This document shows, piece by piece, positions 1 through 53,774 of a stretch of DNA of 53,774 bases. Every line of letters starts with the position of its first letter. Position 1 is the first letter of the stretch. Position numbers and translations under genes: made by a program. The DNA lies in NCBI GenBank assembly GCA_017451645.1, contig JAFTNZ010000004.1, positions 1 to 53,774 of the forward strand, written 5' to 3'. The notes under the pieces were generated by a model. It saw only the letters and a program-made list of their open reading frames with translations, had not been told where the DNA came from and did no database searches. Source of the DNA: Bacteroidaceae bacterium. Lineage in GTDB: Bacteria > Bacteroidota > Bacteroidia > Bacteroidales > Bacteroidaceae.

Positions 1-164
1 CTTGTTCAAATGGGAAAAAGTAAACCAAATGTATGACTAAATAAAAAACAAGTCAACCATAATTAAAAATATTGTTTAACTGGGTCAACTTGCTATACAA
101 ATAAGACGAAAAGTAGTCAACTAAAATCGTTAACATACACCAGCAAGAAATAGGGCTAAAAAAT

Positions 165-242
165 GAACATATGTTCAGGTGTCAACGAACATATCTCCAA
201 GAGCCAACGAACATATGTTCAGGAGCTCACGAACATATGTTC
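165..242. repeat. Four tandem 22-bp iterons with GAACATATGTTC cores
   Basis: Cores start at 165, 187, 209 and 231, exactly 22 bp apart. Copies 1, 3 and 4 carry the perfect 12-bp palindrome GAACATATGTTC; copy 2 is GAACATATCTCC. The array ends about 50 bp upstream of the rubrerythrin -33 box. The even spacing of about two helical turns suggests a regulator bound cooperatively on one face of the DNA. The protein that binds is unknown. Confidence 0.8.
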
Positions 243-294
243 CCTAAAAGTCTTTACACTTTCGCCTCAATAACAAAAAACTTTTCTTTTTTTC

Positions 295-326
295 TTTGGG
301 CTTTTCGCATTTCTTCTCTATCTTTG
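295..326 (+). promoter_or_regulatory. Rubrerythrin promoter (Bacteroidales type)
   Basis: A TTTG -33 box at 295-298 and a TATCTTTG -7 box at 319-326 are separated by 20 bp, matching the Bacteroides primary-sigma consensus. The ATG at 361 follows a purine-rich GAGGAA stretch. Four palindromic iterons lie just upstream. Confidence 0.75.
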
Positions 327-360
327 CACATGTATATTAACTTTAGAACAGAGGAATATT

Positions 361-939
361 ATGAGTAAGAGTTTGAAAGGAACCAGAACTGAAAAGAATC
401 TGGGAATATCTTTTGCCGGTGAGTCACAGGCAAGGATGCGCTATACCTACTTCGCAAGTGTAGCTAAAAAAGAGGGTTACGAACAGATTGCAGCAATCTT
501 TACAGAGACTGCCGATCAGGAAAAAGAGCATGCCAAACGTATGTTCAAATGGTTGGAAGGTGGTATGGTAGAGATTACAGCCAGCTATCCTTCAGGAGTC
601 ATTGGCACAACATTGGAGAACTTGAAGGCTGCTGCTGCCGGTGAGAATGAAGAATGGACTACTGACTATCCGAAGTTTGCCGATATTGCTGATGAAGAGG
701 GATTCCCTGCCATCGCAAAGATGTATCGCGAGATTGCTATAGCAGAGAAGGGACACGAGGAACGTTACCTTGCATTGGCCAAGAATGTAGAAGAAGGAAA
801 GGTGTTTGTGAAAGATGAAGAAGTGACTTGGCAGTGTCGCAATTGTGGTTATATCCACACGGGAAAAGAGGCTCCCAAAGCATGTCCGGCATGTGCGCAT
901 GCACAAGCCTATTTTGAGGTAAAGAAGGAGAATTATTGA
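361..939 (+). CDS. rbr: Rubrerythrin
   Basis: A non-haem diiron peroxidase of 192 aa that reduces hydrogen peroxide in the cytoplasm of anaerobes. The N-terminal ferritin-like four-helix domain carries the expected Glu/His ligand motifs, including DQEKEHAKRM and EKGHEERY. A C-terminal rubredoxin-like domain has two Cys pairs, in WQCRNCGY and ACPACAH, that bind one iron. Length and domain order match the classical family. The gene stands alone, with its own promoter, four upstream palindromic iterons that probably mediate stress control, and a strong terminator right after the stop codon. The start at 361 follows a plausible GAGGAA ribosome site. An upstream in-frame extension is not credible because it would cross the promoter. 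Confidence 0.96.
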   Translation: MSKSLKGTRTEKNLGISFAGESQARMRYTYFASVAKKEGYEQIAAIFTETADQEKEHAKRMFKWLEGGMVEITASYPSGVIGTTLENLKAAAAGENEEWTTDYPKFADIADEEGFPAIAKMYREIAIAEKGHEERYLALAKNVEEGKVFVKDEEVTWQCRNCGYIHTGKEAPKACPACAHAQAYFEVKKENY

Positions 940-956
940 TATTATCAGATTATCAG

Positions 957-991
957 ACGAGGAGGTTGCACTTTGTACACAACCTCCTCGT
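957..991. terminator. Bidirectional terminator between rbr and dnaX
   Basis: A perfect 12-bp stem (957-968 with 980-991, ACGAGGAGGTTG) around an 11-nt loop lies between two convergent stop codons. A T-rich stretch follows on the plus strand. Confidence 0.8.
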
Positions 992-999
992 TTGTCTGT

Positions 1000-2820
1000 T
1001 TATCCCAATTCCAGATTGAACGTTTCTTTCAGCTTCTGTAATACCGGATTCTTCTCCGTCATCAGTTGGAATTGTTCGACTCGTCCATAAGCCCGTTTGA
1101 TTTCTGTCTCTTCGATTTTTATCAGCATATCTACTCTTCTGTTATGCAGACTTTTCTGCATGTGGCTGAGTATATGCTGTTTCAGTTTGAGCAATTCCTT
1201 TTCCACCAGTTCGTTATTCACTGTCACTTCAAAGGTGTACTCATCCAGTAGTTTCAGCGTCATGTCCTTCATTCGTCCGGCAGTAGCACTGTCTTCTATG
1301 GGCAATTGGTTGGCATAGTCCATCCAGCAGTGTTGTACATCCTCTTCATTGAAAGGCCGGTCGGCCTCCATTGTTGTCTGTTGGGCAGGCGACGACACAG
1401 TTGTAGCAGATGCAGGATTAGCAGAAGGGTGGGGGGCTTCATCCGGTTTCGGTTGTTGTATATTCCTTATAGACACAGACAGAGAACCCGGCTTGATGGT
1501 CGGCAATTTCCTTTCCGTCTGTTTCTGTGCAGAGAGCAATGCAGCTGTAGTCTGTACAGGTGTTGCTTGTGGATTCTGTTCGTGGTGGGGTGTGGTAGCA
1601 GACGCATCAGCCTGAGGCTTTGGCGTCACAGTCGTCTGTACGTTGTTGCTTGATGTACCGACGGCCTGCTTGCTGAATAGTGGTTTTAAAATCTTCTTAG
1701 GGCTACGCCCCCCCACGGGGTCTGTATCTTCAGTCAATTGTGAAACCTGTATGAGGGTAATCTCTACCAGCAACCGTTTGTTTTTGCTTGTCCGATAGTT
1801 GAGGTCGCAGTCGTTACACACCTTGATGGCTCTGTACAGAAGTTTCGGGTTACACTTATGAGCCTGCTCCCGGTATCTGTTTTTCACACTGTCGCTCACT
1901 TCCAAGAGTGGGAGAGTGGATTCGTCCTGGCTTACCAGCAAGTCACGCAAGTGCGATGCCAGCCCGGTGATGAAGTGATGTCCGTCAAAACCTTTGTTCA
2001 GAATTTCGTTCAGCAGCAGCAGGGAGTCTGTCACTTTATGCTCCAGCAGGCAGTCGGTTATGCGGAAGTAGTATTCATAATCCAGCACGTTCAGGTTTTC
2101 TATCACCCGTTGGTAGGTTACGTTCCCTCCCGTGAAGCTGACCACCTGGTCAAAGATGCTCAGTGCATCGCGCATACCTCCGTCGGCCTTCTGTGCTATC
2201 ACATTCAGTGCTTCTGTTTCAGCCTTTATTCCCTCTTTCTCTGCCACATATTTCAAGTGTTCTACCGTGTCGTTCACTCCCATACGGTTGAAGTCATAGA
2301 TTTGACATCGCGAGAGGATGGTGGGCAGAATCTTATGCTTTTCAGTTGTGGCAAGGATGAAGATGGCATGATGCGGAGGCTCTTCCAATGTTTTCAGGAA
2401 GGCATTGAATGCTGCAGTAGAGAGCATGTGCACCTCATCGATGATGAACACCTTGTATTGCCCTATTTGTGGTGGGATGCGCACTTGTTCAATCAGCGAC
2501 CGTATGTCTTCCACTGAGTTGTTGGATGCAGCATCCAGTTCGTGGATGTTGTAGGAGCGCTGTTCGTTGAATGCCTGACACGACTCACATTCGTTGCATG
2601 CCTCACCATGCTGTGTGGGGTGCAGGCAATTGATAGTTTTGGCAAAGATTCGTGCACAGGTTGTTTTACCCACTCCCCGTGGTCCGCAGAAGAGATAGGC
2701 ATGTGCCAATTTGCCTGAAGCTATGGCATTCTGCAGGGTAGTGGTCAGTGCCCGCTGTCCTACCACGCTGTCGAAAGTGGCAGGCCGGTACTTCCGTGCC
2801 GATACGATATAATCTTCCAT
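1000..2820 (-). CDS. dnaX: DNA polymerase III subunit gamma/tau
   Basis: The ATPase motor of the clamp loader that places the sliding clamp at primed DNA during replication. The 606-aa product has a Walker A motif (GPRGVGKT, residues 46-53), a zinc site (Cys 65, 75, 78 and 81) and a Walker B motif (FIIDEVH, about 125-131). The AAA+ and collar domains end near residue 365. A Pro/Thr/Gln-rich linker and a tau C-terminal region follow. At codons 369-371 there is a run of seven G that forms a G_GGG_GGG heptamer in frame. A -1 slip there reads GCG and then TAG, giving a protein of about 372 aa, the size expected for gamma (see findings). The gene is monocistronic or first in its unit and converges with rbr. 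Confidence 0.97.
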   Translation of the reverse strand: MEDYIVSARKYRPATFDSVVGQRALTTTLQNAIASGKLAHAYLFCGPRGVGKTTCARIFAKTINCLHPTQHGEACNECESCQAFNEQRSYNIHELDAASNNSVEDIRSLIEQVRIPPQIGQYKVFIIDEVHMLSTAAFNAFLKTLEEPPHHAIFILATTEKHKILPTILSRCQIYDFNRMGVNDTVEHLKYVAEKEGIKAETEALNVIAQKADGGMRDALSIFDQVVSFTGGNVTYQRVIENLNVLDYEYYFRITDCLLEHKVTDSLLLLNEILNKGFDGHHFITGLASHLRDLLVSQDESTLPLLEVSDSVKNRYREQAHKCNPKLLYRAIKVCNDCDLNYRTSKNKRLLVEITLIQVSQLTEDTDPVGGRSPKKILKPLFSKQAVGTSSNNVQTTVTPKPQADASATTPHHEQNPQATPVQTTAALLSAQKQTERKLPTIKPGSLSVSIRNIQQPKPDEAPHPSANPASATTVSSPAQQTTMEADRPFNEEDVQHCWMDYANQLPIEDSATAGRMKDMTLKLLDEYTFEVTVNNELVEKELLKLKQHILSHMQKSLHNRRVDMLIKIEETEIKRAYGRVEQFQLMTEKNPVLQKLKETFNLELG

Positions 2821-2904
2821 GATAATTGTTTTGCTATATATTTGCGGTGCGAATATACGGAAAAACGTTGGAATAGGCGAAGAAAACGGAAGTTTTTTTA
2901 GACC

Positions 2905-3342
2905 TCACGATAACTTGCCCAATATCTTCATCGTCTGCAAATTCTTCTTCCCGTGATAATATTTCTCCAACACTTGCATGAACAACTCGTCTTCGGCCAC
3001 TTCGTCGAACAGCGTCATACACGCGCACACCTTCATGGCATCCAAATGTCCGAACACATCTTCGGCGCTCTTTCCTTGCAACTCCAGGAATGCCGTGGTT
3101 ATCTCTCTCAATCGTTTCCCAAGAATCGGGTGTTTCAGATAGGCCCGTGCCTCTTCCAATCCTTCCATGCCATAGTATTGCGAATTGTAACTCCTGCCAA
3201 TGCCCTTCATTTGTGGGAAGATGTACCATATCCAGTGGCTTATCTTCTGTCCGTTTCTCACTTCGGCCAATGCCCGTTCGTAAACCGATGCGGACGCCTG
3301 TGCATCCACAAACCGCTCCAATGATTTTGCTTTGTATTCCAT
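2905..3342 (-). CDS. DUF1810 family protein
   Basis: A small soluble protein of 145 aa. The sequence runs from MEYKAKSLERFVDAQ through the conserved SHWIWYIFPQMKG segment and a central YLKHPILGKRL region, as in DUF1810. The biochemical role of the family is not established. The open frame continues upstream to 3492, but I chose the ATG at 3342: AAAGGA lies just before it, the family begins there, and the extra 50 residues are low-complexity and Lys-rich. It may head a short leftward run of unrelated small genes, or simply precede the membrane-protein genes at 3493-4168. Confidence 0.85.
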   Translation of the reverse strand: MEYKAKSLERFVDAQASASVYERALAEVRNGQKISHWIWYIFPQMKGIGRSYNSQYYGMEGLEEARAYLKHPILGKRLREITTAFLELQGKSAEDVFGHLDAMKVCACMTLFDEVAEDELFMQVLEKYYHGKKNLQTMKILGKLS

Positions 3343-3492
3343 TGTATTTCCTTTATTTTTTTTCTTCCTTACCTGAGAAAACTTTTTCTCCAACGAGGAA
3401 AAAATATTTTTCAGATTAATCATATGTTGTTTTATATCACTATTGTCCATTTTTTTAGTGTTCACTAGTGAATTACTAATTGAAATTATCAA

Positions 3493-3762
3493 TCACTTGC
3501 GTGGCAATAGACCTTTATTTGAAGGTGATAACTTTGGCTTCTTTTTTTGAAAAGCCCCATCAAAGTTTCTATATTTGTTTTGAAAACCATATACAAATGC
3601 TATTCCTAAGAAGATGATGAATCCCCAGAATGCCACCAATACCAATATTCCCAAGATACATCCCCAAATGCCTAAAAAGTGATATAAACCATAAACAAAG
3701 AGTATGTTTAAGAATATATGTGCAATGCACAAACAAATGTCATTAAATTGTTCGTATGTCAT
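3493..3762 (-). CDS. Small membrane protein of unknown function
   Basis: An 89-aa protein that I do not recognise. Two hydrophobic stretches (about residues 10-32 and 35-60) predict two membrane helices, followed by a Lys-rich cytoplasmic tail ending KKPKLSPSNKGLLPRK. The stop codon lies one base from the start of the longer DUF1810 frame, and it sits 34 bp downstream of another small membrane protein. The pair may be an operon. There is no enzymatic motif. Confidence 0.6.
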   Translation of the reverse strand: MTYEQFNDICLCIAHIFLNILFVYGLYHFLGIWGCILGILVLVAFWGFIIFLGIAFVYGFQNKYRNFDGAFQKKKPKLSPSNKGLLPRK

Positions 3763-3796
3763 ATAATTAAAAATTTCTCAGATTTATAATTTTGTG

Positions 3797-4168
3797 TTAT
3801 TTCATTATCAACATGAATACCAACCCTGCATACACCAGCACAGGAATCACCACACAGATGATGACAGAGTTCAGCACATAGTTCCCTCCCCAACGGTTGA
3901 AGTAGTTGAGTAATTTGACCGAACGTTCGAATGCCCAATCGCACCATATTCCAAACACATGCCATGTACCGAGTTTTATGCCGAGCCATATACAGAGTAA
4001 GGCTATCGTAGTGATAGGACGACCGATGTAAATGTCCAGCATCACCGTCCACGTTAGCGGAATTAGCAGGTAATAAGCGAGGATGTTCACTTGGTTGTAA
4101 GTCAAGCCAAACATCTTGGCTATCGCATACAGAGCCGATGCGACAAAGCGGAAGGTCTGTGTAATCAT
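3797..4168 (-). CDS. Multi-pass membrane protein of unknown function
   Basis: A 123-aa protein with three or four predicted membrane helices (about residues 25-47, 50-72 and 95-122) and short charged loops (RWGGN, DWAFERS). I do not recognise the family. Hydrophobicity periodicity and the lack of a longer frame on the other strand support it as real. It lies downstream of the TPR-like gene and just upstream of another small membrane gene, so the three could be one leftward unit. No catalytic residues are evident. Confidence 0.6.
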   Translation of the reverse strand: MITQTFRFVASALYAIAKMFGLTYNQVNILAYYLLIPLTWTVMLDIYIGRPITTIALLCIWLGIKLGTWHVFGIWCDWAFERSVKLLNYFNRWGGNYVLNSVIICVVIPVLVYAGLVFMLIMK

Positions 4169-4234
4169 TTGTTGTTTTGTTTATAGATGCCTGCAAAGTG
4201 ATATGTTTCCATAATTACAGCAATTGCTTTTTAG

Positions 4235-5965
4235 TCATTCTTTTTCTTCCTTTTGTTTGAGCACCTTTTCTCGTTCTTCCTTAATTCTCCTCTCCTTGAT
4301 GTATTCCAGTTCACCTTTGGCAAACTCTACGTCCTGTTCATCGGCAATCATTTCGTTCAGCATCCGTTCAGCATCGTCCAGTTCGCCACGATCAATCAGC
4401 ACATAGGTATAGCGGCGGCGCAGGAAGTTGTAGAAAGGCATCAGGCGTTCGGCTTCTTCCTCACTCGTTCTCATCTGCTTCATCACCGCTTCGGCTCGTG
4501 AGTAAATATATCCCTTTGCACCCACGTCCTTCATGTTGCATAGGCAATTGGTGAACTCTTGAGTGCCGTCAATCCGGGTCCTTTGTGCTATGTAAAGGTA
4601 GAAGAAAGCACGGTCGTACATTCCCAAGTCGTTGTAGATGAATCCGATGTAGAAGCAGATTTCGCAATAGAGATTCTCAGTATCTGTAGTCCAATTATTG
4701 GGATTGTTCTTGAGATAGGAAAATACCCTGTTGAAGTGGTACAATGCCTGGAAATAGCATCGGTTGTTATAGTACTTCTTTCCCCAATAGAGGTCTGTTT
4801 GTATGGTCAGGTTGTTGTGTGCAATCAGCAACCGTTGCTCATTTGTCAACTCCTCCGTGTGTCCGCTATTGAATTTGTCCATGGCATCGTCCACCATGTA
4901 TTTGACTTCCCAATAATCCTTCTCGGCATCTGTCAGGCGCACTTCCAGCATGGTGCGGCTACTGAAGGGGATGCGGTTGTCCATATGTACGTCCAATTCG
5001 CTACCTGAGCGGACGATGTTCATTACAAAGAAGAGGGTGTTCTCTGTTGACATCCTTGCTTTTGTCAGATTCACGAACAACTCCTGATATTCAAATCCGA
5101 AAGTCAGGTTCAGGCTCTCTATCTTCGTCGCATCCGGTCGTTGGCGGATATATTCGCGTATGTTGAAAGCCTCGATGGCACTGATGTCCGTCATTGTCTC
5201 CACCTCTTGGCCGTTTACTATCCGTAGGCTTTGCAAGCATCCGAAGTCTGCATTGTCGAATAGTCTTACCAGGGCATTTATTGATAGGGTAGAAGCATCA
5301 GGCTTTTCCTCACCCATCTCTTCCCACCTCTCCGTTGTCTTCATCCATTGTATGCGGGCAATGCGGTTTTGGAAAGCCTTGTCAGTCAATAGAGGTAGGT
5401 CTATATCATAATGCTCTTTTATCAGCTTGTCCATTTCGGCACAGAAGTCGCGGGCAATGTAAAAGGCATGCTCCATCAGTCGTCTCAGATTCTGCACGTG
5501 GTTTTCCATCCTTTCGTTCAGCGCAAATCCGTAGGAAAGGTTTGCATATACCGGACTTTCTTCTTTTTCGCCATTGTTCAAATTGATGTTGCATCCCCAT
5601 CCGCTGTATCTCAGGTTCATGGTATTGGCCGCGAGGAAAGCCTTGTTCATGTGCTCTATCTGGCAAGCGTAGAATGATAAGTAATGGAGGCTTGCCCAAG
5701 TGTCATCTTTTTTTAATACGAAGTGGAAGTTTCCTCCTTGAAAAACCACCCAATAGCCGGTTGTAACGTTGTCGTTCATCACCTGTTTCTCCTTCACCTC
5801 CACACCCAGTGCCTTGAACAACTCTTCGGGGTCAGTCTTTATGTAGTCATACAGGTTTTCCTCGTCGGCTTTTCCGGTTGTCTCTTTTGTTTCTTTAGCC
5901 TTTCTTGCGTTTGCATAGATGGCCGTAAAGATTACGGCGATAACGATTACAATTGCTACTTCCAT
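4235..5965 (-). CDS. Membrane-anchored TPR-like protein
   Basis: A 576-aa protein of unknown function. An N-terminal membrane helix (residues 3-20, VAIVIVIAVIFTAIYA) is followed by a Lys/Glu linker, so most of the protein is soluble and tethered to the inner membrane. The middle (about 45-350) is mixed alpha/beta. The region from about 390 to 570 looks like tetratricopeptide repeats: alternating Tyr/Phe/Ala-rich helices such as YFQALYHFNRVFSYL, YDRAFFYLYIAQ and LDDAERMLNEMI. A highly charged coiled tail (KERRIKEEREKVLKQKEEKE) ends it. I infer a scaffold role only from the repeats. No enzyme signature is visible. Confidence 0.7.
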   Translation of the reverse strand: MEVAIVIVIAVIFTAIYANARKAKETKETTGKADEENLYDYIKTDPEELFKALGVEVKEKQVMNDNVTTGYWVVFQGGNFHFVLKKDDTWASLHYLSFYACQIEHMNKAFLAANTMNLRYSGWGCNINLNNGEKEESPVYANLSYGFALNERMENHVQNLRRLMEHAFYIARDFCAEMDKLIKEHYDIDLPLLTDKAFQNRIARIQWMKTTERWEEMGEEKPDASTLSINALVRLFDNADFGCLQSLRIVNGQEVETMTDISAIEAFNIREYIRQRPDATKIESLNLTFGFEYQELFVNLTKARMSTENTLFFVMNIVRSGSELDVHMDNRIPFSSRTMLEVRLTDAEKDYWEVKYMVDDAMDKFNSGHTEELTNEQRLLIAHNNLTIQTDLYWGKKYYNNRCYFQALYHFNRVFSYLKNNPNNWTTDTENLYCEICFYIGFIYNDLGMYDRAFFYLYIAQRTRIDGTQEFTNCLCNMKDVGAKGYIYSRAEAVMKQMRTSEEEAERLMPFYNFLRRRYTYVLIDRGELDDAERMLNEMIADEQDVEFAKGELEYIKERRIKEEREKVLKQKEEKE

Positions 5966-6227
5966 ATATACTTTCTTCTATTGGGTGATTTTTTTTAATT
6001 GAAAATCAAACAAAGTTCATACCATGCTTTTTTTGTAAGCCAAATTGTCTGTATTTGTTTTATTTACAAGACATTATGGCACTCTTTTGGAGGGGAATGG
6101 ATGACAGGGTGTCATAGTTTCCCTCTAACCATTGGTCTGGCATCGGAAGAGGGGGAAGATGATTCCCCTATCTTCCTTGCCGTTAATGTTTTCAAACTTG
6201 ATGTTGTTGATCCTTATTTTTATGGCC

Positions 6228-6920
6228 TCAAAACTCTATTCTGAATCCTTTCCTTTTCAGTTCTTCGTATTTGTCCGCATTGAACTTGTATAGCTTGGCT
6301 TCACGTTTTGAGGTAGGCCAGATTGTTTCATCCAATTCTGTAAGTATTTCCAGGTGCAACATCTTTTTTGCAAAGTTCCTTCGGTCAAAGTTTATTCCCA
6401 AAATGGCTTCATATAGCGATTGCAATTCCTTAATGGTGAACTTCTCAGGTAGCAGTTCAAATCCGATGGGTTGGAAGTGTATCTGTTCACGCAATCTTTG
6501 TGTAGCCATTCTGAGGATATAGTCATGGTCAAATGCCAAAGGCGGAATTTCATCCAATGGGAACCAACGGGCAGAAGCCGCATCATCACCACCTTTCACT
6601 TCCTGTATCTTTACCAAGGCATAATAAGCTATGGTGATGACCCTTTCACGAGGGTCACGGTTGGGAGCACTGAATGTGTGCAATTGCTGGATGTAGGCAT
6701 TTTCAAGTCCTGTTTCTTCTCTCAGTTCTCGCTTTGCCCCCTCTTCAGCAGTTTCATCCATTTTCAAGAATCCGCCGGGAAATGCCCAGCGACCTTTGAA
6801 TGGCTCAATACCTCTTTCAATAAGTAGTACCTGCAATCTTTCACCATTAAAGCCGAATATTACACAATCTGTGGTCACGGCAGGGTGGGGGTACTTGTAG
6901 CAATAGTTGTTTTCTTCCAT
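6228..6920 (-). CDS. Nudix-domain transcriptional regulator (NrtR/AraR type)
   Basis: A protein of about 230 aa. The N-terminal Nudix domain contains a complete Nudix box (GGFLKMDETAEEGAKRELREETGL, split here as GGFLKMDETAEEG and REETGL). The C-terminal region of about 80 aa (LYEAILGINFDRRNFAKKMLHLEIL...) resembles the winged helix of the NrtR family. In that family, ADP-ribose or sugar-derived ligands control DNA binding by the regulator of NAD or pentose genes. The open frame reaches a TTG at 6953, but the ATG at 6920 is the better start because the TTG lies in the -7 box. Two 6-3-6 palindromes flank and overlap this gene's promoter, which points to autoregulation. No obvious target operon is adjacent. 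A plain ADP-ribose or nucleotide pyrophosphatase is the alternative. Confidence 0.85.
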   Translation of the reverse strand: MEENNYCYKYPHPAVTTDCVIFGFNGERLQVLLIERGIEPFKGRWAFPGGFLKMDETAEEGAKRELREETGLENAYIQQLHTFSAPNRDPRERVITIAYYALVKIQEVKGGDDAASARWFPLDEIPPLAFDHDYILRMATQRLREQIHFQPIGFELLPEKFTIKELQSLYEAILGINFDRRNFAKKMLHLEILTELDETIWPTSKREAKLYKFNADKYEELKRKGFRIEF

Positions 6921-6933
6921 TATCAAATCACTT

Positions 6934-7004
6934 GTGTAACATTTACACTGCAAAAGTAAAAACTATAATTTAAACTTGCAAATAAAAAGGTGTAAATTTT
7001 ACGC
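6934..7004 (-). promoter_or_regulatory. Nudix regulator promoter with two palindromic operators
   Basis: On the minus strand the -33 box TTTG (6979-6982) and the -7 box TACTTTTG (6951-6958) are 20 bp apart. A perfect palindrome GTGTAA-N3-TTACAC (6934-6948) sits at the likely transcription start. A second copy with one mismatch, GTGTAA-N3-TTACGC (6990-7004), sits just upstream of the -33 box. This is the layout of a self-repressed promoter. Confidence 0.75.
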
Positions 7005-7168
7005 GAGATTCTTGTTTTTGTCATTTTGAGTATGTCCTATTCAAAATATATAGGGCAATGCAGATTGTTTTTGTTAATCTTATAAATAAGTATTCGTTCG
7101 GGATGTTTACCCAACAAGAATAGGATTACAGGACAAAGCCCGTTTTATTATATCCCTATTACTCAATT
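7005..7168 (-). pseudogene. Possible 5' remnant of a lost AAA/DUF4143 gene
   Basis: Read on the minus strand, bases about 7120-7160 resemble the start of the ATPase gene at 18670-20010. CCGTTTTAT(T/C)ATATC is shared, with the intact gene's ATG-ATA-AAA-CGG replaced by ATA-ATA-AAA-CGG. The frame then closes after about 13 codons and nothing ATPase-like follows. I see no other gene in 7005-7388. Support is the positional match with the relic iterons plus short identity, so confidence is limited. Confidence 0.4.
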
Positions 7169-7282
7169 GTTGTAAAATGACTGTGTAAATATACTACTTT
7201 TGTCATAAAGTGACGGTGTAGATTGTAGAAAATGTCATAAAAGAACGGTATATTTCTGCTGATTTTGTCACAAAGTGACGGT
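7168..7282. repeat. Relic iteron array matching the ATPase promoter
   Basis: Three copies close to TGTCATAAAGTGACGGT start at 7201, 7233 and 7266. A decayed fourth copy lies near 7168. Spacing is 32-33 bp. The same motif with 33-bp spacing precedes the AAA/DUF4143 gene at 18670-20010. The 40 bp on the left side of this array also resemble that gene's 5' end. No intact ATPase gene is present here. Confidence 0.75.
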
Positions 7283-7388
7283 TAACGAAGCGGTAAATGG
7301 GGAATATTGACCACTCGTAGCTCATCACTCGTCACTATCTCCCCTTTCCGAATATCGTTTTTATGATTGCATTGTCGATTTATTCAAG

Positions 7389-7584
7389 TTAAGGGAGGTT
7401 CTATAAATTAGTTCCTTTGTTTGTTCTGGTTGGTTTTCTGCTTGGATGCTTTGCTTGTCTTTTTGGTTCTTTTTATCCTTATCTTCTTGATACGTAGCTT
7501 GCTACGCATCTTCACAGATAAGGATAAAAATCCTCAAAAATCCAAAGCAAATCCTCTCAAACTAATTTATAGAACCTCCCTTAA
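7389..7584. mobile_element. 196-bp palindromic MITE-like element
   Basis: Perfect 25-bp terminal inverted repeats (7389-7413 and 7560-7584, outer end TTAAGGGAGGTTCTATAA) bound the element. Inside are a second perfect 15-bp inverted pair (7470-7484 and 7516-7530, TTTTTATCCTTATCT) and a central near-palindrome GATACGTAGC-TT-GCTACGCATC (7489-7510). The arms between are also partly complementary, so the whole unit could fold into one long hairpin. It has no coding capacity. The right terminus contains the Fic stop codon. It could be a non-autonomous element or an unusually long terminator; no target duplication is clear. Confidence 0.6.
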
Positions 7585-8603
7585 AAATACGTATTGACCG
7601 CAAAGCGGAATTGCTCAATGAATATTTGCTTGAAGGCCGAAATATTGTTCTGTTCATAAAAAAGCAACATAGCCTTTTTGTAGTCGATGCTATCTACAGT
7701 TCTGAATGAGACAGGACAATATCTGTTGGCTATAAGAATAGCGTTGCTGGTAATTCGGGCCACCCGTTTATTGCCGTCATTGAATGCTTGAATGTAAGAA
7801 AGAAGAACCAAAATGTATAGTGCTTTTTCAAACACATTATCCCTCGCATTCACTAAATCGCAAGTCTGTTGCAGTGCTTCACGGATTTGGAATTCATTGT
7901 CTATCGGGCGATAATTTGTGCCGGTAATACCAACCCTTCGTGTACGGATATTCCGATCCACTCCTAAGTCCTTTATGAGCAAACTATGAATATCCTCTAT
8001 GCGTGAAATCGTCAAATGTTGAAGATAATCCGGATTGGCAACAATGAAATCCAATGCATCCTTATGGTTGAGCAACATGATGGCCTCTTCCTTTGTTTTA
8101 CCTGCGGCTGTTTGTTTCTCTTTCAACAATCGTTCTGTTTCCAATAGAGAGTACGTATTTCCTTCTATCTGGGAGGACTTCCAACTAAGGTCAATTCCAA
8201 GACGTTCCATCTCACGCCTTTTCTGTTCTTCTGAAAGACTCGAGAAGTTCTCGGCAAATTGTGTTTGCAACGCATTTAATTCGTCCATTTCTTCTTTTGT
8301 AAACAAAGCGATCTTGCTCAACACATTAGGTATGAGGTCAAAATTATATCCTGTCTGAACCTCGCGTTCGTCCACCTCCTTACTATAATATTCATCTAAA
8401 TCCACAGGGGCAAACAGTGCTGAAGCATAATATCTTGTGGCTCGTGCTTTTCCTTCGGCATAAACATAAAAATTGTTCATCAGTTCATTTACCATCCGTT
8501 TGACAGTGGCCAAACTGACTTCACCATTCATTGCTTCCTCTATCTGTCTTGAAGAAACCCCAGGATGAGTTTTAATGTACTCCAATATTACTTTTTTATC
8601 CAT
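7581..8603 (-). CDS. Fic family protein with N-terminal HTH and altered active-site motif
   Basis: A 340-aa protein. The N-terminal helix-turn-helix (about residues 1-55, SSRQIEEAMNGEVSLATVKRMVNEL) precedes a Fic domain. A class II-type inhibitory motif, SSQIEGN, lies at 143-149. Fic enzymes usually transfer AMP from ATP to a target hydroxyl through the motif HPFxDGN(G/K)R. Here residues 272-280 read QAFNDGNKR, so the catalytic His is Gln while the phosphate-binding DGNKR is kept. It may be inactive as an AMP-transferase, or use another chemistry, or act mainly as a ligand-sensing DNA-binding protein. Four operator-like 10-mers upstream suggest self-regulation. The last codons overlap the right arm of the palindromic element. 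Confidence 0.88.
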   Translation of the reverse strand: MDKKVILEYIKTHPGVSSRQIEEAMNGEVSLATVKRMVNELMNNFYVYAEGKARATRYYASALFAPVDLDEYYSKEVDEREVQTGYNFDLIPNVLSKIALFTKEEMDELNALQTQFAENFSSLSEEQKRREMERLGIDLSWKSSQIEGNTYSLLETERLLKEKQTAAGKTKEEAIMLLNHKDALDFIVANPDYLQHLTISRIEDIHSLLIKDLGVDRNIRTRRVGITGTNYRPIDNEFQIREALQQTCDLVNARDNVFEKALYILVLLSYIQAFNDGNKRVARITSNAILIANRYCPVSFRTVDSIDYKKAMLLFYEQNNISAFKQIFIEQFRFAVNTYF

Positions 8604-8634
8604 AACACTATCGCCTTTTTAGTGAGATTTTATA

Positions 8635-8712
8635 AATCAGCTCACAAAAGTATGGAAATCGGCTCAAATAGGCAAGAAAATGAGCTGATTTTATGATACA
8701 GATGAGCCGATT
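8635..8712. promoter_or_regulatory. Operator cluster upstream of the Fic gene
   Basis: Four copies of AATC(A/G)GCTCA occur: two direct (8635-8644 and 8657-8666) and two inverted (8681-8690 TGAGCTGATT and 8703-8712 TGAGCCGATT). Start-to-start steps are 22, 24 and 22 bp. They lie 30-110 bp upstream of the Fic start. Binding by the Fic protein's own HTH is inferred. Confidence 0.7.
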
Positions 8713-8776
8713 CCTTTCTTGCCATGTAGAAAGCAGTTTTCTTTCATAGAGTCCATGATTCCATCCGTCTTACAAT

Positions 8777-11749
8777 GTCTTAATCCTTATTATACCGGAA
8801 CACACTCTACGAGTATTGAGATCACCCCCGCCGCATGTCGTGCCCTGGCAGTCTCAATCCTTATTATACTGGAACACACTCTACGAGAAGGCAAAAGTTG
8901 TGGGGTTCGGGTCAGGGCGGGCGGTCTTAATCCTTATTATACTGGAACACACTCTACGAGTAGAGAAAATCGAAATCAAAACGATTACCGCCGGCAAAGT
9001 CTTAATCCTTATTATACTGGAACACACTCTACGAGATTGACCAAGTATGGGAGGATCAACCTGATTATTGTCGTCTTAATCCTTATTATACTGGAACACA
9101 CTCTACGAGCCATTAACAATTATTCACTTTATTAAAAATTAACAAGTCTTAATCCTTATTATACTGGAACACACTCTACGAGAATAGTAAAATTATGAAT
9201 AAAGTTAGAATTAACAGCGTCTTAATCCTTATTATACTGGAACACACTCTACGAGGGCAAATGCCCAAGGATTTCAATGAGGGTGAACGATACGTCTTAA
9301 TCCTTATTATACTGGAACACACTCTACGAGACCGGCAACACCGATGTAAAGAACCTTTGCATCAGCGTCTTAATCCTTATTATACTGGAACACACTCTAC
9401 GAGTTCCTATATGTCGGAGTGACCCCGCGGAGTTGAAAGCCGTCTTAATCCTTATTATACTGGAACACACTCTACGAGTCGTTTTATGAAACAATCAACA
9501 CAAAGTGTTGAACTGGTCTTAATCCTTATTATACTGGAACACACTCTACGAGTACAATTGAAAAACTAGAAATCAAAACCGTGAAAGTCTTAATCCTTAT
9601 TATACTGGAACACACTCTACGAGCAATGTTTTCTGAGGTTGAAGTAAAAAAAGCGATGGTCTTAATCCTTATTATACTGGAACACACTCTACGAGGAAAT
9701 ATCAAGGCGGTGACAGAGTTGGAAAATGAATTGTCTTAATCCTTATTATACTGGAACACACTCTACGAGTGTTTGACAGAATGGTTACTGCTTATCACAA
9801 CGCTGAGTCTTAATCCTTATTATACTGGAACACACTCTACGAGGAATGGTGTAAAGAAAAGAGAAAAGAAAAAAGAGCGTCTTAATCCTTATTATACTGG
9901 AACACACTCTACGAGATGACGACGCCTTGGAGGATGAGTAGGCTTTGCCTAGTCTTAATCCTTATTATACTGGAACACACTCTACGAGGGGAATGGGATC
10001 CCCAATTAGATCTATTTGAAGAAAAGTCTTAATCCTTATTATACTGGAACACACTCTACGAGTTATTCGTCGCTGCATGCTTCGCGACGTACCGAAACAG
10101 TCTTAATCCTTATTATACTGGAACACACTCTACGAGCTTGGACAAATGCCCAAGGATTTCAGCGAGGGCAAACGAGTCTTAATCCTTATTATACTGGAAC
10201 ACACTCTACGAGTCTTAGGAAACCTATCACAATAAACAGAGCCTGTAAGGTGTCTTAATCCTTATTATACTGGAACACACTCTACGAGATATGGAGAAAT
10301 GTCTTTTGAAGAATCTTTTGAAAGTCTTAATCCTTATTATACTGGAACACACTCTACGAGTATTGGCTCATTGCGTCAAAACGGATGGGGTATGATATGT
10401 CTTAATCCTTATTATACTGGAACACACTCTACGAGTATAAAGATGAAAGTATTTATGACAGCAAGAGAACAAGTCTTAATCCTTATTATACTGGAACACA
10501 CTCTACGAGCTTTGCGAATTAAGACGAAACAGCCTGCACTATCAGTGTCTTAATCCTTATTATACTGGAACACACTCTACGAGACCTCTACGAAACTCTG
10601 CACGAGGTGGAGTTGCACCGTCTTAATCCTTATTATACTGGAACACACTCTACGAGTGTGGGATATTTGAGAATAAACCGAATATAACAAATGTCTTAAT
10701 CCTTATTATACTGGAACACACTCTACGAGAGTGAAGACGATTTCCGAAAGAAGTATAGCGGGAAAGTCTTAATCCTTATTATACTGGAACACACTCTACG
10801 AGTGAAGAGTGCAAACAAAGAAGTAAAAAGTATTGTCTTAATCCTTATTATACTGGAACACACTCTACGAGGTGTTATGACAACAAATAATGATTCAGTA
10901 GTTGGAATGTCTTAATCCTTATTATACTGGAACACACTCTACGAGAAAGAGTTAATTATCGACCGAATCAGCACAAAAAGTCTTAATCCTTATTATACTG
11001 GAACACACTCTACGAGCGCTATCTTATTTTTGGAGAGAAGCGAGAAGGGATAGTCTTAATCCTTATTATACTGGAACACACTCTACGAGGAACACAAGAG
11101 CGGGAAATAGGTAATAACCGAGTATAGTCTTAATCCTTATTATACTGGAACACACTCTACGAGTAACGCCTGCTTTATTAAAAGATATACCTACATTGGT
11201 CTTAATCCTTATTATACTGGAACACACTCTACGAGGAATTTGATTCGTCAATCTTTGGCAGGGAAATGTGTGTCTTAATCCTTATTATACTGGAACACAC
11301 TCTACGAGCAAAAAACAGCTTTCCCCTGCTTTATTGAAGGACATGTCTTAATCCTTATTATACTGGAACACACTCTACGAGTACCAACGAACGATATAAC
11401 AACAATCGAGTATTAAGTCTTAATCCTTATTATACTGGAACACACTCTACGAGACAAACAAATCATTGCAGACAATCTGCAAAATAAGGTCTTAATCCTT
11501 ATTATACTGGAACACACTCTACGAGGAATGTGAATAAAGTTGTCAACCTTATTTCAAAAGAAGGTCTTAATCCTTATTATACTGGAACACACTCTACGAG
11601 TGGGGCGAATTATTATGAAATTGGAAGGATTGAGATGTCTTAATCCTTATTATACTGGAACACACTCTACGAGTCGTGTAGTTTCTTCCTCGCTTGTTGA
11701 GAAGTTCGATTTGTCTTAATCCTTATTATACTGGAACACACTCTACGAG
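8777..11749 (-). CRISPR. Type III-A CRISPR array, 41 repeats and 40 spacers
   Basis: The 37-bp repeat on the plus strand begins GTCTTAATCC and ends CACTCTACGAG. I counted 41 copies with spacers of about 32-39 bp. All are identical except the first two at the left end: 8777 (one change, ATACC for ATACT) and 8851 (GTCTC for GTCTT), as expected for the oldest, leader-distal end. Read on the minus strand, the repeat ends in ATTAAGAC, a good match to the 8-nt crRNA 5' handle (ATTGAAAC-like) left by Cas6. A leader with a promoter lies at the right end next to cas2. The array is therefore transcribed leftwards, and new spacers should enter at 11749. Three spacer pairs are related to each other (see findings). 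Confidence 0.98.
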
Positions 11750-11900
11750 AGCAAATTTTAGAAATAATGGAATTTCAATCAATTAGCAATCAGATATGAG
11801 TGGTAGACTTTATATTTTGATAAAAATATACTCTTCCCTAAGGGGCTGCAAAATTACACAAAATTTCAAAGAACGCAAAGTATCAAAAATACAAAATTAC
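11750..11900 (-). promoter_or_regulatory. CRISPR leader with promoter and palindrome
   Basis: This is an AT-rich stretch between cas2 and the newest repeat. On the minus strand, a -33 TTTG (11876-11879) and a -7 TAATTTTG (11849-11856) are 19 bp apart, so pre-crRNA starts about 90 nt before the first repeat. A perfect inverted repeat TATATTTT-GATA-AAAATATA lies at 11811-11830 inside the transcribed leader. It could be a recognition or bending site for spacer integration. Confidence 0.75.
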
Positions 11901-12380
11901 TTAAAAGAATAGTGTATTCTTGGTTCGCATAATGATATCCACATCGATGGTCTTACCAATGATGCGCATGGATTTCAGTAAATCTGTGGAAACGGGGACA
12001 ACCAAAATGCTGTCTTCATTTTCGTAAAAGGCCTGTACTTCAGTCAGGTCTGAACGTATCTGTTCGTATTTCTCCGGTGAAAGGTCTGCCAGAAAGATGG
12101 AACGTTGGATGCGGAAGCACCCCATCTTCAACAGATATTTCGAAACCTGCTGACGTACCTTGTTGCTCTCTATATCATACATTACAAAAAACAGCATGTC
12201 CGTTACGTTCCTTTCTTTATTATTAGCAATACCTATGACTCTCTCAATCCGTTTCTCTATGCTTTCCAACGATTCCCAACCGTTGCTGGAGGTCGAAACC
12301 ATCTTGGAGCCTTGTACTCCTGCACGGTATAATTTGGCCAGCTTTTGTGGGAAGGTCAGTTCTTGCTTCTTTTTAGCCAT
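11901..12380 (-). CDS. cas2: Cas2 with N-terminal extension
   Basis: An adaptation nuclease-fold protein that bridges Cas1 dimers during spacer integration. The Cas2 core of about 98 aa starts near residue 62 (DMLFFVMYDIESNKVRQQV), with the conserved Asp69 at the end of beta-1 and the RSIFLADLS and DSILVVPVS strands. The 159-aa protein exceeds the usual 90-100 aa because of an N-terminal segment of about 60 residues that is basic and helical (KLAKLYRAGVQGSKMV, ESIEKRIERVIGIANNKER). The start codon overlaps the stop of the prim-pol-like gene by 8 nt (ATGGCTAA), so the extension is translated and coupled. The extension may contact the prim-pol protein or the integration complex; this is inference. 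Confidence 0.93.
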   Translation of the reverse strand: MAKKKQELTFPQKLAKLYRAGVQGSKMVSTSSNGWESLESIEKRIERVIGIANNKERNVTDMLFFVMYDIESNKVRQQVSKYLLKMGCFRIQRSIFLADLSPEKYEQIRSDLTEVQAFYENEDSILVVPVSTDLLKSMRIIGKTIDVDIIMRTKNTLFF

Positions 12381-13398
12381 ATCCTACAATTGTCTCTATG
12401 AAACCGTTTATCAGTTGCACCATCAACTCATTCAGTTCAGCAGATGTTCCGCCGCGTGGAGTCTGCACCACAGAGAAACCACGTTTGCCGTAGAACAGAT
12501 TGACTTCTGCTAATTTTTGTCCCATACGGAAGCGGAGTTTCTTGCCATATTGGATATTTACAACTTCGTAGAGCTGTACACCGGTTTCTTCTACGTATTG
12601 TTTCAATTCACCCATAATTTCATCCAATCGTTGGGGCACGTATGGAGCTGGTTTCTGCTTGGCTGTGACTTTGGGATTGAGCAATGCCTTTACCCGCTGC
12701 ATGACATCAGCGTCAGGGTCTATGCTCCGTTCTTCCTTTTCTGCAGACGAGGCTTGCTCTTTCATCTCCTTAGCCAGTGAGGTTTTCAAATCGAAAAGCA
12801 GACTCACATCATCCTTAGGCAGATAAAAGTTCATATCCACAGTTTCTGCATCAGGATTGTAATAGGCATCAGCATCAATACTGATAAAACAAGCCCTACA
12901 AACATCACTGGTACGTTCGTCTATGACCTGCTCCAAACCGTAGTGCATGGAGAAATCTTTCAGAAAGGCTTTATAGAACAGTGAATAAAGACCGGCATCA
13001 TAACACCGTTCCTTCAGATGGAACAGCACTTTCAATCCGTCTTCGCTGGGAGAGAGGAAACAGAGCATCACCCGAGGGTCGGCCTTCAGCCTCTCCTTAA
13101 TTGCGGCTATATCCAACCCCTTGTCATAGATGTGGTCGATATCCAATATAAAATATTCGGTATAGGCAAAGTTCTCGGTCCGGCGGTAAGGCGGATTGAA
13201 CATGCCACATACCACATAGGGTAACTGCCGCTTCAGCATAGAATACTGTTTGGTATCCAGATTGCGGATTATACGGAGCTGGTTCATCCGTGAAACAATT
13301 TCCGGTTTTGGGTTGCGCAGACTGTGGTAGAGGTAGCCCACCTTCACCTTATTCAAGGCATCTGCACTGCTGATGATGTTACTTCCAACAGACAACAT
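12373..13398 (-). CDS. CRISPR-associated primase-polymerase-like protein (BT4734/VirE-N type AEP)
   Basis: A 341-aa protein placed between cas1 and cas2. Its N-terminal half carries the archaeo-eukaryotic primase signature: motif I FILDIDH with Asp86 and Asp88, motif II SPSEDGLK (116-123, the S-x-G-h-H/K element), and a motif III region VIDERTSDVCRACFISIDAD (158-177). This resembles the BT4734-type prim-pol domain found in Bacteroidetes. CRISPR-associated prim-pols are known in some type III loci and have been linked to adaptation. A charged linker (205-250) leads to a C-terminal domain (about 255-341, YGKKLRFRMGQKLAEVNLFYG) that I cannot name. The stop overlaps the cas2 start by 8 nt, and cas1 ends 4 nt upstream. 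The likely role is to fill in or copy captured ends before integration; activity is inferred. Confidence 0.85.
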   Translation of the reverse strand: MLSVGSNIISSADALNKVKVGYLYHSLRNPKPEIVSRMNQLRIIRNLDTKQYSMLKRQLPYVVCGMFNPPYRRTENFAYTEYFILDIDHIYDKGLDIAAIKERLKADPRVMLCFLSPSEDGLKVLFHLKERCYDAGLYSLFYKAFLKDFSMHYGLEQVIDERTSDVCRACFISIDADAYYNPDAETVDMNFYLPKDDVSLLFDLKTSLAKEMKEQASSAEKEERSIDPDADVMQRVKALLNPKVTAKQKPAPYVPQRLDEIMGELKQYVEETGVQLYEVVNIQYGKKLRFRMGQKLAEVNLFYGKRGFSVVQTPRGGTSAELNELMVQLINGFIETIVGYG

Positions 13399-13402
13399 AG
13401 GC

Positions 13403-14383
13403 TTATTCGTATTTCTTGAACATTTGAGCTAACGATTGGGCATAAAGCTGTATCTGGGTAGCACGCGAGCGGGACACTCCCCGTTGGTTAATCACCTCTT
13501 CCAAATAATCGTTCATGGATTGGATGAGTACCCGACGGCCAAGTCCTTCCAACCAATAGGAACCATCTTCGCGTACCGAATAATAATCATCTGTTATCAC
13601 CCGTTGGGCAACCAGACTATATACTACATAATCTACCCAGATACGGTATATTTCAATGACATCATAGACCAGTACCGGTCGATTGTAGTCATCGCGGTGC
13701 ATGATACCCACGTATGGGTCAATACCGGCCTTTATCAGTGCTCCCTCAATCTTTCCATACAGGAGACCGTAGCCATAGTTCAGCAAAGCATTCACCACAT
13801 CCATGGCCGGATGTTGCGAACGGGCTGCAAAGCGGTACTCTTCGGGAATAAAATGGTTGAGTGTCTCAAAGTATATCTTCGAAGAAACTCCTTCCCAACC
13901 ACGTAGCTGCGAAGCTACATCAGAGACTATTTCACCGTCCAGCTTGGCAATCTTGGTGCGGTAGTCTTCCAAGCGCGATATGCTCTTGTTGCGTAAGTTG
14001 TCGATAGCAGTGTTTTCGGTACGCATCATCAGCAACAGAGCCTGTTGGTTCTCTATCTTTTGGGAGATAATCTCCTTTATCCAAAGAAGGGCATCTTTGG
14101 TAAAGGTAAAGTTCAATTGTCCTTTGCGGATGGTGGAGATGGAACCATATTTGGGACTCCACACCCTTCCGACAGGAGTTCCACCCTTGTCCATAAACAT
14201 AATCTCAATCTCATTCTCTATGGCCAGCATCACAGCATCGCTCGTTATCTGTGCACCCCGACTGATTTGTATCGATTTGATACCGATAACCGGTATGCGT
14301 TGGCGCCCATCCTTATGAGTGATGACAAAAGCCTCATTGTCGCGGCTGAGCGAAGTTCCGAAGGTATTTAGTACAAGTTCCAT
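13403..14383 (-). CDS. cas1: Cas1 integrase
   Basis: The metal-dependent integrase of CRISPR adaptation, 326 aa, of usual length. The N-terminal beta domain (about 1-85) is followed by the helical catalytic domain with Glu164 (RGWEGVSSKIYF), His229 (GIMHRDDYNRP) and Asp241/Glu244 (VYDVIEIYR). There is no reverse-transcriptase or Cas6 fusion, unlike some type III Cas1 proteins. It stands 19 bp after the helicase gene and 4 bp before the prim-pol gene, so the adaptation set is helicase-cas1-primpol-cas2. The start at 14383 gives the standard MELVLNTFGTSL N-terminus. Confidence 0.97.
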   Translation of the reverse strand: MELVLNTFGTSLSRDNEAFVITHKDGRQRIPVIGIKSIQISRGAQITSDAVMLAIENEIEIMFMDKGGTPVGRVWSPKYGSISTIRKGQLNFTFTKDALLWIKEIISQKIENQQALLLMMRTENTAIDNLRNKSISRLEDYRTKIAKLDGEIVSDVASQLRGWEGVSSKIYFETLNHFIPEEYRFAARSQHPAMDVVNALLNYGYGLLYGKIEGALIKAGIDPYVGIMHRDDYNRPVLVYDVIEIYRIWVDYVVYSLVAQRVITDDYYSVREDGSYWLEGLGRRVLIQSMNDYLEEVINQRGVSRSRATQIQLYAQSLAQMFKKYE

Positions 14384-14402
14384 ATATATATAATAAGGTG
14401 AG

Positions 14403-15830
14403 TTACATTATCCAAAAATCATTGACTACGTACAGTTCTTTGCTGGCACGTGTCATAGCTGTATAAATCCACTGATAGACATAGGGTTTCTCTATACCTG
14501 GCAAGTTACGCGGAATATCAAGATAGACATGCTCCCATTCACCACCTTGTGCCTTATGACAAGTAAGTGCATAGCCAAAAACGGTACGCAAAGCATTCAA
14601 GTAAGGATCGCACATCATCATCTTATTGAACAGGTCGGTTCGTTGTCTGATGCCTTTAGCTTTCATGCGGATATAAAAGTCAATCAGCAATTCCTTCTGT
14701 TGTTCTTGCGACAGGTTTGTCTGGTTATGATATAGAATCTCAGCTATCAATAGTTGGGTATAGGTCTTCTTTGTCACTAACTCCTCTACACTTACTTTCA
14801 AGAAAGTAAGTCCGGCACGGCGTTCTTGAATCATTACTTCTTTGACAATTACTTGGTCGCCATTCATCAATCCTGATATGTAATTGTTCTGTGTGACAAG
14901 TAATAAGTCTCCAACTGACAGTTCATTGGAATGTATGCCAAAAGCCGGACGGAGAATTTGAGTCAGCGTATCGCATTGCTTGTTTGAATACCCTAATAAG
15001 GTTGCATTATTATACCCTTTCTCCTTAGCGCATTTGATATATCGGTTGATGAGGTCAGTCTGGCTATCCAAGATATGGATATTTTTGTAGTTTCGGAAAG
15101 GAAATTTGGCCCATTTCCATGGTTGGGGGTTAGCATAAAGTTGGCGCACCTTTTGTGCTGAGTGGACAATGTCATTTCCCTTTTGTTGGCGCATGACCTC
15201 TGTCAATTCCACTTCTTCAGCTTTCATATTGAATGCCTCTTTGAAGTAATTTACAGATAAGGCAGGGGAGAAGCGTTGGGTAATAGGAGGTAACTGACAA
15301 GTGTCACCAACGAAGACGAACTTCCCATTTGGGTTATATTGTAACAAGTCGTTAAGCAGCCGACCACTTCCAAACATAGCCTGTGTAGCCGTCTTGTCTT
15401 CTTTATCAGGGATCATGGATGATTCGTCAATCAAGTAATAGATTTCATCATCCGTCTGGATGGATTCCTGTGAGAATTGCAATAACAGTTGGTTGCCATT
15501 ATCTTTTCCCATTTTGTCTCTGAATGAAACCAATTCCTCCATATCCTGATTCAAATCATTATAGGTATAAATCAAGCTGTGGACAGTTTTCGTCTCTCGC
15601 TCTGTTATGTTCGAAAGAATTTTGGCCGCACGTCCGGTAGAGGCCAGCAGAGTGCAAGGCAAATTCCTTTTGCCAAGTTCCTCAATCAGGCACTTCATCA
15701 TCGTAGTCTTTCCCGTTCCGGCATACCCTTTGAGAATGAAAACCTGAAGAGACTTGTTACGGATAAATTCCACCATGCGATTGAATGCATGTTGTTGATG
15801 TGGAGTCAATTCTATCTTTTTCTTACTCAT
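14403..15830 (-). CDS. SF1B RecD/Dda-like DNA helicase in the CRISPR operon
   Basis: A 475-aa single-motor helicase, inferred to move 5'-3' on DNA. The Walker A motif is GYAGTGKTT (residues 35-43 from this start). Also seen are a Walker B DESS (YYLIDESSMI), motif III GDTCQLPPI, motif V ALTCHKAQGGEW and motif VI YTAMTRA. There is no nuclease domain and no long N-terminal region, so it is nearer Dda or the RecD2 core than full RecD. The chosen ATG at 15830 overlaps the previous gene's stop by 8 nt (ATGAGTAA); an ATG at 15848 would add six residues. Its place directly upstream of cas1, with translational coupling to an effector gene, argues for a CRISPR role such as unwinding or trimming prespacers. 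That role is inference. Confidence 0.9.
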   Translation of the reverse strand: MSKKKIELTPHQQHAFNRMVEFIRNKSLQVFILKGYAGTGKTTMMKCLIEELGKRNLPCTLLASTGRAAKILSNITERETKTVHSLIYTYNDLNQDMEELVSFRDKMGKDNGNQLLLQFSQESIQTDDEIYYLIDESSMIPDKEDKTATQAMFGSGRLLNDLLQYNPNGKFVFVGDTCQLPPITQRFSPALSVNYFKEAFNMKAEEVELTEVMRQQKGNDIVHSAQKVRQLYANPQPWKWAKFPFRNYKNIHILDSQTDLINRYIKCAKEKGYNNATLLGYSNKQCDTLTQILRPAFGIHSNELSVGDLLLVTQNNYISGLMNGDQVIVKEVMIQERRAGLTFLKVSVEELVTKKTYTQLLIAEILYHNQTNLSQEQQKELLIDFYIRMKAKGIRQRTDLFNKMMMCDPYLNALRTVFGYALTCHKAQGGEWEHVYLDIPRNLPGIEKPYVYQWIYTAMTRASKELYVVNDFWIM

Positions 15831-17559
15831 AACGTCTGAATCTTTCAAATTGGAAAATCACTTCGCCTTTCCGTCCTGCGCTCTCTTCCTTGACTATACG
15901 TTTGGAAGTAGAGGCTACACACGGAATGCCATACTCTTGCAAACGTTTCAGCAATGCAAAGGTGAAGGTAAGTTCACCCATCAGGTGAACGGTCACATTA
16001 TTATCTTTGGCAAGGTCAAGAATCTTTTGAAGGTACTCATCGGCCAAAGATGATATATATGTTTCATTATCCGTTTCGTCAATCATGGGAAAAGGCATAT
16101 CCATGATTTCTCCATAGGCATGTGCTGCTTCCAGTTGTTTGTCACACCATAAGGATGATGGGTGATTGGTAAGGTTGAGGAAGATGGATTTAAGCTCAAT
16201 CTTTTTTTCTATACTAATAAATGACTTTTTGGCAATATCTAAGCATTTGTTAAAAAGTACATCAAATTCTCTTACGAACGTTTCGTAATCTACATCACCT
16301 TTTCCATGATTGACAGAATTTCGTTTCTCTCCAAGTTGAGAGAAATATGGTCTAAGTTCATTTATAATAGGTTCTTTTAGTAGTAAATCGGTTGTTTTTA
16401 TATTATCCTTAAGTGAGCCTTTATAATTTCTATTTTTCACATCATCATCTCCAATACTACAGATAGAACTTATAAACATTCTGAATTTTTTCTTTCCATC
16501 TTTATTTATTCGATATGGAGAATAGCTTGCATACTTATTAGATATTAAAGTTATTATATATTCTTGTCCCATCGTATATGCTTGTGGTAGCATTTTATAA
16601 TGTTTAGCCCATGATATTGCAGCCTCTATATTTTTGTAACTTTTAGTTGGAACAAAACCAAAATCTGTAAGTTTTTCACGTACCCGATTTAATATGTCTT
16701 TAATTGGAGTAGGTATATTTTGTCTTTTTATTGGTTTTACAGAATTATTGATCACAAGCATATATTTTCCTTGCTCAATTTCTGAGATTCTGTTTGTCAG
16801 CAAAGCATTATCAAAATTTTCAAGTGACTTATGAACATCTTCAATTATTTGACTTGTTTCTGATATTTCATCTTTCAAAGCTTTACTTAATTTCTTTATT
16901 CTCCCAAATGTAGTAAACGAACTTGCGATATCAGTATATTGCTGCAGTCTTATCAGATTAGTTAAATTTAAAACTGGAGCAATACGTTCTTCTAACGGTA
17001 TCTCCTTTTTAACTTTATATGCTGTACCTAATTTCTCGAATGCCCCATAGTGGATACTTTTGATATTTATCCTTTTCATGAAGCCTGCATAATTGAAAAG
17101 AATTGTAGAGAACATTGGTATAGAACGGAATGCATGAGTAACATCGAAGTACAATTCATCATTCTCATGTAAATGTTTATATACTTCATCAAAAATATTC
17201 CAAACTTCCTTTTCGCTAAAGCCATCTTCTATTTGGTGCATTGACACAATATCCCAAAACTTAGTATTACGTAAACGGCTTTCCAATCCAATCTTTTCTA
17301 TTTCTTCAATAACCTGATTGGGTTTATCAGGGTCAACATGTCCATTATCATTCCAATTCTTTCTAATGGCTTCTGTTGTACAAAAAATAAGTATTTTATC
17401 GTTTTCTATCCAATCATTGCATAGCACTTTAATCAAAGCTTCTTGGATAAATCTAACAGGCTCTGATATATATTCATTTGAAAAGCGGTATTTACAATTT
17501 ACATAGTTCCCTGTTCCTAAAAAGGATATAAATACTTTTCGTGCCATAATTCTAAGCAT
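15823..17559 (-). CDS. CARF-HEPN ribonuclease (Csx1/Csx2, TM1812-type) with extra C-terminal domain
   Basis: A 578-aa ancillary nuclease of type III immunity. The N-terminal CARF domain begins KVFISFLGTGNY and contains the DxTHG-type motif DVTHAFR (139-145), which binds cyclic oligoadenylate made by Cas10. A HEPN domain follows with RNSVNH (413-418, the R-x4-H RNase motif), so the protein is predicted to cut RNA when activated. Residues from about 458 to 578 form an additional domain (SIFLNLTNHPSSLW, AAHAYGEIMDMPFP, VHLMGELTFTFALLKRL) not needed for CARF-HEPN function. I recognise it only as a type III-associated pattern and cannot name it. A start at 17547 (MARKVF) is possible; the ATG at 17559 gives the 8-nt overlap with card1 seen at other junctions here. 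Confidence 0.9.
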   Translation of the reverse strand: MLRIMARKVFISFLGTGNYVNCKYRFSNEYISEPVRFIQEALIKVLCNDWIENDKILIFCTTEAIRKNWNDNGHVDPDKPNQVIEEIEKIGLESRLRNTKFWDIVSMHQIEDGFSEKEVWNIFDEVYKHLHENDELYFDVTHAFRSIPMFSTILFNYAGFMKRINIKSIHYGAFEKLGTAYKVKKEIPLEERIAPVLNLTNLIRLQQYTDIASSFTTFGRIKKLSKALKDEISETSQIIEDVHKSLENFDNALLTNRISEIEQGKYMLVINNSVKPIKRQNIPTPIKDILNRVREKLTDFGFVPTKSYKNIEAAISWAKHYKMLPQAYTMGQEYIITLISNKYASYSPYRINKDGKKKFRMFISSICSIGDDDVKNRNYKGSLKDNIKTTDLLLKEPIINELRPYFSQLGEKRNSVNHGKGDVDYETFVREFDVLFNKCLDIAKKSFISIEKKIELKSIFLNLTNHPSSLWCDKQLEAAHAYGEIMDMPFPMIDETDNETYISSLADEYLQKILDLAKDNNVTVHLMGELTFTFALLKRLQEYGIPCVASTSKRIVKEESAGRKGEVIFQFERFRRYE

Positions 17560-18646
17560 TGATATTAAATAGTTCGTTGTTGAGTAGAAGATGAAGAGCT
17601 TCTTCGTTTGTCATATTAAAATGATTATCTTGCAGAGAGTATGTGAGAATTTTGTAATCCTCGCATTTTTCTCTAGCTCTATCTGTCATGGGAGTATTCG
17701 TAACAAAAAGAGATTTACAACCTGTGCCTCCATAGTTCCTAACTGCAGAATTGAATTTGTCAATGTCTGTGTTGTCTTCTATCTGGGTTTTACACTCTAC
17801 AAAAAGAAGTTTTTTTCCTGTATTCACAATGATGTCTATTTCATTTTTTGTTGCACTATCTTTATATGGGAATGTACAATTCATCCTTATTTCTATAGCG
17901 TGTTCCCAAGAAGAAATAATAGAAGCAATCCTATATTCAAACCATCCAGCTTTTAATAAAAGATGACGAACATTCTTTGATTTGAGTGTCTTTTTAAGGG
18001 AAATGCCCTTTTTGATTATATTGAAGTAAAATTGTTTGTTTGAAACATCCCATTTGAGATATGAACCATTGGGTAGGTGATGCTCTATTTCATTGCTTCT
18101 ATCACGCATGCGGGCGATTAAGCGGAAAAAGGTTTCTTTATTATAATCATGTAATTCTATGATTTTCAGAACAACATCCTTATCTTCTGTTGAAATATCA
18201 TGGAATCTTATATATTTATCCAATGAATTTCCATATAAGTTCAAATGAACATCTACATCAATATTGATTGTCTCAAAGGTCTTATTTGAGAAATTCCACA
18301 CTTTGTTGTTCTGGTCTACGTAAAAAAGTGTAGCATTTGGCATAAGTGAAAAAATCTTTGAGAAATAAAATGCCCATGGCTTTGTTCCACTTGATATGTT
18401 TATAGAAATCTTCTCGTTCCTAAAATCTTCAGCACATTTTTGCACGTCCCGTTCAATTTCTTCAAGATTAACTGGATCAAATTTTCGTTTTTCAGACTCA
18501 ATCTTTATTTCGGTTGATAATCTTTCAGTCTCTTCTCTCGTCCTATCTGAATATATATATATGATTTTATCAGGATTAGTATAAACTATTCCGTTATATA
18601 CAGGGGCTGTTTGTCCACCTACCAATGTAATATGTATCTTGCTCAT
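17552..18646 (-). CDS. card1: Card1/Can2-type CARF nuclease
   Basis: A 364-aa cyclic-oligoadenylate-activated nuclease. The CARF domain at the N-terminus (ITLVGGQTAPVYNGI; NISSGTKPW at 83-91) is joined by a small helical domain to a C-terminal PD-(D/E)xK domain. Catalytic residues are visible: Glu237 (WFEYRIASI), Asp271 (NEIDII) and Glu284-x-Lys286 (FVECKTQ). Card1/Can2 proteins are known to nick or cut single-stranded or supercoiled DNA (and some RNA) upon cA4 binding, giving dormancy or plasmid and phage clearance. Length matches Card1 (about 370 aa). It sits 23 bp after the inserted ATPase gene and is coupled by an 8-nt overlap to the CARF-HEPN gene, so both effectors should be made together. 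Confidence 0.92.
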   Translation of the reverse strand: MSKIHITLVGGQTAPVYNGIVYTNPDKIIYIYSDRTREETERLSTEIKIESEKRKFDPVNLEEIERDVQKCAEDFRNEKISINISSGTKPWAFYFSKIFSLMPNATLFYVDQNNKVWNFSNKTFETINIDVDVHLNLYGNSLDKYIRFHDISTEDKDVVLKIIELHDYNKETFFRLIARMRDRSNEIEHHLPNGSYLKWDVSNKQFYFNIIKKGISLKKTLKSKNVRHLLLKAGWFEYRIASIISSWEHAIEIRMNCTFPYKDSATKNEIDIIVNTGKKLLFVECKTQIEDNTDIDKFNSAVRNYGGTGCKSLFVTNTPMTDRAREKCEDYKILTYSLQDNHFNMTNEEALHLLLNNELFNINA

Positions 18647-18669
18647 AACATTTATTCTTTTATTACAAA

Positions 18670-20010
18670 TTACACATTCTGTTCCAAAATCTTCTCTATT
18701 TGCCCTACATAGTAGAAGGGTATATTCAGCAGTTTGAATGTCTTTCCATTTGGTGTTTTTACTTCATCTATGGAGAAGGGATTCGACCATATTCTGATGG
18801 CAATGTTGTGAGAAACCATGTCCATATAGATGTGTAAGGACTTCAGCTTGGCATTGTGTCCCGATTTTACCTCGATAGGAATCAGCATACTTTGGTACTG
18901 ATAGAGGAAATCGATCTCTGCATCGGACCCTTGTTTGTCTCTACGCCAATAATTGCGATGCAATGACAGACTGTTGTCGTAGGCTACTAACTCTTGTGCT
19001 ACAATATGTTCGGCTATACGTCCCCGCCATACATCGCAGATGTCTGCTGTAGAGAACACATCGTGCTGTACTCCTGATGCATAGTTGACCAATCCCGTGT
19101 CGAACCACAACAGTTTGGGACGTTTCCGGAAATTCTGCATCAGAGGAATCTGGGTGTCCGAAGTCGGATAAACAAGTTCGGTAAGCATAGCTTTGGCAAT
19201 CGTTTGGAAAGCTTCGCTCATTTCACGTGAACGGCAGGAAGTTCCTCCAAATCCTTCAAACGAAATGGTTTCAGCCGCACTCTTCCAACCATTATCCAAG
19301 ATTGAGCGGATAACCTTTATTTGATTGACACTATTAGTATATTTTTCTACATCGTCCTTGTATGCCTGTATCAGTGACTGATAAATATCAGCACATGAAA
19401 GGATGTCCCGCTTCTCTGCATATTGTACAATCGCTGCAGGCATACCACCAACCAATGTATATTCTCTGAACAGGCGCATCACCCGTTCGTGAACAATCGG
19501 TTGGACATCCAAATTCTTGATGTAGTCAATATCAAAAGTTTCACCTATGCCGTCCAAAAACTCTAAGAACGAACAGGGCCTTAACAACATGAACTGTACA
19601 CGCCCCACGGGGAAAGAAATTTTCCGCACATCCATCACCGTCTCTAACAGAGAGCCTGCCACGATAACGTGTATATGGTTGGCCTCTTCATAGAAGTAGC
19701 GCAAGATAGCTACCGCCCGTTTGGAGTTCTGTATTTCATCGATGAACAGCAATACTGTACCTTCTCTCTGCACCTGTTTCTTATGCATATACATCGACCG
19801 GAGAAGCTGTTGCACGTCGTCCGTCTGTTCAAAAAGCATACGGTCACTCTCACGTTCAAGATTCAAATGAAGGAAACAATCATATTCCTTGGCAAACTCC
19901 GTCACAACAGTTGTCTTTCCCACTTGGCGTACGCCACGCAGGATAAGAGGCTTTCTATTTGGTGACACCTTCCATGCTCTAAGTTTCTCTAATATAGTCC
20001 GTTTTATCAT
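18670..20010 (-). CDS. AAA ATPase with DUF4143 nuclease-like C-terminus
   Basis: A 446-aa protein. The N-terminal AAA domain has Walker A (RGVRQVGKTT, about 25-34) and Walker B (LLFIDEIQN). The C-terminal DUF4143 domain carries a PD-(D/E)xK-like set, AEIDFLY then IEVKSG. Such genes are common and mobile in Bacteroidales; function is poorly known and linked to defence or selfish elements. It interrupts an otherwise continuous csm5-card1 order. It has its own promoter with three 33-bp-spaced palindromes and lies behind a 47-bp hairpin that follows csm5. The same promoter motif survives as a relic at 7168-7282. The effector and adaptation genes downstream may now be transcribed from its promoter. 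Confidence 0.9.
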   Translation of the reverse strand: MIKRTILEKLRAWKVSPNRKPLILRGVRQVGKTTVVTEFAKEYDCFLHLNLERESDRMLFEQTDDVQQLLRSMYMHKKQVQREGTVLLFIDEIQNSKRAVAILRYFYEEANHIHVIVAGSLLETVMDVRKISFPVGRVQFMLLRPCSFLEFLDGIGETFDIDYIKNLDVQPIVHERVMRLFREYTLVGGMPAAIVQYAEKRDILSCADIYQSLIQAYKDDVEKYTNSVNQIKVIRSILDNGWKSAAETISFEGFGGTSCRSREMSEAFQTIAKAMLTELVYPTSDTQIPLMQNFRKRPKLLWFDTGLVNYASGVQHDVFSTADICDVWRGRIAEHIVAQELVAYDNSLSLHRNYWRRDKQGSDAEIDFLYQYQSMLIPIEVKSGHNAKLKSLHIYMDMVSHNIAIRIWSNPFSIDEVKTPNGKTFKLLNIPFYYVGQIEKILEQNV

Positions 20011-20026
20011 ATCATTATTGCTTTAT

Positions 20027-20109
20027 TGTCATAAAATGACGGTGCAAATATATGAAATTTGTCATAAAGTGACGGTATAAATCGGTTGTTTTTGTCATAG
20101 AATGACGGT
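20027..20109 (-). promoter_or_regulatory. ATPase promoter with three 33-bp-spaced palindromes
   Basis: TGTCATAAAATGACGGT or a near copy starts at 20027, 20060 and 20093, exactly 33 bp apart (three helical turns). Each contains GTCAT-N3-ATGAC or a close variant. A minus-strand -7 box TATATTTG lies at 20045-20052 between copies 1 and 2. No good TTTG -33 box is present, which fits an operator- or activator-dependent promoter. Confidence 0.75.
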
Positions 20110-20136
20110 TGGCGCATGCCGTATCTTTGATTCTTA

Positions 20137-20183
20137 TGTGATATAACACATAAAAATAGGTTTGTTTTATGCGTTATATCACA
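20137..20183. terminator. 47-bp hairpin after csm5
   Basis: The arms TGTGATATAACACATAAAA (20137-20155) and its complement (20165-20183) pair over 19 bp with one mismatch around a 9-nt loop. It lies between the csm5 stop and the ATPase promoter. It could end the csm transcript or be a protein site or junction of the inserted ATPase unit. There is no clear U-tract. Confidence 0.5.
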
Positions 20184-20203
20184 AATCTGTTGCTCAAGTG
20201 TTA

Positions 20204-21349
20204 TTACAAGATTGATAATTTTACAAATCCGAATATATCACTATCTTCATCCAACCTTCTTGATTTGGGAAAATCATATTGCTGATATTTATGATTCCCA
20301 GGACGAGATGCTGGAACAATTATATCTTTAAAGTTATCTAACTGCTCAGCCCATGCTCCTGTAATGAAACGCCATCCCGAAGCATGTCCGATACGCAGGA
20401 TGCATTCTTTCCCTTGGATACATGAATTGAATTGTTGAAGGATTTCATTCATTCTTTCTAAATAATCTTCTGCACCACTGTATTGATCATTCTTCAACTC
20501 TGACCAGATATCTATTTCATCTTTTACCAATTTCTTAGTATGGTTGTTAATGAGTTTGAATAATGAATGTATATCAGCCATTTCATTGGGAAATGTGCCT
20601 AAGGATTTAGTTTTTCCTGTTATATTAGGCCAATGAGCCTTAACCCAATCATAATAAGTTTTATCTATATTCATTTGAATAACAGAGTCGTAATCAGGAG
20701 CTATTGCTTCTATGATTTGCGGTTTACTTGAATCCATTAAATCATTACGTTCTCTGATATTCAAATTTATGATTCGGGAAGAAATTTCACATCCTTCTTC
20801 AAAATAGGCATCTCCAATTTTTATGAATCGGAATATGTCGCTATTGGAATCGCTTCCAAACAGTTTTGCTTCAACCTTTTTTGCTTCAACCTTAGTTTTA
20901 CCAGTCCTAAAGTTCTTTTCAGCAACAATAGATTCCAAGTCATTCATTTGCCGAGCAAAAGTAGTGAGTACAGCAGTGCGAACGGCCCCTTTTATAGAAC
21001 TGCCGGGAATATAAGCTCTACCTAAACCATCATGCATACATTCTTTTAGTGTGTCATTTGGGCGAACGGAATGTGCATAATTTACTAATGTGCGCAGAGC
21101 ATATTTTTCTGGGGCTGCATTGTGTCCCATTCTTTGGACGAAATCTTTAGTGTCTCCGTTCCGTTCAATCAATCTTACCCAATCATCAAGATGTTCTATG
21201 CCAATCAAATTTAATATTTTTTTGGGGTCAATCACATAAATATAGGAATCTTCGCCATCGTTGTGTTGTACGAAGTCGGAGTTATTTCGTAAAAAGTTTC
21301 CACTGCCTATATGAACGGGCGTTAATGTTTCTATCTTTACTTTACTCAT
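20204..21349 (-). CDS. csm5: Csm5, type III-A effector subunit
   Basis: A RAMP protein of 381 aa that caps the crRNA 3' end of the Csm complex. The RAMP fold starts VKIETLTPVHIGSGN. The YIPGSSIKGAVRTAVL motif (113-128) is the conserved glycine/serine loop of Csm5, and the second RAMP half ends in a Lys/Arg-rich tail. It immediately follows csm4 (2-bp gap). It is the last subunit gene before the inserted ATPase, and its distinct position at the operon's 3' end is usual for type III-A. Confidence 0.93.
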   Translation of the reverse strand: MSKVKIETLTPVHIGSGNFLRNNSDFVQHNDGEDSYIYVIDPKKILNLIGIEHLDDWVRLIERNGDTKDFVQRMGHNAAPEKYALRTLVNYAHSVRPNDTLKECMHDGLGRAYIPGSSIKGAVRTAVLTTFARQMNDLESIVAEKNFRTGKTKVEAKKVEAKLFGSDSNSDIFRFIKIGDAYFEEGCEISSRIINLNIRERNDLMDSSKPQIIEAIAPDYDSVIQMNIDKTYYDWVKAHWPNITGKTKSLGTFPNEMADIHSLFKLINNHTKKLVKDEIDIWSELKNDQYSGAEDYLERMNEILQQFNSCIQGKECILRIGHASGWRFITGAWAEQLDNFKDIIVPASRPGNHKYQQYDFPKSRRLDEDSDIFGFVKLSIL

Positions 21350-21351
21350 AA

Positions 21352-22335
21352 TTATTCTATTATTACAGGTACAGTCAGCGGTTTGCCACTTCGATATACC
21401 GGATGCATTCGATTGTCATTATAATCAGTTGGGCACAAGTTTACAATCTTACCTTGTAATGGTTGTGATGTTTTTAAGATAGAGCCACTCTGAAACATAT
21501 AGATAGACTTTTTACGTAAATGCCAAAAATCATTTTCCATGCTTCCTGCCATGTATCCACCCCGCTGTATCAATTCAAATCGGGAGTTAGTCAAATCAAG
21601 AGTACACATTTCCTCATTCTGGGGTATATACAAAGAGAGCAACATGTGTGTGTCCGACTTTTTATCAGGCAAAGAAATGTTTGTTTTGTCAACTGTAAAT
21701 TTTCCACCTCCGATGTTCTTGTCTGTGCCTATTCCATTTTCGCCTAAAATGTGGAATAAATCAATCAACTCATCAAGTAGTTCACCTTGAGCATCTGTCA
21801 GACAATACAGACCGGCTTCTTTGTCGAAGAATGTCCAATCAAAGAAAAATGGTTCAGCATCTTGCCCATCAGCACGTGGTACAGCCACCCGTTGATTAAC
21901 TATGGATTTATATGGCTTTTTGAATGAAGAATCTGAAACAGGCAACAAAAAACCATCTTTTAGTTGGTTGGATTGAATATGAACATCTTTACCAGAAATC
22001 AATTCACTCCATAAGCCCTGTTCAATAAAGCGGATGGTTTTCAATTTCTTTCGGGATGTGTATTCCTCACAATCGTCAATGAAAACATTGATTTTTCCAA
22101 GTGGACGCGGAAGGAAATAATATTCCGCATAATAAGGGAATGCAGAACTGAGCGAAAAAGATTCCAAGAAATCAGCGATGTCATCTTTCTCCCCTTGTTG
22201 CACTCTTATTGAAGCCAATGCCGCTGAAAGCGTGTCGCTTTGCAATTGGGATGCAGAAAAATCATAGTTTTCTTTGCCTGTTCCCATGTGCAAAGGCGAC
22301 ATGTCTTTCAGTTTGATAATGGTGTATGTTGCCAT
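21352..22335 (-). CDS. csm4: Csm4, type III-A effector subunit
   Basis: A Cas5-like RAMP subunit, about 327 aa, that holds the crRNA 5' handle and contacts Cas10. It begins MATYTIIKLKDMSPLHMGTG, has the SDTLSAALASI segment typical of Csm4 near residue 40, and contains a Gly-rich loop GIGTDKNIGGGKF. The ATG at 22335 is chosen because it lies one base after the csm3 stop and gives the family N-terminus; a start at 22362 would add nine residues inside csm3. Confidence 0.93.
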   Translation of the reverse strand: MATYTIIKLKDMSPLHMGTGKENYDFSASQLQSDTLSAALASIRVQQGEKDDIADFLESFSLSSAFPYYAEYYFLPRPLGKINVFIDDCEEYTSRKKLKTIRFIEQGLWSELISGKDVHIQSNQLKDGFLLPVSDSSFKKPYKSIVNQRVAVPRADGQDAEPFFFDWTFFDKEAGLYCLTDAQGELLDELIDLFHILGENGIGTDKNIGGGKFTVDKTNISLPDKKSDTHMLLSLYIPQNEEMCTLDLTNSRFELIQRGGYMAGSMENDFWHLRKKSIYMFQSGSILKTSQPLQGKIVNLCPTDYNDNRMHPVYRSGKPLTVPVIIE

Positions 22336-22336
22336 A

Positions 22337-22966
22337 TCAATATGTTTTTTCTTTAGGTTCATTGAGTGTGATTTCTACTTGACCATAACCACGTGAACCA
22401 TGTCCGCCCAAATAGTCATCTTGTAATAATTGAATTGCTTGCTGCAATGTTTCCTTTAATCCTTGTTCATCCTCACCTTCAAAGATGTTGAGTACCATAT
22501 TCAGACAGAATTGAGCACCAGCAGGTACACGTTCGAAGGTTCGGGGATTAGCTTTAGCTGTAACACGATCAATAGCAACCTCTGTTTTACTTTCTGTATA
22601 AGGAAGATCGGTATTACTGAAATCACATGAGTTTATGTCTAGCTCTGCATCACGTACAATAAGTCTAGATGCATGACTCTGTTCATTATCTCCTGAGACC
22701 CCAAACAAAGCTCCTGCTTTATGCAAAGGATTGTTGGTAGGTTTTCCTCCATTAGTTTCTCCATTACAAATTTCAACCAATGCTCTCATTTTACCTTTTA
22801 AAGAGCTGCCTGGTATATAAGGCCTGTTATTTATCGGATTACGAACTACAAATTTATCAGGGCCACCAATATTTAATGCAGCATTGGTTCCACCAATATG
22901 TAAGCCCGTTTTTAAAGTAATAACGCCACTGTATATAACTTTCTTTATTAATTTTATTGTTGCCAT
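22337..22966 (-). CDS. csm3: Csm3, backbone and target-RNA nuclease
   Basis: A 209-aa Cas7-like backbone subunit, present in several copies per complex, that cuts bound target RNA at 6-nt steps. The N-terminal LHIGG, the likely catalytic Asp37 (GGPDKF) and the YIPGSSLKGKMRAL motif (51-64) are all intact, so target RNA cleavage should be functional. The C-terminal Gly-rich loop GGHGSRGYGQV is normal. It has the usual length for Csm3 and sits between csm2 and csm4. Confidence 0.95.
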   Translation of the reverse strand: MATIKLIKKVIYSGVITLKTGLHIGGTNAALNIGGPDKFVVRNPINNRPYIPGSSLKGKMRALVEICNGETNGGKPTNNPLHKAGALFGVSGDNEQSHASRLIVRDAELDINSCDFSNTDLPYTESKTEVAIDRVTAKANPRTFERVPAGAQFCLNMVLNIFEGEDEQGLKETLQQAIQLLQDDYLGGHGSRGYGQVEITLNEPKEKTY

Positions 22967-23002
22967 ATTTATCTTATATTTATGATGTTAATAATCTAAA
23001 TT

Positions 23003-23476
23003 CTAATCTTTACCGCCATATGCTTTATGATACGCCAAAATGGCTTCGATAAAATTGCAGAAGTTTTGATATGACTTCTGATCAATTACATCTGTAAAAC
23101 ATTTATCAAATATCAGTTTGAATAATTTTAATCCTTGATTCTTATCATCACGTCCTAGTGCATAGGCGACTTTGGGCTTTAACAAATAGAATGAGGCTTT
23201 TTCTTTTTCAAATTCTCCCATTTGAATTCGTTTAATTTCTCCATAAATACTTCGTATTTTTGAATTAGTCAAATTGTTGTCAGCCATATACTTTCCTGCA
23301 GATTCTGCATAAACAACCATTTCATGGGTAGCTTCTTGCTTAATCCATTCATTATTATACTGTAGTTTGGAGAAATACGATTCCGCATTCTCTTTAGGCT
23401 CATTACCTTTGAATCCGCTAAAACCATTATTTCTTGGTCCAGAATTCATAAATCTTTCTCTTTTTGGTTGATCCAT
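23003..23476 (-). CDS. csm2: Csm2, small subunit
   Basis: The 157-aa alpha-helical small subunit that lines the target-RNA channel of the Csm complex. After a disordered, Asn/Gly-rich N-terminus of about 30 residues come helices with the Csm2-like segments AESAGKYMADNNLTNSKIRSI and PKVAYALGRDD. It lies 17 bp after cas10 and 36 bp before csm3. Family assignment rests on these motifs and on gene order. Confidence 0.9.
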   Translation of the reverse strand: MDQPKRERFMNSGPRNNGFSGFKGNEPKENAESYFSKLQYNNEWIKQEATHEMVVYAESAGKYMADNNLTNSKIRSIYGEIKRIQMGEFEKEKASFYLLKPKVAYALGRDDKNQGLKLFKLIFDKCFTDVIDQKSYQNFCNFIEAILAYHKAYGGKD

Positions 23477-23493
23477 AATCTTAAATTTTATAG

Positions 23494-26025
23494 TTATTCT
23501 TTATCTTTTCTATACTCTAATTCTGCCCATCTGGCGGCAAATGTCCACAGTTCCAATGGATGATAATCCGATTGAATGCAGTTTCCATTCAACATACCAA
23601 GGGACTTGTCACATATCTCTTTTATACAATTCTCTATTAATTGGTTGATTTTAGAATTCTTATTATGACGTTCTTTCATTCTGCTTAAGTCGTATGTCAG
23701 CATCCAAAATGTTTTGTAATTGGTTATTTTATGCTCTTTGATTTCTGCATTTGCATGATGAGCCATCAGTTTTGACAAGAATGATTTAGGTAAAGTATTT
23801 TCTTTTAATAAGTCACACAGTTCAGTCTTTAATTGCTCAACAATATAAAATTCCTCATCCCAATTCAAGGGCATATCCATGAATGAAATTGCATTCTTTG
23901 TTTGGGATTTGCAGGTATGATTCTTGGCTTTACTCTCTTCCTGAGCACTCTCTTCTGCTCCTTTCATGATTGGATATTTGGGAGGAAGAATCGCTATACC
24001 ACCCGATAGAGAAAATGTCGGATTCAGGCAAGTAAATTCTGAGAAATCTTCTTTAATTTTTTTTGAAAGTTTGATGGTGACATCCCAACTGCCAACGATG
24101 AAAACATCATCGCCTCCACTATAAATGATGAATGAACGTTCAGGGGCTGTTTCTTTCCAAATGGTATTGAGGTATCCTGAAAAGAAATAGTCAAACGAAC
24201 GGCTTAATGCTGCATAGCGGGAAAGTGTGGCTCGTTCTGTCGGAATACCCTTTTGGAATATCAAGCCTAAATTGTCCACATCCATACGAAGAACTCCCAA
24301 ACGGGACAAATTCTTATTTTCACACATATCTTCGAATGTTTGGATGTTCTTGTGGTCTATTTCATTTCCGCCATAGAACTCAAGACCGTAAATATTGTTT
24401 ATTCCATTCAAAGTATGTAAGAAGTCACAATCGCCATTAGTTCCATTCATGGTGAGAACTGTCACTTCATCTGCCGAAGCGCTCAGTTTCTCTTTCATTT
24501 TCTCCAATTCCTCTTTACTGTCTAAGAAATAGTAGGTGAATCCCAAAGATGCAGGAGAAATATGTACTCTGTCTTTCCAATAGCTTAAAGGTTCACCTTC
24601 CTTAATAACGAGCAGATTGGTTTCTCGCAATTTTTTGCCGATTTCTATTTGGCAAGCTGTGATTTCTTTTAATATCAAACCACTTTTTTCTTTGACAATC
24701 TCATTGGTCTGGAATTCTTCACCTGTTATGCTGTCACGTTTGGCTTCCCCTCCCACCATGGATGCTTCAAAAAATGATGAGTATTCTGTTTGGATGAGAG
24801 AAGCAAACTTGGTGGCTTTTTTCTTATCTCTTTTTATAAATAACTCACCCCAAACTTTTCCCAAATGTTCTCCTCCTCGATGCATAAGTGCATCTTTTGA
24901 CAACTCAATGCTGTCGATAGCAACGTAAAGTGTTGGTCCATGAGTCGCGAACAATTGTTTTTCTATCGTTTTGATAGCTTGCTCCAATTGTTTTTTTACA
25001 AAAGAAGTATTGGGAGCCAATAAATAAAAGCCTCCACCTGAATTATAAATAACATTGGCTTGAAATAGATGCAGTTGTTTTAATAAATATCGAACTATAG
25101 TATCCGACAAAATACGTAAATAGAAAGAACGTCCTTTTAGATTCTTTCCAGCATGTTTGGACACTATCTGATAAATGTATGATTGAATACCGCTAAAGTC
25201 TGCTCCTATCAGTAAGAAAGGATTTCCTTCGTTCCCCTTTTCTTGTTGGTAATCATATAAACATACAGCCAATGCGGCAGTCGTCTTCAAATGGTCATAC
25301 AATGATACATCAGGAAAATTGATAGTGCTTGCAGGGATTGTTGTGGCATATTTGTATAGCAGATTAAGTAATGTTTCTGAGAATGCCCGATAGGTATTTG
25401 CCTGAATAAATTTGAATTCTTGGATAAATTCCTTCCAAAGCGTAGCATAATCGGGATTGTTCTCAAAAGACGGCTGAGGAAAATAATTTTTGCTCAATTC
25501 CATTTTCCTTACAGGTTGGTGCATCCATTCGTTGGAGGATACATTTTTACTTGACGTGCGGATGGTTTGAAGTATTGAAATCATTCGTTTTTTCTTGAAA
25601 GCATCCCAGGAAGTCTCCATTTCATCTTGTGAATCCTTTAATGCTTCATCACAACTTCTGTCCATACCAGAGGACAAACAATCGGCTTCTTTGATGATAT
25701 TTCCCAAATCAGAAAGCTGTTCAGACTTCAAGTGGTGTCCTGCCGCCAGATTTATTAAGTTATCTTTTATAGACAAATTACTGATATCTGCATTTACTAA
25801 AGATTTGAATACTGGGGCAAAGTCTTCAATAAACTGTGCAGTCCATAATACATGTTTGTGAGTGTAAAATCTGTTTAATCCTTGTGGACAAAACGAAGAC
25901 TCAACCTTACAATGCTCTTTTAAATATTTGCTGTCACGTACACTACCGACGTCCGCCCTCTGATAAAACTTGCCGATGTCGTGCAGCAGTGCAGCCAAAT
26001 AAATATGTTCTCTGATTGATTCCAT
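23494..26025 (-). CDS. cas10: Cas10/Csm1, signalling and DNase subunit
   Basis: The 843-aa large subunit. An N-terminal HD nuclease domain (ALLHDIGKF, His15-Asp16) for ssDNA cleavage and a second-palm GGDD motif (residues 637-640, YSGGDDVFIV) for cyclic-oligoadenylate synthesis are both intact. So target RNA binding should trigger both DNA cutting and signalling. The cA products would activate the two CARF proteins downstream. Length and layout match Csm1, not the Cmr2 of type III-B. The gene follows cas6 by 11 bp. Confidence 0.97.
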   Translation of the reverse strand: MESIREHIYLAALLHDIGKFYQRADVGSVRDSKYLKEHCKVESSFCPQGLNRFYTHKHVLWTAQFIEDFAPVFKSLVNADISNLSIKDNLINLAAGHHLKSEQLSDLGNIIKEADCLSSGMDRSCDEALKDSQDEMETSWDAFKKKRMISILQTIRTSSKNVSSNEWMHQPVRKMELSKNYFPQPSFENNPDYATLWKEFIQEFKFIQANTYRAFSETLLNLLYKYATTIPASTINFPDVSLYDHLKTTAALAVCLYDYQQEKGNEGNPFLLIGADFSGIQSYIYQIVSKHAGKNLKGRSFYLRILSDTIVRYLLKQLHLFQANVIYNSGGGFYLLAPNTSFVKKQLEQAIKTIEKQLFATHGPTLYVAIDSIELSKDALMHRGGEHLGKVWGELFIKRDKKKATKFASLIQTEYSSFFEASMVGGEAKRDSITGEEFQTNEIVKEKSGLILKEITACQIEIGKKLRETNLLVIKEGEPLSYWKDRVHISPASLGFTYYFLDSKEELEKMKEKLSASADEVTVLTMNGTNGDCDFLHTLNGINNIYGLEFYGGNEIDHKNIQTFEDMCENKNLSRLGVLRMDVDNLGLIFQKGIPTERATLSRYAALSRSFDYFFSGYLNTIWKETAPERSFIIYSGGDDVFIVGSWDVTIKLSKKIKEDFSEFTCLNPTFSLSGGIAILPPKYPIMKGAEESAQEESKAKNHTCKSQTKNAISFMDMPLNWDEEFYIVEQLKTELCDLLKENTLPKSFLSKLMAHHANAEIKEHKITNYKTFWMLTYDLSRMKERHNKNSKINQLIENCIKEICDKSLGMLNGNCIQSDYHPLELWTFAARWAELEYRKDKE

Positions 26026-26036
26026 ATTACTTTATT

Positions 26037-26738
26037 TTATTCTTTATGATTATTTTCTGTGTTGTATGCTCTCACAATAGTGCCATACCCAATGCTGACG
26101 TGCTTCCCAAGTCCCATATAGTCGGGCAGGGAGAGGTTACTTTTGAACTCTACGTCGAATGCCATCATCTTGACTCCTTTGACGGTGGTGATGCGTGGCT
26201 CGTCCATAGAGAGCAATTTGCAGACGATCTGGTTCTGAATGTCTATCTTCATGCCTTTGGCAAAAGATAGCAGATTGCCGATGAGAATATTCTCCAAAAA
26301 GGATATGCGGGCAGACATTTCATCCAGCTCTTTGTATTTCTGATAATTTTCAGAATTCAAAGCAAGCCAATTGCGGAGGTGATAGCGGAAGGTGGAGTCC
26401 CATGTCTGCACCAAGTTGCGCTTGGGATAGACAGTTTCGATAGACAACTGTACAAGACGTTCGCCCAAATGAAGGTCGAACTCCTGTGCTGCCAGAAACT
26501 GTCCGATAGCATCCACACCTTCACCAATGCAGAAGATGGCCGCTTTCTTTTGGATACGCTTGTACTGGATAAGGGGGTACGAGTATCTGAAAGTAGATTC
26601 TCCCGTGTGATTATGATAGAGTAATTCTGCCTCATCGCCCAAAGCATTCAATACTGCACCACGGAATAGTGGAATTTCATGGAAAGAAATCTCGTTCCTG
26701 AATTTTACTAAAAATATTTGTATATTGTTTCCTTTCAT
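26037..26738 (-). CDS. cas6: Cas6 crRNA endonuclease
   Basis: A 233-aa RAMP endoribonuclease that cuts pre-crRNA within repeats, leaving an 8-nt 5' handle (ATTAAGAC here). The N-terminal ferredoxin-like domain (IQIFLVKFRNEISFHEIPLFRGAVL) is followed by a C-terminal Gly-rich RNA-binding loop, GLGKHVSIGYGTI. A His such as His20 or His43 could serve in catalysis, but I cannot assign it from sequence alone. It is the first gene of the cas operon, behind a well-formed promoter, with a degenerate CRISPR repeat further upstream. Confidence 0.92.
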   Translation of the reverse strand: MKGNNIQIFLVKFRNEISFHEIPLFRGAVLNALGDEAELLYHNHTGESTFRYSYPLIQYKRIQKKAAIFCIGEGVDAIGQFLAAQEFDLHLGERLVQLSIETVYPKRNLVQTWDSTFRYHLRNWLALNSENYQKYKELDEMSARISFLENILIGNLLSFAKGMKIDIQNQIVCKLLSMDEPRITTVKGVKMMAFDVEFKSNLSLPDYMGLGKHVSIGYGTIVRAYNTENNHKE

Positions 26739-26801
26739 GGTTTCAGTTTTTTCTTTTCTTTATCAATGCTATGCACCCGATAAAGTGACTGTGAATGGAT
26801 G

Positions 26802-26832
26802 CAAAACTAAACATTATTTCTAAATAGTCAAA
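26802..26832 (-). promoter_or_regulatory. cas6-csm operon promoter
   Basis: On the minus strand, a -33 TTTG (26829-26832) and a -7 TAGTTTTG (26802-26809) are 19 bp apart, followed by a leader of about 60 nt to the cas6 ATG at 26738. Confidence 0.75.
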
Positions 26833-26853
26833 AAAAATAAGTGTAAAATATTT

Positions 26854-26890
26854 AAATATAATCTTTATTCAATGGAATGTGCTTTACGAG
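26854..26890. repeat. Degenerate CRISPR repeat upstream of the cas operon
   Basis: The segment contains TAATC, TTATT, TGGAA and TTACGAG in the same order and spacing as the array repeat, with a 1-nt deletion and the CACACT block changed to TGTGCT. It has the same orientation as the array and lies about 22 bp upstream of the cas6 -33 box. It is outside the main operon transcript. No second repeat follows. Confidence 0.6.
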
Positions 26891-27090
26891 TATATTGAGA
26901 ATGGAAACTTTGGAGGCTTAAAGAATATCGGAAACCAACCTTTAATGAGAAGATTAAATGCACAACAATTAACTTCAACGGATATATACTCCATCGCCAA
27001 AGTAATTGCACTCCGTTGGCAAAGTAAGTGCAATTGCCAACCGGGAGGATTTACACTTTGTCATTTGATCAGGCTGTTGTCGGGTAGCGG
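26891..27090. other. Non-coding stretch with a small palindrome
   Basis: No convincing gene. It holds AATTGCACT (27004-27012) facing AGTGCAATT (27027-27035), overlapping a 7-bp pair TTGGCAA/TTGCCAA (27016-27022 and 27034-27040). No function can be assigned. Confidence 0.4.
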
Positions 27091-27128
27091 TAAAAAAAGC
27101 CTCTGTAACCATGCAGGCTACAGAGGCT
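27091..27128 (-). terminator. Terminator of the GGGtGRT operon
   Basis: A 10-bp stem (27098-27107 with 27119-27128, AGCCTCTGTA) is followed on the minus strand by a run of seven T. It lies just past the stop codon at 27158. Confidence 0.85.
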
Positions 27129-27157
27129 TCGTATTCAATGCAATAAAACTGCTTGGA

Positions 27158-28168
27158 TTATTTGTTCAAAGCCAAAGCTACGTTTACGGCACAAGCTACG
27201 GTACATCCTACCATCGGGTTGTTTCCGATACCGAGGAAGCCCATCATCTCTACGTGAGCGGGCACTGAAGATGAACCGGCAAACTGGGCATCAGAGTGCA
27301 TACGTCCGAGTGTGTCGGTCATACCGTAAGAGGCAGGACCTGCAGCCATGTTGTCGGGATGCAGTGTGCGGCCTGTTCCACCACCAGAAGCTACTGAAAA
27401 GTAAGGCTTGCCTGCAAGCACGCGCTCCTTCTTGTAAGTTCCTGCAACGGGGTGCTGGAAGCGGGTGGGGTTGGTAGAGTTACCTGTGATGGATACATCC
27501 ACATTCTCTTTCCACAGGATGGCTACACCTTCGCGGACATCATCGGCTCCGTAGCAGTTGACCTTGGCACGGGGACCATCGGAGTAAGCTATGCGCTTTA
27601 CCTCTTTCAGTTCACCGGTGTAGTAGTCGAACTGTGTCTGTACGTAAGTGAATCCGTTGATGCGGCTGATAATCATGGCAGCATCTTTACCCAAACCGTT
27701 GAGGATGCAACGCAAGGGGTTCTTGCGCACCTTATTGGCCATCTCGGCAATCTTGATGGCACCTTCGGCTGCGGCAAACGACTCGTGGCCGGCCAAGAAA
27801 GCAAAGCACTGGGTCTCTTCGCGGAGCAGACGGGCTGCGAGATTACCGTGGCCGACACCTACCTTACGGTCGTCAGCTACTGAACCGGGGATGCAGAATG
27901 CCTGCAAGCCAATTCCGATAGCCTCTGCTGCGTCAGCTGCGTTCTTGCAACCTTTCTTCAAAGCGATGGCCGAGCCTACTACATAGGCCCACTTGGCATT
28001 CTCGAAGCAGATCATCTGAGTCTCCTCGCAAGTCTTGTAAGGATCCAGTCCGGCTTCTTCGCAAATCTTGTTGGCCTCTTCAATATCTTTGATACCATTC
28101 TCGTTCAAGGCAGCAAGAATCTGCTTGATACGGCGGTCTTGACTTTCAAATTTTACTTCTCTAATCAT
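27158..28168 (-). CDS. GGGtGRT protein
   Basis: A 336-aa protein of the Bacteroidetes GGGtGRT family, named for the motif seen here as SGGGTGRTLHP. The fold and reaction are not established; it is paired almost always with an iron-sulfur scaffold-like gene, as here. Cys-containing segments (CEEAGLDPYKTCEE, CENC-like sites) could bind metal. The ATG at 28168 is preceded by AGGAGG, a strong ribosome site, and gives MIREVKFES; an upstream extension to 28216 would overlap the preceding gene and is unlikely. It ends at a strong terminator. Confidence 0.85.
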   Translation of the reverse strand: MIREVKFESQDRRIKQILAALNENGIKDIEEANKICEEAGLDPYKTCEETQMICFENAKWAYVVGSAIALKKGCKNAADAAEAIGIGLQAFCIPGSVADDRKVGVGHGNLAARLLREETQCFAFLAGHESFAAAEGAIKIAEMANKVRKNPLRCILNGLGKDAAMIISRINGFTYVQTQFDYYTGELKEVKRIAYSDGPRAKVNCYGADDVREGVAILWKENVDVSITGNSTNPTRFQHPVAGTYKKERVLAGKPYFSVASGGGTGRTLHPDNMAAGPASYGMTDTLGRMHSDAQFAGSSSVPAHVEMMGFLGIGNNPMVGCTVACAVNVALALNK

Positions 28169-28184
28169 ACTATGGGTCCTCCTC

Positions 28185-28886
28185 TTATTCTTTACGTGGG
28201 TCAATAGATTTAACAATTCCCTGCTCGGGCTTCGTGCGTCCGTATGTGCCTGTTACGCTCTTGAGGGCTTCGTCAGCAGGAACACCTTTCTTGATGGCAT
28301 CCATGAACTTGCCCATGTGCACGAACTCGTATCCGCAAACCTGGTCGTCCTTGTCGAGGAACATCTTGGTGATGTATCCTTCGGTGAGTTGCAGGTAACG
28401 TGTGCCCTTCACCTTGGTGCCGTAGAGTGTACCCATCTGGCTGATGAGGCCCTTGCCGAGGTCTTCGAGACCTGCACCTACGATGAGGCCGCCTTCTGAG
28501 AAAGCTGACTGGGTGCGTCCATAGACAATCTGGAGGAAGAGCTCGCGCATTGCTGTATTGATAGCATCGCAAACGAGGTCGGTGTTCAGAGCTTCGAGGA
28601 TAGTCTTGCCGGGCAGGATTTCAGAAGCCATGGCTGCTGAATGGGTCATACCGGAGCAACCGATGGTCTCAATCAAGCACTCTTCAATGACACCCTCTTT
28701 GACATTCAGCGTCAGCTTGCAGGCACCCTGTTGGGGAGCGCACCAGCCGATACCGTGGGTCAAACCTGAGATGTCCTTGATTTCTTTTGCCTGTACCCAC
28801 TTGCCTTCTTCGGGAATGGGAGCCGGTCCGTGATTGGGACCTTTGGCAACACAACACATGTGTTCCACTTCGTGTGAATAAGTCAT
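28185..28886 (-). CDS. Iron-sulfur scaffold-like protein paired with GGGtGRT
   Basis: A 233-aa protein with a NifU/IscU-like core: GCSGMTHSAAMASEIL and an upstream GWCAPQQGACKL contain the conserved Cys/Gly pattern of Fe-S scaffold proteins. Additional N- and C-terminal segments are specific to this Bacteroidetes pair. The ATG at 28886 gives MTYSHEVEHMCC with AGAGAA upstream; the frame up to 29030 lies in the promoter region. It is 16 bp upstream of the GGGtGRT start and must be co-transcribed with it. Roles in Fe-S assembly are inferred from the fold. Confidence 0.8.
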   Translation of the reverse strand: MTYSHEVEHMCCVAKGPNHGPAPIPEEGKWVQAKEIKDISGLTHGIGWCAPQQGACKLTLNVKEGVIEECLIETIGCSGMTHSAAMASEILPGKTILEALNTDLVCDAINTAMRELFLQIVYGRTQSAFSEGGLIVGAGLEDLGKGLISQMGTLYGTKVKGTRYLQLTEGYITKMFLDKDDQVCGYEFVHMGKFMDAIKKGVPADEALKSVTGTYGRTKPEQGIVKSIDPRKE

Positions 28887-29085
28887 AATTCTCTTACGTT
28901 TTTTATATGAGTAAAATGATATAAATGTTTCTGTAAACCACGTCATCGCTTCCGGGCAGGATGTACCGGCCACTATAAAGCGACACAAAGGTAATGGTTT
29001 TATTCCTTTTTGCCGTAAAGTTTGATACACTTTTTAGCATAAATTTTAATTTCTCTTTTCCAAGTCTGCTTTTTGCTATGCAAAG

Positions 29086-29117
29086 GTTGCATATCTGAGG
29101 GCGATGCATTATCTTTG
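29086..29117 (+). promoter_or_regulatory. DUF4375 gene promoter
   Basis: GTTG (29086-29089), N20 and TATCTTTG (29110-29117) match the Bacteroidales consensus with one -33 mismatch, 48 bp before the ATG. The divergent scaffold gene has a -7-like TACCTTTG at 28986-28993 on the minus strand. Confidence 0.6.
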
Positions 29118-29165
29118 CAACCTTTTTCGAAGTATAATGCCAACCGTACAAGAGAGGAAAGAAAC

Positions 29166-29672
29166 ATGACGATAACGATTAAAGATGCCGACCTGTGCCG
29201 GGGGGCGGCTGAAGGGATGGATGAATTCCTGCAGGTGTTCATTGATGCATACGAGCAGGCGATAGGTGGAGAACTGACCGCTGAGACGATGCCCCTGCTC
29301 AATGGAAGCCAGATAACATTGCTGGCCTATCACTATTTCCGGCGTGAAGTGAATGAGGGCGGATTCGTGCAACTGATATACAACGGGTATGGAAGCTTCA
29401 TCTTCGAGAATCCTTTTGCCAAGGCCATGCGGCTGTTCGGAGCAAAGGAGTTCTCCAAACTGGTGTATAGCGGACGGAAAGTGTATGATGCCCACAAGCA
29501 GGAGCTGACGCGGGAGAAGAGCGACGAGGAGTTTATGGCCACGTATGAACGATTTGAGGAATTTGACAAACTGGAGGAGGAGTTCATGGAGATGGAAGAA
29601 CTGGTGACCGCACAGCTGGCCGCTTATGTGGATGAACACATTGAGGAGTTCGGTGAGGTGGTGACAGATTAA
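29166..29672 (+). CDS. DUF4375 domain protein
   Basis: A 168-aa soluble acidic protein. The central segment YHYFRREVNEGGFVQLIYNGYG followed by AMRLFGAKEFSKLV is typical of DUF4375 (DMP19-like), a family without a firm role. The C-terminus is Glu-rich (FEEFDKLEEEFMEMEELV) and likely helical. The ATG at 29166 follows AGAGGAAAG; the frame up to 29073 is non-coding promoter. It is divergent from the GGGtGRT pair. Confidence 0.8.
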   Translation: MTITIKDADLCRGAAEGMDEFLQVFIDAYEQAIGGELTAETMPLLNGSQITLLAYHYFRREVNEGGFVQLIYNGYGSFIFENPFAKAMRLFGAKEFSKLVYSGRKVYDAHKQELTREKSDEEFMATYERFEEFDKLEEEFMEMEELVTAQLAAYVDEHIEEFGEVVTD

Positions 29673-29785
29673 ATAATTCCTAAAAACAGCCTAAAAATGC
29701 CAATAGGAAGAGTGGGGTATGATTCTTTTTTATACTTTTGCCCCGTTTCACAAATGATTGTTGTAAGTTGTAAAGTAGCGTACGA

Positions 29786-30535
29786 ATGATGAAAAAATGG
29801 AAAATGACTCTGCTCCTGACCGTGTGTCTGCTGGGATTGGTGGTGGCCTCGTGTCTGGACGCAGCTGAGAATGAATACCGGGTGACAGCTCCGACCTTTG
29901 CCACAGTGACAACGGACGGAGCCGGAAACTACCGGCTCTATCTGGATGAGAAACGGGGAATCCTGATTCCCTCGGAGGAGAGTGCGGTGAAGCATTGGAA
30001 GAATACCCGCAGGGCGTACATCAAGTATGACCTCCCTTATCTGAACGAAGTGAAGGAGACCACCAGCTTCAGGACGATAGTGCGCGATGCCAAGCGTATA
30101 GAGGTGGTGGACTTGGCCGATGTGACCGGATTGGAAGTGCTGCCCGACACGTTGGGGACTGAGGTAGTGAACAATTTTGCACTCCATGCCTATTGGGGAT
30201 ACATCACCCTGCAGGTGGCATCGGGAAATAACAACAACTGCCGGCTGACCTGCTCGTATGACCGCAACCGCTTTGTGAATGATGAGAAAATGAAGTGTGA
30301 CACCCTCTTCATGGATTTGCACTATGCCAAGGGGAATGGGACATGGAATATGGAAATTCCCCAAACGGTGTGTGCCGAGATTCCGGACTTTGTCCGTTCG
30401 AAGACTACTGCCGATTCGCTTTGCATTGTGGTGTCGGGCAAGGTGTGGTATGATAGCCGCAAGGATTCTGTGGTGACTCTGAGCCGGGGCTTCAGAATGG
30501 GGCGTGTCCGATTGGATACACCGTCCTATCAGTGA
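29786..30535 (+). CDS. NigD-like lipoprotein
   Basis: A 249-aa protein with a lipoprotein signal (residues 1-23, LLGLVVASC with Cys23 as the acylation site), so it is anchored in the outer or inner membrane. The rest is beta-rich (YRVTAPTFATVTTD, YWGYITLQVASGNNN), matching NigD-like proteins that are common in Bacteroides and of unknown role. A -7-like box TACTTTTG lies at 29733-29740. The next gene begins 43 bp downstream and may be co-transcribed. Confidence 0.8.
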   Translation: MMKKWKMTLLLTVCLLGLVVASCLDAAENEYRVTAPTFATVTTDGAGNYRLYLDEKRGILIPSEESAVKHWKNTRRAYIKYDLPYLNEVKETTSFRTIVRDAKRIEVVDLADVTGLEVLPDTLGTEVVNNFALHAYWGYITLQVASGNNNNCRLTCSYDRNRFVNDEKMKCDTLFMDLHYAKGNGTWNMEIPQTVCAEIPDFVRSKTTADSLCIVVSGKVWYDSRKDSVVTLSRGFRMGRVRLDTPSYQ

Positions 30536-30578
30536 GGAATGATGTGATTGCTAACGTACAAAGGTTCTGATAAGAGAT

Positions 30579-31151
30579 ATGAATTACAAAGATTTGTTTC
30601 AGAGGAGCGTCATGCTGCTTTCTGCCCCGGCCAAGGCTTGGGAGAAGATTCGGGAAGAGGATGGACAGCACTTGCAGGCGTCTTTTGTCTATCCCATGAT
30701 AGCCTTGTGCGGCTTGTCGATGTTTGTCGGCATCCTGTTCGGCAACGGAGTGGAGGACTTTAATCTGCAACTGGTGCTGACTGAGTGTAGCGGTATCTTC
30801 ATCTCGCTGTTCGGGGGCTTCTTTCTGGCTTCCTATCTGATAAGCCTCTGTGGGGAGCGTTTCTGGGGAAGGCCTGCCGACGACCGGGAGAATTGCCAGA
30901 AACTGGTAGGCTACTCCATGGTAGTGATTTTTGTGCTCGACATCCTGATGGGGCTTTTCCCCAGTTTCTTTGTCCTCCGGTGGATTCTTCAGTTCTATCT
31001 TGTCTATATCGTATGGGAAGGAGCCAAGGTGCTGATGGAGATTGCTGAGGAGAAGATGTTGTCATATACGCTGGTGGCCTCCATCATTATTCTGGCTTCA
31101 CCGGCCATGATAGACTTTGTCTTCGGCCAGTTGAGCAAGATGGTGAATTGA
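30579..31151 (+). CDS. Yip1/DUF1282 family membrane protein
   Basis: A 190-aa protein with about five membrane helices (about 40-58, 68-92, 108-130, 133-150 and 163-182) and the short amphipathic N-terminus seen in bacterial Yip1-domain proteins (LFQRSVMLLSAPAKAWEKI). No function is known for these in bacteria. It lies between the NigD-like gene and smpB in the same orientation. Confidence 0.75.
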   Translation: MNYKDLFQRSVMLLSAPAKAWEKIREEDGQHLQASFVYPMIALCGLSMFVGILFGNGVEDFNLQLVLTECSGIFISLFGGFFLASYLISLCGERFWGRPADDRENCQKLVGYSMVVIFVLDILMGLFPSFFVLRWILQFYLVYIVWEGAKVLMEIAEEKMLSYTLVASIIILASPAMIDFVFGQLSKMVN

Positions 31152-31184
31152 TGGCTCCGTATTCAAAAAACAGATGAAAAACAG

Positions 31185-31637
31185 ATGAAACCGTCACCGA
31201 TTAACATAAAGAACAAACGTGCCTCGTTTGACTACGAGTTCATAGACACCTACACGGCAGGTATCGTGCTCACTGGTACAGAGATAAAGTCCATCCGGGC
31301 AGGAAAAACAAGCCTGGTTGACACATTCTGCTACTTCAGCAACGGTGAGATGTGGGTGAAGAACATGCACATTGCCGAATATTTCTATGGCTCATACAAC
31401 AACCACTCGGCACGTCGCGACCGTAAGCTCCTGCTCAACCGGAAAGAGCTACGCAAACTACAGCAATCGACCAAGACACCGGGATTTACGATTGTGCCGA
31501 CCCGCTTGTTTATCAACGAGAAGGGATTGGCCAAACTGGTCATAGCATTGGCTAAGGGAAAGAAGGAATACGACAAGCGGGAGTCGCTCAAGGAGAAGGA
31601 TGACCGCCGTGAAATGGACAGATTGTTCAAAAGATAA
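31185..31637 (+). CDS. smpB: SsrA-binding protein
   Basis: A 150-aa partner of tmRNA in trans-translation, which rescues stalled ribosomes. The OB-fold core ([33 protein letters not shown]) and the basic C-terminal tail [25 protein letters not shown] (shown in part, rich in Lys/Arg) that enters the decoding centre are complete. It starts 33 bp after the Yip1 gene. The metH gene follows 87 bp later. Confidence 0.96.
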
Positions 31638-31724
31638 AAAGACAAATATACGGGGGTGTGTCGTGAATCAATCCCTCAGATGCCGATGACACGTTTTTCT
31701 ATTATATAAAATACAAAGATAGCA

Positions 31725-34487
31725 ATGAAGAAAACGCTTTCCGCTCTCATCGAGAAGCGGATTCTGATATTGGATGGTGCCATGGGTACCATGATTCAGC
31801 ATTACCAGTTGGGAGAGGCTGACTTCCGGGGAGACAGGTTTGTGAATGTGCCGGGAATGATGAAGGGAAACAATGACCTGTTGTGTCTGACGCGTCCTGA
31901 TGTGGTGACAGACATCCATCAGCGTTATTTGAAAGCCGGGGCCGACATCATCGAAACAAATACGTTCAATGCCCAACGCATCTCTATGGCTGACTATCAC
32001 ATGGAGGAGTATTGCCGTGAAATCAATCTGGCCGGAGCAAAGTTGGCCCGTTCGATAGCCGACCGGTTTACGGCCATGAATCCTGATAAACCGCGATTTG
32101 TGGCAGGTTCGGTAGGACCTACAAACAAGACTTGCTCCATGAGTCCTGATGTAAACGATCCGGCTTACAGGGCTGTGACCTACGACCAGATGGCTGAAGC
32201 CTATGAGGAGCAGATGACCGCTCTGCTGGAGGGGGGAGTGGATGCTCTGTTGATAGAGACTATTTTTGATACACTCAATGCCAAAGCGGCTATCCATGCC
32301 GCTTGCCGTGCGATGGAGAGCACCGGACGCGAAGTCCCGCTGATGCTTTCGGTGACGGTGGCTGATGTGAGTGGGCGTACGTTGTCGGGACAGACATTAG
32401 GGGCATTCCTCACCTCGGTGCAGCATGCACCCATCTTCTCTGTCGGGCTCAACTGTTCGTTTGGAGCGGCCCAACTGAAGCCTTTCTTGCGTGAAATGGC
32501 TGCCGAGGCTCCTTACTACATCTCTGTCTATCCCAATGCCGGACTTCCCAACAGCATGGGGGAGTATGACCAGACACCGGAAGAGATGGCCTCACAGGTG
32601 GCCGGATACCTGCAAGAGGGATTGGTGAATATCATCGGCGGATGTTGTGGTACGACGGATGAATACATCGCACGCTTTGCCCGCATGGTGAATGAAGAGG
32701 GGACAGGTGTGCCCCATATTCCTGCCCTACCTGAAAAAACTTTTTCTCTGGCAGGGCTGGAAAAATTGGAGGTTAAAGCAGAGAATAATTTCATCAATGT
32801 CGGTGAACGGTGCAACGTGGCCGGTTCGCGGAAGTTCCTCCGGCTCATTAACGAAAAGAACTATACCGAGGCTCTCTCCATTGCCCGCAAGCAGGTGGAG
32901 GACGGTGCTCTGATTATAGATGTGAATATGGACGACGGTCTCTTGGATGCCCGGGCAGAGATGGTCACCTTCTTGAACCTGATTGCCTCTGAACCTGAGA
33001 TTGCCCGTGTGCCGGTGATGGTGGATTCTTCCAATTGGGAGGTAATCCGTGCCGGATTGAAGTGTATTCAAGGAAAAGCCATTGTCAACTCCATCTCGTT
33101 GAAGGAAGGAGAAGAGGTGTTTCTTTCCCACGCCCGCGAAGTCCGTAGCTTGGGAGCAGCAGTGGTGGTGATGGCCTTTGACGAGAAGGGGCAGGCGGAC
33201 ACTTATGAGCGCAAGATAGAGGTGTGTGCCCGGGCTTACCGTCTGCTGGTAGATGAGGTCGGGTTCCCTCCCCAAGACATCATTTTTGACCCGAATGTTC
33301 TGGCCGTGGCTACGGGCATAGCCGAGCATGATGACTATGCTGCAGCCTTTATCCGTGCTACCGGATGGATCAGGAAAAACCTGCCCGGAGCACACGTCAG
33401 TGGAGGTGTGAGCAACCTCTCTTTCTCTTTCCGTGGCAACAACTATCTGCGCGAGGCCATGCATGCCGTGTTTCTCTATCATGCCATCCGCGAGGGGATG
33501 GACATGGGTATTGTCAATCCGGCCACTTCCGTTCAATATTCGGATATACCCGCTGACCTCTTGGAGTGCATAGAAGATGTGTTGCTCAACCGCAAGGCGG
33601 ATGCAACGGAAAGGCTTGTGGAGAAAAGTTCCCAATTGATGAATGGTAACAGGCCATCAGTAAAACCGGAATCGGAAGTCGGAAGTCAGAGGTTTCAACT
33701 CTCCGTGGAAGAACGTCTGAAGCAGGCTTTGATAAAAGGTGTCGGAGATTACTTGGAGGCTGACCTGGCTGAAGCATTGGAGAAGTATGAGCATGCGGTG
33801 GAGATTATTGAAGGACCTTTGATGGAGGGGATGAACTGTGTGGGGAAACTGTTTGGCGAAGGGAAACTGTTTTTGCCACAGGTGGTGAAGACTGCCCGTA
33901 CGATGAAGCAGGCTGTGTCTATCCTGCAACCCCGTATTGAGGCGGACAGACATACAGGCAGCAGAGATGCAGGTGCGGGAAAAGTGTTGTTGGCTACGGT
34001 GAAGGGTGATGTGCATGACATAGGCAAGAACATCGTGTCGGTGGTGATGGCTTGCAACGGATATGAAATCATCGACCTTGGAGTGATGGTGCCGGCTGAG
34101 ACAATTGTGCAACGTGCCATTGAGGAACAGGTGGACATCATCGGACTGAGCGGACTCATTACCCCCTCACTTGAAGAGATGACCCATGTGGCGGCAGAGC
34201 TTCGTAAGGCGGGGGTGGATATCCCTATCATGATAGGTGGAGCCACTACGAGCCTGAAGCATACGGCACTGAAGATAGCCCCAGTCTATCAGGGGCCTGT
34301 CGTTTGGGTAAAAGATGCTTCGCAAAATGCGCTTGTGGCCACCAGACTGTTGGACAAAAAGACTTCGGAAGAGTTTGTCCGTCAGTTGGAGTCCGACTAT
34401 GAAGGGGTACGCTCCAAGTCTGAAGAGGAGGTGAAGACGGTCTCTTTGGAAGAGGCACGCCGGAACAGGCTCCGGCTCTTTGATTGA
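31725..34487 (+). CDS. metH: Cobalamin-dependent methionine synthase without reactivation domain
   Basis: Transfers a methyl group from methyltetrahydrofolate to homocysteine through cobalamin. At 920 aa it holds the homocysteine domain (ILDGAMGTMIQ near 15-25; zinc Cys in NCSFG and GGCCGTT), the pterin domain (INVGERCNVAGSRKF, about 357-371), the helical cap (about 670-740) and the cobalamin-binding domain with the axial-His motif DVHDIGKN. The C-terminal S-adenosylmethionine reactivation domain of the 1200-aa E. coli enzyme is absent; the protein ends shortly after the B12 domain. In this form, reactivation would need a separate protein. The gene converges with crcB. Confidence 0.95.
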   Translation: MKKTLSALIEKRILILDGAMGTMIQHYQLGEADFRGDRFVNVPGMMKGNNDLLCLTRPDVVTDIHQRYLKAGADIIETNTFNAQRISMADYHMEEYCREINLAGAKLARSIADRFTAMNPDKPRFVAGSVGPTNKTCSMSPDVNDPAYRAVTYDQMAEAYEEQMTALLEGGVDALLIETIFDTLNAKAAIHAACRAMESTGREVPLMLSVTVADVSGRTLSGQTLGAFLTSVQHAPIFSVGLNCSFGAAQLKPFLREMAAEAPYYISVYPNAGLPNSMGEYDQTPEEMASQVAGYLQEGLVNIIGGCCGTTDEYIARFARMVNEEGTGVPHIPALPEKTFSLAGLEKLEVKAENNFINVGERCNVAGSRKFLRLINEKNYTEALSIARKQVEDGALIIDVNMDDGLLDARAEMVTFLNLIASEPEIARVPVMVDSSNWEVIRAGLKCIQGKAIVNSISLKEGEEVFLSHAREVRSLGAAVVVMAFDEKGQADTYERKIEVCARAYRLLVDEVGFPPQDIIFDPNVLAVATGIAEHDDYAAAFIRATGWIRKNLPGAHVSGGVSNLSFSFRGNNYLREAMHAVFLYHAIREGMDMGIVNPATSVQYSDIPADLLECIEDVLLNRKADATERLVEKSSQLMNGNRPSVKPESEVGSQRFQLSVEERLKQALIKGVGDYLEADLAEALEKYEHAVEIIEGPLMEGMNCVGKLFGEGKLFLPQVVKTARTMKQAVSILQPRIEADRHTGSRDAGAGKVLLATVKGDVHDIGKNIVSVVMACNGYEIIDLGVMVPAETIVQRAIEEQVDIIGLSGLITPSLEEMTHVAAELRKAGVDIPIMIGGATTSLKHTALKIAPVYQGPVVWVKDASQNALVATRLLDKKTSEEFVRQLESDYEGVRSKSEEEVKTVSLEEARRNRLRLFD

Positions 34488-34493
34488 GGAACA

Positions 34494-34874
34494 TCAGACA
34501 AATACCTTGATGAGGCTTCGGCCTGCCCATACCATCAGCAGGCCGAGAATGATGCTCAGGCTCAGGTAGAAGGCAAAGTATCCCCATTGCCGCTGTTGGA
34601 GGAAAAGGAAAAGTTCGTCTGAGAAGGTGGAGAATGTGGTGAATCCTCCACAAAAGCCGGTGATGAGCAACAGGCTCAAGTTGGCCGACAAGAGTTGGGA
34701 CTTCTCCGCTAATCCGAAAAGTAGTCCGATAAGGAAGCATCCTACGATATTTACCGCAAAGGTTCCGTAGGGAAATGGGGAGGCAAACAAGTGGTGAGCC
34801 AGTCTGCCGATGAGAAAACGGCCACAAGTGCCGATGAATCCGCCAATACCGGCGATGATCATTGCTTTATACAT
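34494..34874 (-). CDS. crcB: CrcB/Fluc fluoride channel
   Basis: A 126-aa dimeric fluoride exporter with four membrane helices. The family motifs GGFIGTCGRF (11-20), GTFAVNIVGCFLIG and GFCGGFTTFSTF are intact. The ATG at 34874 gives the standard N-terminus MYKAMIIAGIGG; the open frame extends further but is not coding. I see no fluoride riboswitch in the 63 bp before it. It converges with metH (6-bp gap) and is divergent from the thioesterase. Confidence 0.95.
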   Translation of the reverse strand: MYKAMIIAGIGGFIGTCGRFLIGRLAHHLFASPFPYGTFAVNIVGCFLIGLLFGLAEKSQLLSANLSLLLITGFCGGFTTFSTFSDELFLFLQQRQWGYFAFYLSLSIILGLLMVWAGRSLIKVFV

Positions 34875-34937
34875 GCTTTGTATTTTTTTGAAAACCGAAT
34901 GAACAGATAACAATATAACCATTTTTTTGTTTGTGAT

Positions 34938-35414
34938 ATGGAAAGAAAAAAGATAAAGAATCCTTGGATTGGGCGCGAAGGATACAATTGCTTTGGTTGT
35001 GCCCCGCACAATGAATACGGATTGAAAATGGAATTTTATGAAGAGGGGGACAAAGTGGTAAGCATCTGGCAACCCGCATCGCAATATCAGGGATGGATTG
35101 ACACGTTACACGGGGGTATTCAGGCTGTATTGCTGGATGAAATATGTGCTTGGGCAGTGCTCCGTAAGTTGCAGCGTGCCGGAGTGACCTCTAAAATGGA
35201 GACACGCTACATGAAGCCGGTATCTACCCAAGACGAGTGCCTTCGTCTGGAGGCTTGCATAGTGGAGCAGCGTCGGAACCTGGTGACGGTGGACGCCTAT
35301 ATATATAATAAGGTGGGGGAATTGTGTACGCAGGCACGATGTCTCTACTTTACCTTCTCTCCAGAGAAATCAAAAGAAGATATGGGTTTTGAATGCTGTG
35401 AAGTGGAAAAATAG
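34938..35414 (+). CDS. PaaI-type hotdog thioesterase
   Basis: A 158-aa protein with a hotdog fold: YQGWIDTLHGGIQAVLLDE is the characteristic active-site helix region (HGG with a downstream Asp/Glu) of PaaI/4HBT-type acyl-CoA thioesterases. The N-terminal CFGCAPHNEYGLKM segment is typical of the subfamily. The substrate is unknown. It precedes the his operon leader but has its own start. Confidence 0.85.
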   Translation: MERKKIKNPWIGREGYNCFGCAPHNEYGLKMEFYEEGDKVVSIWQPASQYQGWIDTLHGGIQAVLLDEICAWAVLRKLQRAGVTSKMETRYMKPVSTQDECLRLEACIVEQRRNLVTVDAYIYNKVGELCTQARCLYFTFSPEKSKEDMGFECCEVEK

Positions 35415-35464
35415 AAGCGAAAAAGATAAAAAATGATATTTATGGCACTTTTTGTCGTTGTTTG

Positions 35465-35496
35465 TTTGCATTTGTCAATTCAAAGATGTAAATTTG
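35465..35496 (+). promoter_or_regulatory. his operon promoter
   Basis: TTTG at 35465-35468, N20 and TAAATTTG at 35489-35496 match the Bacteroidales consensus. The his leader ATG is at 35520. Confidence 0.75.
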
Positions 35497-35519
35497 CAGC
35501 AAATTTAAAAGAATAAAGT

Positions 35520-35579
35520 ATGAATCAAGTGCTGACACATCATCATCATCTTCCCCGTCGAGTGATTTCGGTAGGCTGA
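35520..35579 (+). CDS. hisL: Histidine operon leader peptide
   Basis: A 19-codon frame, MNQVLTHHHHLPRRVISVG, with four consecutive His codons and no recognisable domain. It lies between the his promoter and an intrinsic terminator before hisG. Ribosome stalling at the CAT run when His-tRNA is scarce would let the antiterminator form. It is too short for routine gene callers. Confidence 0.9.
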   Translation: MNQVLTHHHHLPRRVISVG

Positions 35580-35612
35580 TGTGGTGTTTGTGTCGCAGAG
35601 AGGATATGAGAG

Positions 35613-35647
35613 AAGGAAGCTTTACCGGGGAGGAAGGCTTCCTTTTT
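35613..35647 (+). terminator. his attenuator terminator
   Basis: An 8-bp stem AAGGAAGC/GCTTCCTT (35613-35620 with 35637-35644) is followed by a T run to 35647, 32 bp before the hisG ATG. The leader also contains GACACATCA facing GATGTGG...TGTGTC, which could form the competing structure. Confidence 0.8.
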
Positions 35648-35678
35648 GTTTTGATTGATAAGAAAAAAGATAAGAACT

Positions 35679-36530
35679 ATGTTAAGAATTGCAGTACAAT
35701 CAAAGGGGCGTCTGAATGAAGAGACGATGGCCCTGTTGCATGAGGCTGACATCAAGTTGAGTTCCTCTAAGCGTACCTTGTTGGTACAGTCAACCAATTT
35801 TCCGGTGGAAGTCCTTTTCCTACGTGATGATGACATCCCACAGTCGGTAGCCAGTGGAGTGGCAGATTTGGGTATTGTGGGAGAGAATGAATTTGTGGAG
35901 CGTGAAGAGGATGCAGACATTGTCCGTCGTTTGGGCTTCAGCAAATGTCGTCTGTCATTGGCAATTCCTGCGGCTGTGGATTATCCGGGACTTGAATGGT
36001 TTGAGGGGAAGAAAATAGCCACTTCTTATCCCGTGATATTAAAGGATTTTATGGCTAAGAAAGGTATCAAAGCTGACATCCATGTCATTACAGGGTCGGT
36101 GGAGATTGCTCCGGGTATCGGGTTGGCTGATGCCATTTTTGATATTGTAAGCTCCGGATCGACATTGGTCAGCAATAATTTACGTGAAGTGGAGGTGGTG
36201 ATGAAGTCTGAAGCCTTGCTCATAGGTAATAGGAACATGACTGCCGAAAAGCGGGAAGTGCTGGACGAACTCCTATTCCGCATCGAGGCCGTGAAGACTG
36301 CTGAAGATAAGAAGTATGTGCTGATGAATGCACCTACCGGAAAACTGAAAGAGATTATCGAGGTGCTTCCGGGTATGAAGAGTCCGACGGTGCTTCCTTT
36401 AGCACAAGAAGGATGGAGTGCTGTGCATACAGTGCTCGACGAAAGATGTTTTTGGGAGATTATCGGCAAACTGAAAGCTTTGGGTGCTGAGGGAATACTG
36501 GTGCTCCCGATAGAGAAAATGATTGTATAA
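35679..36530 (+). CDS. hisG: ATP phosphoribosyltransferase, long form
   Basis: The first step of histidine synthesis: joins ATP and PRPP. 283 aa with the motifs SKGRLNEETM (near residue 8), LGIVGENEF and SGSTLVSNNLREVEVV, which bind PRPP and ATP, and a C-terminal ACT-like regulatory domain (MMAPTGKL-like start at MNAPTGKLKEII), so it is the feedback-regulated long form. The ATG at 35679 gives MLRIAVQSKGRL; a TTG at 35655 is in frame but lies within the attenuator. It starts the hisGDC operon under the leader. Confidence 0.95.
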   Translation: MLRIAVQSKGRLNEETMALLHEADIKLSSSKRTLLVQSTNFPVEVLFLRDDDIPQSVASGVADLGIVGENEFVEREEDADIVRRLGFSKCRLSLAIPAAVDYPGLEWFEGKKIATSYPVILKDFMAKKGIKADIHVITGSVEIAPGIGLADAIFDIVSSGSTLVSNNLREVEVVMKSEALLIGNRNMTAEKREVLDELLFRIEAVKTAEDKKYVLMNAPTGKLKEIIEVLPGMKSPTVLPLAQEGWSAVHTVLDERCFWEIIGKLKALGAEGILVLPIEKMIV

Positions 36531-36551
36531 CATTGGTATAATACGTTACTC

Positions 36552-37835
36552 ATGCAAATTATAAAATATCCGGCTAAAGAGGAGTGGAACCTTTTGTTGA
36601 AACGTCCTGCTTTGAATGTGGATGCCTTGCGCGAAACGGTCGGCACTGTATTGCAACGTGTTCGGTCAGAAGGAGACCGGGCTGTCATCGAATATGAAGC
36701 TTTGTTTGACAAGGTTGTATTGGATACGCTGCTTGTTACACCGGAAGAGATGGCTGAGGGAGCAGAATTGGTTGCACCTGAGCTGAAGGCTGCTATAGAG
36801 TTGGCACATGCCAATATCGGGAAGTTTCATGCTGCCCAACGTTTTGAGGGGAAACGAATAGAAACACGTCCGGGAGTGACTTGTTGGCAGAAGGCTGTTC
36901 CCATAGAGAAAGTGGGACTGTATATCCCCGGTGGTACGGCACCGCTTTTTTCTACAGTGTTGATGTTGGCCACTCCTGCCCGTATTGCCGGTTGTAGAGA
37001 AATCGTACTTTGTTCTCCTCCGGGACGTGACGGACGCATTCATCCTGCCATCCTTTATGCTGCTCAGGTGGCAGGGGTGAACCGCATCTACAAGATAGGT
37101 GGAGTGCAGGCTATTGCAGCTATGGCTTATGGTACAGAGAGTGTCCCCAAAGTATATAAGATATTTGGTCCGGGCAACCAATATGTGACTGCTGCCAAGC
37201 AGCAGGTGTCTCTGCATGATGTGGCTATTGACATGCCTGCCGGCCCATCGGAAGTGGAAGTGTTGGCTGATGCTACGGCTAACCCGGCCTTTGTGGCTGC
37301 TGACTTACTCTCGCAAGCAGAACATGGAGTGGATAGTCAGGCTGTTTTGGTTACCACTGATGAGGAGTTGCTCGCACGGGTGCAACAGGAGGTTGAGAAT
37401 CAGTTGGCCCTACTTCCACGCAAGGAGATAGCTGCACGTTCGCTTGAAAACAGCAAGCTGATTCTGGTGAAGGACATGGAGGAGGCTATGGCATTGACAA
37501 ATGACTATGCTCCGGAACATCTTATAATAGAGACGGAGGATTATCTGTCACTTGCCGAACGGGTGACTAATGCAGGGTCGGTATTTCTTGGACACTTGTC
37601 GCCCGAAAGTGCAGGGGACTATGCTTCGGGTACCAATCATACATTGCCTACCAATGGGTATGCCAAAGCATATAGTGGAGTCAGTCTGGACAGTTTTATA
37701 CGCAAAGTCACTTTTCAAGAAATAACTCCTGAAGGTATCCGAGCCATCGGACCGGCCATTGAAATCATGGCTGCCAACGAACAACTGGATGCCCACCGGA
37801 ATGCCGTGACTGTGAGATTGGAAAAATTGAAATGA
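36552..37835 (+). CDS. hisD: Histidinol dehydrogenase
   Basis: The last two oxidation steps of histidine synthesis (histidinol to histidine), NAD- and zinc-dependent. 427 aa of normal length. The conserved [17 protein letters not shown] and [15 protein letters not shown] segments and the catalytic [10 protein letters not shown] and [11 protein letters not shown] regions are all present. It begins 21 bp after hisG and leads to hisC with a gap of 4 bp (or 25 bp), so translation of the three is likely coupled. Confidence 0.97.
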
Positions 37836-37860
37836 AAGAATGAAACAGCAGAAAGAAAAG

Positions 37861-38913
37861 ATGAGAACATTGAAAGAATTGGTTCGTCCCAATGTATGGA
37901 ATCTGAAACCTTACTCTTCGGCACGTGATGAATATAAAGGAGTGGATGCCAAAGTCTTTTTGGATGCCAATGAAAGTCCTTATAATGCTCCGGTCAACCG
38001 GTATCCGGATCCCCTGCAGATGGAAGTCAAGCGTCTGTTGGCTCCCATTAAAGGAGTAGGGGAGGAGTGTATGTTCTTGGGTAACGGAAGTGATGAAGCC
38101 ATTGATCTGGTCTTTCGGATTTTTTGTGAACCGGGTATAGACAATGTGGTGAGTATTGCTCCCACTTATGGTATGTATGAGGTCTGTGCAGACATCAATG
38201 ACATTGCGTATCGTCCGGTGCCTCTGGAAATGGATGAAAACGGAAATTTCGCTTTTCGGTCAGAGGCATTGCTGGAGGTTGTTGATGGATACACCAAGGC
38301 TATTTTCCTTTGCTCGCCGAATAATCCTACAGGAGCCTGTTTGCCTCGTGCCGAGATATTGAAAGTGCTGGAATCTTTTGATGGCATAGTGGTTTTGGAT
38401 GAGGCTTATGCGGATTTTATGGACGAACCCTCTTTCCTGCAAGTGCTCTCTGATTATTCCCGCCTCATAGTGCTGCAGACCTTTTCCAAAGCATGGGCTT
38501 GTGCCGGTATCCGTTTGGGAATGGCATTTGCATCTCCGGAGGTAATCGCTTTGTTCAATAAAGTGAAGTATCCCTATAACGTGAATGTGCTTACCCAGCG
38601 TGCAGCCTGTGACATCTTGTCTGATACAGCCCGCATCGCATCATGGGTGGAACATCTGAAGAGTGAACGGTTACGTATGATAGCAGCTCTGTCCGATTAT
38701 CCGGCAAGCCGGCATGTATTCCCTACAGATGCCAATTTCATACTTGTACGTGTGGAGAATGCGCAGGCTATTTATGACTATCTGCTCACACAGGGAATCA
38801 TTATACGTAACCGGACCCATGTGCAACTTTGTCGGGATTGTTTGCGCATAACGGTTGGCACTTGTGAAGAAAACGACGCTTTGTTAGATGCTTTATGGAA
38901 TTATTTGAAATGA
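37861..38913 (+). CDS. hisC: Histidinol-phosphate aminotransferase
   Basis: A PLP enzyme of fold type I, 350 aa, making histidinol phosphate. Motifs: ANESPYNAP near residue 40, the GNGSDEAID turn, PNNPTGA, the LDEAYADF Asp that pairs with PLP, and [13 protein letters not shown] with the Schiff-base Lys. The ATG at 37861 gives [13 protein letters not shown]; an earlier ATG at 37840 adds seven residues. It is the last gene of the run; hisB, which usually follows in Bacteroides, is absent (see findings). Confidence 0.95.
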
Positions 38914-39185
38914 AATAAGTGTGTTTTGTGTGGTTTTTGTTACTTTTTTAGTGTTTTTCTAGTAAAAGTGTAATTATTTTAGCTTAAAACTTGTGCAATG
39001 TGAAAATGATTTGTACCTTTGCAGAGTCTTGCTGAAATGTAGAAGCCTGACGACGAAATACTTTTATTACTTTCGGGATAGGCAATTAGAGAAATGCAAT
39101 AGATAAGAAAAGGTTTTCATAAATTTACAACAGTGGGTTATGGTGGATTGTGAAATTCGCCATAACTTTTTTTATGCTTTATCCT

Positions 39186-39216
39186 TTTGTCTGTATTGCT
39201 TTTTCCTATACCTTTG
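39186..39216 (+). promoter_or_regulatory. Two-component operon promoter
   Basis: TTTG (39186-39189), N19 and TACCTTTG (39209-39216) lie about 25 bp before the response regulator ATG. A weaker candidate further upstream is CTTG (38990-38993), N20, TACCTTTG (39014-39021). Confidence 0.7.
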
Positions 39217-39241
39217 TGTCGGAATAAAGCAGAGGTTGACC

Positions 39242-39922
39242 ATGAAAATATTGGTAGTAGAGGATGAAGCCGCTTTGTTGGAAGTCATCCGTCGCTCATT
39301 GGAGTTGGAACATTACGTGGTGGAGACGGCTGAAACCAGTCTTTCAGCCCTTCGTAAGGTGAATGCTTATAATTATGATTGCATCCTGTTGGATTTGATG
39401 TTGCCCGATGGAAGCGGATTACAACTGCTTGAACATCTCAAAAAGCTGAACAGGCAGGAGAGTGTCATTATCGTATCGGCTAAAGACTCTATAGAGGATA
39501 AGGTGGCCGGTTTGGAATTGGGGGCCGATGATTATCTGCCCAAACCTTTTCACATGGCTGAACTTCATGCACGTATCCGTAGTGTAATCCGCCGTAGGCA
39601 GCAGGCCGGCAGTGTGCAGATAGAGGTAGGAAACCTGCGTATGATGCCGGACAAGCATCAGGTGGAGGTGGGAGGAGTTCCTTTAGAGCTGGGGCGTAAG
39701 GAATATGACATTCTTTATTACTTTATCAACCGGCGTGGTTATCTGATAAAGAAAGAGGTGTTGGCTGAAGCTGTTTGGGGAGATGACATTGATCAGGCAG
39801 ATAATTACGACTTCATCTATGCCCAACTGAAGAACCTGCGTCGTAAGTTGGCAGCAGCAAAGGCCACAGTAGAGATAAAGACGGTGTATGGGTTCGGATA
39901 CAAATTGTGTGAGAAAGAATGA
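39242..39922 (+). CDS. OmpR/PhoB-family response regulator
   Basis: A 226-aa DNA-binding regulator. The receiver domain has the acidic pair in VVEDEA, the phospho-acceptor Asp in ILLDLMLPDGSG (about 51), Thr/Ser in IVSAKDS and Lys in YLPKPFH. The winged-helix domain (LELGRKEYDILYYFINRRGYLIKKEVL and KTVYGFGYKL) is complete. The ATG at 39242 gives MKILVVEDEA. It is followed by its histidine kinase after a 33-bp gap, so the two form one operon. A direct repeat upstream of the PepSY gene looks like a binding site. Confidence 0.95.
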   Translation: MKILVVEDEAALLEVIRRSLELEHYVVETAETSLSALRKVNAYNYDCILLDLMLPDGSGLQLLEHLKKLNRQESVIIVSAKDSIEDKVAGLELGADDYLPKPFHMAELHARIRSVIRRRQQAGSVQIEVGNLRMMPDKHQVEVGGVPLELGRKEYDILYYFINRRGYLIKKEVLAEAVWGDDIDQADNYDFIYAQLKNLRRKLAAAKATVEIKTVYGFGYKLCEKE

Positions 39923-39955
39923 ATATTACTTGTATGACTAAATGTTGATGAATAT

Positions 39956-41224
39956 ATGTCGCTGACTTATAGAATTATATTCCGTATCTCTTTCTCTTTG
40001 CTCATATTGCTTTCGCTTTGGGCCTGGCTGTTCTATATGGCCATGATGGATGAGGTGACGGATGAAGTGGACGATGCTCTGGAACTTTATGCTGAAACAT
40101 TGATGACCCGCAGCCTTGCGGGAAAAGAATTGCCCCTGGCTGATAACGGTACAAACAACAGCTATTTTCTTCGTGAAGTGGATGAAGAATATGCACGTAC
40201 ACATCCCAGATTGTCATTTTCTGATGAGACAGTCTACATTGAAGTCAAGCGCGAAACGGAGCCGGCCCGTGTGATGAAAACCATCTTCTTGAGGGAGGAT
40301 GGGACTTACGGCGAATTGACGGTGATGACTCCCACCATTGAAAAGGACGATCTGTATCGTGCGATAGCTTGTTGGGTTGTGGGGCTTTTTGCAGTTTTGA
40401 TGTTAGTCATTATCGGGGTGAGTGCCTGGGTCATTTCGCGTAGTATGCGTCCGCTTTATCGGTTACTTGGCTGGCTTGACCGTTATAATATAACAGAACA
40501 GCCGGAACCTTTGGACAATCCGACCCGGGTGACGGAATTCCGTAAACTTAATGAAACCATATGGAACTACTCTCTTCGTAACCGTAAACTGTTTGAACAG
40601 CAGAAGCGTTTTATAGGCAATGCTTCTCATGAGTTGCAGACTCCTTTGGCCATTTGTCAAAGTCGCCTGGAGATGCTTTGCAATACAGAACTTTCGGAAG
40701 AGCAGATGGGAGAGATCATCAAAACTCTCCAGACACTGGAACATCTGTCTGAACTTAACCGTTCGTTACTTTTTCTTTCGAAGATTGATAACAGACAGTT
40801 TCCGGAAGTTGTGGCAATAGATGTATATGCTTTATTGGAACAGACTGTAGGGGAATATCGTAGGTTGGCGAACAAAGAGCAAGTGGATGTTCATTTGCAT
40901 GAAGCTGGCAGACCTGTGTGGATGATGAATGAATCATTAGCCAAGGCTTTAGTACACAATTTGCTACGCAATGCAATCATACACAATACCAAAGGTGGTC
41001 GTGTGGATATAGCGGTGGATGCTGAGGGATTCGTAATGAGAAATGATGGAGTAGCCACGTCATTGGATGCTGATTGTATTTTTGACCGCTTCTATAAGGC
41101 TGGTGGCAAACCGGATTCTACAGGATTGGGACTTTCCATTGTTGATGCTATAGCCCGGCTCTACAACTTGGATGTCAGCTATCAGTTTGAAGCGGGAAAA
41201 CATACGTTCAGAGTCAGGGAATGA
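39956..41224 (+). CDS. Sensor histidine kinase
   Basis: A 422-aa inner-membrane kinase. TM helices at about 8-30 and 140-164 bound a periplasmic sensor of about 110 residues. The H-box FIGNASHELQTPLAICQ carries the phosphorylated His. The N-box is LLRNAIIHNTKGG, and the G-box SLDADCIFDRFYKAGGKPDSTGLGLSIVDA is split by short loops. The cognate regulator is just upstream. The signal is unknown; linkage to a PepSY-like protein suggests a periplasmic or envelope cue. Confidence 0.95.
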   Translation: MSLTYRIIFRISFSLLILLSLWAWLFYMAMMDEVTDEVDDALELYAETLMTRSLAGKELPLADNGTNNSYFLREVDEEYARTHPRLSFSDETVYIEVKRETEPARVMKTIFLREDGTYGELTVMTPTIEKDDLYRAIACWVVGLFAVLMLVIIGVSAWVISRSMRPLYRLLGWLDRYNITEQPEPLDNPTRVTEFRKLNETIWNYSLRNRKLFEQQKRFIGNASHELQTPLAICQSRLEMLCNTELSEEQMGEIIKTLQTLEHLSELNRSLLFLSKIDNRQFPEVVAIDVYALLEQTVGEYRRLANKEQVDVHLHEAGRPVWMMNESLAKALVHNLLRNAIIHNTKGGRVDIAVDAEGFVMRNDGVATSLDADCIFDRFYKAGGKPDSTGLGLSIVDAIARLYNLDVSYQFEAGKHTFRVRE

Positions 41225-41268
41225 GGAATATTGGCAGAAAATTGAAAAAAATAGCAAATAGTCCATTT

Positions 41269-41303
41269 TTTCAGATTCATTTCAGAATTGCTCCATACCT
41301 TTG
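41269..41303 (+). promoter_or_regulatory. PepSY-gene promoter with response-regulator-type direct repeat
   Basis: TTTCAGA occurs at 41269-41275 and 41280-41286, an 11-bp period typical of OmpR-family sites. It is followed by a -7 box TACCTTTG (41296-41303). There is no TTTG -33 box, which fits an activator-dependent promoter. Confidence 0.6.
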
Positions 41304-41349
41304 CAATATCAAATTAAAATGAATCAGTAACCAATAAAAAAGAAAGAGT

Positions 41350-41781
41350 ATGAAGAAAGTATTATTTGCAATTGTTTGTTTGTTCTCTCTGAGTGTACAA
41401 CTGGTTATGGCTGAAAAGCCTGTCAATGCCGACCAACTGCCGGTCAAGGCGCAGCAATTCCTTGAGAAGTATTTCCCGAATGTGGAGGTCTCTTATGCCA
41501 AACAAGACACTGACATTTTTGATCGCGACTACACTGTGGTATTGACCAATGGCGATAAGGTGGAGTTTGACCGTAACGGCAACTGGAAAGAGGTGGACTG
41601 TGAACACCATCAAGTGCCTGCCGGCATACTTCCGGATGTTATCAGCAAGTATATCTCCGACAAGCACAAAGGTCAGCAGGTAGTGGAGGTGAAAAAAGAG
41701 CGTCGCCACTATGAAGTGAAATTGCAGAACGACCTTGATATGGAGTTCAGTCTTGACGGGAAACTGCTGAAGTATGATTGA
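41350..41781 (+). CDS. PepSY-like (DUF2874) periplasmic protein
   Basis: A 143-aa secreted protein with a signal peptide (residues 1-21, MKKVLFAIVCLFSLSVQLVMA). Two tandem PepSY-like units follow, each with a YxVxLxNGDxVEFDRNGNWK-type pattern (about 55-75 and 118-140). The family is often controlled by two-component systems in Bacteroides and may bind or inhibit something in the periplasm. It lies 125 bp downstream of the kinase, behind its own promoter with a regulator-like direct repeat. Confidence 0.85.
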   Translation: MKKVLFAIVCLFSLSVQLVMAEKPVNADQLPVKAQQFLEKYFPNVEVSYAKQDTDIFDRDYTVVLTNGDKVEFDRNGNWKEVDCEHHQVPAGILPDVISKYISDKHKGQQVVEVKKERRHYEVKLQNDLDMEFSLDGKLLKYD

Positions 41782-41842
41782 TGTCCGGTATGCGCCGTAC
41801 GTAAATCGTATAGCTTGAGATTCCTATAACTTGAAATACTCC

Positions 41843-42742
41843 CTATTTTCTCTCGGTCAGATACATTCCTGTAAGGATGAGCAGGCTACCGGCGAGGAAA
41901 TAGGGAGTGATTTTTTCTCCAAGTATCATCCATGCGGCTGCAATAGTGGTCAAAGGGTTGATATAGACCCAATTGGTAGCACTTACTGCACCTAACTTAC
42001 GGATACACCAATTCCATGTGAGAAAGCAAAGCATAGAGGCTACACATCCTAAAAAGAGCAGGTTGGTGATGATGGAGGGTTGTAACAGAGTTTCCATTGG
42101 AGGAAATCCGGGAACAATCAGGTAGTAAGGAATGATGGTCAGTACACCATAGAAAAACACTTTTCGGGTGATAAAGACCGATGAATACCGTTGTACTGCC
42201 GGTTTCATCAGCAAGGAATAGAGAGCCCAGCACAGACAAGCAGTAAATGCCAATATGTCGCCGACGGGAGAGAGATTGAGTACAAATCGTCCGTTGAGAA
42301 CTACAATAGCCATACCTATACAAGCAATGACAGACCCCGTAACCTGCATTGCTCCCAAATGTTCATTGCGGTAACAGAGTCTGTTGAACAGCATAGTCAG
42401 CAGTGGGCAGGAACAGACGATGAGCGATGTGTTGGTGGCTGTGGTAAAGCGCAGGGCTTCGTTTTCTGCCAAGAAATAGATAGAGCCGCCGGTAATGCCC
42501 AAAGCTACCATCAGCAATTCGTCTTTCCATGAGTCGGCTACCCACTTGTGTGGAGTGTGTTTCTGCCACACCAATGAAAAGAACAACATCAATACGTAGG
42601 CGATGATGAAACGCAGGGTGAAAATCTGAGCAGGAGAAATTCCGTTGTTAATCAGAAGTTTGGTCCATACAAAGGTTGTTCCCCAAATGGCTACTGTGAG
42701 AAAGGCTACAATGTAGCACCAAAAGTTTTTCCCTCTTTTCAT
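41843..42742 (-). CDS. EamA/DMT-family transporter
   Basis: A 299-aa inner-membrane exporter with ten predicted helices in two EamA halves. The first begins FWCYIVAFLTVAIWGTTFVWTKLLI; the second includes GDILAFTACLCWALYSLLMKP, and GAVSATNWVYINPLTTIAAAW is near the end. The family exports amino acids or other metabolites. The ATG at 42742 (MKRGKNFWCY) is preferred over the frame start at 42787, which has no TM logic. It follows trpB on the same strand after 101 bp, so transport of tryptophan or an indole compound is possible but unproven. Confidence 0.85.
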   Translation of the reverse strand: MKRGKNFWCYIVAFLTVAIWGTTFVWTKLLINNGISPAQIFTLRFIIAYVLMLFFSLVWQKHTPHKWVADSWKDELLMVALGITGGSIYFLAENEALRFTTATNTSLIVCSCPLLTMLFNRLCYRNEHLGAMQVTGSVIACIGMAIVVLNGRFVLNLSPVGDILAFTACLCWALYSLLMKPAVQRYSSVFITRKVFFYGVLTIIPYYLIVPGFPPMETLLQPSIITNLLFLGCVASMLCFLTWNWCIRKLGAVSATNWVYINPLTTIAAAWMILGEKITPYFLAGSLLILTGMYLTERK

Positions 42743-42843
42743 GAAATCTTCTTGTTTTCCCCCCCTGAGGGGGATAATTCGTGGCAAAGATACGAATTTC
42801 TCAGGTATTCATCATCTGTGTATTTGTATTTTGTTTGTAGTGT

Positions 42844-44031
42844 CTATTCCCCAAAATGTTTCAAATAAGTCTCTATATCCTTGTCTCCTCTGCCGGAAAC
42901 GGTGAGTACTACTACATCCGTAGGTTTGAATTTCATTTTGGGAAGTGCACCTAATGCATGAGCTGATTCAATGGCTGGGATGATACCTTCCATGCGAGTC
43001 AGTTCGAAAGCGGCGTCCAGAGCCTCATCATCGTTGATGGCCAGCACTGTTGCCCGGTGCTGTTTGGCCAGATTGGCATGCATAGGACCGATACCTGGGT
43101 AGTCCAAGCCGGCTGATATACTGTAAGGCTCTATGACTTGACCGTCCGGTGTTTGCAACACCAAAGTCTTGGAACCATGCAGGATTCCCAACTTGCCGCG
43201 TTGGATAGTAGCGGCAGTCTTGCCGGAATCTACTCCCATACCACCTGCTTCGGCCAACACGATGTTCACTCTCTCATCATTCAAGTAGTGATAGATGGTG
43301 CCGGCTGCATTGCTTCCTCCGCCGATGCATGCCATCAGGTAGTCGGGATAATCACGTCCCTCCTTTTCCATCAATTGTCCTTTAAGTTCTTCGCTGATGA
43401 TTGATTGCATACGAGCTACCATATCGGGATAGGGGTGTGGACCTACAGTTGAGCCGATGATGTAGAATGTCTCCTCGGGGTGTGAGCACCAGTCATTTAT
43501 GGCTTCGTTGACGGCATCTTTCAACGTCATGCTTCCAGAGGTGACGGCCCGAACTTCTGCACCCAACATCTTCATCTTCTGTACGTTCACATATTGTCGT
43601 TCTACATCTGTCTTTCCCATATACACTACACATTCCATGTTCATCAGTGCACATACCGTAGCGGTAGCGACTCCGTGCTGTCCGGCTCCTGTTTCAGCTA
43701 TAATGCGTCGTTTGCCCATCTTACGTGCCAATAGGATTTGTCCTACGGTATTGTTTATTTTATGAGCTCCTGTATGGTTCAGATCTTCGCGTTTCAAATA
43801 GAGCTTGCATCCGTATTTCTCACTCATGCGTTTAGCTAAGTAAAGTGGCGAAGGGCGGCCGACATAGTCTTGCAACAGTTGCATATATTCCTGCTTGAAC
43901 TCTTCGCTCTCAATCACTTTCAGATAAGTGGTCTGCAACTCCTTTACACAGTATTGCAATTTTTCAGGTACGTACGTTCCGCCAAATTCTCCGTAATATC
44001 CCTCTGGGGTGATTTGAAATGTAGTCTTCAT
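42844..44031 (-). CDS. trpB: Tryptophan synthase beta subunit
   Basis: A PLP enzyme of 395 aa that condenses indole and serine. The catalytic Lys motif LNHTGAHKINN (about 85-95), the AETGAGQHGVAT loop, the GGGSNA phosphate-cup and the C-terminal SGRGDKDIETY are intact, so it is a full TrpB. No trpA or other trp genes flank it, unlike the usual trp operon. It is preceded by a tryptophan leader peptide and a long hairpin, so it is controlled by Trp-tRNA. This may be a second, orphan TrpB used to salvage indole. Confidence 0.95.
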   Translation of the reverse strand: MKTTFQITPEGYYGEFGGTYVPEKLQYCVKELQTTYLKVIESEEFKQEYMQLLQDYVGRPSPLYLAKRMSEKYGCKLYLKREDLNHTGAHKINNTVGQILLARKMGKRRIIAETGAGQHGVATATVCALMNMECVVYMGKTDVERQYVNVQKMKMLGAEVRAVTSGSMTLKDAVNEAINDWCSHPEETFYIIGSTVGPHPYPDMVARMQSIISEELKGQLMEKEGRDYPDYLMACIGGGSNAAGTIYHYLNDERVNIVLAEAGGMGVDSGKTAATIQRGKLGILHGSKTLVLQTPDGQVIEPYSISAGLDYPGIGPMHANLAKQHRATVLAINDDEALDAAFELTRMEGIIPAIESAHALGALPKMKFKPTDVVVLTVSGRGDKDIETYLKHFGE

Positions 44032-44097
44032 AATCTTCTATCTTTTTTTTATTTTATATTGTTGTTATCTGTTGTTGTTCTTTATGGTGAAAGAAGA

Positions 44098-44140
44098 GAG
44101 GAGGCCTGTCGTAAGTTCTACGTCAGGCCTCCTCTTTTTG
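44098..44140 (-). terminator. trpB attenuator hairpin
   Basis: The arms GAGGAGGCCTG and CAGGCCTCCTC form an 11-bp perfect pair with a further short internal pairing, between the leader peptide (44185-44235) and trpB. A T-rich tract follows it on the plus strand and a weaker T/C tract on the minus strand. Confidence 0.7.
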
Positions 44141-44184
44141 TTTATACCTTATTAATATATACATATCATAGGAGTCTCGTTCCC

Positions 44185-44235
44185 TTACGACTTATGGAGT
44201 TGTAAGCGATGCCACCACCAATATGTATTATTCAT
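44185..44235 (-). CDS. Tryptophan leader peptide
   Basis: A 16-aa frame, MNNTYWWWHRLQLHKS, with three consecutive Trp codons, reading toward trpB. It starts about 45 nt after the promoter. Stalling at the TGG run when Trp is low would open the downstream hairpin. It is too short for routine gene callers. Confidence 0.9.
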   Translation of the reverse strand: MNNTYWWWHRLQLHKS

Positions 44236-44281
44236 TGTTCTCATATCTTCTGTTGAAAGGATTGTATGATTAAACTGTTTG

Positions 44282-44312
44282 CAAAAGTACATCTTTTATT
44301 TGAATTGACAAA
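44282..44312 (-). promoter_or_regulatory. trpB promoter
   Basis: On the minus strand, TTTG (44309-44312), N19 and TACTTTTG (44282-44289) match the consensus closely. Transcription would start near 44275, upstream of the leader peptide. Confidence 0.8.
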
Positions 44313-44622
44313 CAAATTGCAACTTTTTTCTCTTAAAACGTGTGAAAATGTTTTATATTCCTTCTGCTATGGCAATTATAGCATTTCATTATGCTGATAT
44401 TGATATAAGATATGCTTATTTTTTTCTCCCTGTACGTATGTCTGTAAAAGTCGACTTTAATATATTGTTTAGTATATTTAAATAAGGTTAAAATCGGGGG
44501 GGGTAATTTGCTGCTTTCAAAAAAATGCTTATAATTGCAGAACTTTTAAAACAAGAATTTGTTTAGGATCCTGATTTGTGTGCAATGTATCCTTAAAGCA
44601 ATCAATCAAATAATGGCGAAAT
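44313..44622. other. AT-rich intergenic stretch
   Basis: About 310 bp between the trpB promoter and the next rightward gene. No gene, repeat or clear promoter is seen, apart from a run of eight G with a preceding AT-rich block near 44500 that may slip. Confidence 0.4.
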
Positions 44623-45045
44623 ATGGCAATATGCATCACTGTATTTCTGTTTGTATTTGTCGTTCTCTTGTTTATTATCAGGAATCGATATGTGGCAGGT
44701 ATAGAATCCGCATTGGCAGGTAAGTGGTATTGTCGTTATCAGTATCCTTATGTATGGGCAGATAGAAAATGTGGTGATTTACCTTCTCAGGCGGAGTATA
44801 TGGTTTCTCTATTTCAGGATGGAACGGGTATGATATGTGGGACAGATGCCCAATCTCTTATCGGACAGACGGTATATTTCTCGTGGGTCTATGAAAATGA
44901 CTACATTGTTGTTGATGCCGAGAAATGGGATAACTCGGCACCTGTCTATTTACGTCTGCTTCACTTCGAAGGAGATTCCGGAAAGTTGGAGGTTTCGGTT
45001 CAGATGGGCCACCAGATGAATACAGCGCAATCCCATAAGGCATGA
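44623..45045 (+). CDS. Small membrane-anchored protein of unknown function
   Basis: A 140-aa protein with one N-terminal membrane helix (residues 2-20, VFLFVFVVLLFIIR) and a beta-rich rest (GKWYCRYQYPYVW, EYMVSLFQDGTGMICG, YFSWVYENDYIVVDA) like a lipocalin-type or small secreted domain. I do not recognise it. Its last 46 bp overlap the convergent CPBP gene, and the tail QMGHQMNTAQSHKA does not look family-like, so the 3' end may have been altered. Confidence 0.55.
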   Translation: MAICITVFLFVFVVLLFIIRNRYVAGIESALAGKWYCRYQYPYVWADRKCGDLPSQAEYMVSLFQDGTGMICGTDAQSLIGQTVYFSWVYENDYIVVDAEKWDNSAPVYLRLLHFEGDSGKLEVSVQMGHQMNTAQSHKA

Positions 45046-45614
45046 GACAGTACCAATGCGGCCAGTCGGTCGGGAAAAAAGCGATAGAGCAGTCCCCAGA
45101 ATGCACCGGCCACCAATGCTGCCATCAATAGCATGAAGTTGCAGGCGCCTGCATGGACCAATGCATAGATGGTGGTGGTGATGATGTATCCGATGTTGGC
45201 ATTCCAACGGGCGGACAATTCATGTTGCACATATCCGCGCCAATAGATTTCTTCAGCAGGACCGATAATCAATAGCATCAGAGCGGTCAGTATCCAGGGA
45301 GACTCTCCTTCTTTCATTCCATAAATGGTATCCACTTGCGGGCGGGCAAAATCAAACATCCATGCTGAAAGTTCGTTTCCTATCCAAAAGATGCCCCATA
45401 AAGCAGCAGCGGTGGCTATACCTGTGAGTATATTGGATGAGGTCCAATGTAGTTCTTTCCAAAGGTGTGGGCGGAAGCATGTGGAGAGCGCGGTAAGAGT
45501 GATGGCAGAAGCGGTCATCATCCACCAGAAGTTGATGTGTGGAGCTGTCGGAGGAGAGAACATGACGGTCCACAATGCGGTGGCAGAAATCAAGGTGAAG
45601 ATGAGTCTTTTCAT
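45000..45614 (-). CDS. CPBP family intramembrane metalloprotease
   Basis: A 204-aa integral membrane protein with about six helices. The CPBP motifs EEIYWRGYVQHEL (Glu-Glu-x3-Arg) and the later HAGACN and SHALWD segments carry the metal and active-site residues. In bacteria the family processes prenylated-type or other small substrates and sometimes bacteriocins; the substrate is unknown here. The ATG overlaps the stop of the prenyltransferase gene by 4 bp (ATGA), so the two are co-translated. Confidence 0.88.
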   Translation of the reverse strand: MKRLIFTLISATALWTVMFSPPTAPHINFWWMMTASAITLTALSTCFRPHLWKELHWTSSNILTGIATAAALWGIFWIGNELSAWMFDFARPQVDTIYGMKEGESPWILTALMLLIIGPAEEIYWRGYVQHELSARWNANIGYIITTTIYALVHAGACNFMLLMAALVAGAFWGLLYRFFPDRLAALVLSHALWDCAVFIWWPI

Positions 45615-46498
45615 AATGATGCAATGAAAAAGGAGATTGAAAATAGCAATCCGAAGACAAGTTGCAGTTTGGCTGTGTCTTCGTCAAGGCTGGCAATGTC
45701 TGAAATGTCTTGGGCACTGCAGTGTCTTATTCTGTGTGCATTCTTCCAAGCAAGGGGGAGAGCAACCATGGTCAACAGTGTCCACCATGGAAACAGGCCG
45801 GCCATACTACATCCTGCTATATAGACGAATGGGAACAGTATCCAGAATTGGTAGAGGAGAGTAGCCTTGCTGTGTCCGAGTTTCATGGCCAGTGTAACGA
45901 TATGGGCACTGTCATCAGTCTGCGCATCGCGGGTATTGTTGGCGTGTAGTATGGCAATCGTTATCATTCCGACAGGAATAGCCAATAGAGATACACGCAT
46001 ATCCACTTGGTCGATAGTTACATATGAGGTTCCCCACATGGGTAGCCAGGCATAGGCCAATCCGATGACTGCATCGCCCAATGCACGATATTTCAGATAG
46101 GGATATAACAAGGTACAAAGAATTCCGCCCAATCCAAACCATATCAGGCCGAAGTCTGTCATCAGCATGAGCCCGACACCTCCAGCCAAAGCTATGATTA
46201 ATATTCCGATGGAGAGATAGTATATTTCTTTGGGTTGGAAGAATCCGCTGGTGAGTGTCTTTGCACCGTATGTGTCGGATGAATCCACCCCATGCTGATA
46301 GTCGTGATAGTCACTCCATGTGTTTCCTGCAGCATGGAAAAACACAATATTGACCAATGCCCAGATTCCGGTAACCCAATTTACTTCATAACCGCACCAA
46401 TGCAGGTAGGCTAATGTGGCAATCACGGGGATGGCAGATGCAGGAAAACTCCAAGGACGGGTTGCCATCACCCAATCGTTCAGTGAGTGTCTTTTCAT
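45611..46498 (-). CDS. MenA-like UbiA prenyltransferase
   Basis: A 295-aa membrane enzyme with about nine helices. Two Asp-rich metal-binding motifs are NTWSDYHDYQHGVD (about 59-72) and NNTRDAQTDDSAH, as in the UbiA family. MenA (dihydroxynaphthoate prenyltransferase) of menaquinone synthesis is the most likely identity in an anaerobe with menaquinone, but other substrates cannot be excluded. It lies 13 bp downstream of tilS on the same strand and precedes the CPBP gene, so tilS-menA-like-CPBP may be one transcript. Confidence 0.8.
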   Translation of the reverse strand: MKRHSLNDWVMATRPWSFPASAIPVIATLAYLHWCGYEVNWVTGIWALVNIVFFHAAGNTWSDYHDYQHGVDSSDTYGAKTLTSGFFQPKEIYYLSIGILIIALAGGVGLMLMTDFGLIWFGLGGILCTLLYPYLKYRALGDAVIGLAYAWLPMWGTSYVTIDQVDMRVSLLAIPVGMITIAILHANNTRDAQTDDSAHIVTLAMKLGHSKATLLYQFWILFPFVYIAGCSMAGLFPWWTLLTMVALPLAWKNAHRIRHCSAQDISDIASLDEDTAKLQLVFGLLFSISFFIASL

Positions 46499-46511
46499 AC
46501 GTAATCCGTTT

Positions 46512-47849
46512 TTATAAATTTATACCAGTAGCTTTTATGATAATCACCTGCCGGGTTTTTGCTGTAACTTTGAATCGTTCGTCACTTCTTTCATCTACAA
46601 GCCAGACGATACGGCCCTCTGCATCACACACCACCTGTTGCCGTTCCTTTTGGAATCGCGAACGTTTGCAGTCGGTCAGGTAATCGCTTACCAGTTTCTT
46701 TTTTCCTCCCATACCGAAAGGTGCAAATCTGTCTCCTTGTCTGTAGAGGCGGATAGACAAGGGGAGTTTTACAGTTTCGGCATCTATGCAGGCTGTCTCT
46801 TTGTCACGTGGGATAGCGAAGTCTGGGGTATAATTGTGGATACTGTAAGTGAAGCCGTTATTCCCCTCTTCCGGTAGTTGGTTATGTCCGATAGGAGTCA
46901 GTATCAGAGTCTCCCTGTCTCGTAGAAGCCGATACTTGCTGCTTTGGAATACTTTCCCACTTTCTCCTGTGAGCATACATTGGTATATCTGTTTCGTCTG
47001 ACTGGCATTGAATCCTTTGGAGGCAAGCAGTTCGTAGAGAACAGTTTGTGGATTCTTCTCTTTCAGTAAAGCGGGGATGTCGATGGTGTCTTGGTTTTTG
47101 TTGCAGATTCTCTCCATTGCTTGGCATACTGCATCATCATAGATGCAGGCTGTCTGTTCCAGTCGCTCAGCTGTTTCTGCTATGCTTTGTCTGACAGACG
47201 GGTTGAGTTTTTCCATCATAGGCAACAGGCTCAGCCGGATATAGTTGCGCACATAATTGTCACACAAATTGCTGCTGTCAGTCACGTATGATTGTCCTAA
47301 AGCAGCCAGATACTCTATAATGTTCTTTCTGTCTGTTTGCAGGAATGGTCGGATGATTCTTCCTTTGCGTGGTTTGATGCCAGTCAGTCCATGAATGCCT
47401 GTACCCCGAATCAGATTGAGCAGTACCGTTTCCACACTGTCATCCCGGTGATGAGCTACGGCCACATGAGTGTATCCGTGCTTTTGACATAGCTCTTCGA
47501 ACCATTGGTATCGCAATTTTCTGGCTGCCATTTCGATGCTGATGCCCTGTTGTGTGGCATAAGCCTGTGTATCAAAGTGAGTGACGTGCAGATGTATGCC
47601 GAGTTGATTACAGAGGTTGCGCACGAATGCCTCGTCTCGTTCACTCTCGTCTCCTCTTAAATGAAAGTTACAGTGAGCAGCAACAGTGGTATATCCCAAT
47701 CGTATTATCATTCGTAGCAGAGCTACACTGTCCGCTCCACCGCTGAGGGCTGTCAGTATCTTGTCACAACTTCTTTCTGGAGGAAGCAGTTGGCATGTCT
47801 GTGTAATATATAGGGCGGTCTGTTGTTCCAGAGTCCTGACATTATGCAT
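46512..47849 (-). CDS. tilS: tRNA(Ile)-lysidine synthase
   Basis: Adds lysine to C34 of the CAU-anticodon tRNA-Ile, essential for reading AUA. The 445-aa protein has a PP-loop SGGADS (ALSGGADSVALL), the following HCNFHLRGDESERDE and the HHRDDSVET pair of the catalytic domain, plus a C-terminal tRNA-binding domain (RDRETLILTP...). Length is normal for Bacteroides. It appears to begin the leftward unit and is separated from the GH13 gene by a terminator. Confidence 0.95.
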   Translation of the reverse strand: MHNVRTLEQQTALYITQTCQLLPPERSCDKILTALSGGADSVALLRMIIRLGYTTVAAHCNFHLRGDESERDEAFVRNLCNQLGIHLHVTHFDTQAYATQQGISIEMAARKLRYQWFEELCQKHGYTHVAVAHHRDDSVETVLLNLIRGTGIHGLTGIKPRKGRIIRPFLQTDRKNIIEYLAALGQSYVTDSSNLCDNYVRNYIRLSLLPMMEKLNPSVRQSIAETAERLEQTACIYDDAVCQAMERICNKNQDTIDIPALLKEKNPQTVLYELLASKGFNASQTKQIYQCMLTGESGKVFQSSKYRLLRDRETLILTPIGHNQLPEEGNNGFTYSIHNYTPDFAIPRDKETACIDAETVKLPLSIRLYRQGDRFAPFGMGGKKKLVSDYLTDCKRSRFQKERQQVVCDAEGRIVWLVDERSDERFKVTAKTRQVIIIKATGINL

Positions 47850-47920
47850 CGTTGTCCTTTTTATATATTTTTTCTGGTGGCAAAAGTAAGCATAATAGCC
47901 GAAGCTTCCAAGTAATAGGT

Positions 47921-47963
47921 ATAAAAAAGTTTCCGATGTCCTCCGTAGAGAAGCATCGGAAAC
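47921..47963 (-). terminator. Terminator after the GH13 gene
   Basis: The arms GTTTCCGATG (47929-47938) and CATCGGAAAC (47954-47963) form a 10-bp perfect stem. On the minus strand it is followed by a run of six T. It lies 40 bp past the GH13 stop. Confidence 0.85.
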
Positions 47964-48004
47964 CCAACAAACACACTAAAAACAATTTTATTTAAATTAC
48001 TCTG

Positions 48005-50641
48005 TCATTCTGTCTGAAAGTTTGTATAGATGATGGCAGAACCTGCAGGGACGGATATGCTGTCTCCTACTACCTCACCTTGTCCGTTGTCAAGTCTGTA
48101 CCATATATTATTGCTTGCTGCCGGGAGGGTCAATGGAATTTTGGTTTCCACATTGGTAAAGTTGCCTACAACCATCAGTGCTTCTGTGCCATTGGTCAGT
48201 GTCATGGTGCGCCCCTTGTTCCAATGGTTGGTTGATACTTGCCAGTTGAATGATGCTTCCATCTTGAACAGGTCGGGATGGCTATTGCGCAATTTCAGAA
48301 TTTTGGCATAGGTGTCGTAGAGTTTCAGTCTCGTGTCGTCCGTGTCGTAGTTCAAGCTGAATGCACTGGGCTTCCGTCCTGTGCGGTTTCCATCATTGAT
48401 GGCAGTACCCTCATAATTGCTGTTGATGCTATAGTCGTAGTTCAACTCTCCGAATTGCCATATCATTTTAGGTCCGGGCACAGTCAGACAGAAGGCTGCA
48501 TTAGCTTGTGCCCACTTCACCCGGTCATCCAATGAACTCTTCAGACTGTAGTTTCCCCATTCTTTTTGTTTATATCCCACACGCTCTTCATCGTGACTCT
48601 CCATGAAGCCTACCCATGATCCGCGCTTGTCGTACATACTGGAAAAATCCGAATCGTTTTGCCATCCCATACCACTTTGGCAATAAGCATTGTTCATATT
48701 CCTCCACATCAGTATTCCTTCTTCTGCCAGTTCTCCTTCTTCCCGTGCATCGCAGAAGTGTTCGCATATCATCACCGCATGGTTGTCAGTGGCAGCAATG
48801 GTGCTATGGTAGTCTTTCAGTATGGCTATACGCGAAGCATCATAATTCCCTGCAGTCGATTCATTGCTTTTGTTTTGTGTGAATCCTTTGGTGAGGTCAA
48901 ACCGGAATCCGTCTATATGGTACTCCTCGAGCAAGAATTTCAGATTCCTTTTGACGAAATCCCGTACCAATGGATTTTCGTGATTCAAATCGTGATAGAC
49001 GCTGTAGGGATGAGGAGCCGATACGTTGAACCAAGGATTCTCTTCAGCAGTACAGTTCTTCTCCTTGTCCCAATAGAGTTTGGCAAAAGGATTATCTCCG
49101 GTTGCATGGTTGTAAACGACATCAAAAAAGACGGCTATCCCATGTCCATGGCAAGCGTCAATGAATGCTTTGTATTGGTTTTTCGAGCCGTAGGCTTTGT
49201 CAAGGGCAAAGAAGTGTGCCGGATTGTATCCCCAACTGTCATTTCCGTCAAACTCCTGTACGGGCATCAGTTCAATGGCATTGATGCCCAATTTCTTCAG
49301 ATAGTCAAGTCTTTCCATGGCTCCGGCCAGATTCCCTTGAGGAGTGAAATCGCGCAGATGTAATTCATAGATGACTAATTGCGTTGGGTCTTCCACTGAA
49401 AAAATGTCATTTTCCCAAGCATAAGTTTCAGGAGTCAGTCTGAAGGTTGAAACAATACCGCTTCCTCCTTCTGGATACTCGAGGTCACCGTCATATCCAG
49501 TGATGTATTTGTCATTGTTCGGGTCGAGAATCTTTTCAGTGTAGGCATCCGACAGATAGATGGCACCGTCGTCTTCTGTTCCTACATAATATTGGAAGCG
49601 GTATTCCTCACTGGCATTCAGTCCGCTTATTGTTATCCACCAGCATCCGTTGGCTTCGTCCCGATACATTTGTGAGGTTTCATCATTAGCCAAAGTCCAG
49701 TTGTTGAAGTCTCCCACTACATGGGCATAATCTTTGTGCTTCCCATTCTTGTCTGAGTCGTAGAGCACCAGCGTCACTGTTTGGTTGTCCACGATGTTTA
49801 TTCCGTGCAGCATCCCGGTAGGCATAGGTTTTTCTACCATGGCGGCGGCTTGGAATCCCTTGTATAGATTGTCTGTCACCGTTTGCAGATAATCTGGTGT
49901 TGTCTGTTTGCTTCCGTCAGCCGTACGTACAATCAAAGCTATCTGTTCGATGGGGGTCGTGCCCGAAGCAAACCATTCTCTCAGGGTTGGTGCCAGAGTG
50001 ATACTCCATGTGTTTTCTTCAGTTTTTTCCATTTTGTATTTGGCATCATTGTCAGTCCAAGCCGAAGGTTGGTATTTCCATTGTCCGGCTACGATGACAC
50101 CCGCATAGAGATACATCTCTTCTGTCGAGTTGTAGAGAGATGAGTTCTTTCCGGCTTTGTATGTGACAGTCAGAGGTTGGTCAGCATCCGGATTCTCTGG
50201 AGAAAAGTTATATCCGTCCTTTAACTGGATAGGGGCATCAGCTTCTCCTGCAGCTTGGAGGATGTGGAGCATCAGCGAAGCCTCACCGGCCATCAGTTCC
50301 ACTGTGGCACTCCGTTCGGCTTCCGTCCTGTTCTGTTCTACACTGATGGTGATGGCGTTGTCTCCGGCAGAGCCTTCCTTCCGGTTGAGGCTGCACCATG
50401 TTTCATTTCCATTCAGGTCAGCATCTGCAGTCAGTACAGCTTTCCAGTTTGTTCCGGCCTTGAAGGCTACGGTTTTTTGTTGCAGCCCTTCAGTCATTCG
50501 TATGCCATCATTGAACAGGTATTCGTATCCCGTTGCCGGTTTCAGAATGTCACCCAGATTTTCACTTTCCGAATCCGAACATGCTACAACCACTGTCAGC
50601 ATCACGAGCCACGTCCATACATTATACACAAACTGTTTCAT
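48005..50641 (-). CDS. GH13 alpha-amylase lipoprotein with BACON and CBM-like domains
   Basis: A protein of about 878 aa. A lipoprotein signal (MKQFVYNVWTWLVMLTVVVAC) puts it on the cell envelope. An N-terminal BACON-like Ig domain (GTNWKAVLTADADL, ISVEQNRTEAERSATVEL) and a CBM48-type domain (VVGDFNNWTLAND) lead to the GH13 barrel: DVVYNH, GFRFDLTKG with the nucleophile Asp, MICEHFCD with the acid Glu, and FMESHDEERV. A C-terminal beta-sandwich completes it. It should cleave starch- or glycogen-like glucans. The ATG at 50641 is chosen because the signal peptide begins there; the longer frame up to 50788 lies in the promoter. No SusCD pair is present. Confidence 0.9.
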   Translation of the reverse strand: MKQFVYNVWTWLVMLTVVVACSDSESENLGDILKPATGYEYLFNDGIRMTEGLQQKTVAFKAGTNWKAVLTADADLNGNETWCSLNRKEGSAGDNAITISVEQNRTEAERSATVELMAGEASLMLHILQAAGEADAPIQLKDGYNFSPENPDADQPLTVTYKAGKNSSLYNSTEEMYLYAGVIVAGQWKYQPSAWTDNDAKYKMEKTEENTWSITLAPTLREWFASGTTPIEQIALIVRTADGSKQTTPDYLQTVTDNLYKGFQAAAMVEKPMPTGMLHGINIVDNQTVTLVLYDSDKNGKHKDYAHVVGDFNNWTLANDETSQMYRDEANGCWWITISGLNASEEYRFQYYVGTEDDGAIYLSDAYTEKILDPNNDKYITGYDGDLEYPEGGSGIVSTFRLTPETYAWENDIFSVEDPTQLVIYELHLRDFTPQGNLAGAMERLDYLKKLGINAIELMPVQEFDGNDSWGYNPAHFFALDKAYGSKNQYKAFIDACHGHGIAVFFDVVYNHATGDNPFAKLYWDKEKNCTAEENPWFNVSAPHPYSVYHDLNHENPLVRDFVKRNLKFLLEEYHIDGFRFDLTKGFTQNKSNESTAGNYDASRIAILKDYHSTIAATDNHAVMICEHFCDAREEGELAEEGILMWRNMNNAYCQSGMGWQNDSDFSSMYDKRGSWVGFMESHDEERVGYKQKEWGNYSLKSSLDDRVKWAQANAAFCLTVPGPKMIWQFGELNYDYSINSNYEGTAINDGNRTGRKPSAFSLNYDTDDTRLKLYDTYAKILKLRNSHPDLFKMEASFNWQVSTNHWNKGRTMTLTNGTEALMVVGNFTNVETKIPLTLPAASNNIWYRLDNGQGEVVGDSISVPAGSAIIYTNFQTE

Positions 50642-50733
50642 ACTGTATTGCTTTTTAGGAATTGTCCCTGCAAAAGTAGCCAAAGTCATTGAATGCGACT
50701 TTTTTATCTTATCCAAACCTTGTGAAACAAATC

Positions 50734-50784
50734 GCAAACGTTTGCAATATCGGACATATGTTTGTGCCGTTTGGACATATGTTC
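50734..50784. promoter_or_regulatory. Divergent control region with three palindromes
   Basis: The region holds a perfect GCAAACGTTTGC (50734-50745), shaped like a LacI-family operator, and two ATATGT sites: GGACATATGTTT (50752-50763) and GGACATATGTTC (50773-50784), 21 bp apart. The latter resemble the rubrerythrin iterons at 165-242. GH13 -7 box: TACTTTTG (50671-50678, minus strand). Dipeptidase boxes: TTTG (50826-50829) and TATTTTCG (50850-50857). Confidence 0.65.
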
Positions 50785-50906
50785 CCATATTCCCCCGTTT
50801 TTTTCTGCTGAATTTCTTGGAAAAGTTTGCATACCCCTGAAAAGTGTTGTATTTTCGCCGAATGGAATTTAATAGTTTGAATCAAATAATAAAAACGTCA
50901 AAAGAA

Positions 50907-52547
50907 ATGAAGAGAAGAATCCTTATCAGTACATTCATGGCTGTTTGGGCTGTGTTGCATGGAATGGCATGCACCAATTTTATTGTCGGCAAGAAAGCTT
51001 CGGCAGATGGTTCCGTGTTTGTCTCATACAGTGCAGACTCCTACGGTATGTTCGGATATTTGTGCCATTATCCTGCAGCAGTACATCAGTTGGGCGATGT
51101 CCGTCCCATTCATGATTGGGACACCGGTAAATACCTTGGAGAAATCAAGGAGGTTCCCCGTACCTATAACGTGATAGGTAATATGAATGAATTCCAAGTA
51201 ACGATTGGTGAAACCACTTTTACCGGACGTGAAGAGTTGATAGATACCACCGGCATCATGGATTATGGTAGCTTGATTTATGTAGCTTTGCAACGTTCTC
51301 GTACAGCTCGTGAAGCCATTCAGGTGATGACAGACCTTGTAGCGGAGTACGGCTATTATAGCAGTGGCGAGAGTTTTTCCATTGCAGATCCCAATGAAGC
51401 TTGGATTATGGAGATGATAGGCAAGGGTCCGGGTGTTCGCGGAGCAGTGTGGGTAGCTGTCCGTGTTCCCGATGATTGTATTGCAGCTCATGCCAATCAG
51501 GCACGGATCCGTCAGTTCCCCTTGGACGACAAGGAGAATTGTCTCTATTCAGCTGATGTTATCTCTTTTGCACGCGAGAAAGGATATTTTGTGGGTAAGA
51601 AGAATACAGAGTTCAGTTTTGCCGATGCCTATTGTCCGCTCGATTTTGGTGGGCGCCGCTATTGTGAGGCCCGTGTGTGGAGCTTTTACAATATGTTTGT
51701 CGATGGCATGGACAGATACTTGCCTTACATCAATGGTTCTTCAGACGAGGCTATGCCACTCTATCTTCGTCCGGACCGTAAGTTGTCTGTAGCCGATTTG
51801 CAACAAGCCATGCGCGACCATTACGAAGGCACCCCCCTCGACATTACTCAAGATCTTGGTGCCGGTGCATGGCAGATGCCCTATCGTCCGTCTCCTCTGA
51901 GCTTCAAAGCCGATGGGAAGGAATATTTCAACGAACGTCCTATTTCCACCCAGCAGAGTGCTTTCGTGTTTGTAGCCCAAATGCGCAACACCATGCACAG
52001 TCCGATGGGAGGGGTTCTTTGGTTTGGTACGGACGATGCCAACATGGCAGTCTTTACACCTGTCTATTGTTGTGTGGATGAGGTACCCGAATGCTATTCC
52101 GATAAGATTGCGGATGGGGTCACTTTTTCTTGGAAATCATCTTTCTGGGTCTTCAATTGGGTTTCCAACATGGTCTATATGCGATACAGTCAGATGATAG
52201 GTGACCTCCGCCAACGGCAGTGTTTACTTGAAGATAGTTTCTTGAAGTCGCAGGCAGACATTGAGCGTCGCGCATCCGAACTTTATGCCCAGTCGCCCGA
52301 TGAAGCCCGCAAATATCTGACCGGCTATTCCATCGCTTGTGCACAGCAGACATTGAATGAGTGGAAGAAATTGGGTGAATTCCTCATTGTGCGCTACAAT
52401 GATATGGTGGTGAAGAAGCTCAATCCCGATGGCACCTTTGCACGTACTCCGGAGAATCAGGGTGCTCCTGTAGAGCGTCCGGGCTATCCTGAAACGTTCA
52501 ACAGACGTGTGGCAGAAGAGACCGGAGAACGCTATCTGATGAAATAA
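50907..52547 (+). CDS. C69-family dipeptidase
   Basis: A 546-aa secreted peptidase of the U34/C69 type. The signal peptide (residues 1-20, KRRILISTFMAVWAVLHGMA) ends just before Cys (ACTNFIVGKKASADGS), which becomes the N-terminal nucleophile after cleavage. The segment HANQARI and the WIMEMIGKGPGVRGAVW region are conserved in the family. It may act on peptides in the periplasm or at the surface. The ATG at 50907 follows AAAGAAA; the frame from 50844 would add a non-signal segment. It is divergent from GH13 and shares its control region. Confidence 0.9.
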   Translation: MKRRILISTFMAVWAVLHGMACTNFIVGKKASADGSVFVSYSADSYGMFGYLCHYPAAVHQLGDVRPIHDWDTGKYLGEIKEVPRTYNVIGNMNEFQVTIGETTFTGREELIDTTGIMDYGSLIYVALQRSRTAREAIQVMTDLVAEYGYYSSGESFSIADPNEAWIMEMIGKGPGVRGAVWVAVRVPDDCIAAHANQARIRQFPLDDKENCLYSADVISFAREKGYFVGKKNTEFSFADAYCPLDFGGRRYCEARVWSFYNMFVDGMDRYLPYINGSSDEAMPLYLRPDRKLSVADLQQAMRDHYEGTPLDITQDLGAGAWQMPYRPSPLSFKADGKEYFNERPISTQQSAFVFVAQMRNTMHSPMGGVLWFGTDDANMAVFTPVYCCVDEVPECYSDKIADGVTFSWKSSFWVFNWVSNMVYMRYSQMIGDLRQRQCLLEDSFLKSQADIERRASELYAQSPDEARKYLTGYSIACAQQTLNEWKKLGEFLIVRYNDMVVKKLNPDGTFARTPENQGAPVERPGYPETFNRRVAEETGERYLMK

Positions 52548-52549
52548 AT

Positions 52550-52593
52550 GATTCAGGGGGTGCATCGAAAATGTTCGATGCACCCCCTGAATC
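52550..52593. terminator. Bidirectional terminator
   Basis: A perfect 18-bp stem (52550-52567 with 52576-52593) and an 8-nt loop lie between the dipeptidase stop and the convergent helicase gene. Confidence 0.9.
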
Positions 52594-52622
52594 GTTATTG
52601 TTCAATGACAGCCTGAACCTCC

Positions 52623-53774
52623 CTATTGTCTGTTGGCTGCAGCATCCGTCTGTCTGACCACACGCATGATGTTTGTCCTGCAATTCTCCATAGTCTCTTT
52701 CGTTCGTTCATTCCCAATGCGGGCTTTCTCTCCTTCCGGTGTCACATGGTAGCAATTCCCTTCCATGTCTGAGATGATGATGCTTCTGTCTGCCAGTCTC
52801 CGGCGCAGCCGGTAGTAGGTTTCGTGGTCATCCTTCAGGATGCAATAGCGCGGAGGGTCGGATAGGAGATGGCCGGCCAGTTCCATTACATCAAGGTGGA
52901 ATCCATAGTCCAGTATCTCCACACACTCATCATTGGCACGGCACATGTAGCACCTCTTTGTGCGGGTGTAGTAATTGCCGTTCACCTTCAGCAGTTCCGT
53001 TTCCCGATAATGCTTTACCTCCGGTTTGTGGCCGTAGTGTCTGAGGCTGTACAGGTCCAGCCAGCCCACCTTCCCGTCAGGAGTTCTTGTGCAGAGGAAG
53101 TGGTCTTTCACAAATCGCATTGCCAGATAGGTCGTGTTTCTTTTCCACAATACATTCCCTTCCAATCCGATGACTCCGCAACTGCCGTCATCAAACTGCA
53201 CAGCCATTCGGCCCTCTCTCATCTCGTACACCTTATTATATGTGGCCTCCGTCAGTCGTTCCTTTCCCCTCCTCAGTCCGTATTTACCGCTCTCTTTATC
53301 TTTCCATACCTTCAATGGCATCCTATTCTTCTCTTGCATGACGAACGGTGCACTCCACTCGTCCAGCTTCTCCAACAGCACATCGTGCGAAACCACCAGT
53401 CCCACACCCGCATCAGATGCCTCCACCACTGCTGACTGGTGCACCCGGCAGGCCATTTCACCCGCAGCCGCAGTCGCCCGCGTCCCCTTGCCGGTCTCCT
53501 CCCCACGGAACATCGCGTTCCAGTCCCGGTTCACCACAGGCAGGCCGAACACCCGGTAAAGCCCCACACTGTCTATCAGCATACAGCTCTCCTTTCCGGC
53601 GGTCATTCTCAGTCCCCGCCCCACTTGTTGCAAGTATTTGGCCAACGAGAGGGTCGGTCGGGCCATCTGCACGAATTCCACATCCGGGCAGTCAAACCCC
53701 TCACTGAAGATGTCCACATTCACCAGCACCTGCAGCTTCCCTTGCCTGAAGTCATCCACCATCCGCTTCCGCTC
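52623..53774 (-). CDS. SF2 DEAD/DEAH-type helicase, C-terminal part
   Basis: The gene is incomplete; its N-terminal portion lies beyond the right edge. The visible 383 residues contain helicase motif V-VI region: VDIFSEGFDCPDVEFVQMARPT and QQVGRGLRM (Arg finger). The Walker A/B motifs would be in the missing part. A long C-terminal region (about 250 aa, CYMCRANDECVEILDYGF, a CxxC-type pair, then basic segments) has no family I can name and may be an RNA- or DNA-binding extension. The reading frame stays open to 53774. Confidence 0.85.
   Translation of the reverse strand, partial: ERKRMVDDFRQGKLQVLVNVDIFSEGFDCPDVEFVQMARPTLSLAKYLQQVGRGLRMTAGKESCMLIDSVGLYRVFGLPVVNRDWNAMFRGEETGKGTRATAAAGEMACRVHQSAVVEASDAGVGLVVSHDVLLEKLDEWSAPFVMQEKNRMPLKVWKDKESGKYGLRRGKERLTEATYNKVYEMREGRMAVQFDDGSCGVIGLEGNVLWKRNTTYLAMRFVKDHFLCTRTPDGKVGWLDLYSLRHYGHKPEVKHYRETELLKVNGNYYTRTKRCYMCRANDECVEILDYGFHLDVMELAGHLLSDPPRYCILKDDHETYYRLRRRLADRSIIISDMEGNCYHVTPEGEKARIGNERTKETMENCRTNIMRVVRQTDAAANRQ

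Follow-up and report, generated by a model that had tools for sequence, protein, structure and literature searches.

What does a primase-polymerase (prim-pol) do when its gene is flanked by the cas1 and cas2 genes of a type III CRISPR locus? The choice and building of prespacers by type III systems are largely open questions, and prim-pols and reverse transcriptases have been proposed as the CRISPR-borne polymerases involved. Of these two types, the locus studied here shows a prim-pol only. It lies in a stretch of 53,774 nucleotides (the window) from a Bacteroidaceae bacterium (contig JAFTNZ010000004.1). Judged by its gene content it is a complete type III-A system, with cas6, csm1 to csm5, two CARF effectors, a RecD-like helicase and an array of 41 repeats (Table 1). 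The order on the minus strand is cas6, cas10/csm1, csm2, csm3, csm4, csm5, then an AAA_14/DUF4143 gene that separates csm5 from the gene of the Card1-like CARF-PDDEXK nuclease, followed by Csx1-Csx20, the RecD-like gene, cas1, the prim-pol gene, cas2 and the array. The leader of the array is presumably beside cas2 because two variant repeats (positions 8777 and 8851) are found at the end distal to cas2.

Table 1. Features of the type III-A locus with their coordinates in the window and supporting matches.
Feature	Coordinates	Strand	Support and remarks
CRISPR array	8777..11749	.	41 repeats of 37 nt, 40 spacers
cas2, 159 aa	11901..12380	(-)	Pfam and TIGR cas2 matches from residue 62 on
N-terminal extension of Cas2, residues 1-61	12198..12380	(-)	Similar in 27/27 CAPP_B-linked Cas2
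CAPP_B primase-polymerase gene, 341 aa	12373..13398	(-)	NF040562 432 bits; Pfam BT4734-like_N; AlphaFold2 pLDDT 88.5, pTM 0.65
Predicted TBP-like C-terminal domain, one lobe a-b-b-b-b-a, residues 255-339	12382..12636	(-)	hhalign with shuffles; AlphaFold2; Foldseek; Pfam
AEP (VirE_N/BT4734-like) catalytic domain, about residues 1-200	12799..13398	(-)	Sequence families; 28-member alignment
cas1	13403..14383	(-)	Pfam 231 bits; TIGR00287 250 bits
RecD-like SF1B helicase, CAPP-linked clade, without TBP tail	14403..15830	(-)	
Csx1-type CARF-HEPN fused to Csx20	15823..17559	(-)	TIGR02221; PADLOC CARF_HEPN_CSX20 393 bits
Card1/Can2-like CARF-PDDEXK nuclease	17552..18646	(-)	PF23400 CARF_Card1; PADLOC CARF_PDDEXK 413 bits
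csm5	20204..21349	(-)	TIGR01899
csm4	21352..22362	(-)	TIGR01903
csm3	22337..22966	(-)	TIGR02582
csm2	23003..23476	(-)	PF03750
cas10/csm1	23494..26025	(-)	TIGR02578 609 bits
cas6 (Cas6b type)	26037..26738	(-)	PF17262 / PF17955

The prim-pol gene starts with ATG at 13398 and stops with TAA at 12375-12373, overlapping by 8 nt the start of cas2 (12380) and leaving a gap of 4 nt to the stop codon of cas1 (13403-13405), exactly the position described in a sequence-only reading of this DNA. That reading had assigned the product to the BT4734/VirE_N branch of AEP-type prim-pols and had linked it to adaptation in a type III locus. Both assignments are supported by the operon with cas1 and cas2 and by profile searches. 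The protein matches NCBIfam NF040562, "CRISPR-associated primase-polymerase type B", with 432 bits for a cut-off of 200 (E 1.4e-129; residues 2-333 on positions 1-334 of the 335 of the model), and Pfam BT4734-like_N (PF08800) with E 6.3e-19, both well beyond chance. By these family matches the gene is a member of CAPP_B, a class from Zabrady 2021, and is not new as a gene. Because of the match to NF040562 and of the description of DbCAPP, from a Dysgonamonadaceae bacterium, in PMC8211822, its position and its proposed role are also already known. Two plasmid relatives are already annotated under the name of NF040562.

Relatives scoring above the NF040562 cut-off were found in 3 of 395 genomes drawn from the phylum and in 20 of 393 drawn from the order, both draws including the window's own genome. 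A named genome collection provided four loci, of which three were used, and PLSDB two plasmids. The resulting alignment has 28 full-length members, all matching NF040562: 23 loci from 22 genomes (window included), three named contigs and the two plasmids. A gene split over two frames (L034; L, G and C denote here loci, genomes and contigs) and one cut by a contig end (L054) were left out. The order cas1-CAPP-cas2 is found in 24 of the 28 loci; the exceptions are L073, which ends with its contig, L079, where a helicase gene separates CAPP from cas2, and the two rearranged plasmids. cas1 and cas2 are each present in 27 loci, the missing copies falling at contig ends.

The D-x-D motif at positions 86 and 88 that the sequence-only reading had pointed out is invariant in all 28 members, as are S116, P117, G121, K123, D160, D165, R168 and D175 in the catalytic part, so that the catalytic carboxylates D86, D88 and D175 are intact; nine of these ten residues (not D165) are kept also in 16 viral AEP relatives. 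The loop at 116-123 noticed with it is equally present, its S116, G121 and K123 being among the invariant residues, with the reservation that D120 of its "DG" varies (D in 20 members, N in 5, E in 2, Q in 1). A phage collection gave one weak match, to the AEP part, and at least 443 IMG/VR stretches encode a relative; the 80 of these that were kept match only residues up to 226, again the AEP part. A scan of IMG/VR with the C-terminal domain yielded 14 pattern matches, none of which was confirmed.

AlphaFold2, run on the window protein with three close relatives and the sixteen viral AEP stretches, gave a model of the whole protein with mean pLDDT 88.5 and pTM 0.65. Foldseek retrieved no match to this model at E 0.001 or better. 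AEP enzymes do appear among its rows, with E-values all above 0.001 and low TM-scores. The best rows include a D5 primase-helicase (E 0.0024, prob 0.69) and polymerase domains of LigD (prob 0.77-0.99, TM about 0.25-0.31), together with RnlA (prob 1.00, on the C-terminal domain) and, at low probability, Prim-PolC and the AEP domain of vaccinia D5. Unrelated proteins such as yeast Csm1 are found among the same matches. Since the AEP matches of the whole model are weak, the AEP assignment relies on the sequence families and not on Foldseek.

DbCAPP, the prototype of CAPP_B, uses GTP to begin its primers and elongates DNA; two-hybrid and pull-down assays show that it binds Cas1, and two-hybrid assays that it binds Cas2, while Cas1 in the same study binds also the RecD-like protein (PMC8211822). 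Strand displacement is attributed to CAPPs, and making or filling prespacers and resolving the integration intermediate are among their proposed roles (PMC8211822). The window protein resembles DbCAPP in its VirE_N-type AEP domain, its length of about 340 aa, its position flanked by cas1 and cas2, the type III locus and the nearby RecD-like gene; set against the published description of DbCAPP, rather than its sequence, it reveals no decisive difference. Its prim-pol activity and Cas1 binding are predicted by analogy to DbCAPP (PMC8211822). No in vivo test of spacer acquisition for any CAPP was found in the literature searched. The sequence-only reading had the protein copy or fill prespacer ends, possibly from captured RNA or ssDNA. 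The making or filling of prespacers agrees with what Zabrady 2021 proposed for the family. Copying of captured RNA into DNA would suit the type III context, but DbCAPP is much less active on RNA than on DNA templates (PMC8211822), and the Pfam scan of ten window proteins gave no match to a reverse transcriptase. We rejected it as the main reading and regard it as highly improbable. The CAPP_A class (Marinitoga piezophila MpCAPP and RT-CAPP fusions) likewise ties a prim-pol to Cas1-Cas2 in type III loci. It differs by TPR, RT or helicase fusions and by a possible PriCT in MpCAPP, none of which the Pfam scan detects in the window protein. In RT-CAPP fusions the reverse transcriptase domain acts on RNA (PMC10415136).

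The C-terminal part had no assignment in the sequence-only reading, and the DbCAPP paper terms the corresponding region (about 220-337) "diverse" (PMC8211822). The 28-member alignment indicates that in CAPP_B it is a separate conserved domain, with I282, N300, G304 and G307 invariant, aromatic residues at positions 302 and 303 in every member, and the motifs I-x-Y-G-K-K and A-E-x-N-x-F-Y-G-K-K-G. Sequence profiles, AlphaFold2 and, less strongly, Foldseek connect this domain (residues ~255-339) with the TBP-like lobe found in RNase HIII, in RnlA and in the "TBP-TOTE" tails of RecD-like helicases. The first hint was given by the phylum scan with NF040562, which picked two genes through the C-terminal part of the model alone, both below the cut-off: one match was to the N-terminal domain of a gene confirmed as RNase HIII (E 4.8e-4) and the other to the tail of a RecD-like helicase (E 6.7e-4). 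Profile-profile comparison by hhalign of the 28 CAPP C-terminal domains gave Prob 96.8 (E 3e-10) with 12 RecD (TBP-TOTE) tails and Prob 91.6 (E 8.2e-7) with 11 RNase HIII N-terminal domains (10 distinct genes). None of 200 column shuffles scored as high in either comparison, and the control against CAPP's own AEP domain gave Prob 0.6. The RNase HIII link is less secure, its shuffled controls having given one value of Prob 78.8. The profile of the RecD tails finds the window protein at E 5e-7. That of RNase HIII finds it only at E 0.17, its best CAPP_B member being L033 at 8.6e-6.

The RNase HIII set was collected with TIGR00716 (matched in 14 of 148 genomes), chosen because PF11858, the model of the RNase HIII N-terminal domain, matched none of 296 genomes of the phylum. 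Of 16 candidate loci, five that lack the active-site motif were left out; two of the 11 remaining rows (L056 and L189) are the same gene. Between alignments A3 and A4, L110 was left out for a long insert and L118, L140 and L180 for spurious aligned tails. Pfam TBP-TOTE has matches with E-values no higher than 0.1 in 12 of the 28 members (best 8.5e-4). None of them attains the visible cut-off, the window protein scoring 14.6 bits (E 0.024) where 27 are required, and RnlA_toxin_N has weak matches in two members. Ten other Pfam families turned up in one member each, among which the unrelated singleton DUF7277 scores 4e-4, similar to the best of TBP-TOTE. Sequence-profile searches of the PDB with the C-terminal domain and with the whole protein gave no relevant match.

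Modelled alone with the three relatives, the C-terminal domain reaches pLDDT 90.6 and pTM 0.81 and is predicted as a helix, four strands and a helix, which fits the arrangement of helix, four to five strands and helix of a TBP-like lobe. E. coli RnlA accounts for each of its five best Foldseek matches in the PDB (prob 1.00, E 0.012-0.032, TM 0.53-0.57, rmsd 3.3-3.5), over 80 columns with 20-22% identity; RNase HIII is absent from the best 50. The best viral match of the domain is an RNaseLS-like protein. RNase H3 and RnlA are the bacterial carriers of the TBP lobe named in a 2020 study that stresses a conserved aromatic residue (PMC7221094). The TBP-like domain of RnlA (RNase LS) belongs to an mRNA-cutting anti-phage protein, the CAPP lobe to a polymerase. 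With the RNase HIII N-terminal domain the lobe shares its monopartite form, the aromatic-G-K-K-G hairpin and the profile match, whereas in RNase HIII it is fused to a nuclease. Both the TBP-like assignment and the recurrence of TOTE-type parts (below) were not found in the open-licence PMC literature searched and are, as far as these searches went, apparently new. They turn a vague "adaptation polymerase" into something concretely testable: for an entire class of prim-pols the C-terminal domain is linked to a fold that reads RNA/DNA hybrids in RNase HIII, and point mutants can address this directly.

We privilege the hypothesis that CAPP_B is a DNA-templated DNA prim-pol which makes or completes prespacers with Cas1-Cas2 and whose TBP-like lobe holds the primer/template duplex begun with a ribonucleotide, and consider it probable. 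For the window protein, sequence and prediction support membership of the family, integrity of the AEP active site and the presence of a TBP-like lobe at the C-terminus. The enzyme would work with Cas1-Cas2 and, via Cas1, with the RecD-like helicase to make duplex prespacers from single-stranded DNA that has been captured, to fill integration gaps, or both. The lobe could clamp the minor groove of the fresh primer/template duplex, in which the 5' end of the new strand would be a ribonucleotide, taking the place held elsewhere by Pri2-CTD, PriX or the CAPP_A C-terminal domain, and might measure the duplex or hand it over to Cas1-Cas2. We infer such a grip by analogy, because the RNase HIII N-terminal domain spans the minor groove of the RNA/DNA hybrid (PMC4132731), because the new strand of CAPP duplexes starts with a ribonucleotide, and because in other prim-pols a C-terminal module touches the primer start (PMC10345425). 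Against such a grip, the net charge of the domain is about zero, and the catalytic core of CAPP_A still primes without its C-terminal domain (PMC10345425).

The parentage of the lobe could also mean that it recognises true RNA/DNA hybrids, such as R-loops or transcripts on DNA, and steers CAPP to transcribed invader DNA, from which type III-targetable spacers would result. Type III interference needs transcripts, which is in line with this idea. The isolated RNase HIII N-terminal domain bound the hybrid weakly and neither dsDNA nor dsRNA (Figiel and Nowotny 2014, PMC4132731), and both RNase LS/RnlA and TOTE sets contain TBP-like lobes (PMC3710099, PMC12458937). Yet the residues with which RNase HIII reads the 2'-OH are not conserved in CAPP: Glu27 and His28 align with Lys286 and Lys287, and the Gln-Gly turn has no clear counterpart, in a mapping taken from the alignment, where Ta-RNase H3 was placed by hand and not by structure. 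This replacement opposes a strict hybrid reading by the lobe. The spacers of the array gave no match in the phage collection at E 0.01 that would show their source or strand. We hold hybrid recognition to be unlikely.

Alternatively, the lobe may be a docking domain for Cas1 or Cas2 rather than a nucleic-acid clamp, with catalysis as in our preferred hypothesis. It is small and its net charge is close to zero, and DbCAPP binds Cas1 and, in two-hybrid assays, Cas2 (PMC8211822). A partner surface could be offered by Cas2: all 27 CAPP_B-adjacent Cas2 proteins are extended at the N-terminus by about 53-72 residues that follow a common pattern (starts chosen by script), and their stop-to-stop frames are all of at least 155 aa. 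Among the stronger Cas2 matches of the order, a list of 150 by hand count that includes no CAPP locus, 144 have frames below 150 aa. Against docking, the best-conserved positions, the aromatic pair and Gly-Lys-Lys-Gly, are in the strand and hairpin that carry the nucleic-acid contacts of TBP lobes. These positions are common to RNase HIII, which is not known to have a Cas partner. Docking as the role of the lobe is doubtful, though somewhat less so than hybrid recognition. Gap-filling alone, in which CAPP completes the half-integrated array and takes no part in prespacer making, would exploit the strand-displacement synthesis of the family and corresponds to one role proposed for it, the resolution of the integration intermediate (PMC8211822). 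De novo priming started by a ribonucleotide would then be unnecessary, and we find this restricted role quite improbable.

The neighbourhood of CAPP_B genes suggests a link to TOTE systems, named for TPR, OB, TBP and Effector (PMC12458937). TBP-TOTE matches at E 0.001 occur in 14 of 296 genomes of the phylum, two of which were set aside, G148 because its match is an RNase HIII and G216 because it has no open frame. The 12 examined, chosen by this match, are all RecD-like helicases with a TBP tail, L239 and L240 being only distantly RecD-like. A TPR-OB-type gene adjoins RecD-TBP in 11 of them; in the twelfth (L238) the neighbours are cas2, cas1, a CARF gene and csx20. The L057 helicase matches PADLOC PDC-M16A over its length, and its partner has PDLC01170 as best match and PDC-M16B as a weak one. 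Such sets correspond to the PADLOC candidate PDC-M16 (RecD-TBP plus TPR-OB), and CAPP_B loci share with it a RecD-type helicase, a TBP-like lobe and, in 14 of 28, a TPR-OB protein, with the difference that they carry the lobe on the prim-pol and PDC-M16 carries it on RecD.

In those 14 loci the TPR-OB-type gene lies within the cas gene row; its absence elsewhere means little, many contigs being short. It is near cas1, CAPP or cas2 in L058, L063, L070, L071, L074, L075, L076, L077, L080, L083 and L084, and at the row head, immediately ahead of cas6 and 15-19 kb from CAPP, in G724, G614 and G746. The row head of G724 also holds a RecD-TBP gene (PDC-M16A match, 352 bits). An opposite-strand gene interrupts the row of G614. 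Nine of the 14 proteins have a PDC-M16B match and DUF7017 over its cut-off. Pfam S1CSD-TOTE is above cut-off in seven (L058, L070, L083, L084, G724, G614, G746) and below it in L063 and L074. In the other five (L071, L075, L076, L077, L080) the match is to PDLC01170, labelled "TPR fused to cold shock-like domain", without S1CSD-TOTE. The 22 CAPP_B genomes hold five PDLC01170 matches in total, each no further than about 1.1 kb from CAPP. Since PADLOC includes a model for PDLC01170, this family may already have a known connection to CRISPR. The window's own genome (G000, 72.6% complete) gave no match to either TPR-OB family, PF22860 or PDLC01170. Against the TOTE link, besides this absence and the interrupted row of G614, two DUF7017 matches above cut-off are not CAPP-linked as far as the contigs show (G541:C80, G646:C119), and five below cut-off lie elsewhere (G646:C110, G659:C61, G614:C44, G541:C217, G651:C4).

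CAPP_B loci could be TOTE-type conflict systems whose effector is the CRISPR adaptation machine: the lobe, with TPR-OB and RecD proteins in many relatives, would read a hallmark nucleic-acid structure of the invader, an RNA/DNA hybrid or a ribonucleotide-started duplex, and direct Cas1-Cas2, which would then write it into the array. This reading is tentative; we find it possible without considering it the probable one. The interest lies in the connection that TOTE-type parts, present in half of the CAPP_B loci examined, make between CRISPR adaptation and a distinct family of anti-virus systems. The idea that the catalytic domain of CAPP_B is AEP-TOTE was discarded: that family exists (PF22548) and is not among the matches of the window protein at E up to 1.

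Full-length RecD-like genes are found near the cassette in 10 of the 28 CAPP_B loci, and one more is cut by a contig end. The ten have no TBP tail, since they end within 26 residues of the helicase match. This is nothing special by itself because 13 other RecD copies in these genomes, labelled "housekeeping" in our analysis, also lack it. In a tree calculated without L239 and L240 (no RecD match at threshold) and without L270 and L271 (no RecD gene), the ten form with L272 (G414, ~16 kb from its CAPP) one group (98/93), which is apart from the 13 other copies (100/100). A loss of the TBP tail by the CAPP-linked RecD is not supported as history, the tree leaving the placement of RecD-TBP ambiguous. 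L268, a RecD-like gene on another contig of G411, ends in a single TBP-like tail.

The RecD-like helicase with a TBP-TOTE tail (RecD-TBP) of locus L238 lies in a CRISPR adaptation module. Its neighbours are cas2, a type I-B-like cas1, a putative cas4-like ORF, a Cas_NE0113 CARF gene and csx20, the last with a match below the cut-off. No CRISPR-associated primase-polymerase (CAPP) was seen within the 8 kb read at this locus. At L269, head-to-tail overlapping frames for RecD-TBP, the TPR-OB partner (S1CSD-TOTE-2) and cas6 open a type III gene row whose end is cas1-CAPP-cas2. The RecD-like helicase of L268 has a single TBP-like tail, matched by the CAPP C-domain profile at 1.5e-5, and the same genome encodes a type B CAPP (CAPP_B) on another contig.

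The helicase at the cassette is PIF1-like in two CAPP_B loci, L079 (placed between CAPP and cas2) and L064; others have a RecD-like helicase there. A conserved N-terminal extension is present on every CAPP_B-linked Cas2 found (27/27), including that of the window, and is possibly a docking peptide for CAPP or Cas1.

Csx1 (CARF-HEPN) and Csx20 form one fused gene in the window and, by match span, in loci L031 and L064, and are adjoining separate frames in many relatives. None of the 40 spacers of the window array matches the phage collection at E 0.01. An AAA_14/DUF4143 gene of the window is flanked by csm5 and CARF genes; one of two copies (80% identical) of an 87-nt repeat lies at its start.

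Coordinates of features in the window and in loci of other genomes or contigs
Locus	Position	Strand	Feature
Window	7137-7223		87-nt repeat, copy
Window	8777-11749		CRISPR array
Window	12198-12380	-	Cas2 N-terminal extension
Window	15823-17559	-	Csx1-Csx20 fusion
Window	18670-20010	-	AAA_14/DUF4143 gene
Window	19996-20082		87-nt repeat, copy
L238	429-2519		RecD-TBP helicase
L238	2714-7190		CRISPR genes
L269	4685-8848		RecD-TBP, TPR-OB, cas6
L268	3-1817		RecD-like helicase, TBP-like tail
L079	2148-4598		PIF1-like helicase
L064	5742-7832		PIF1-like helicase
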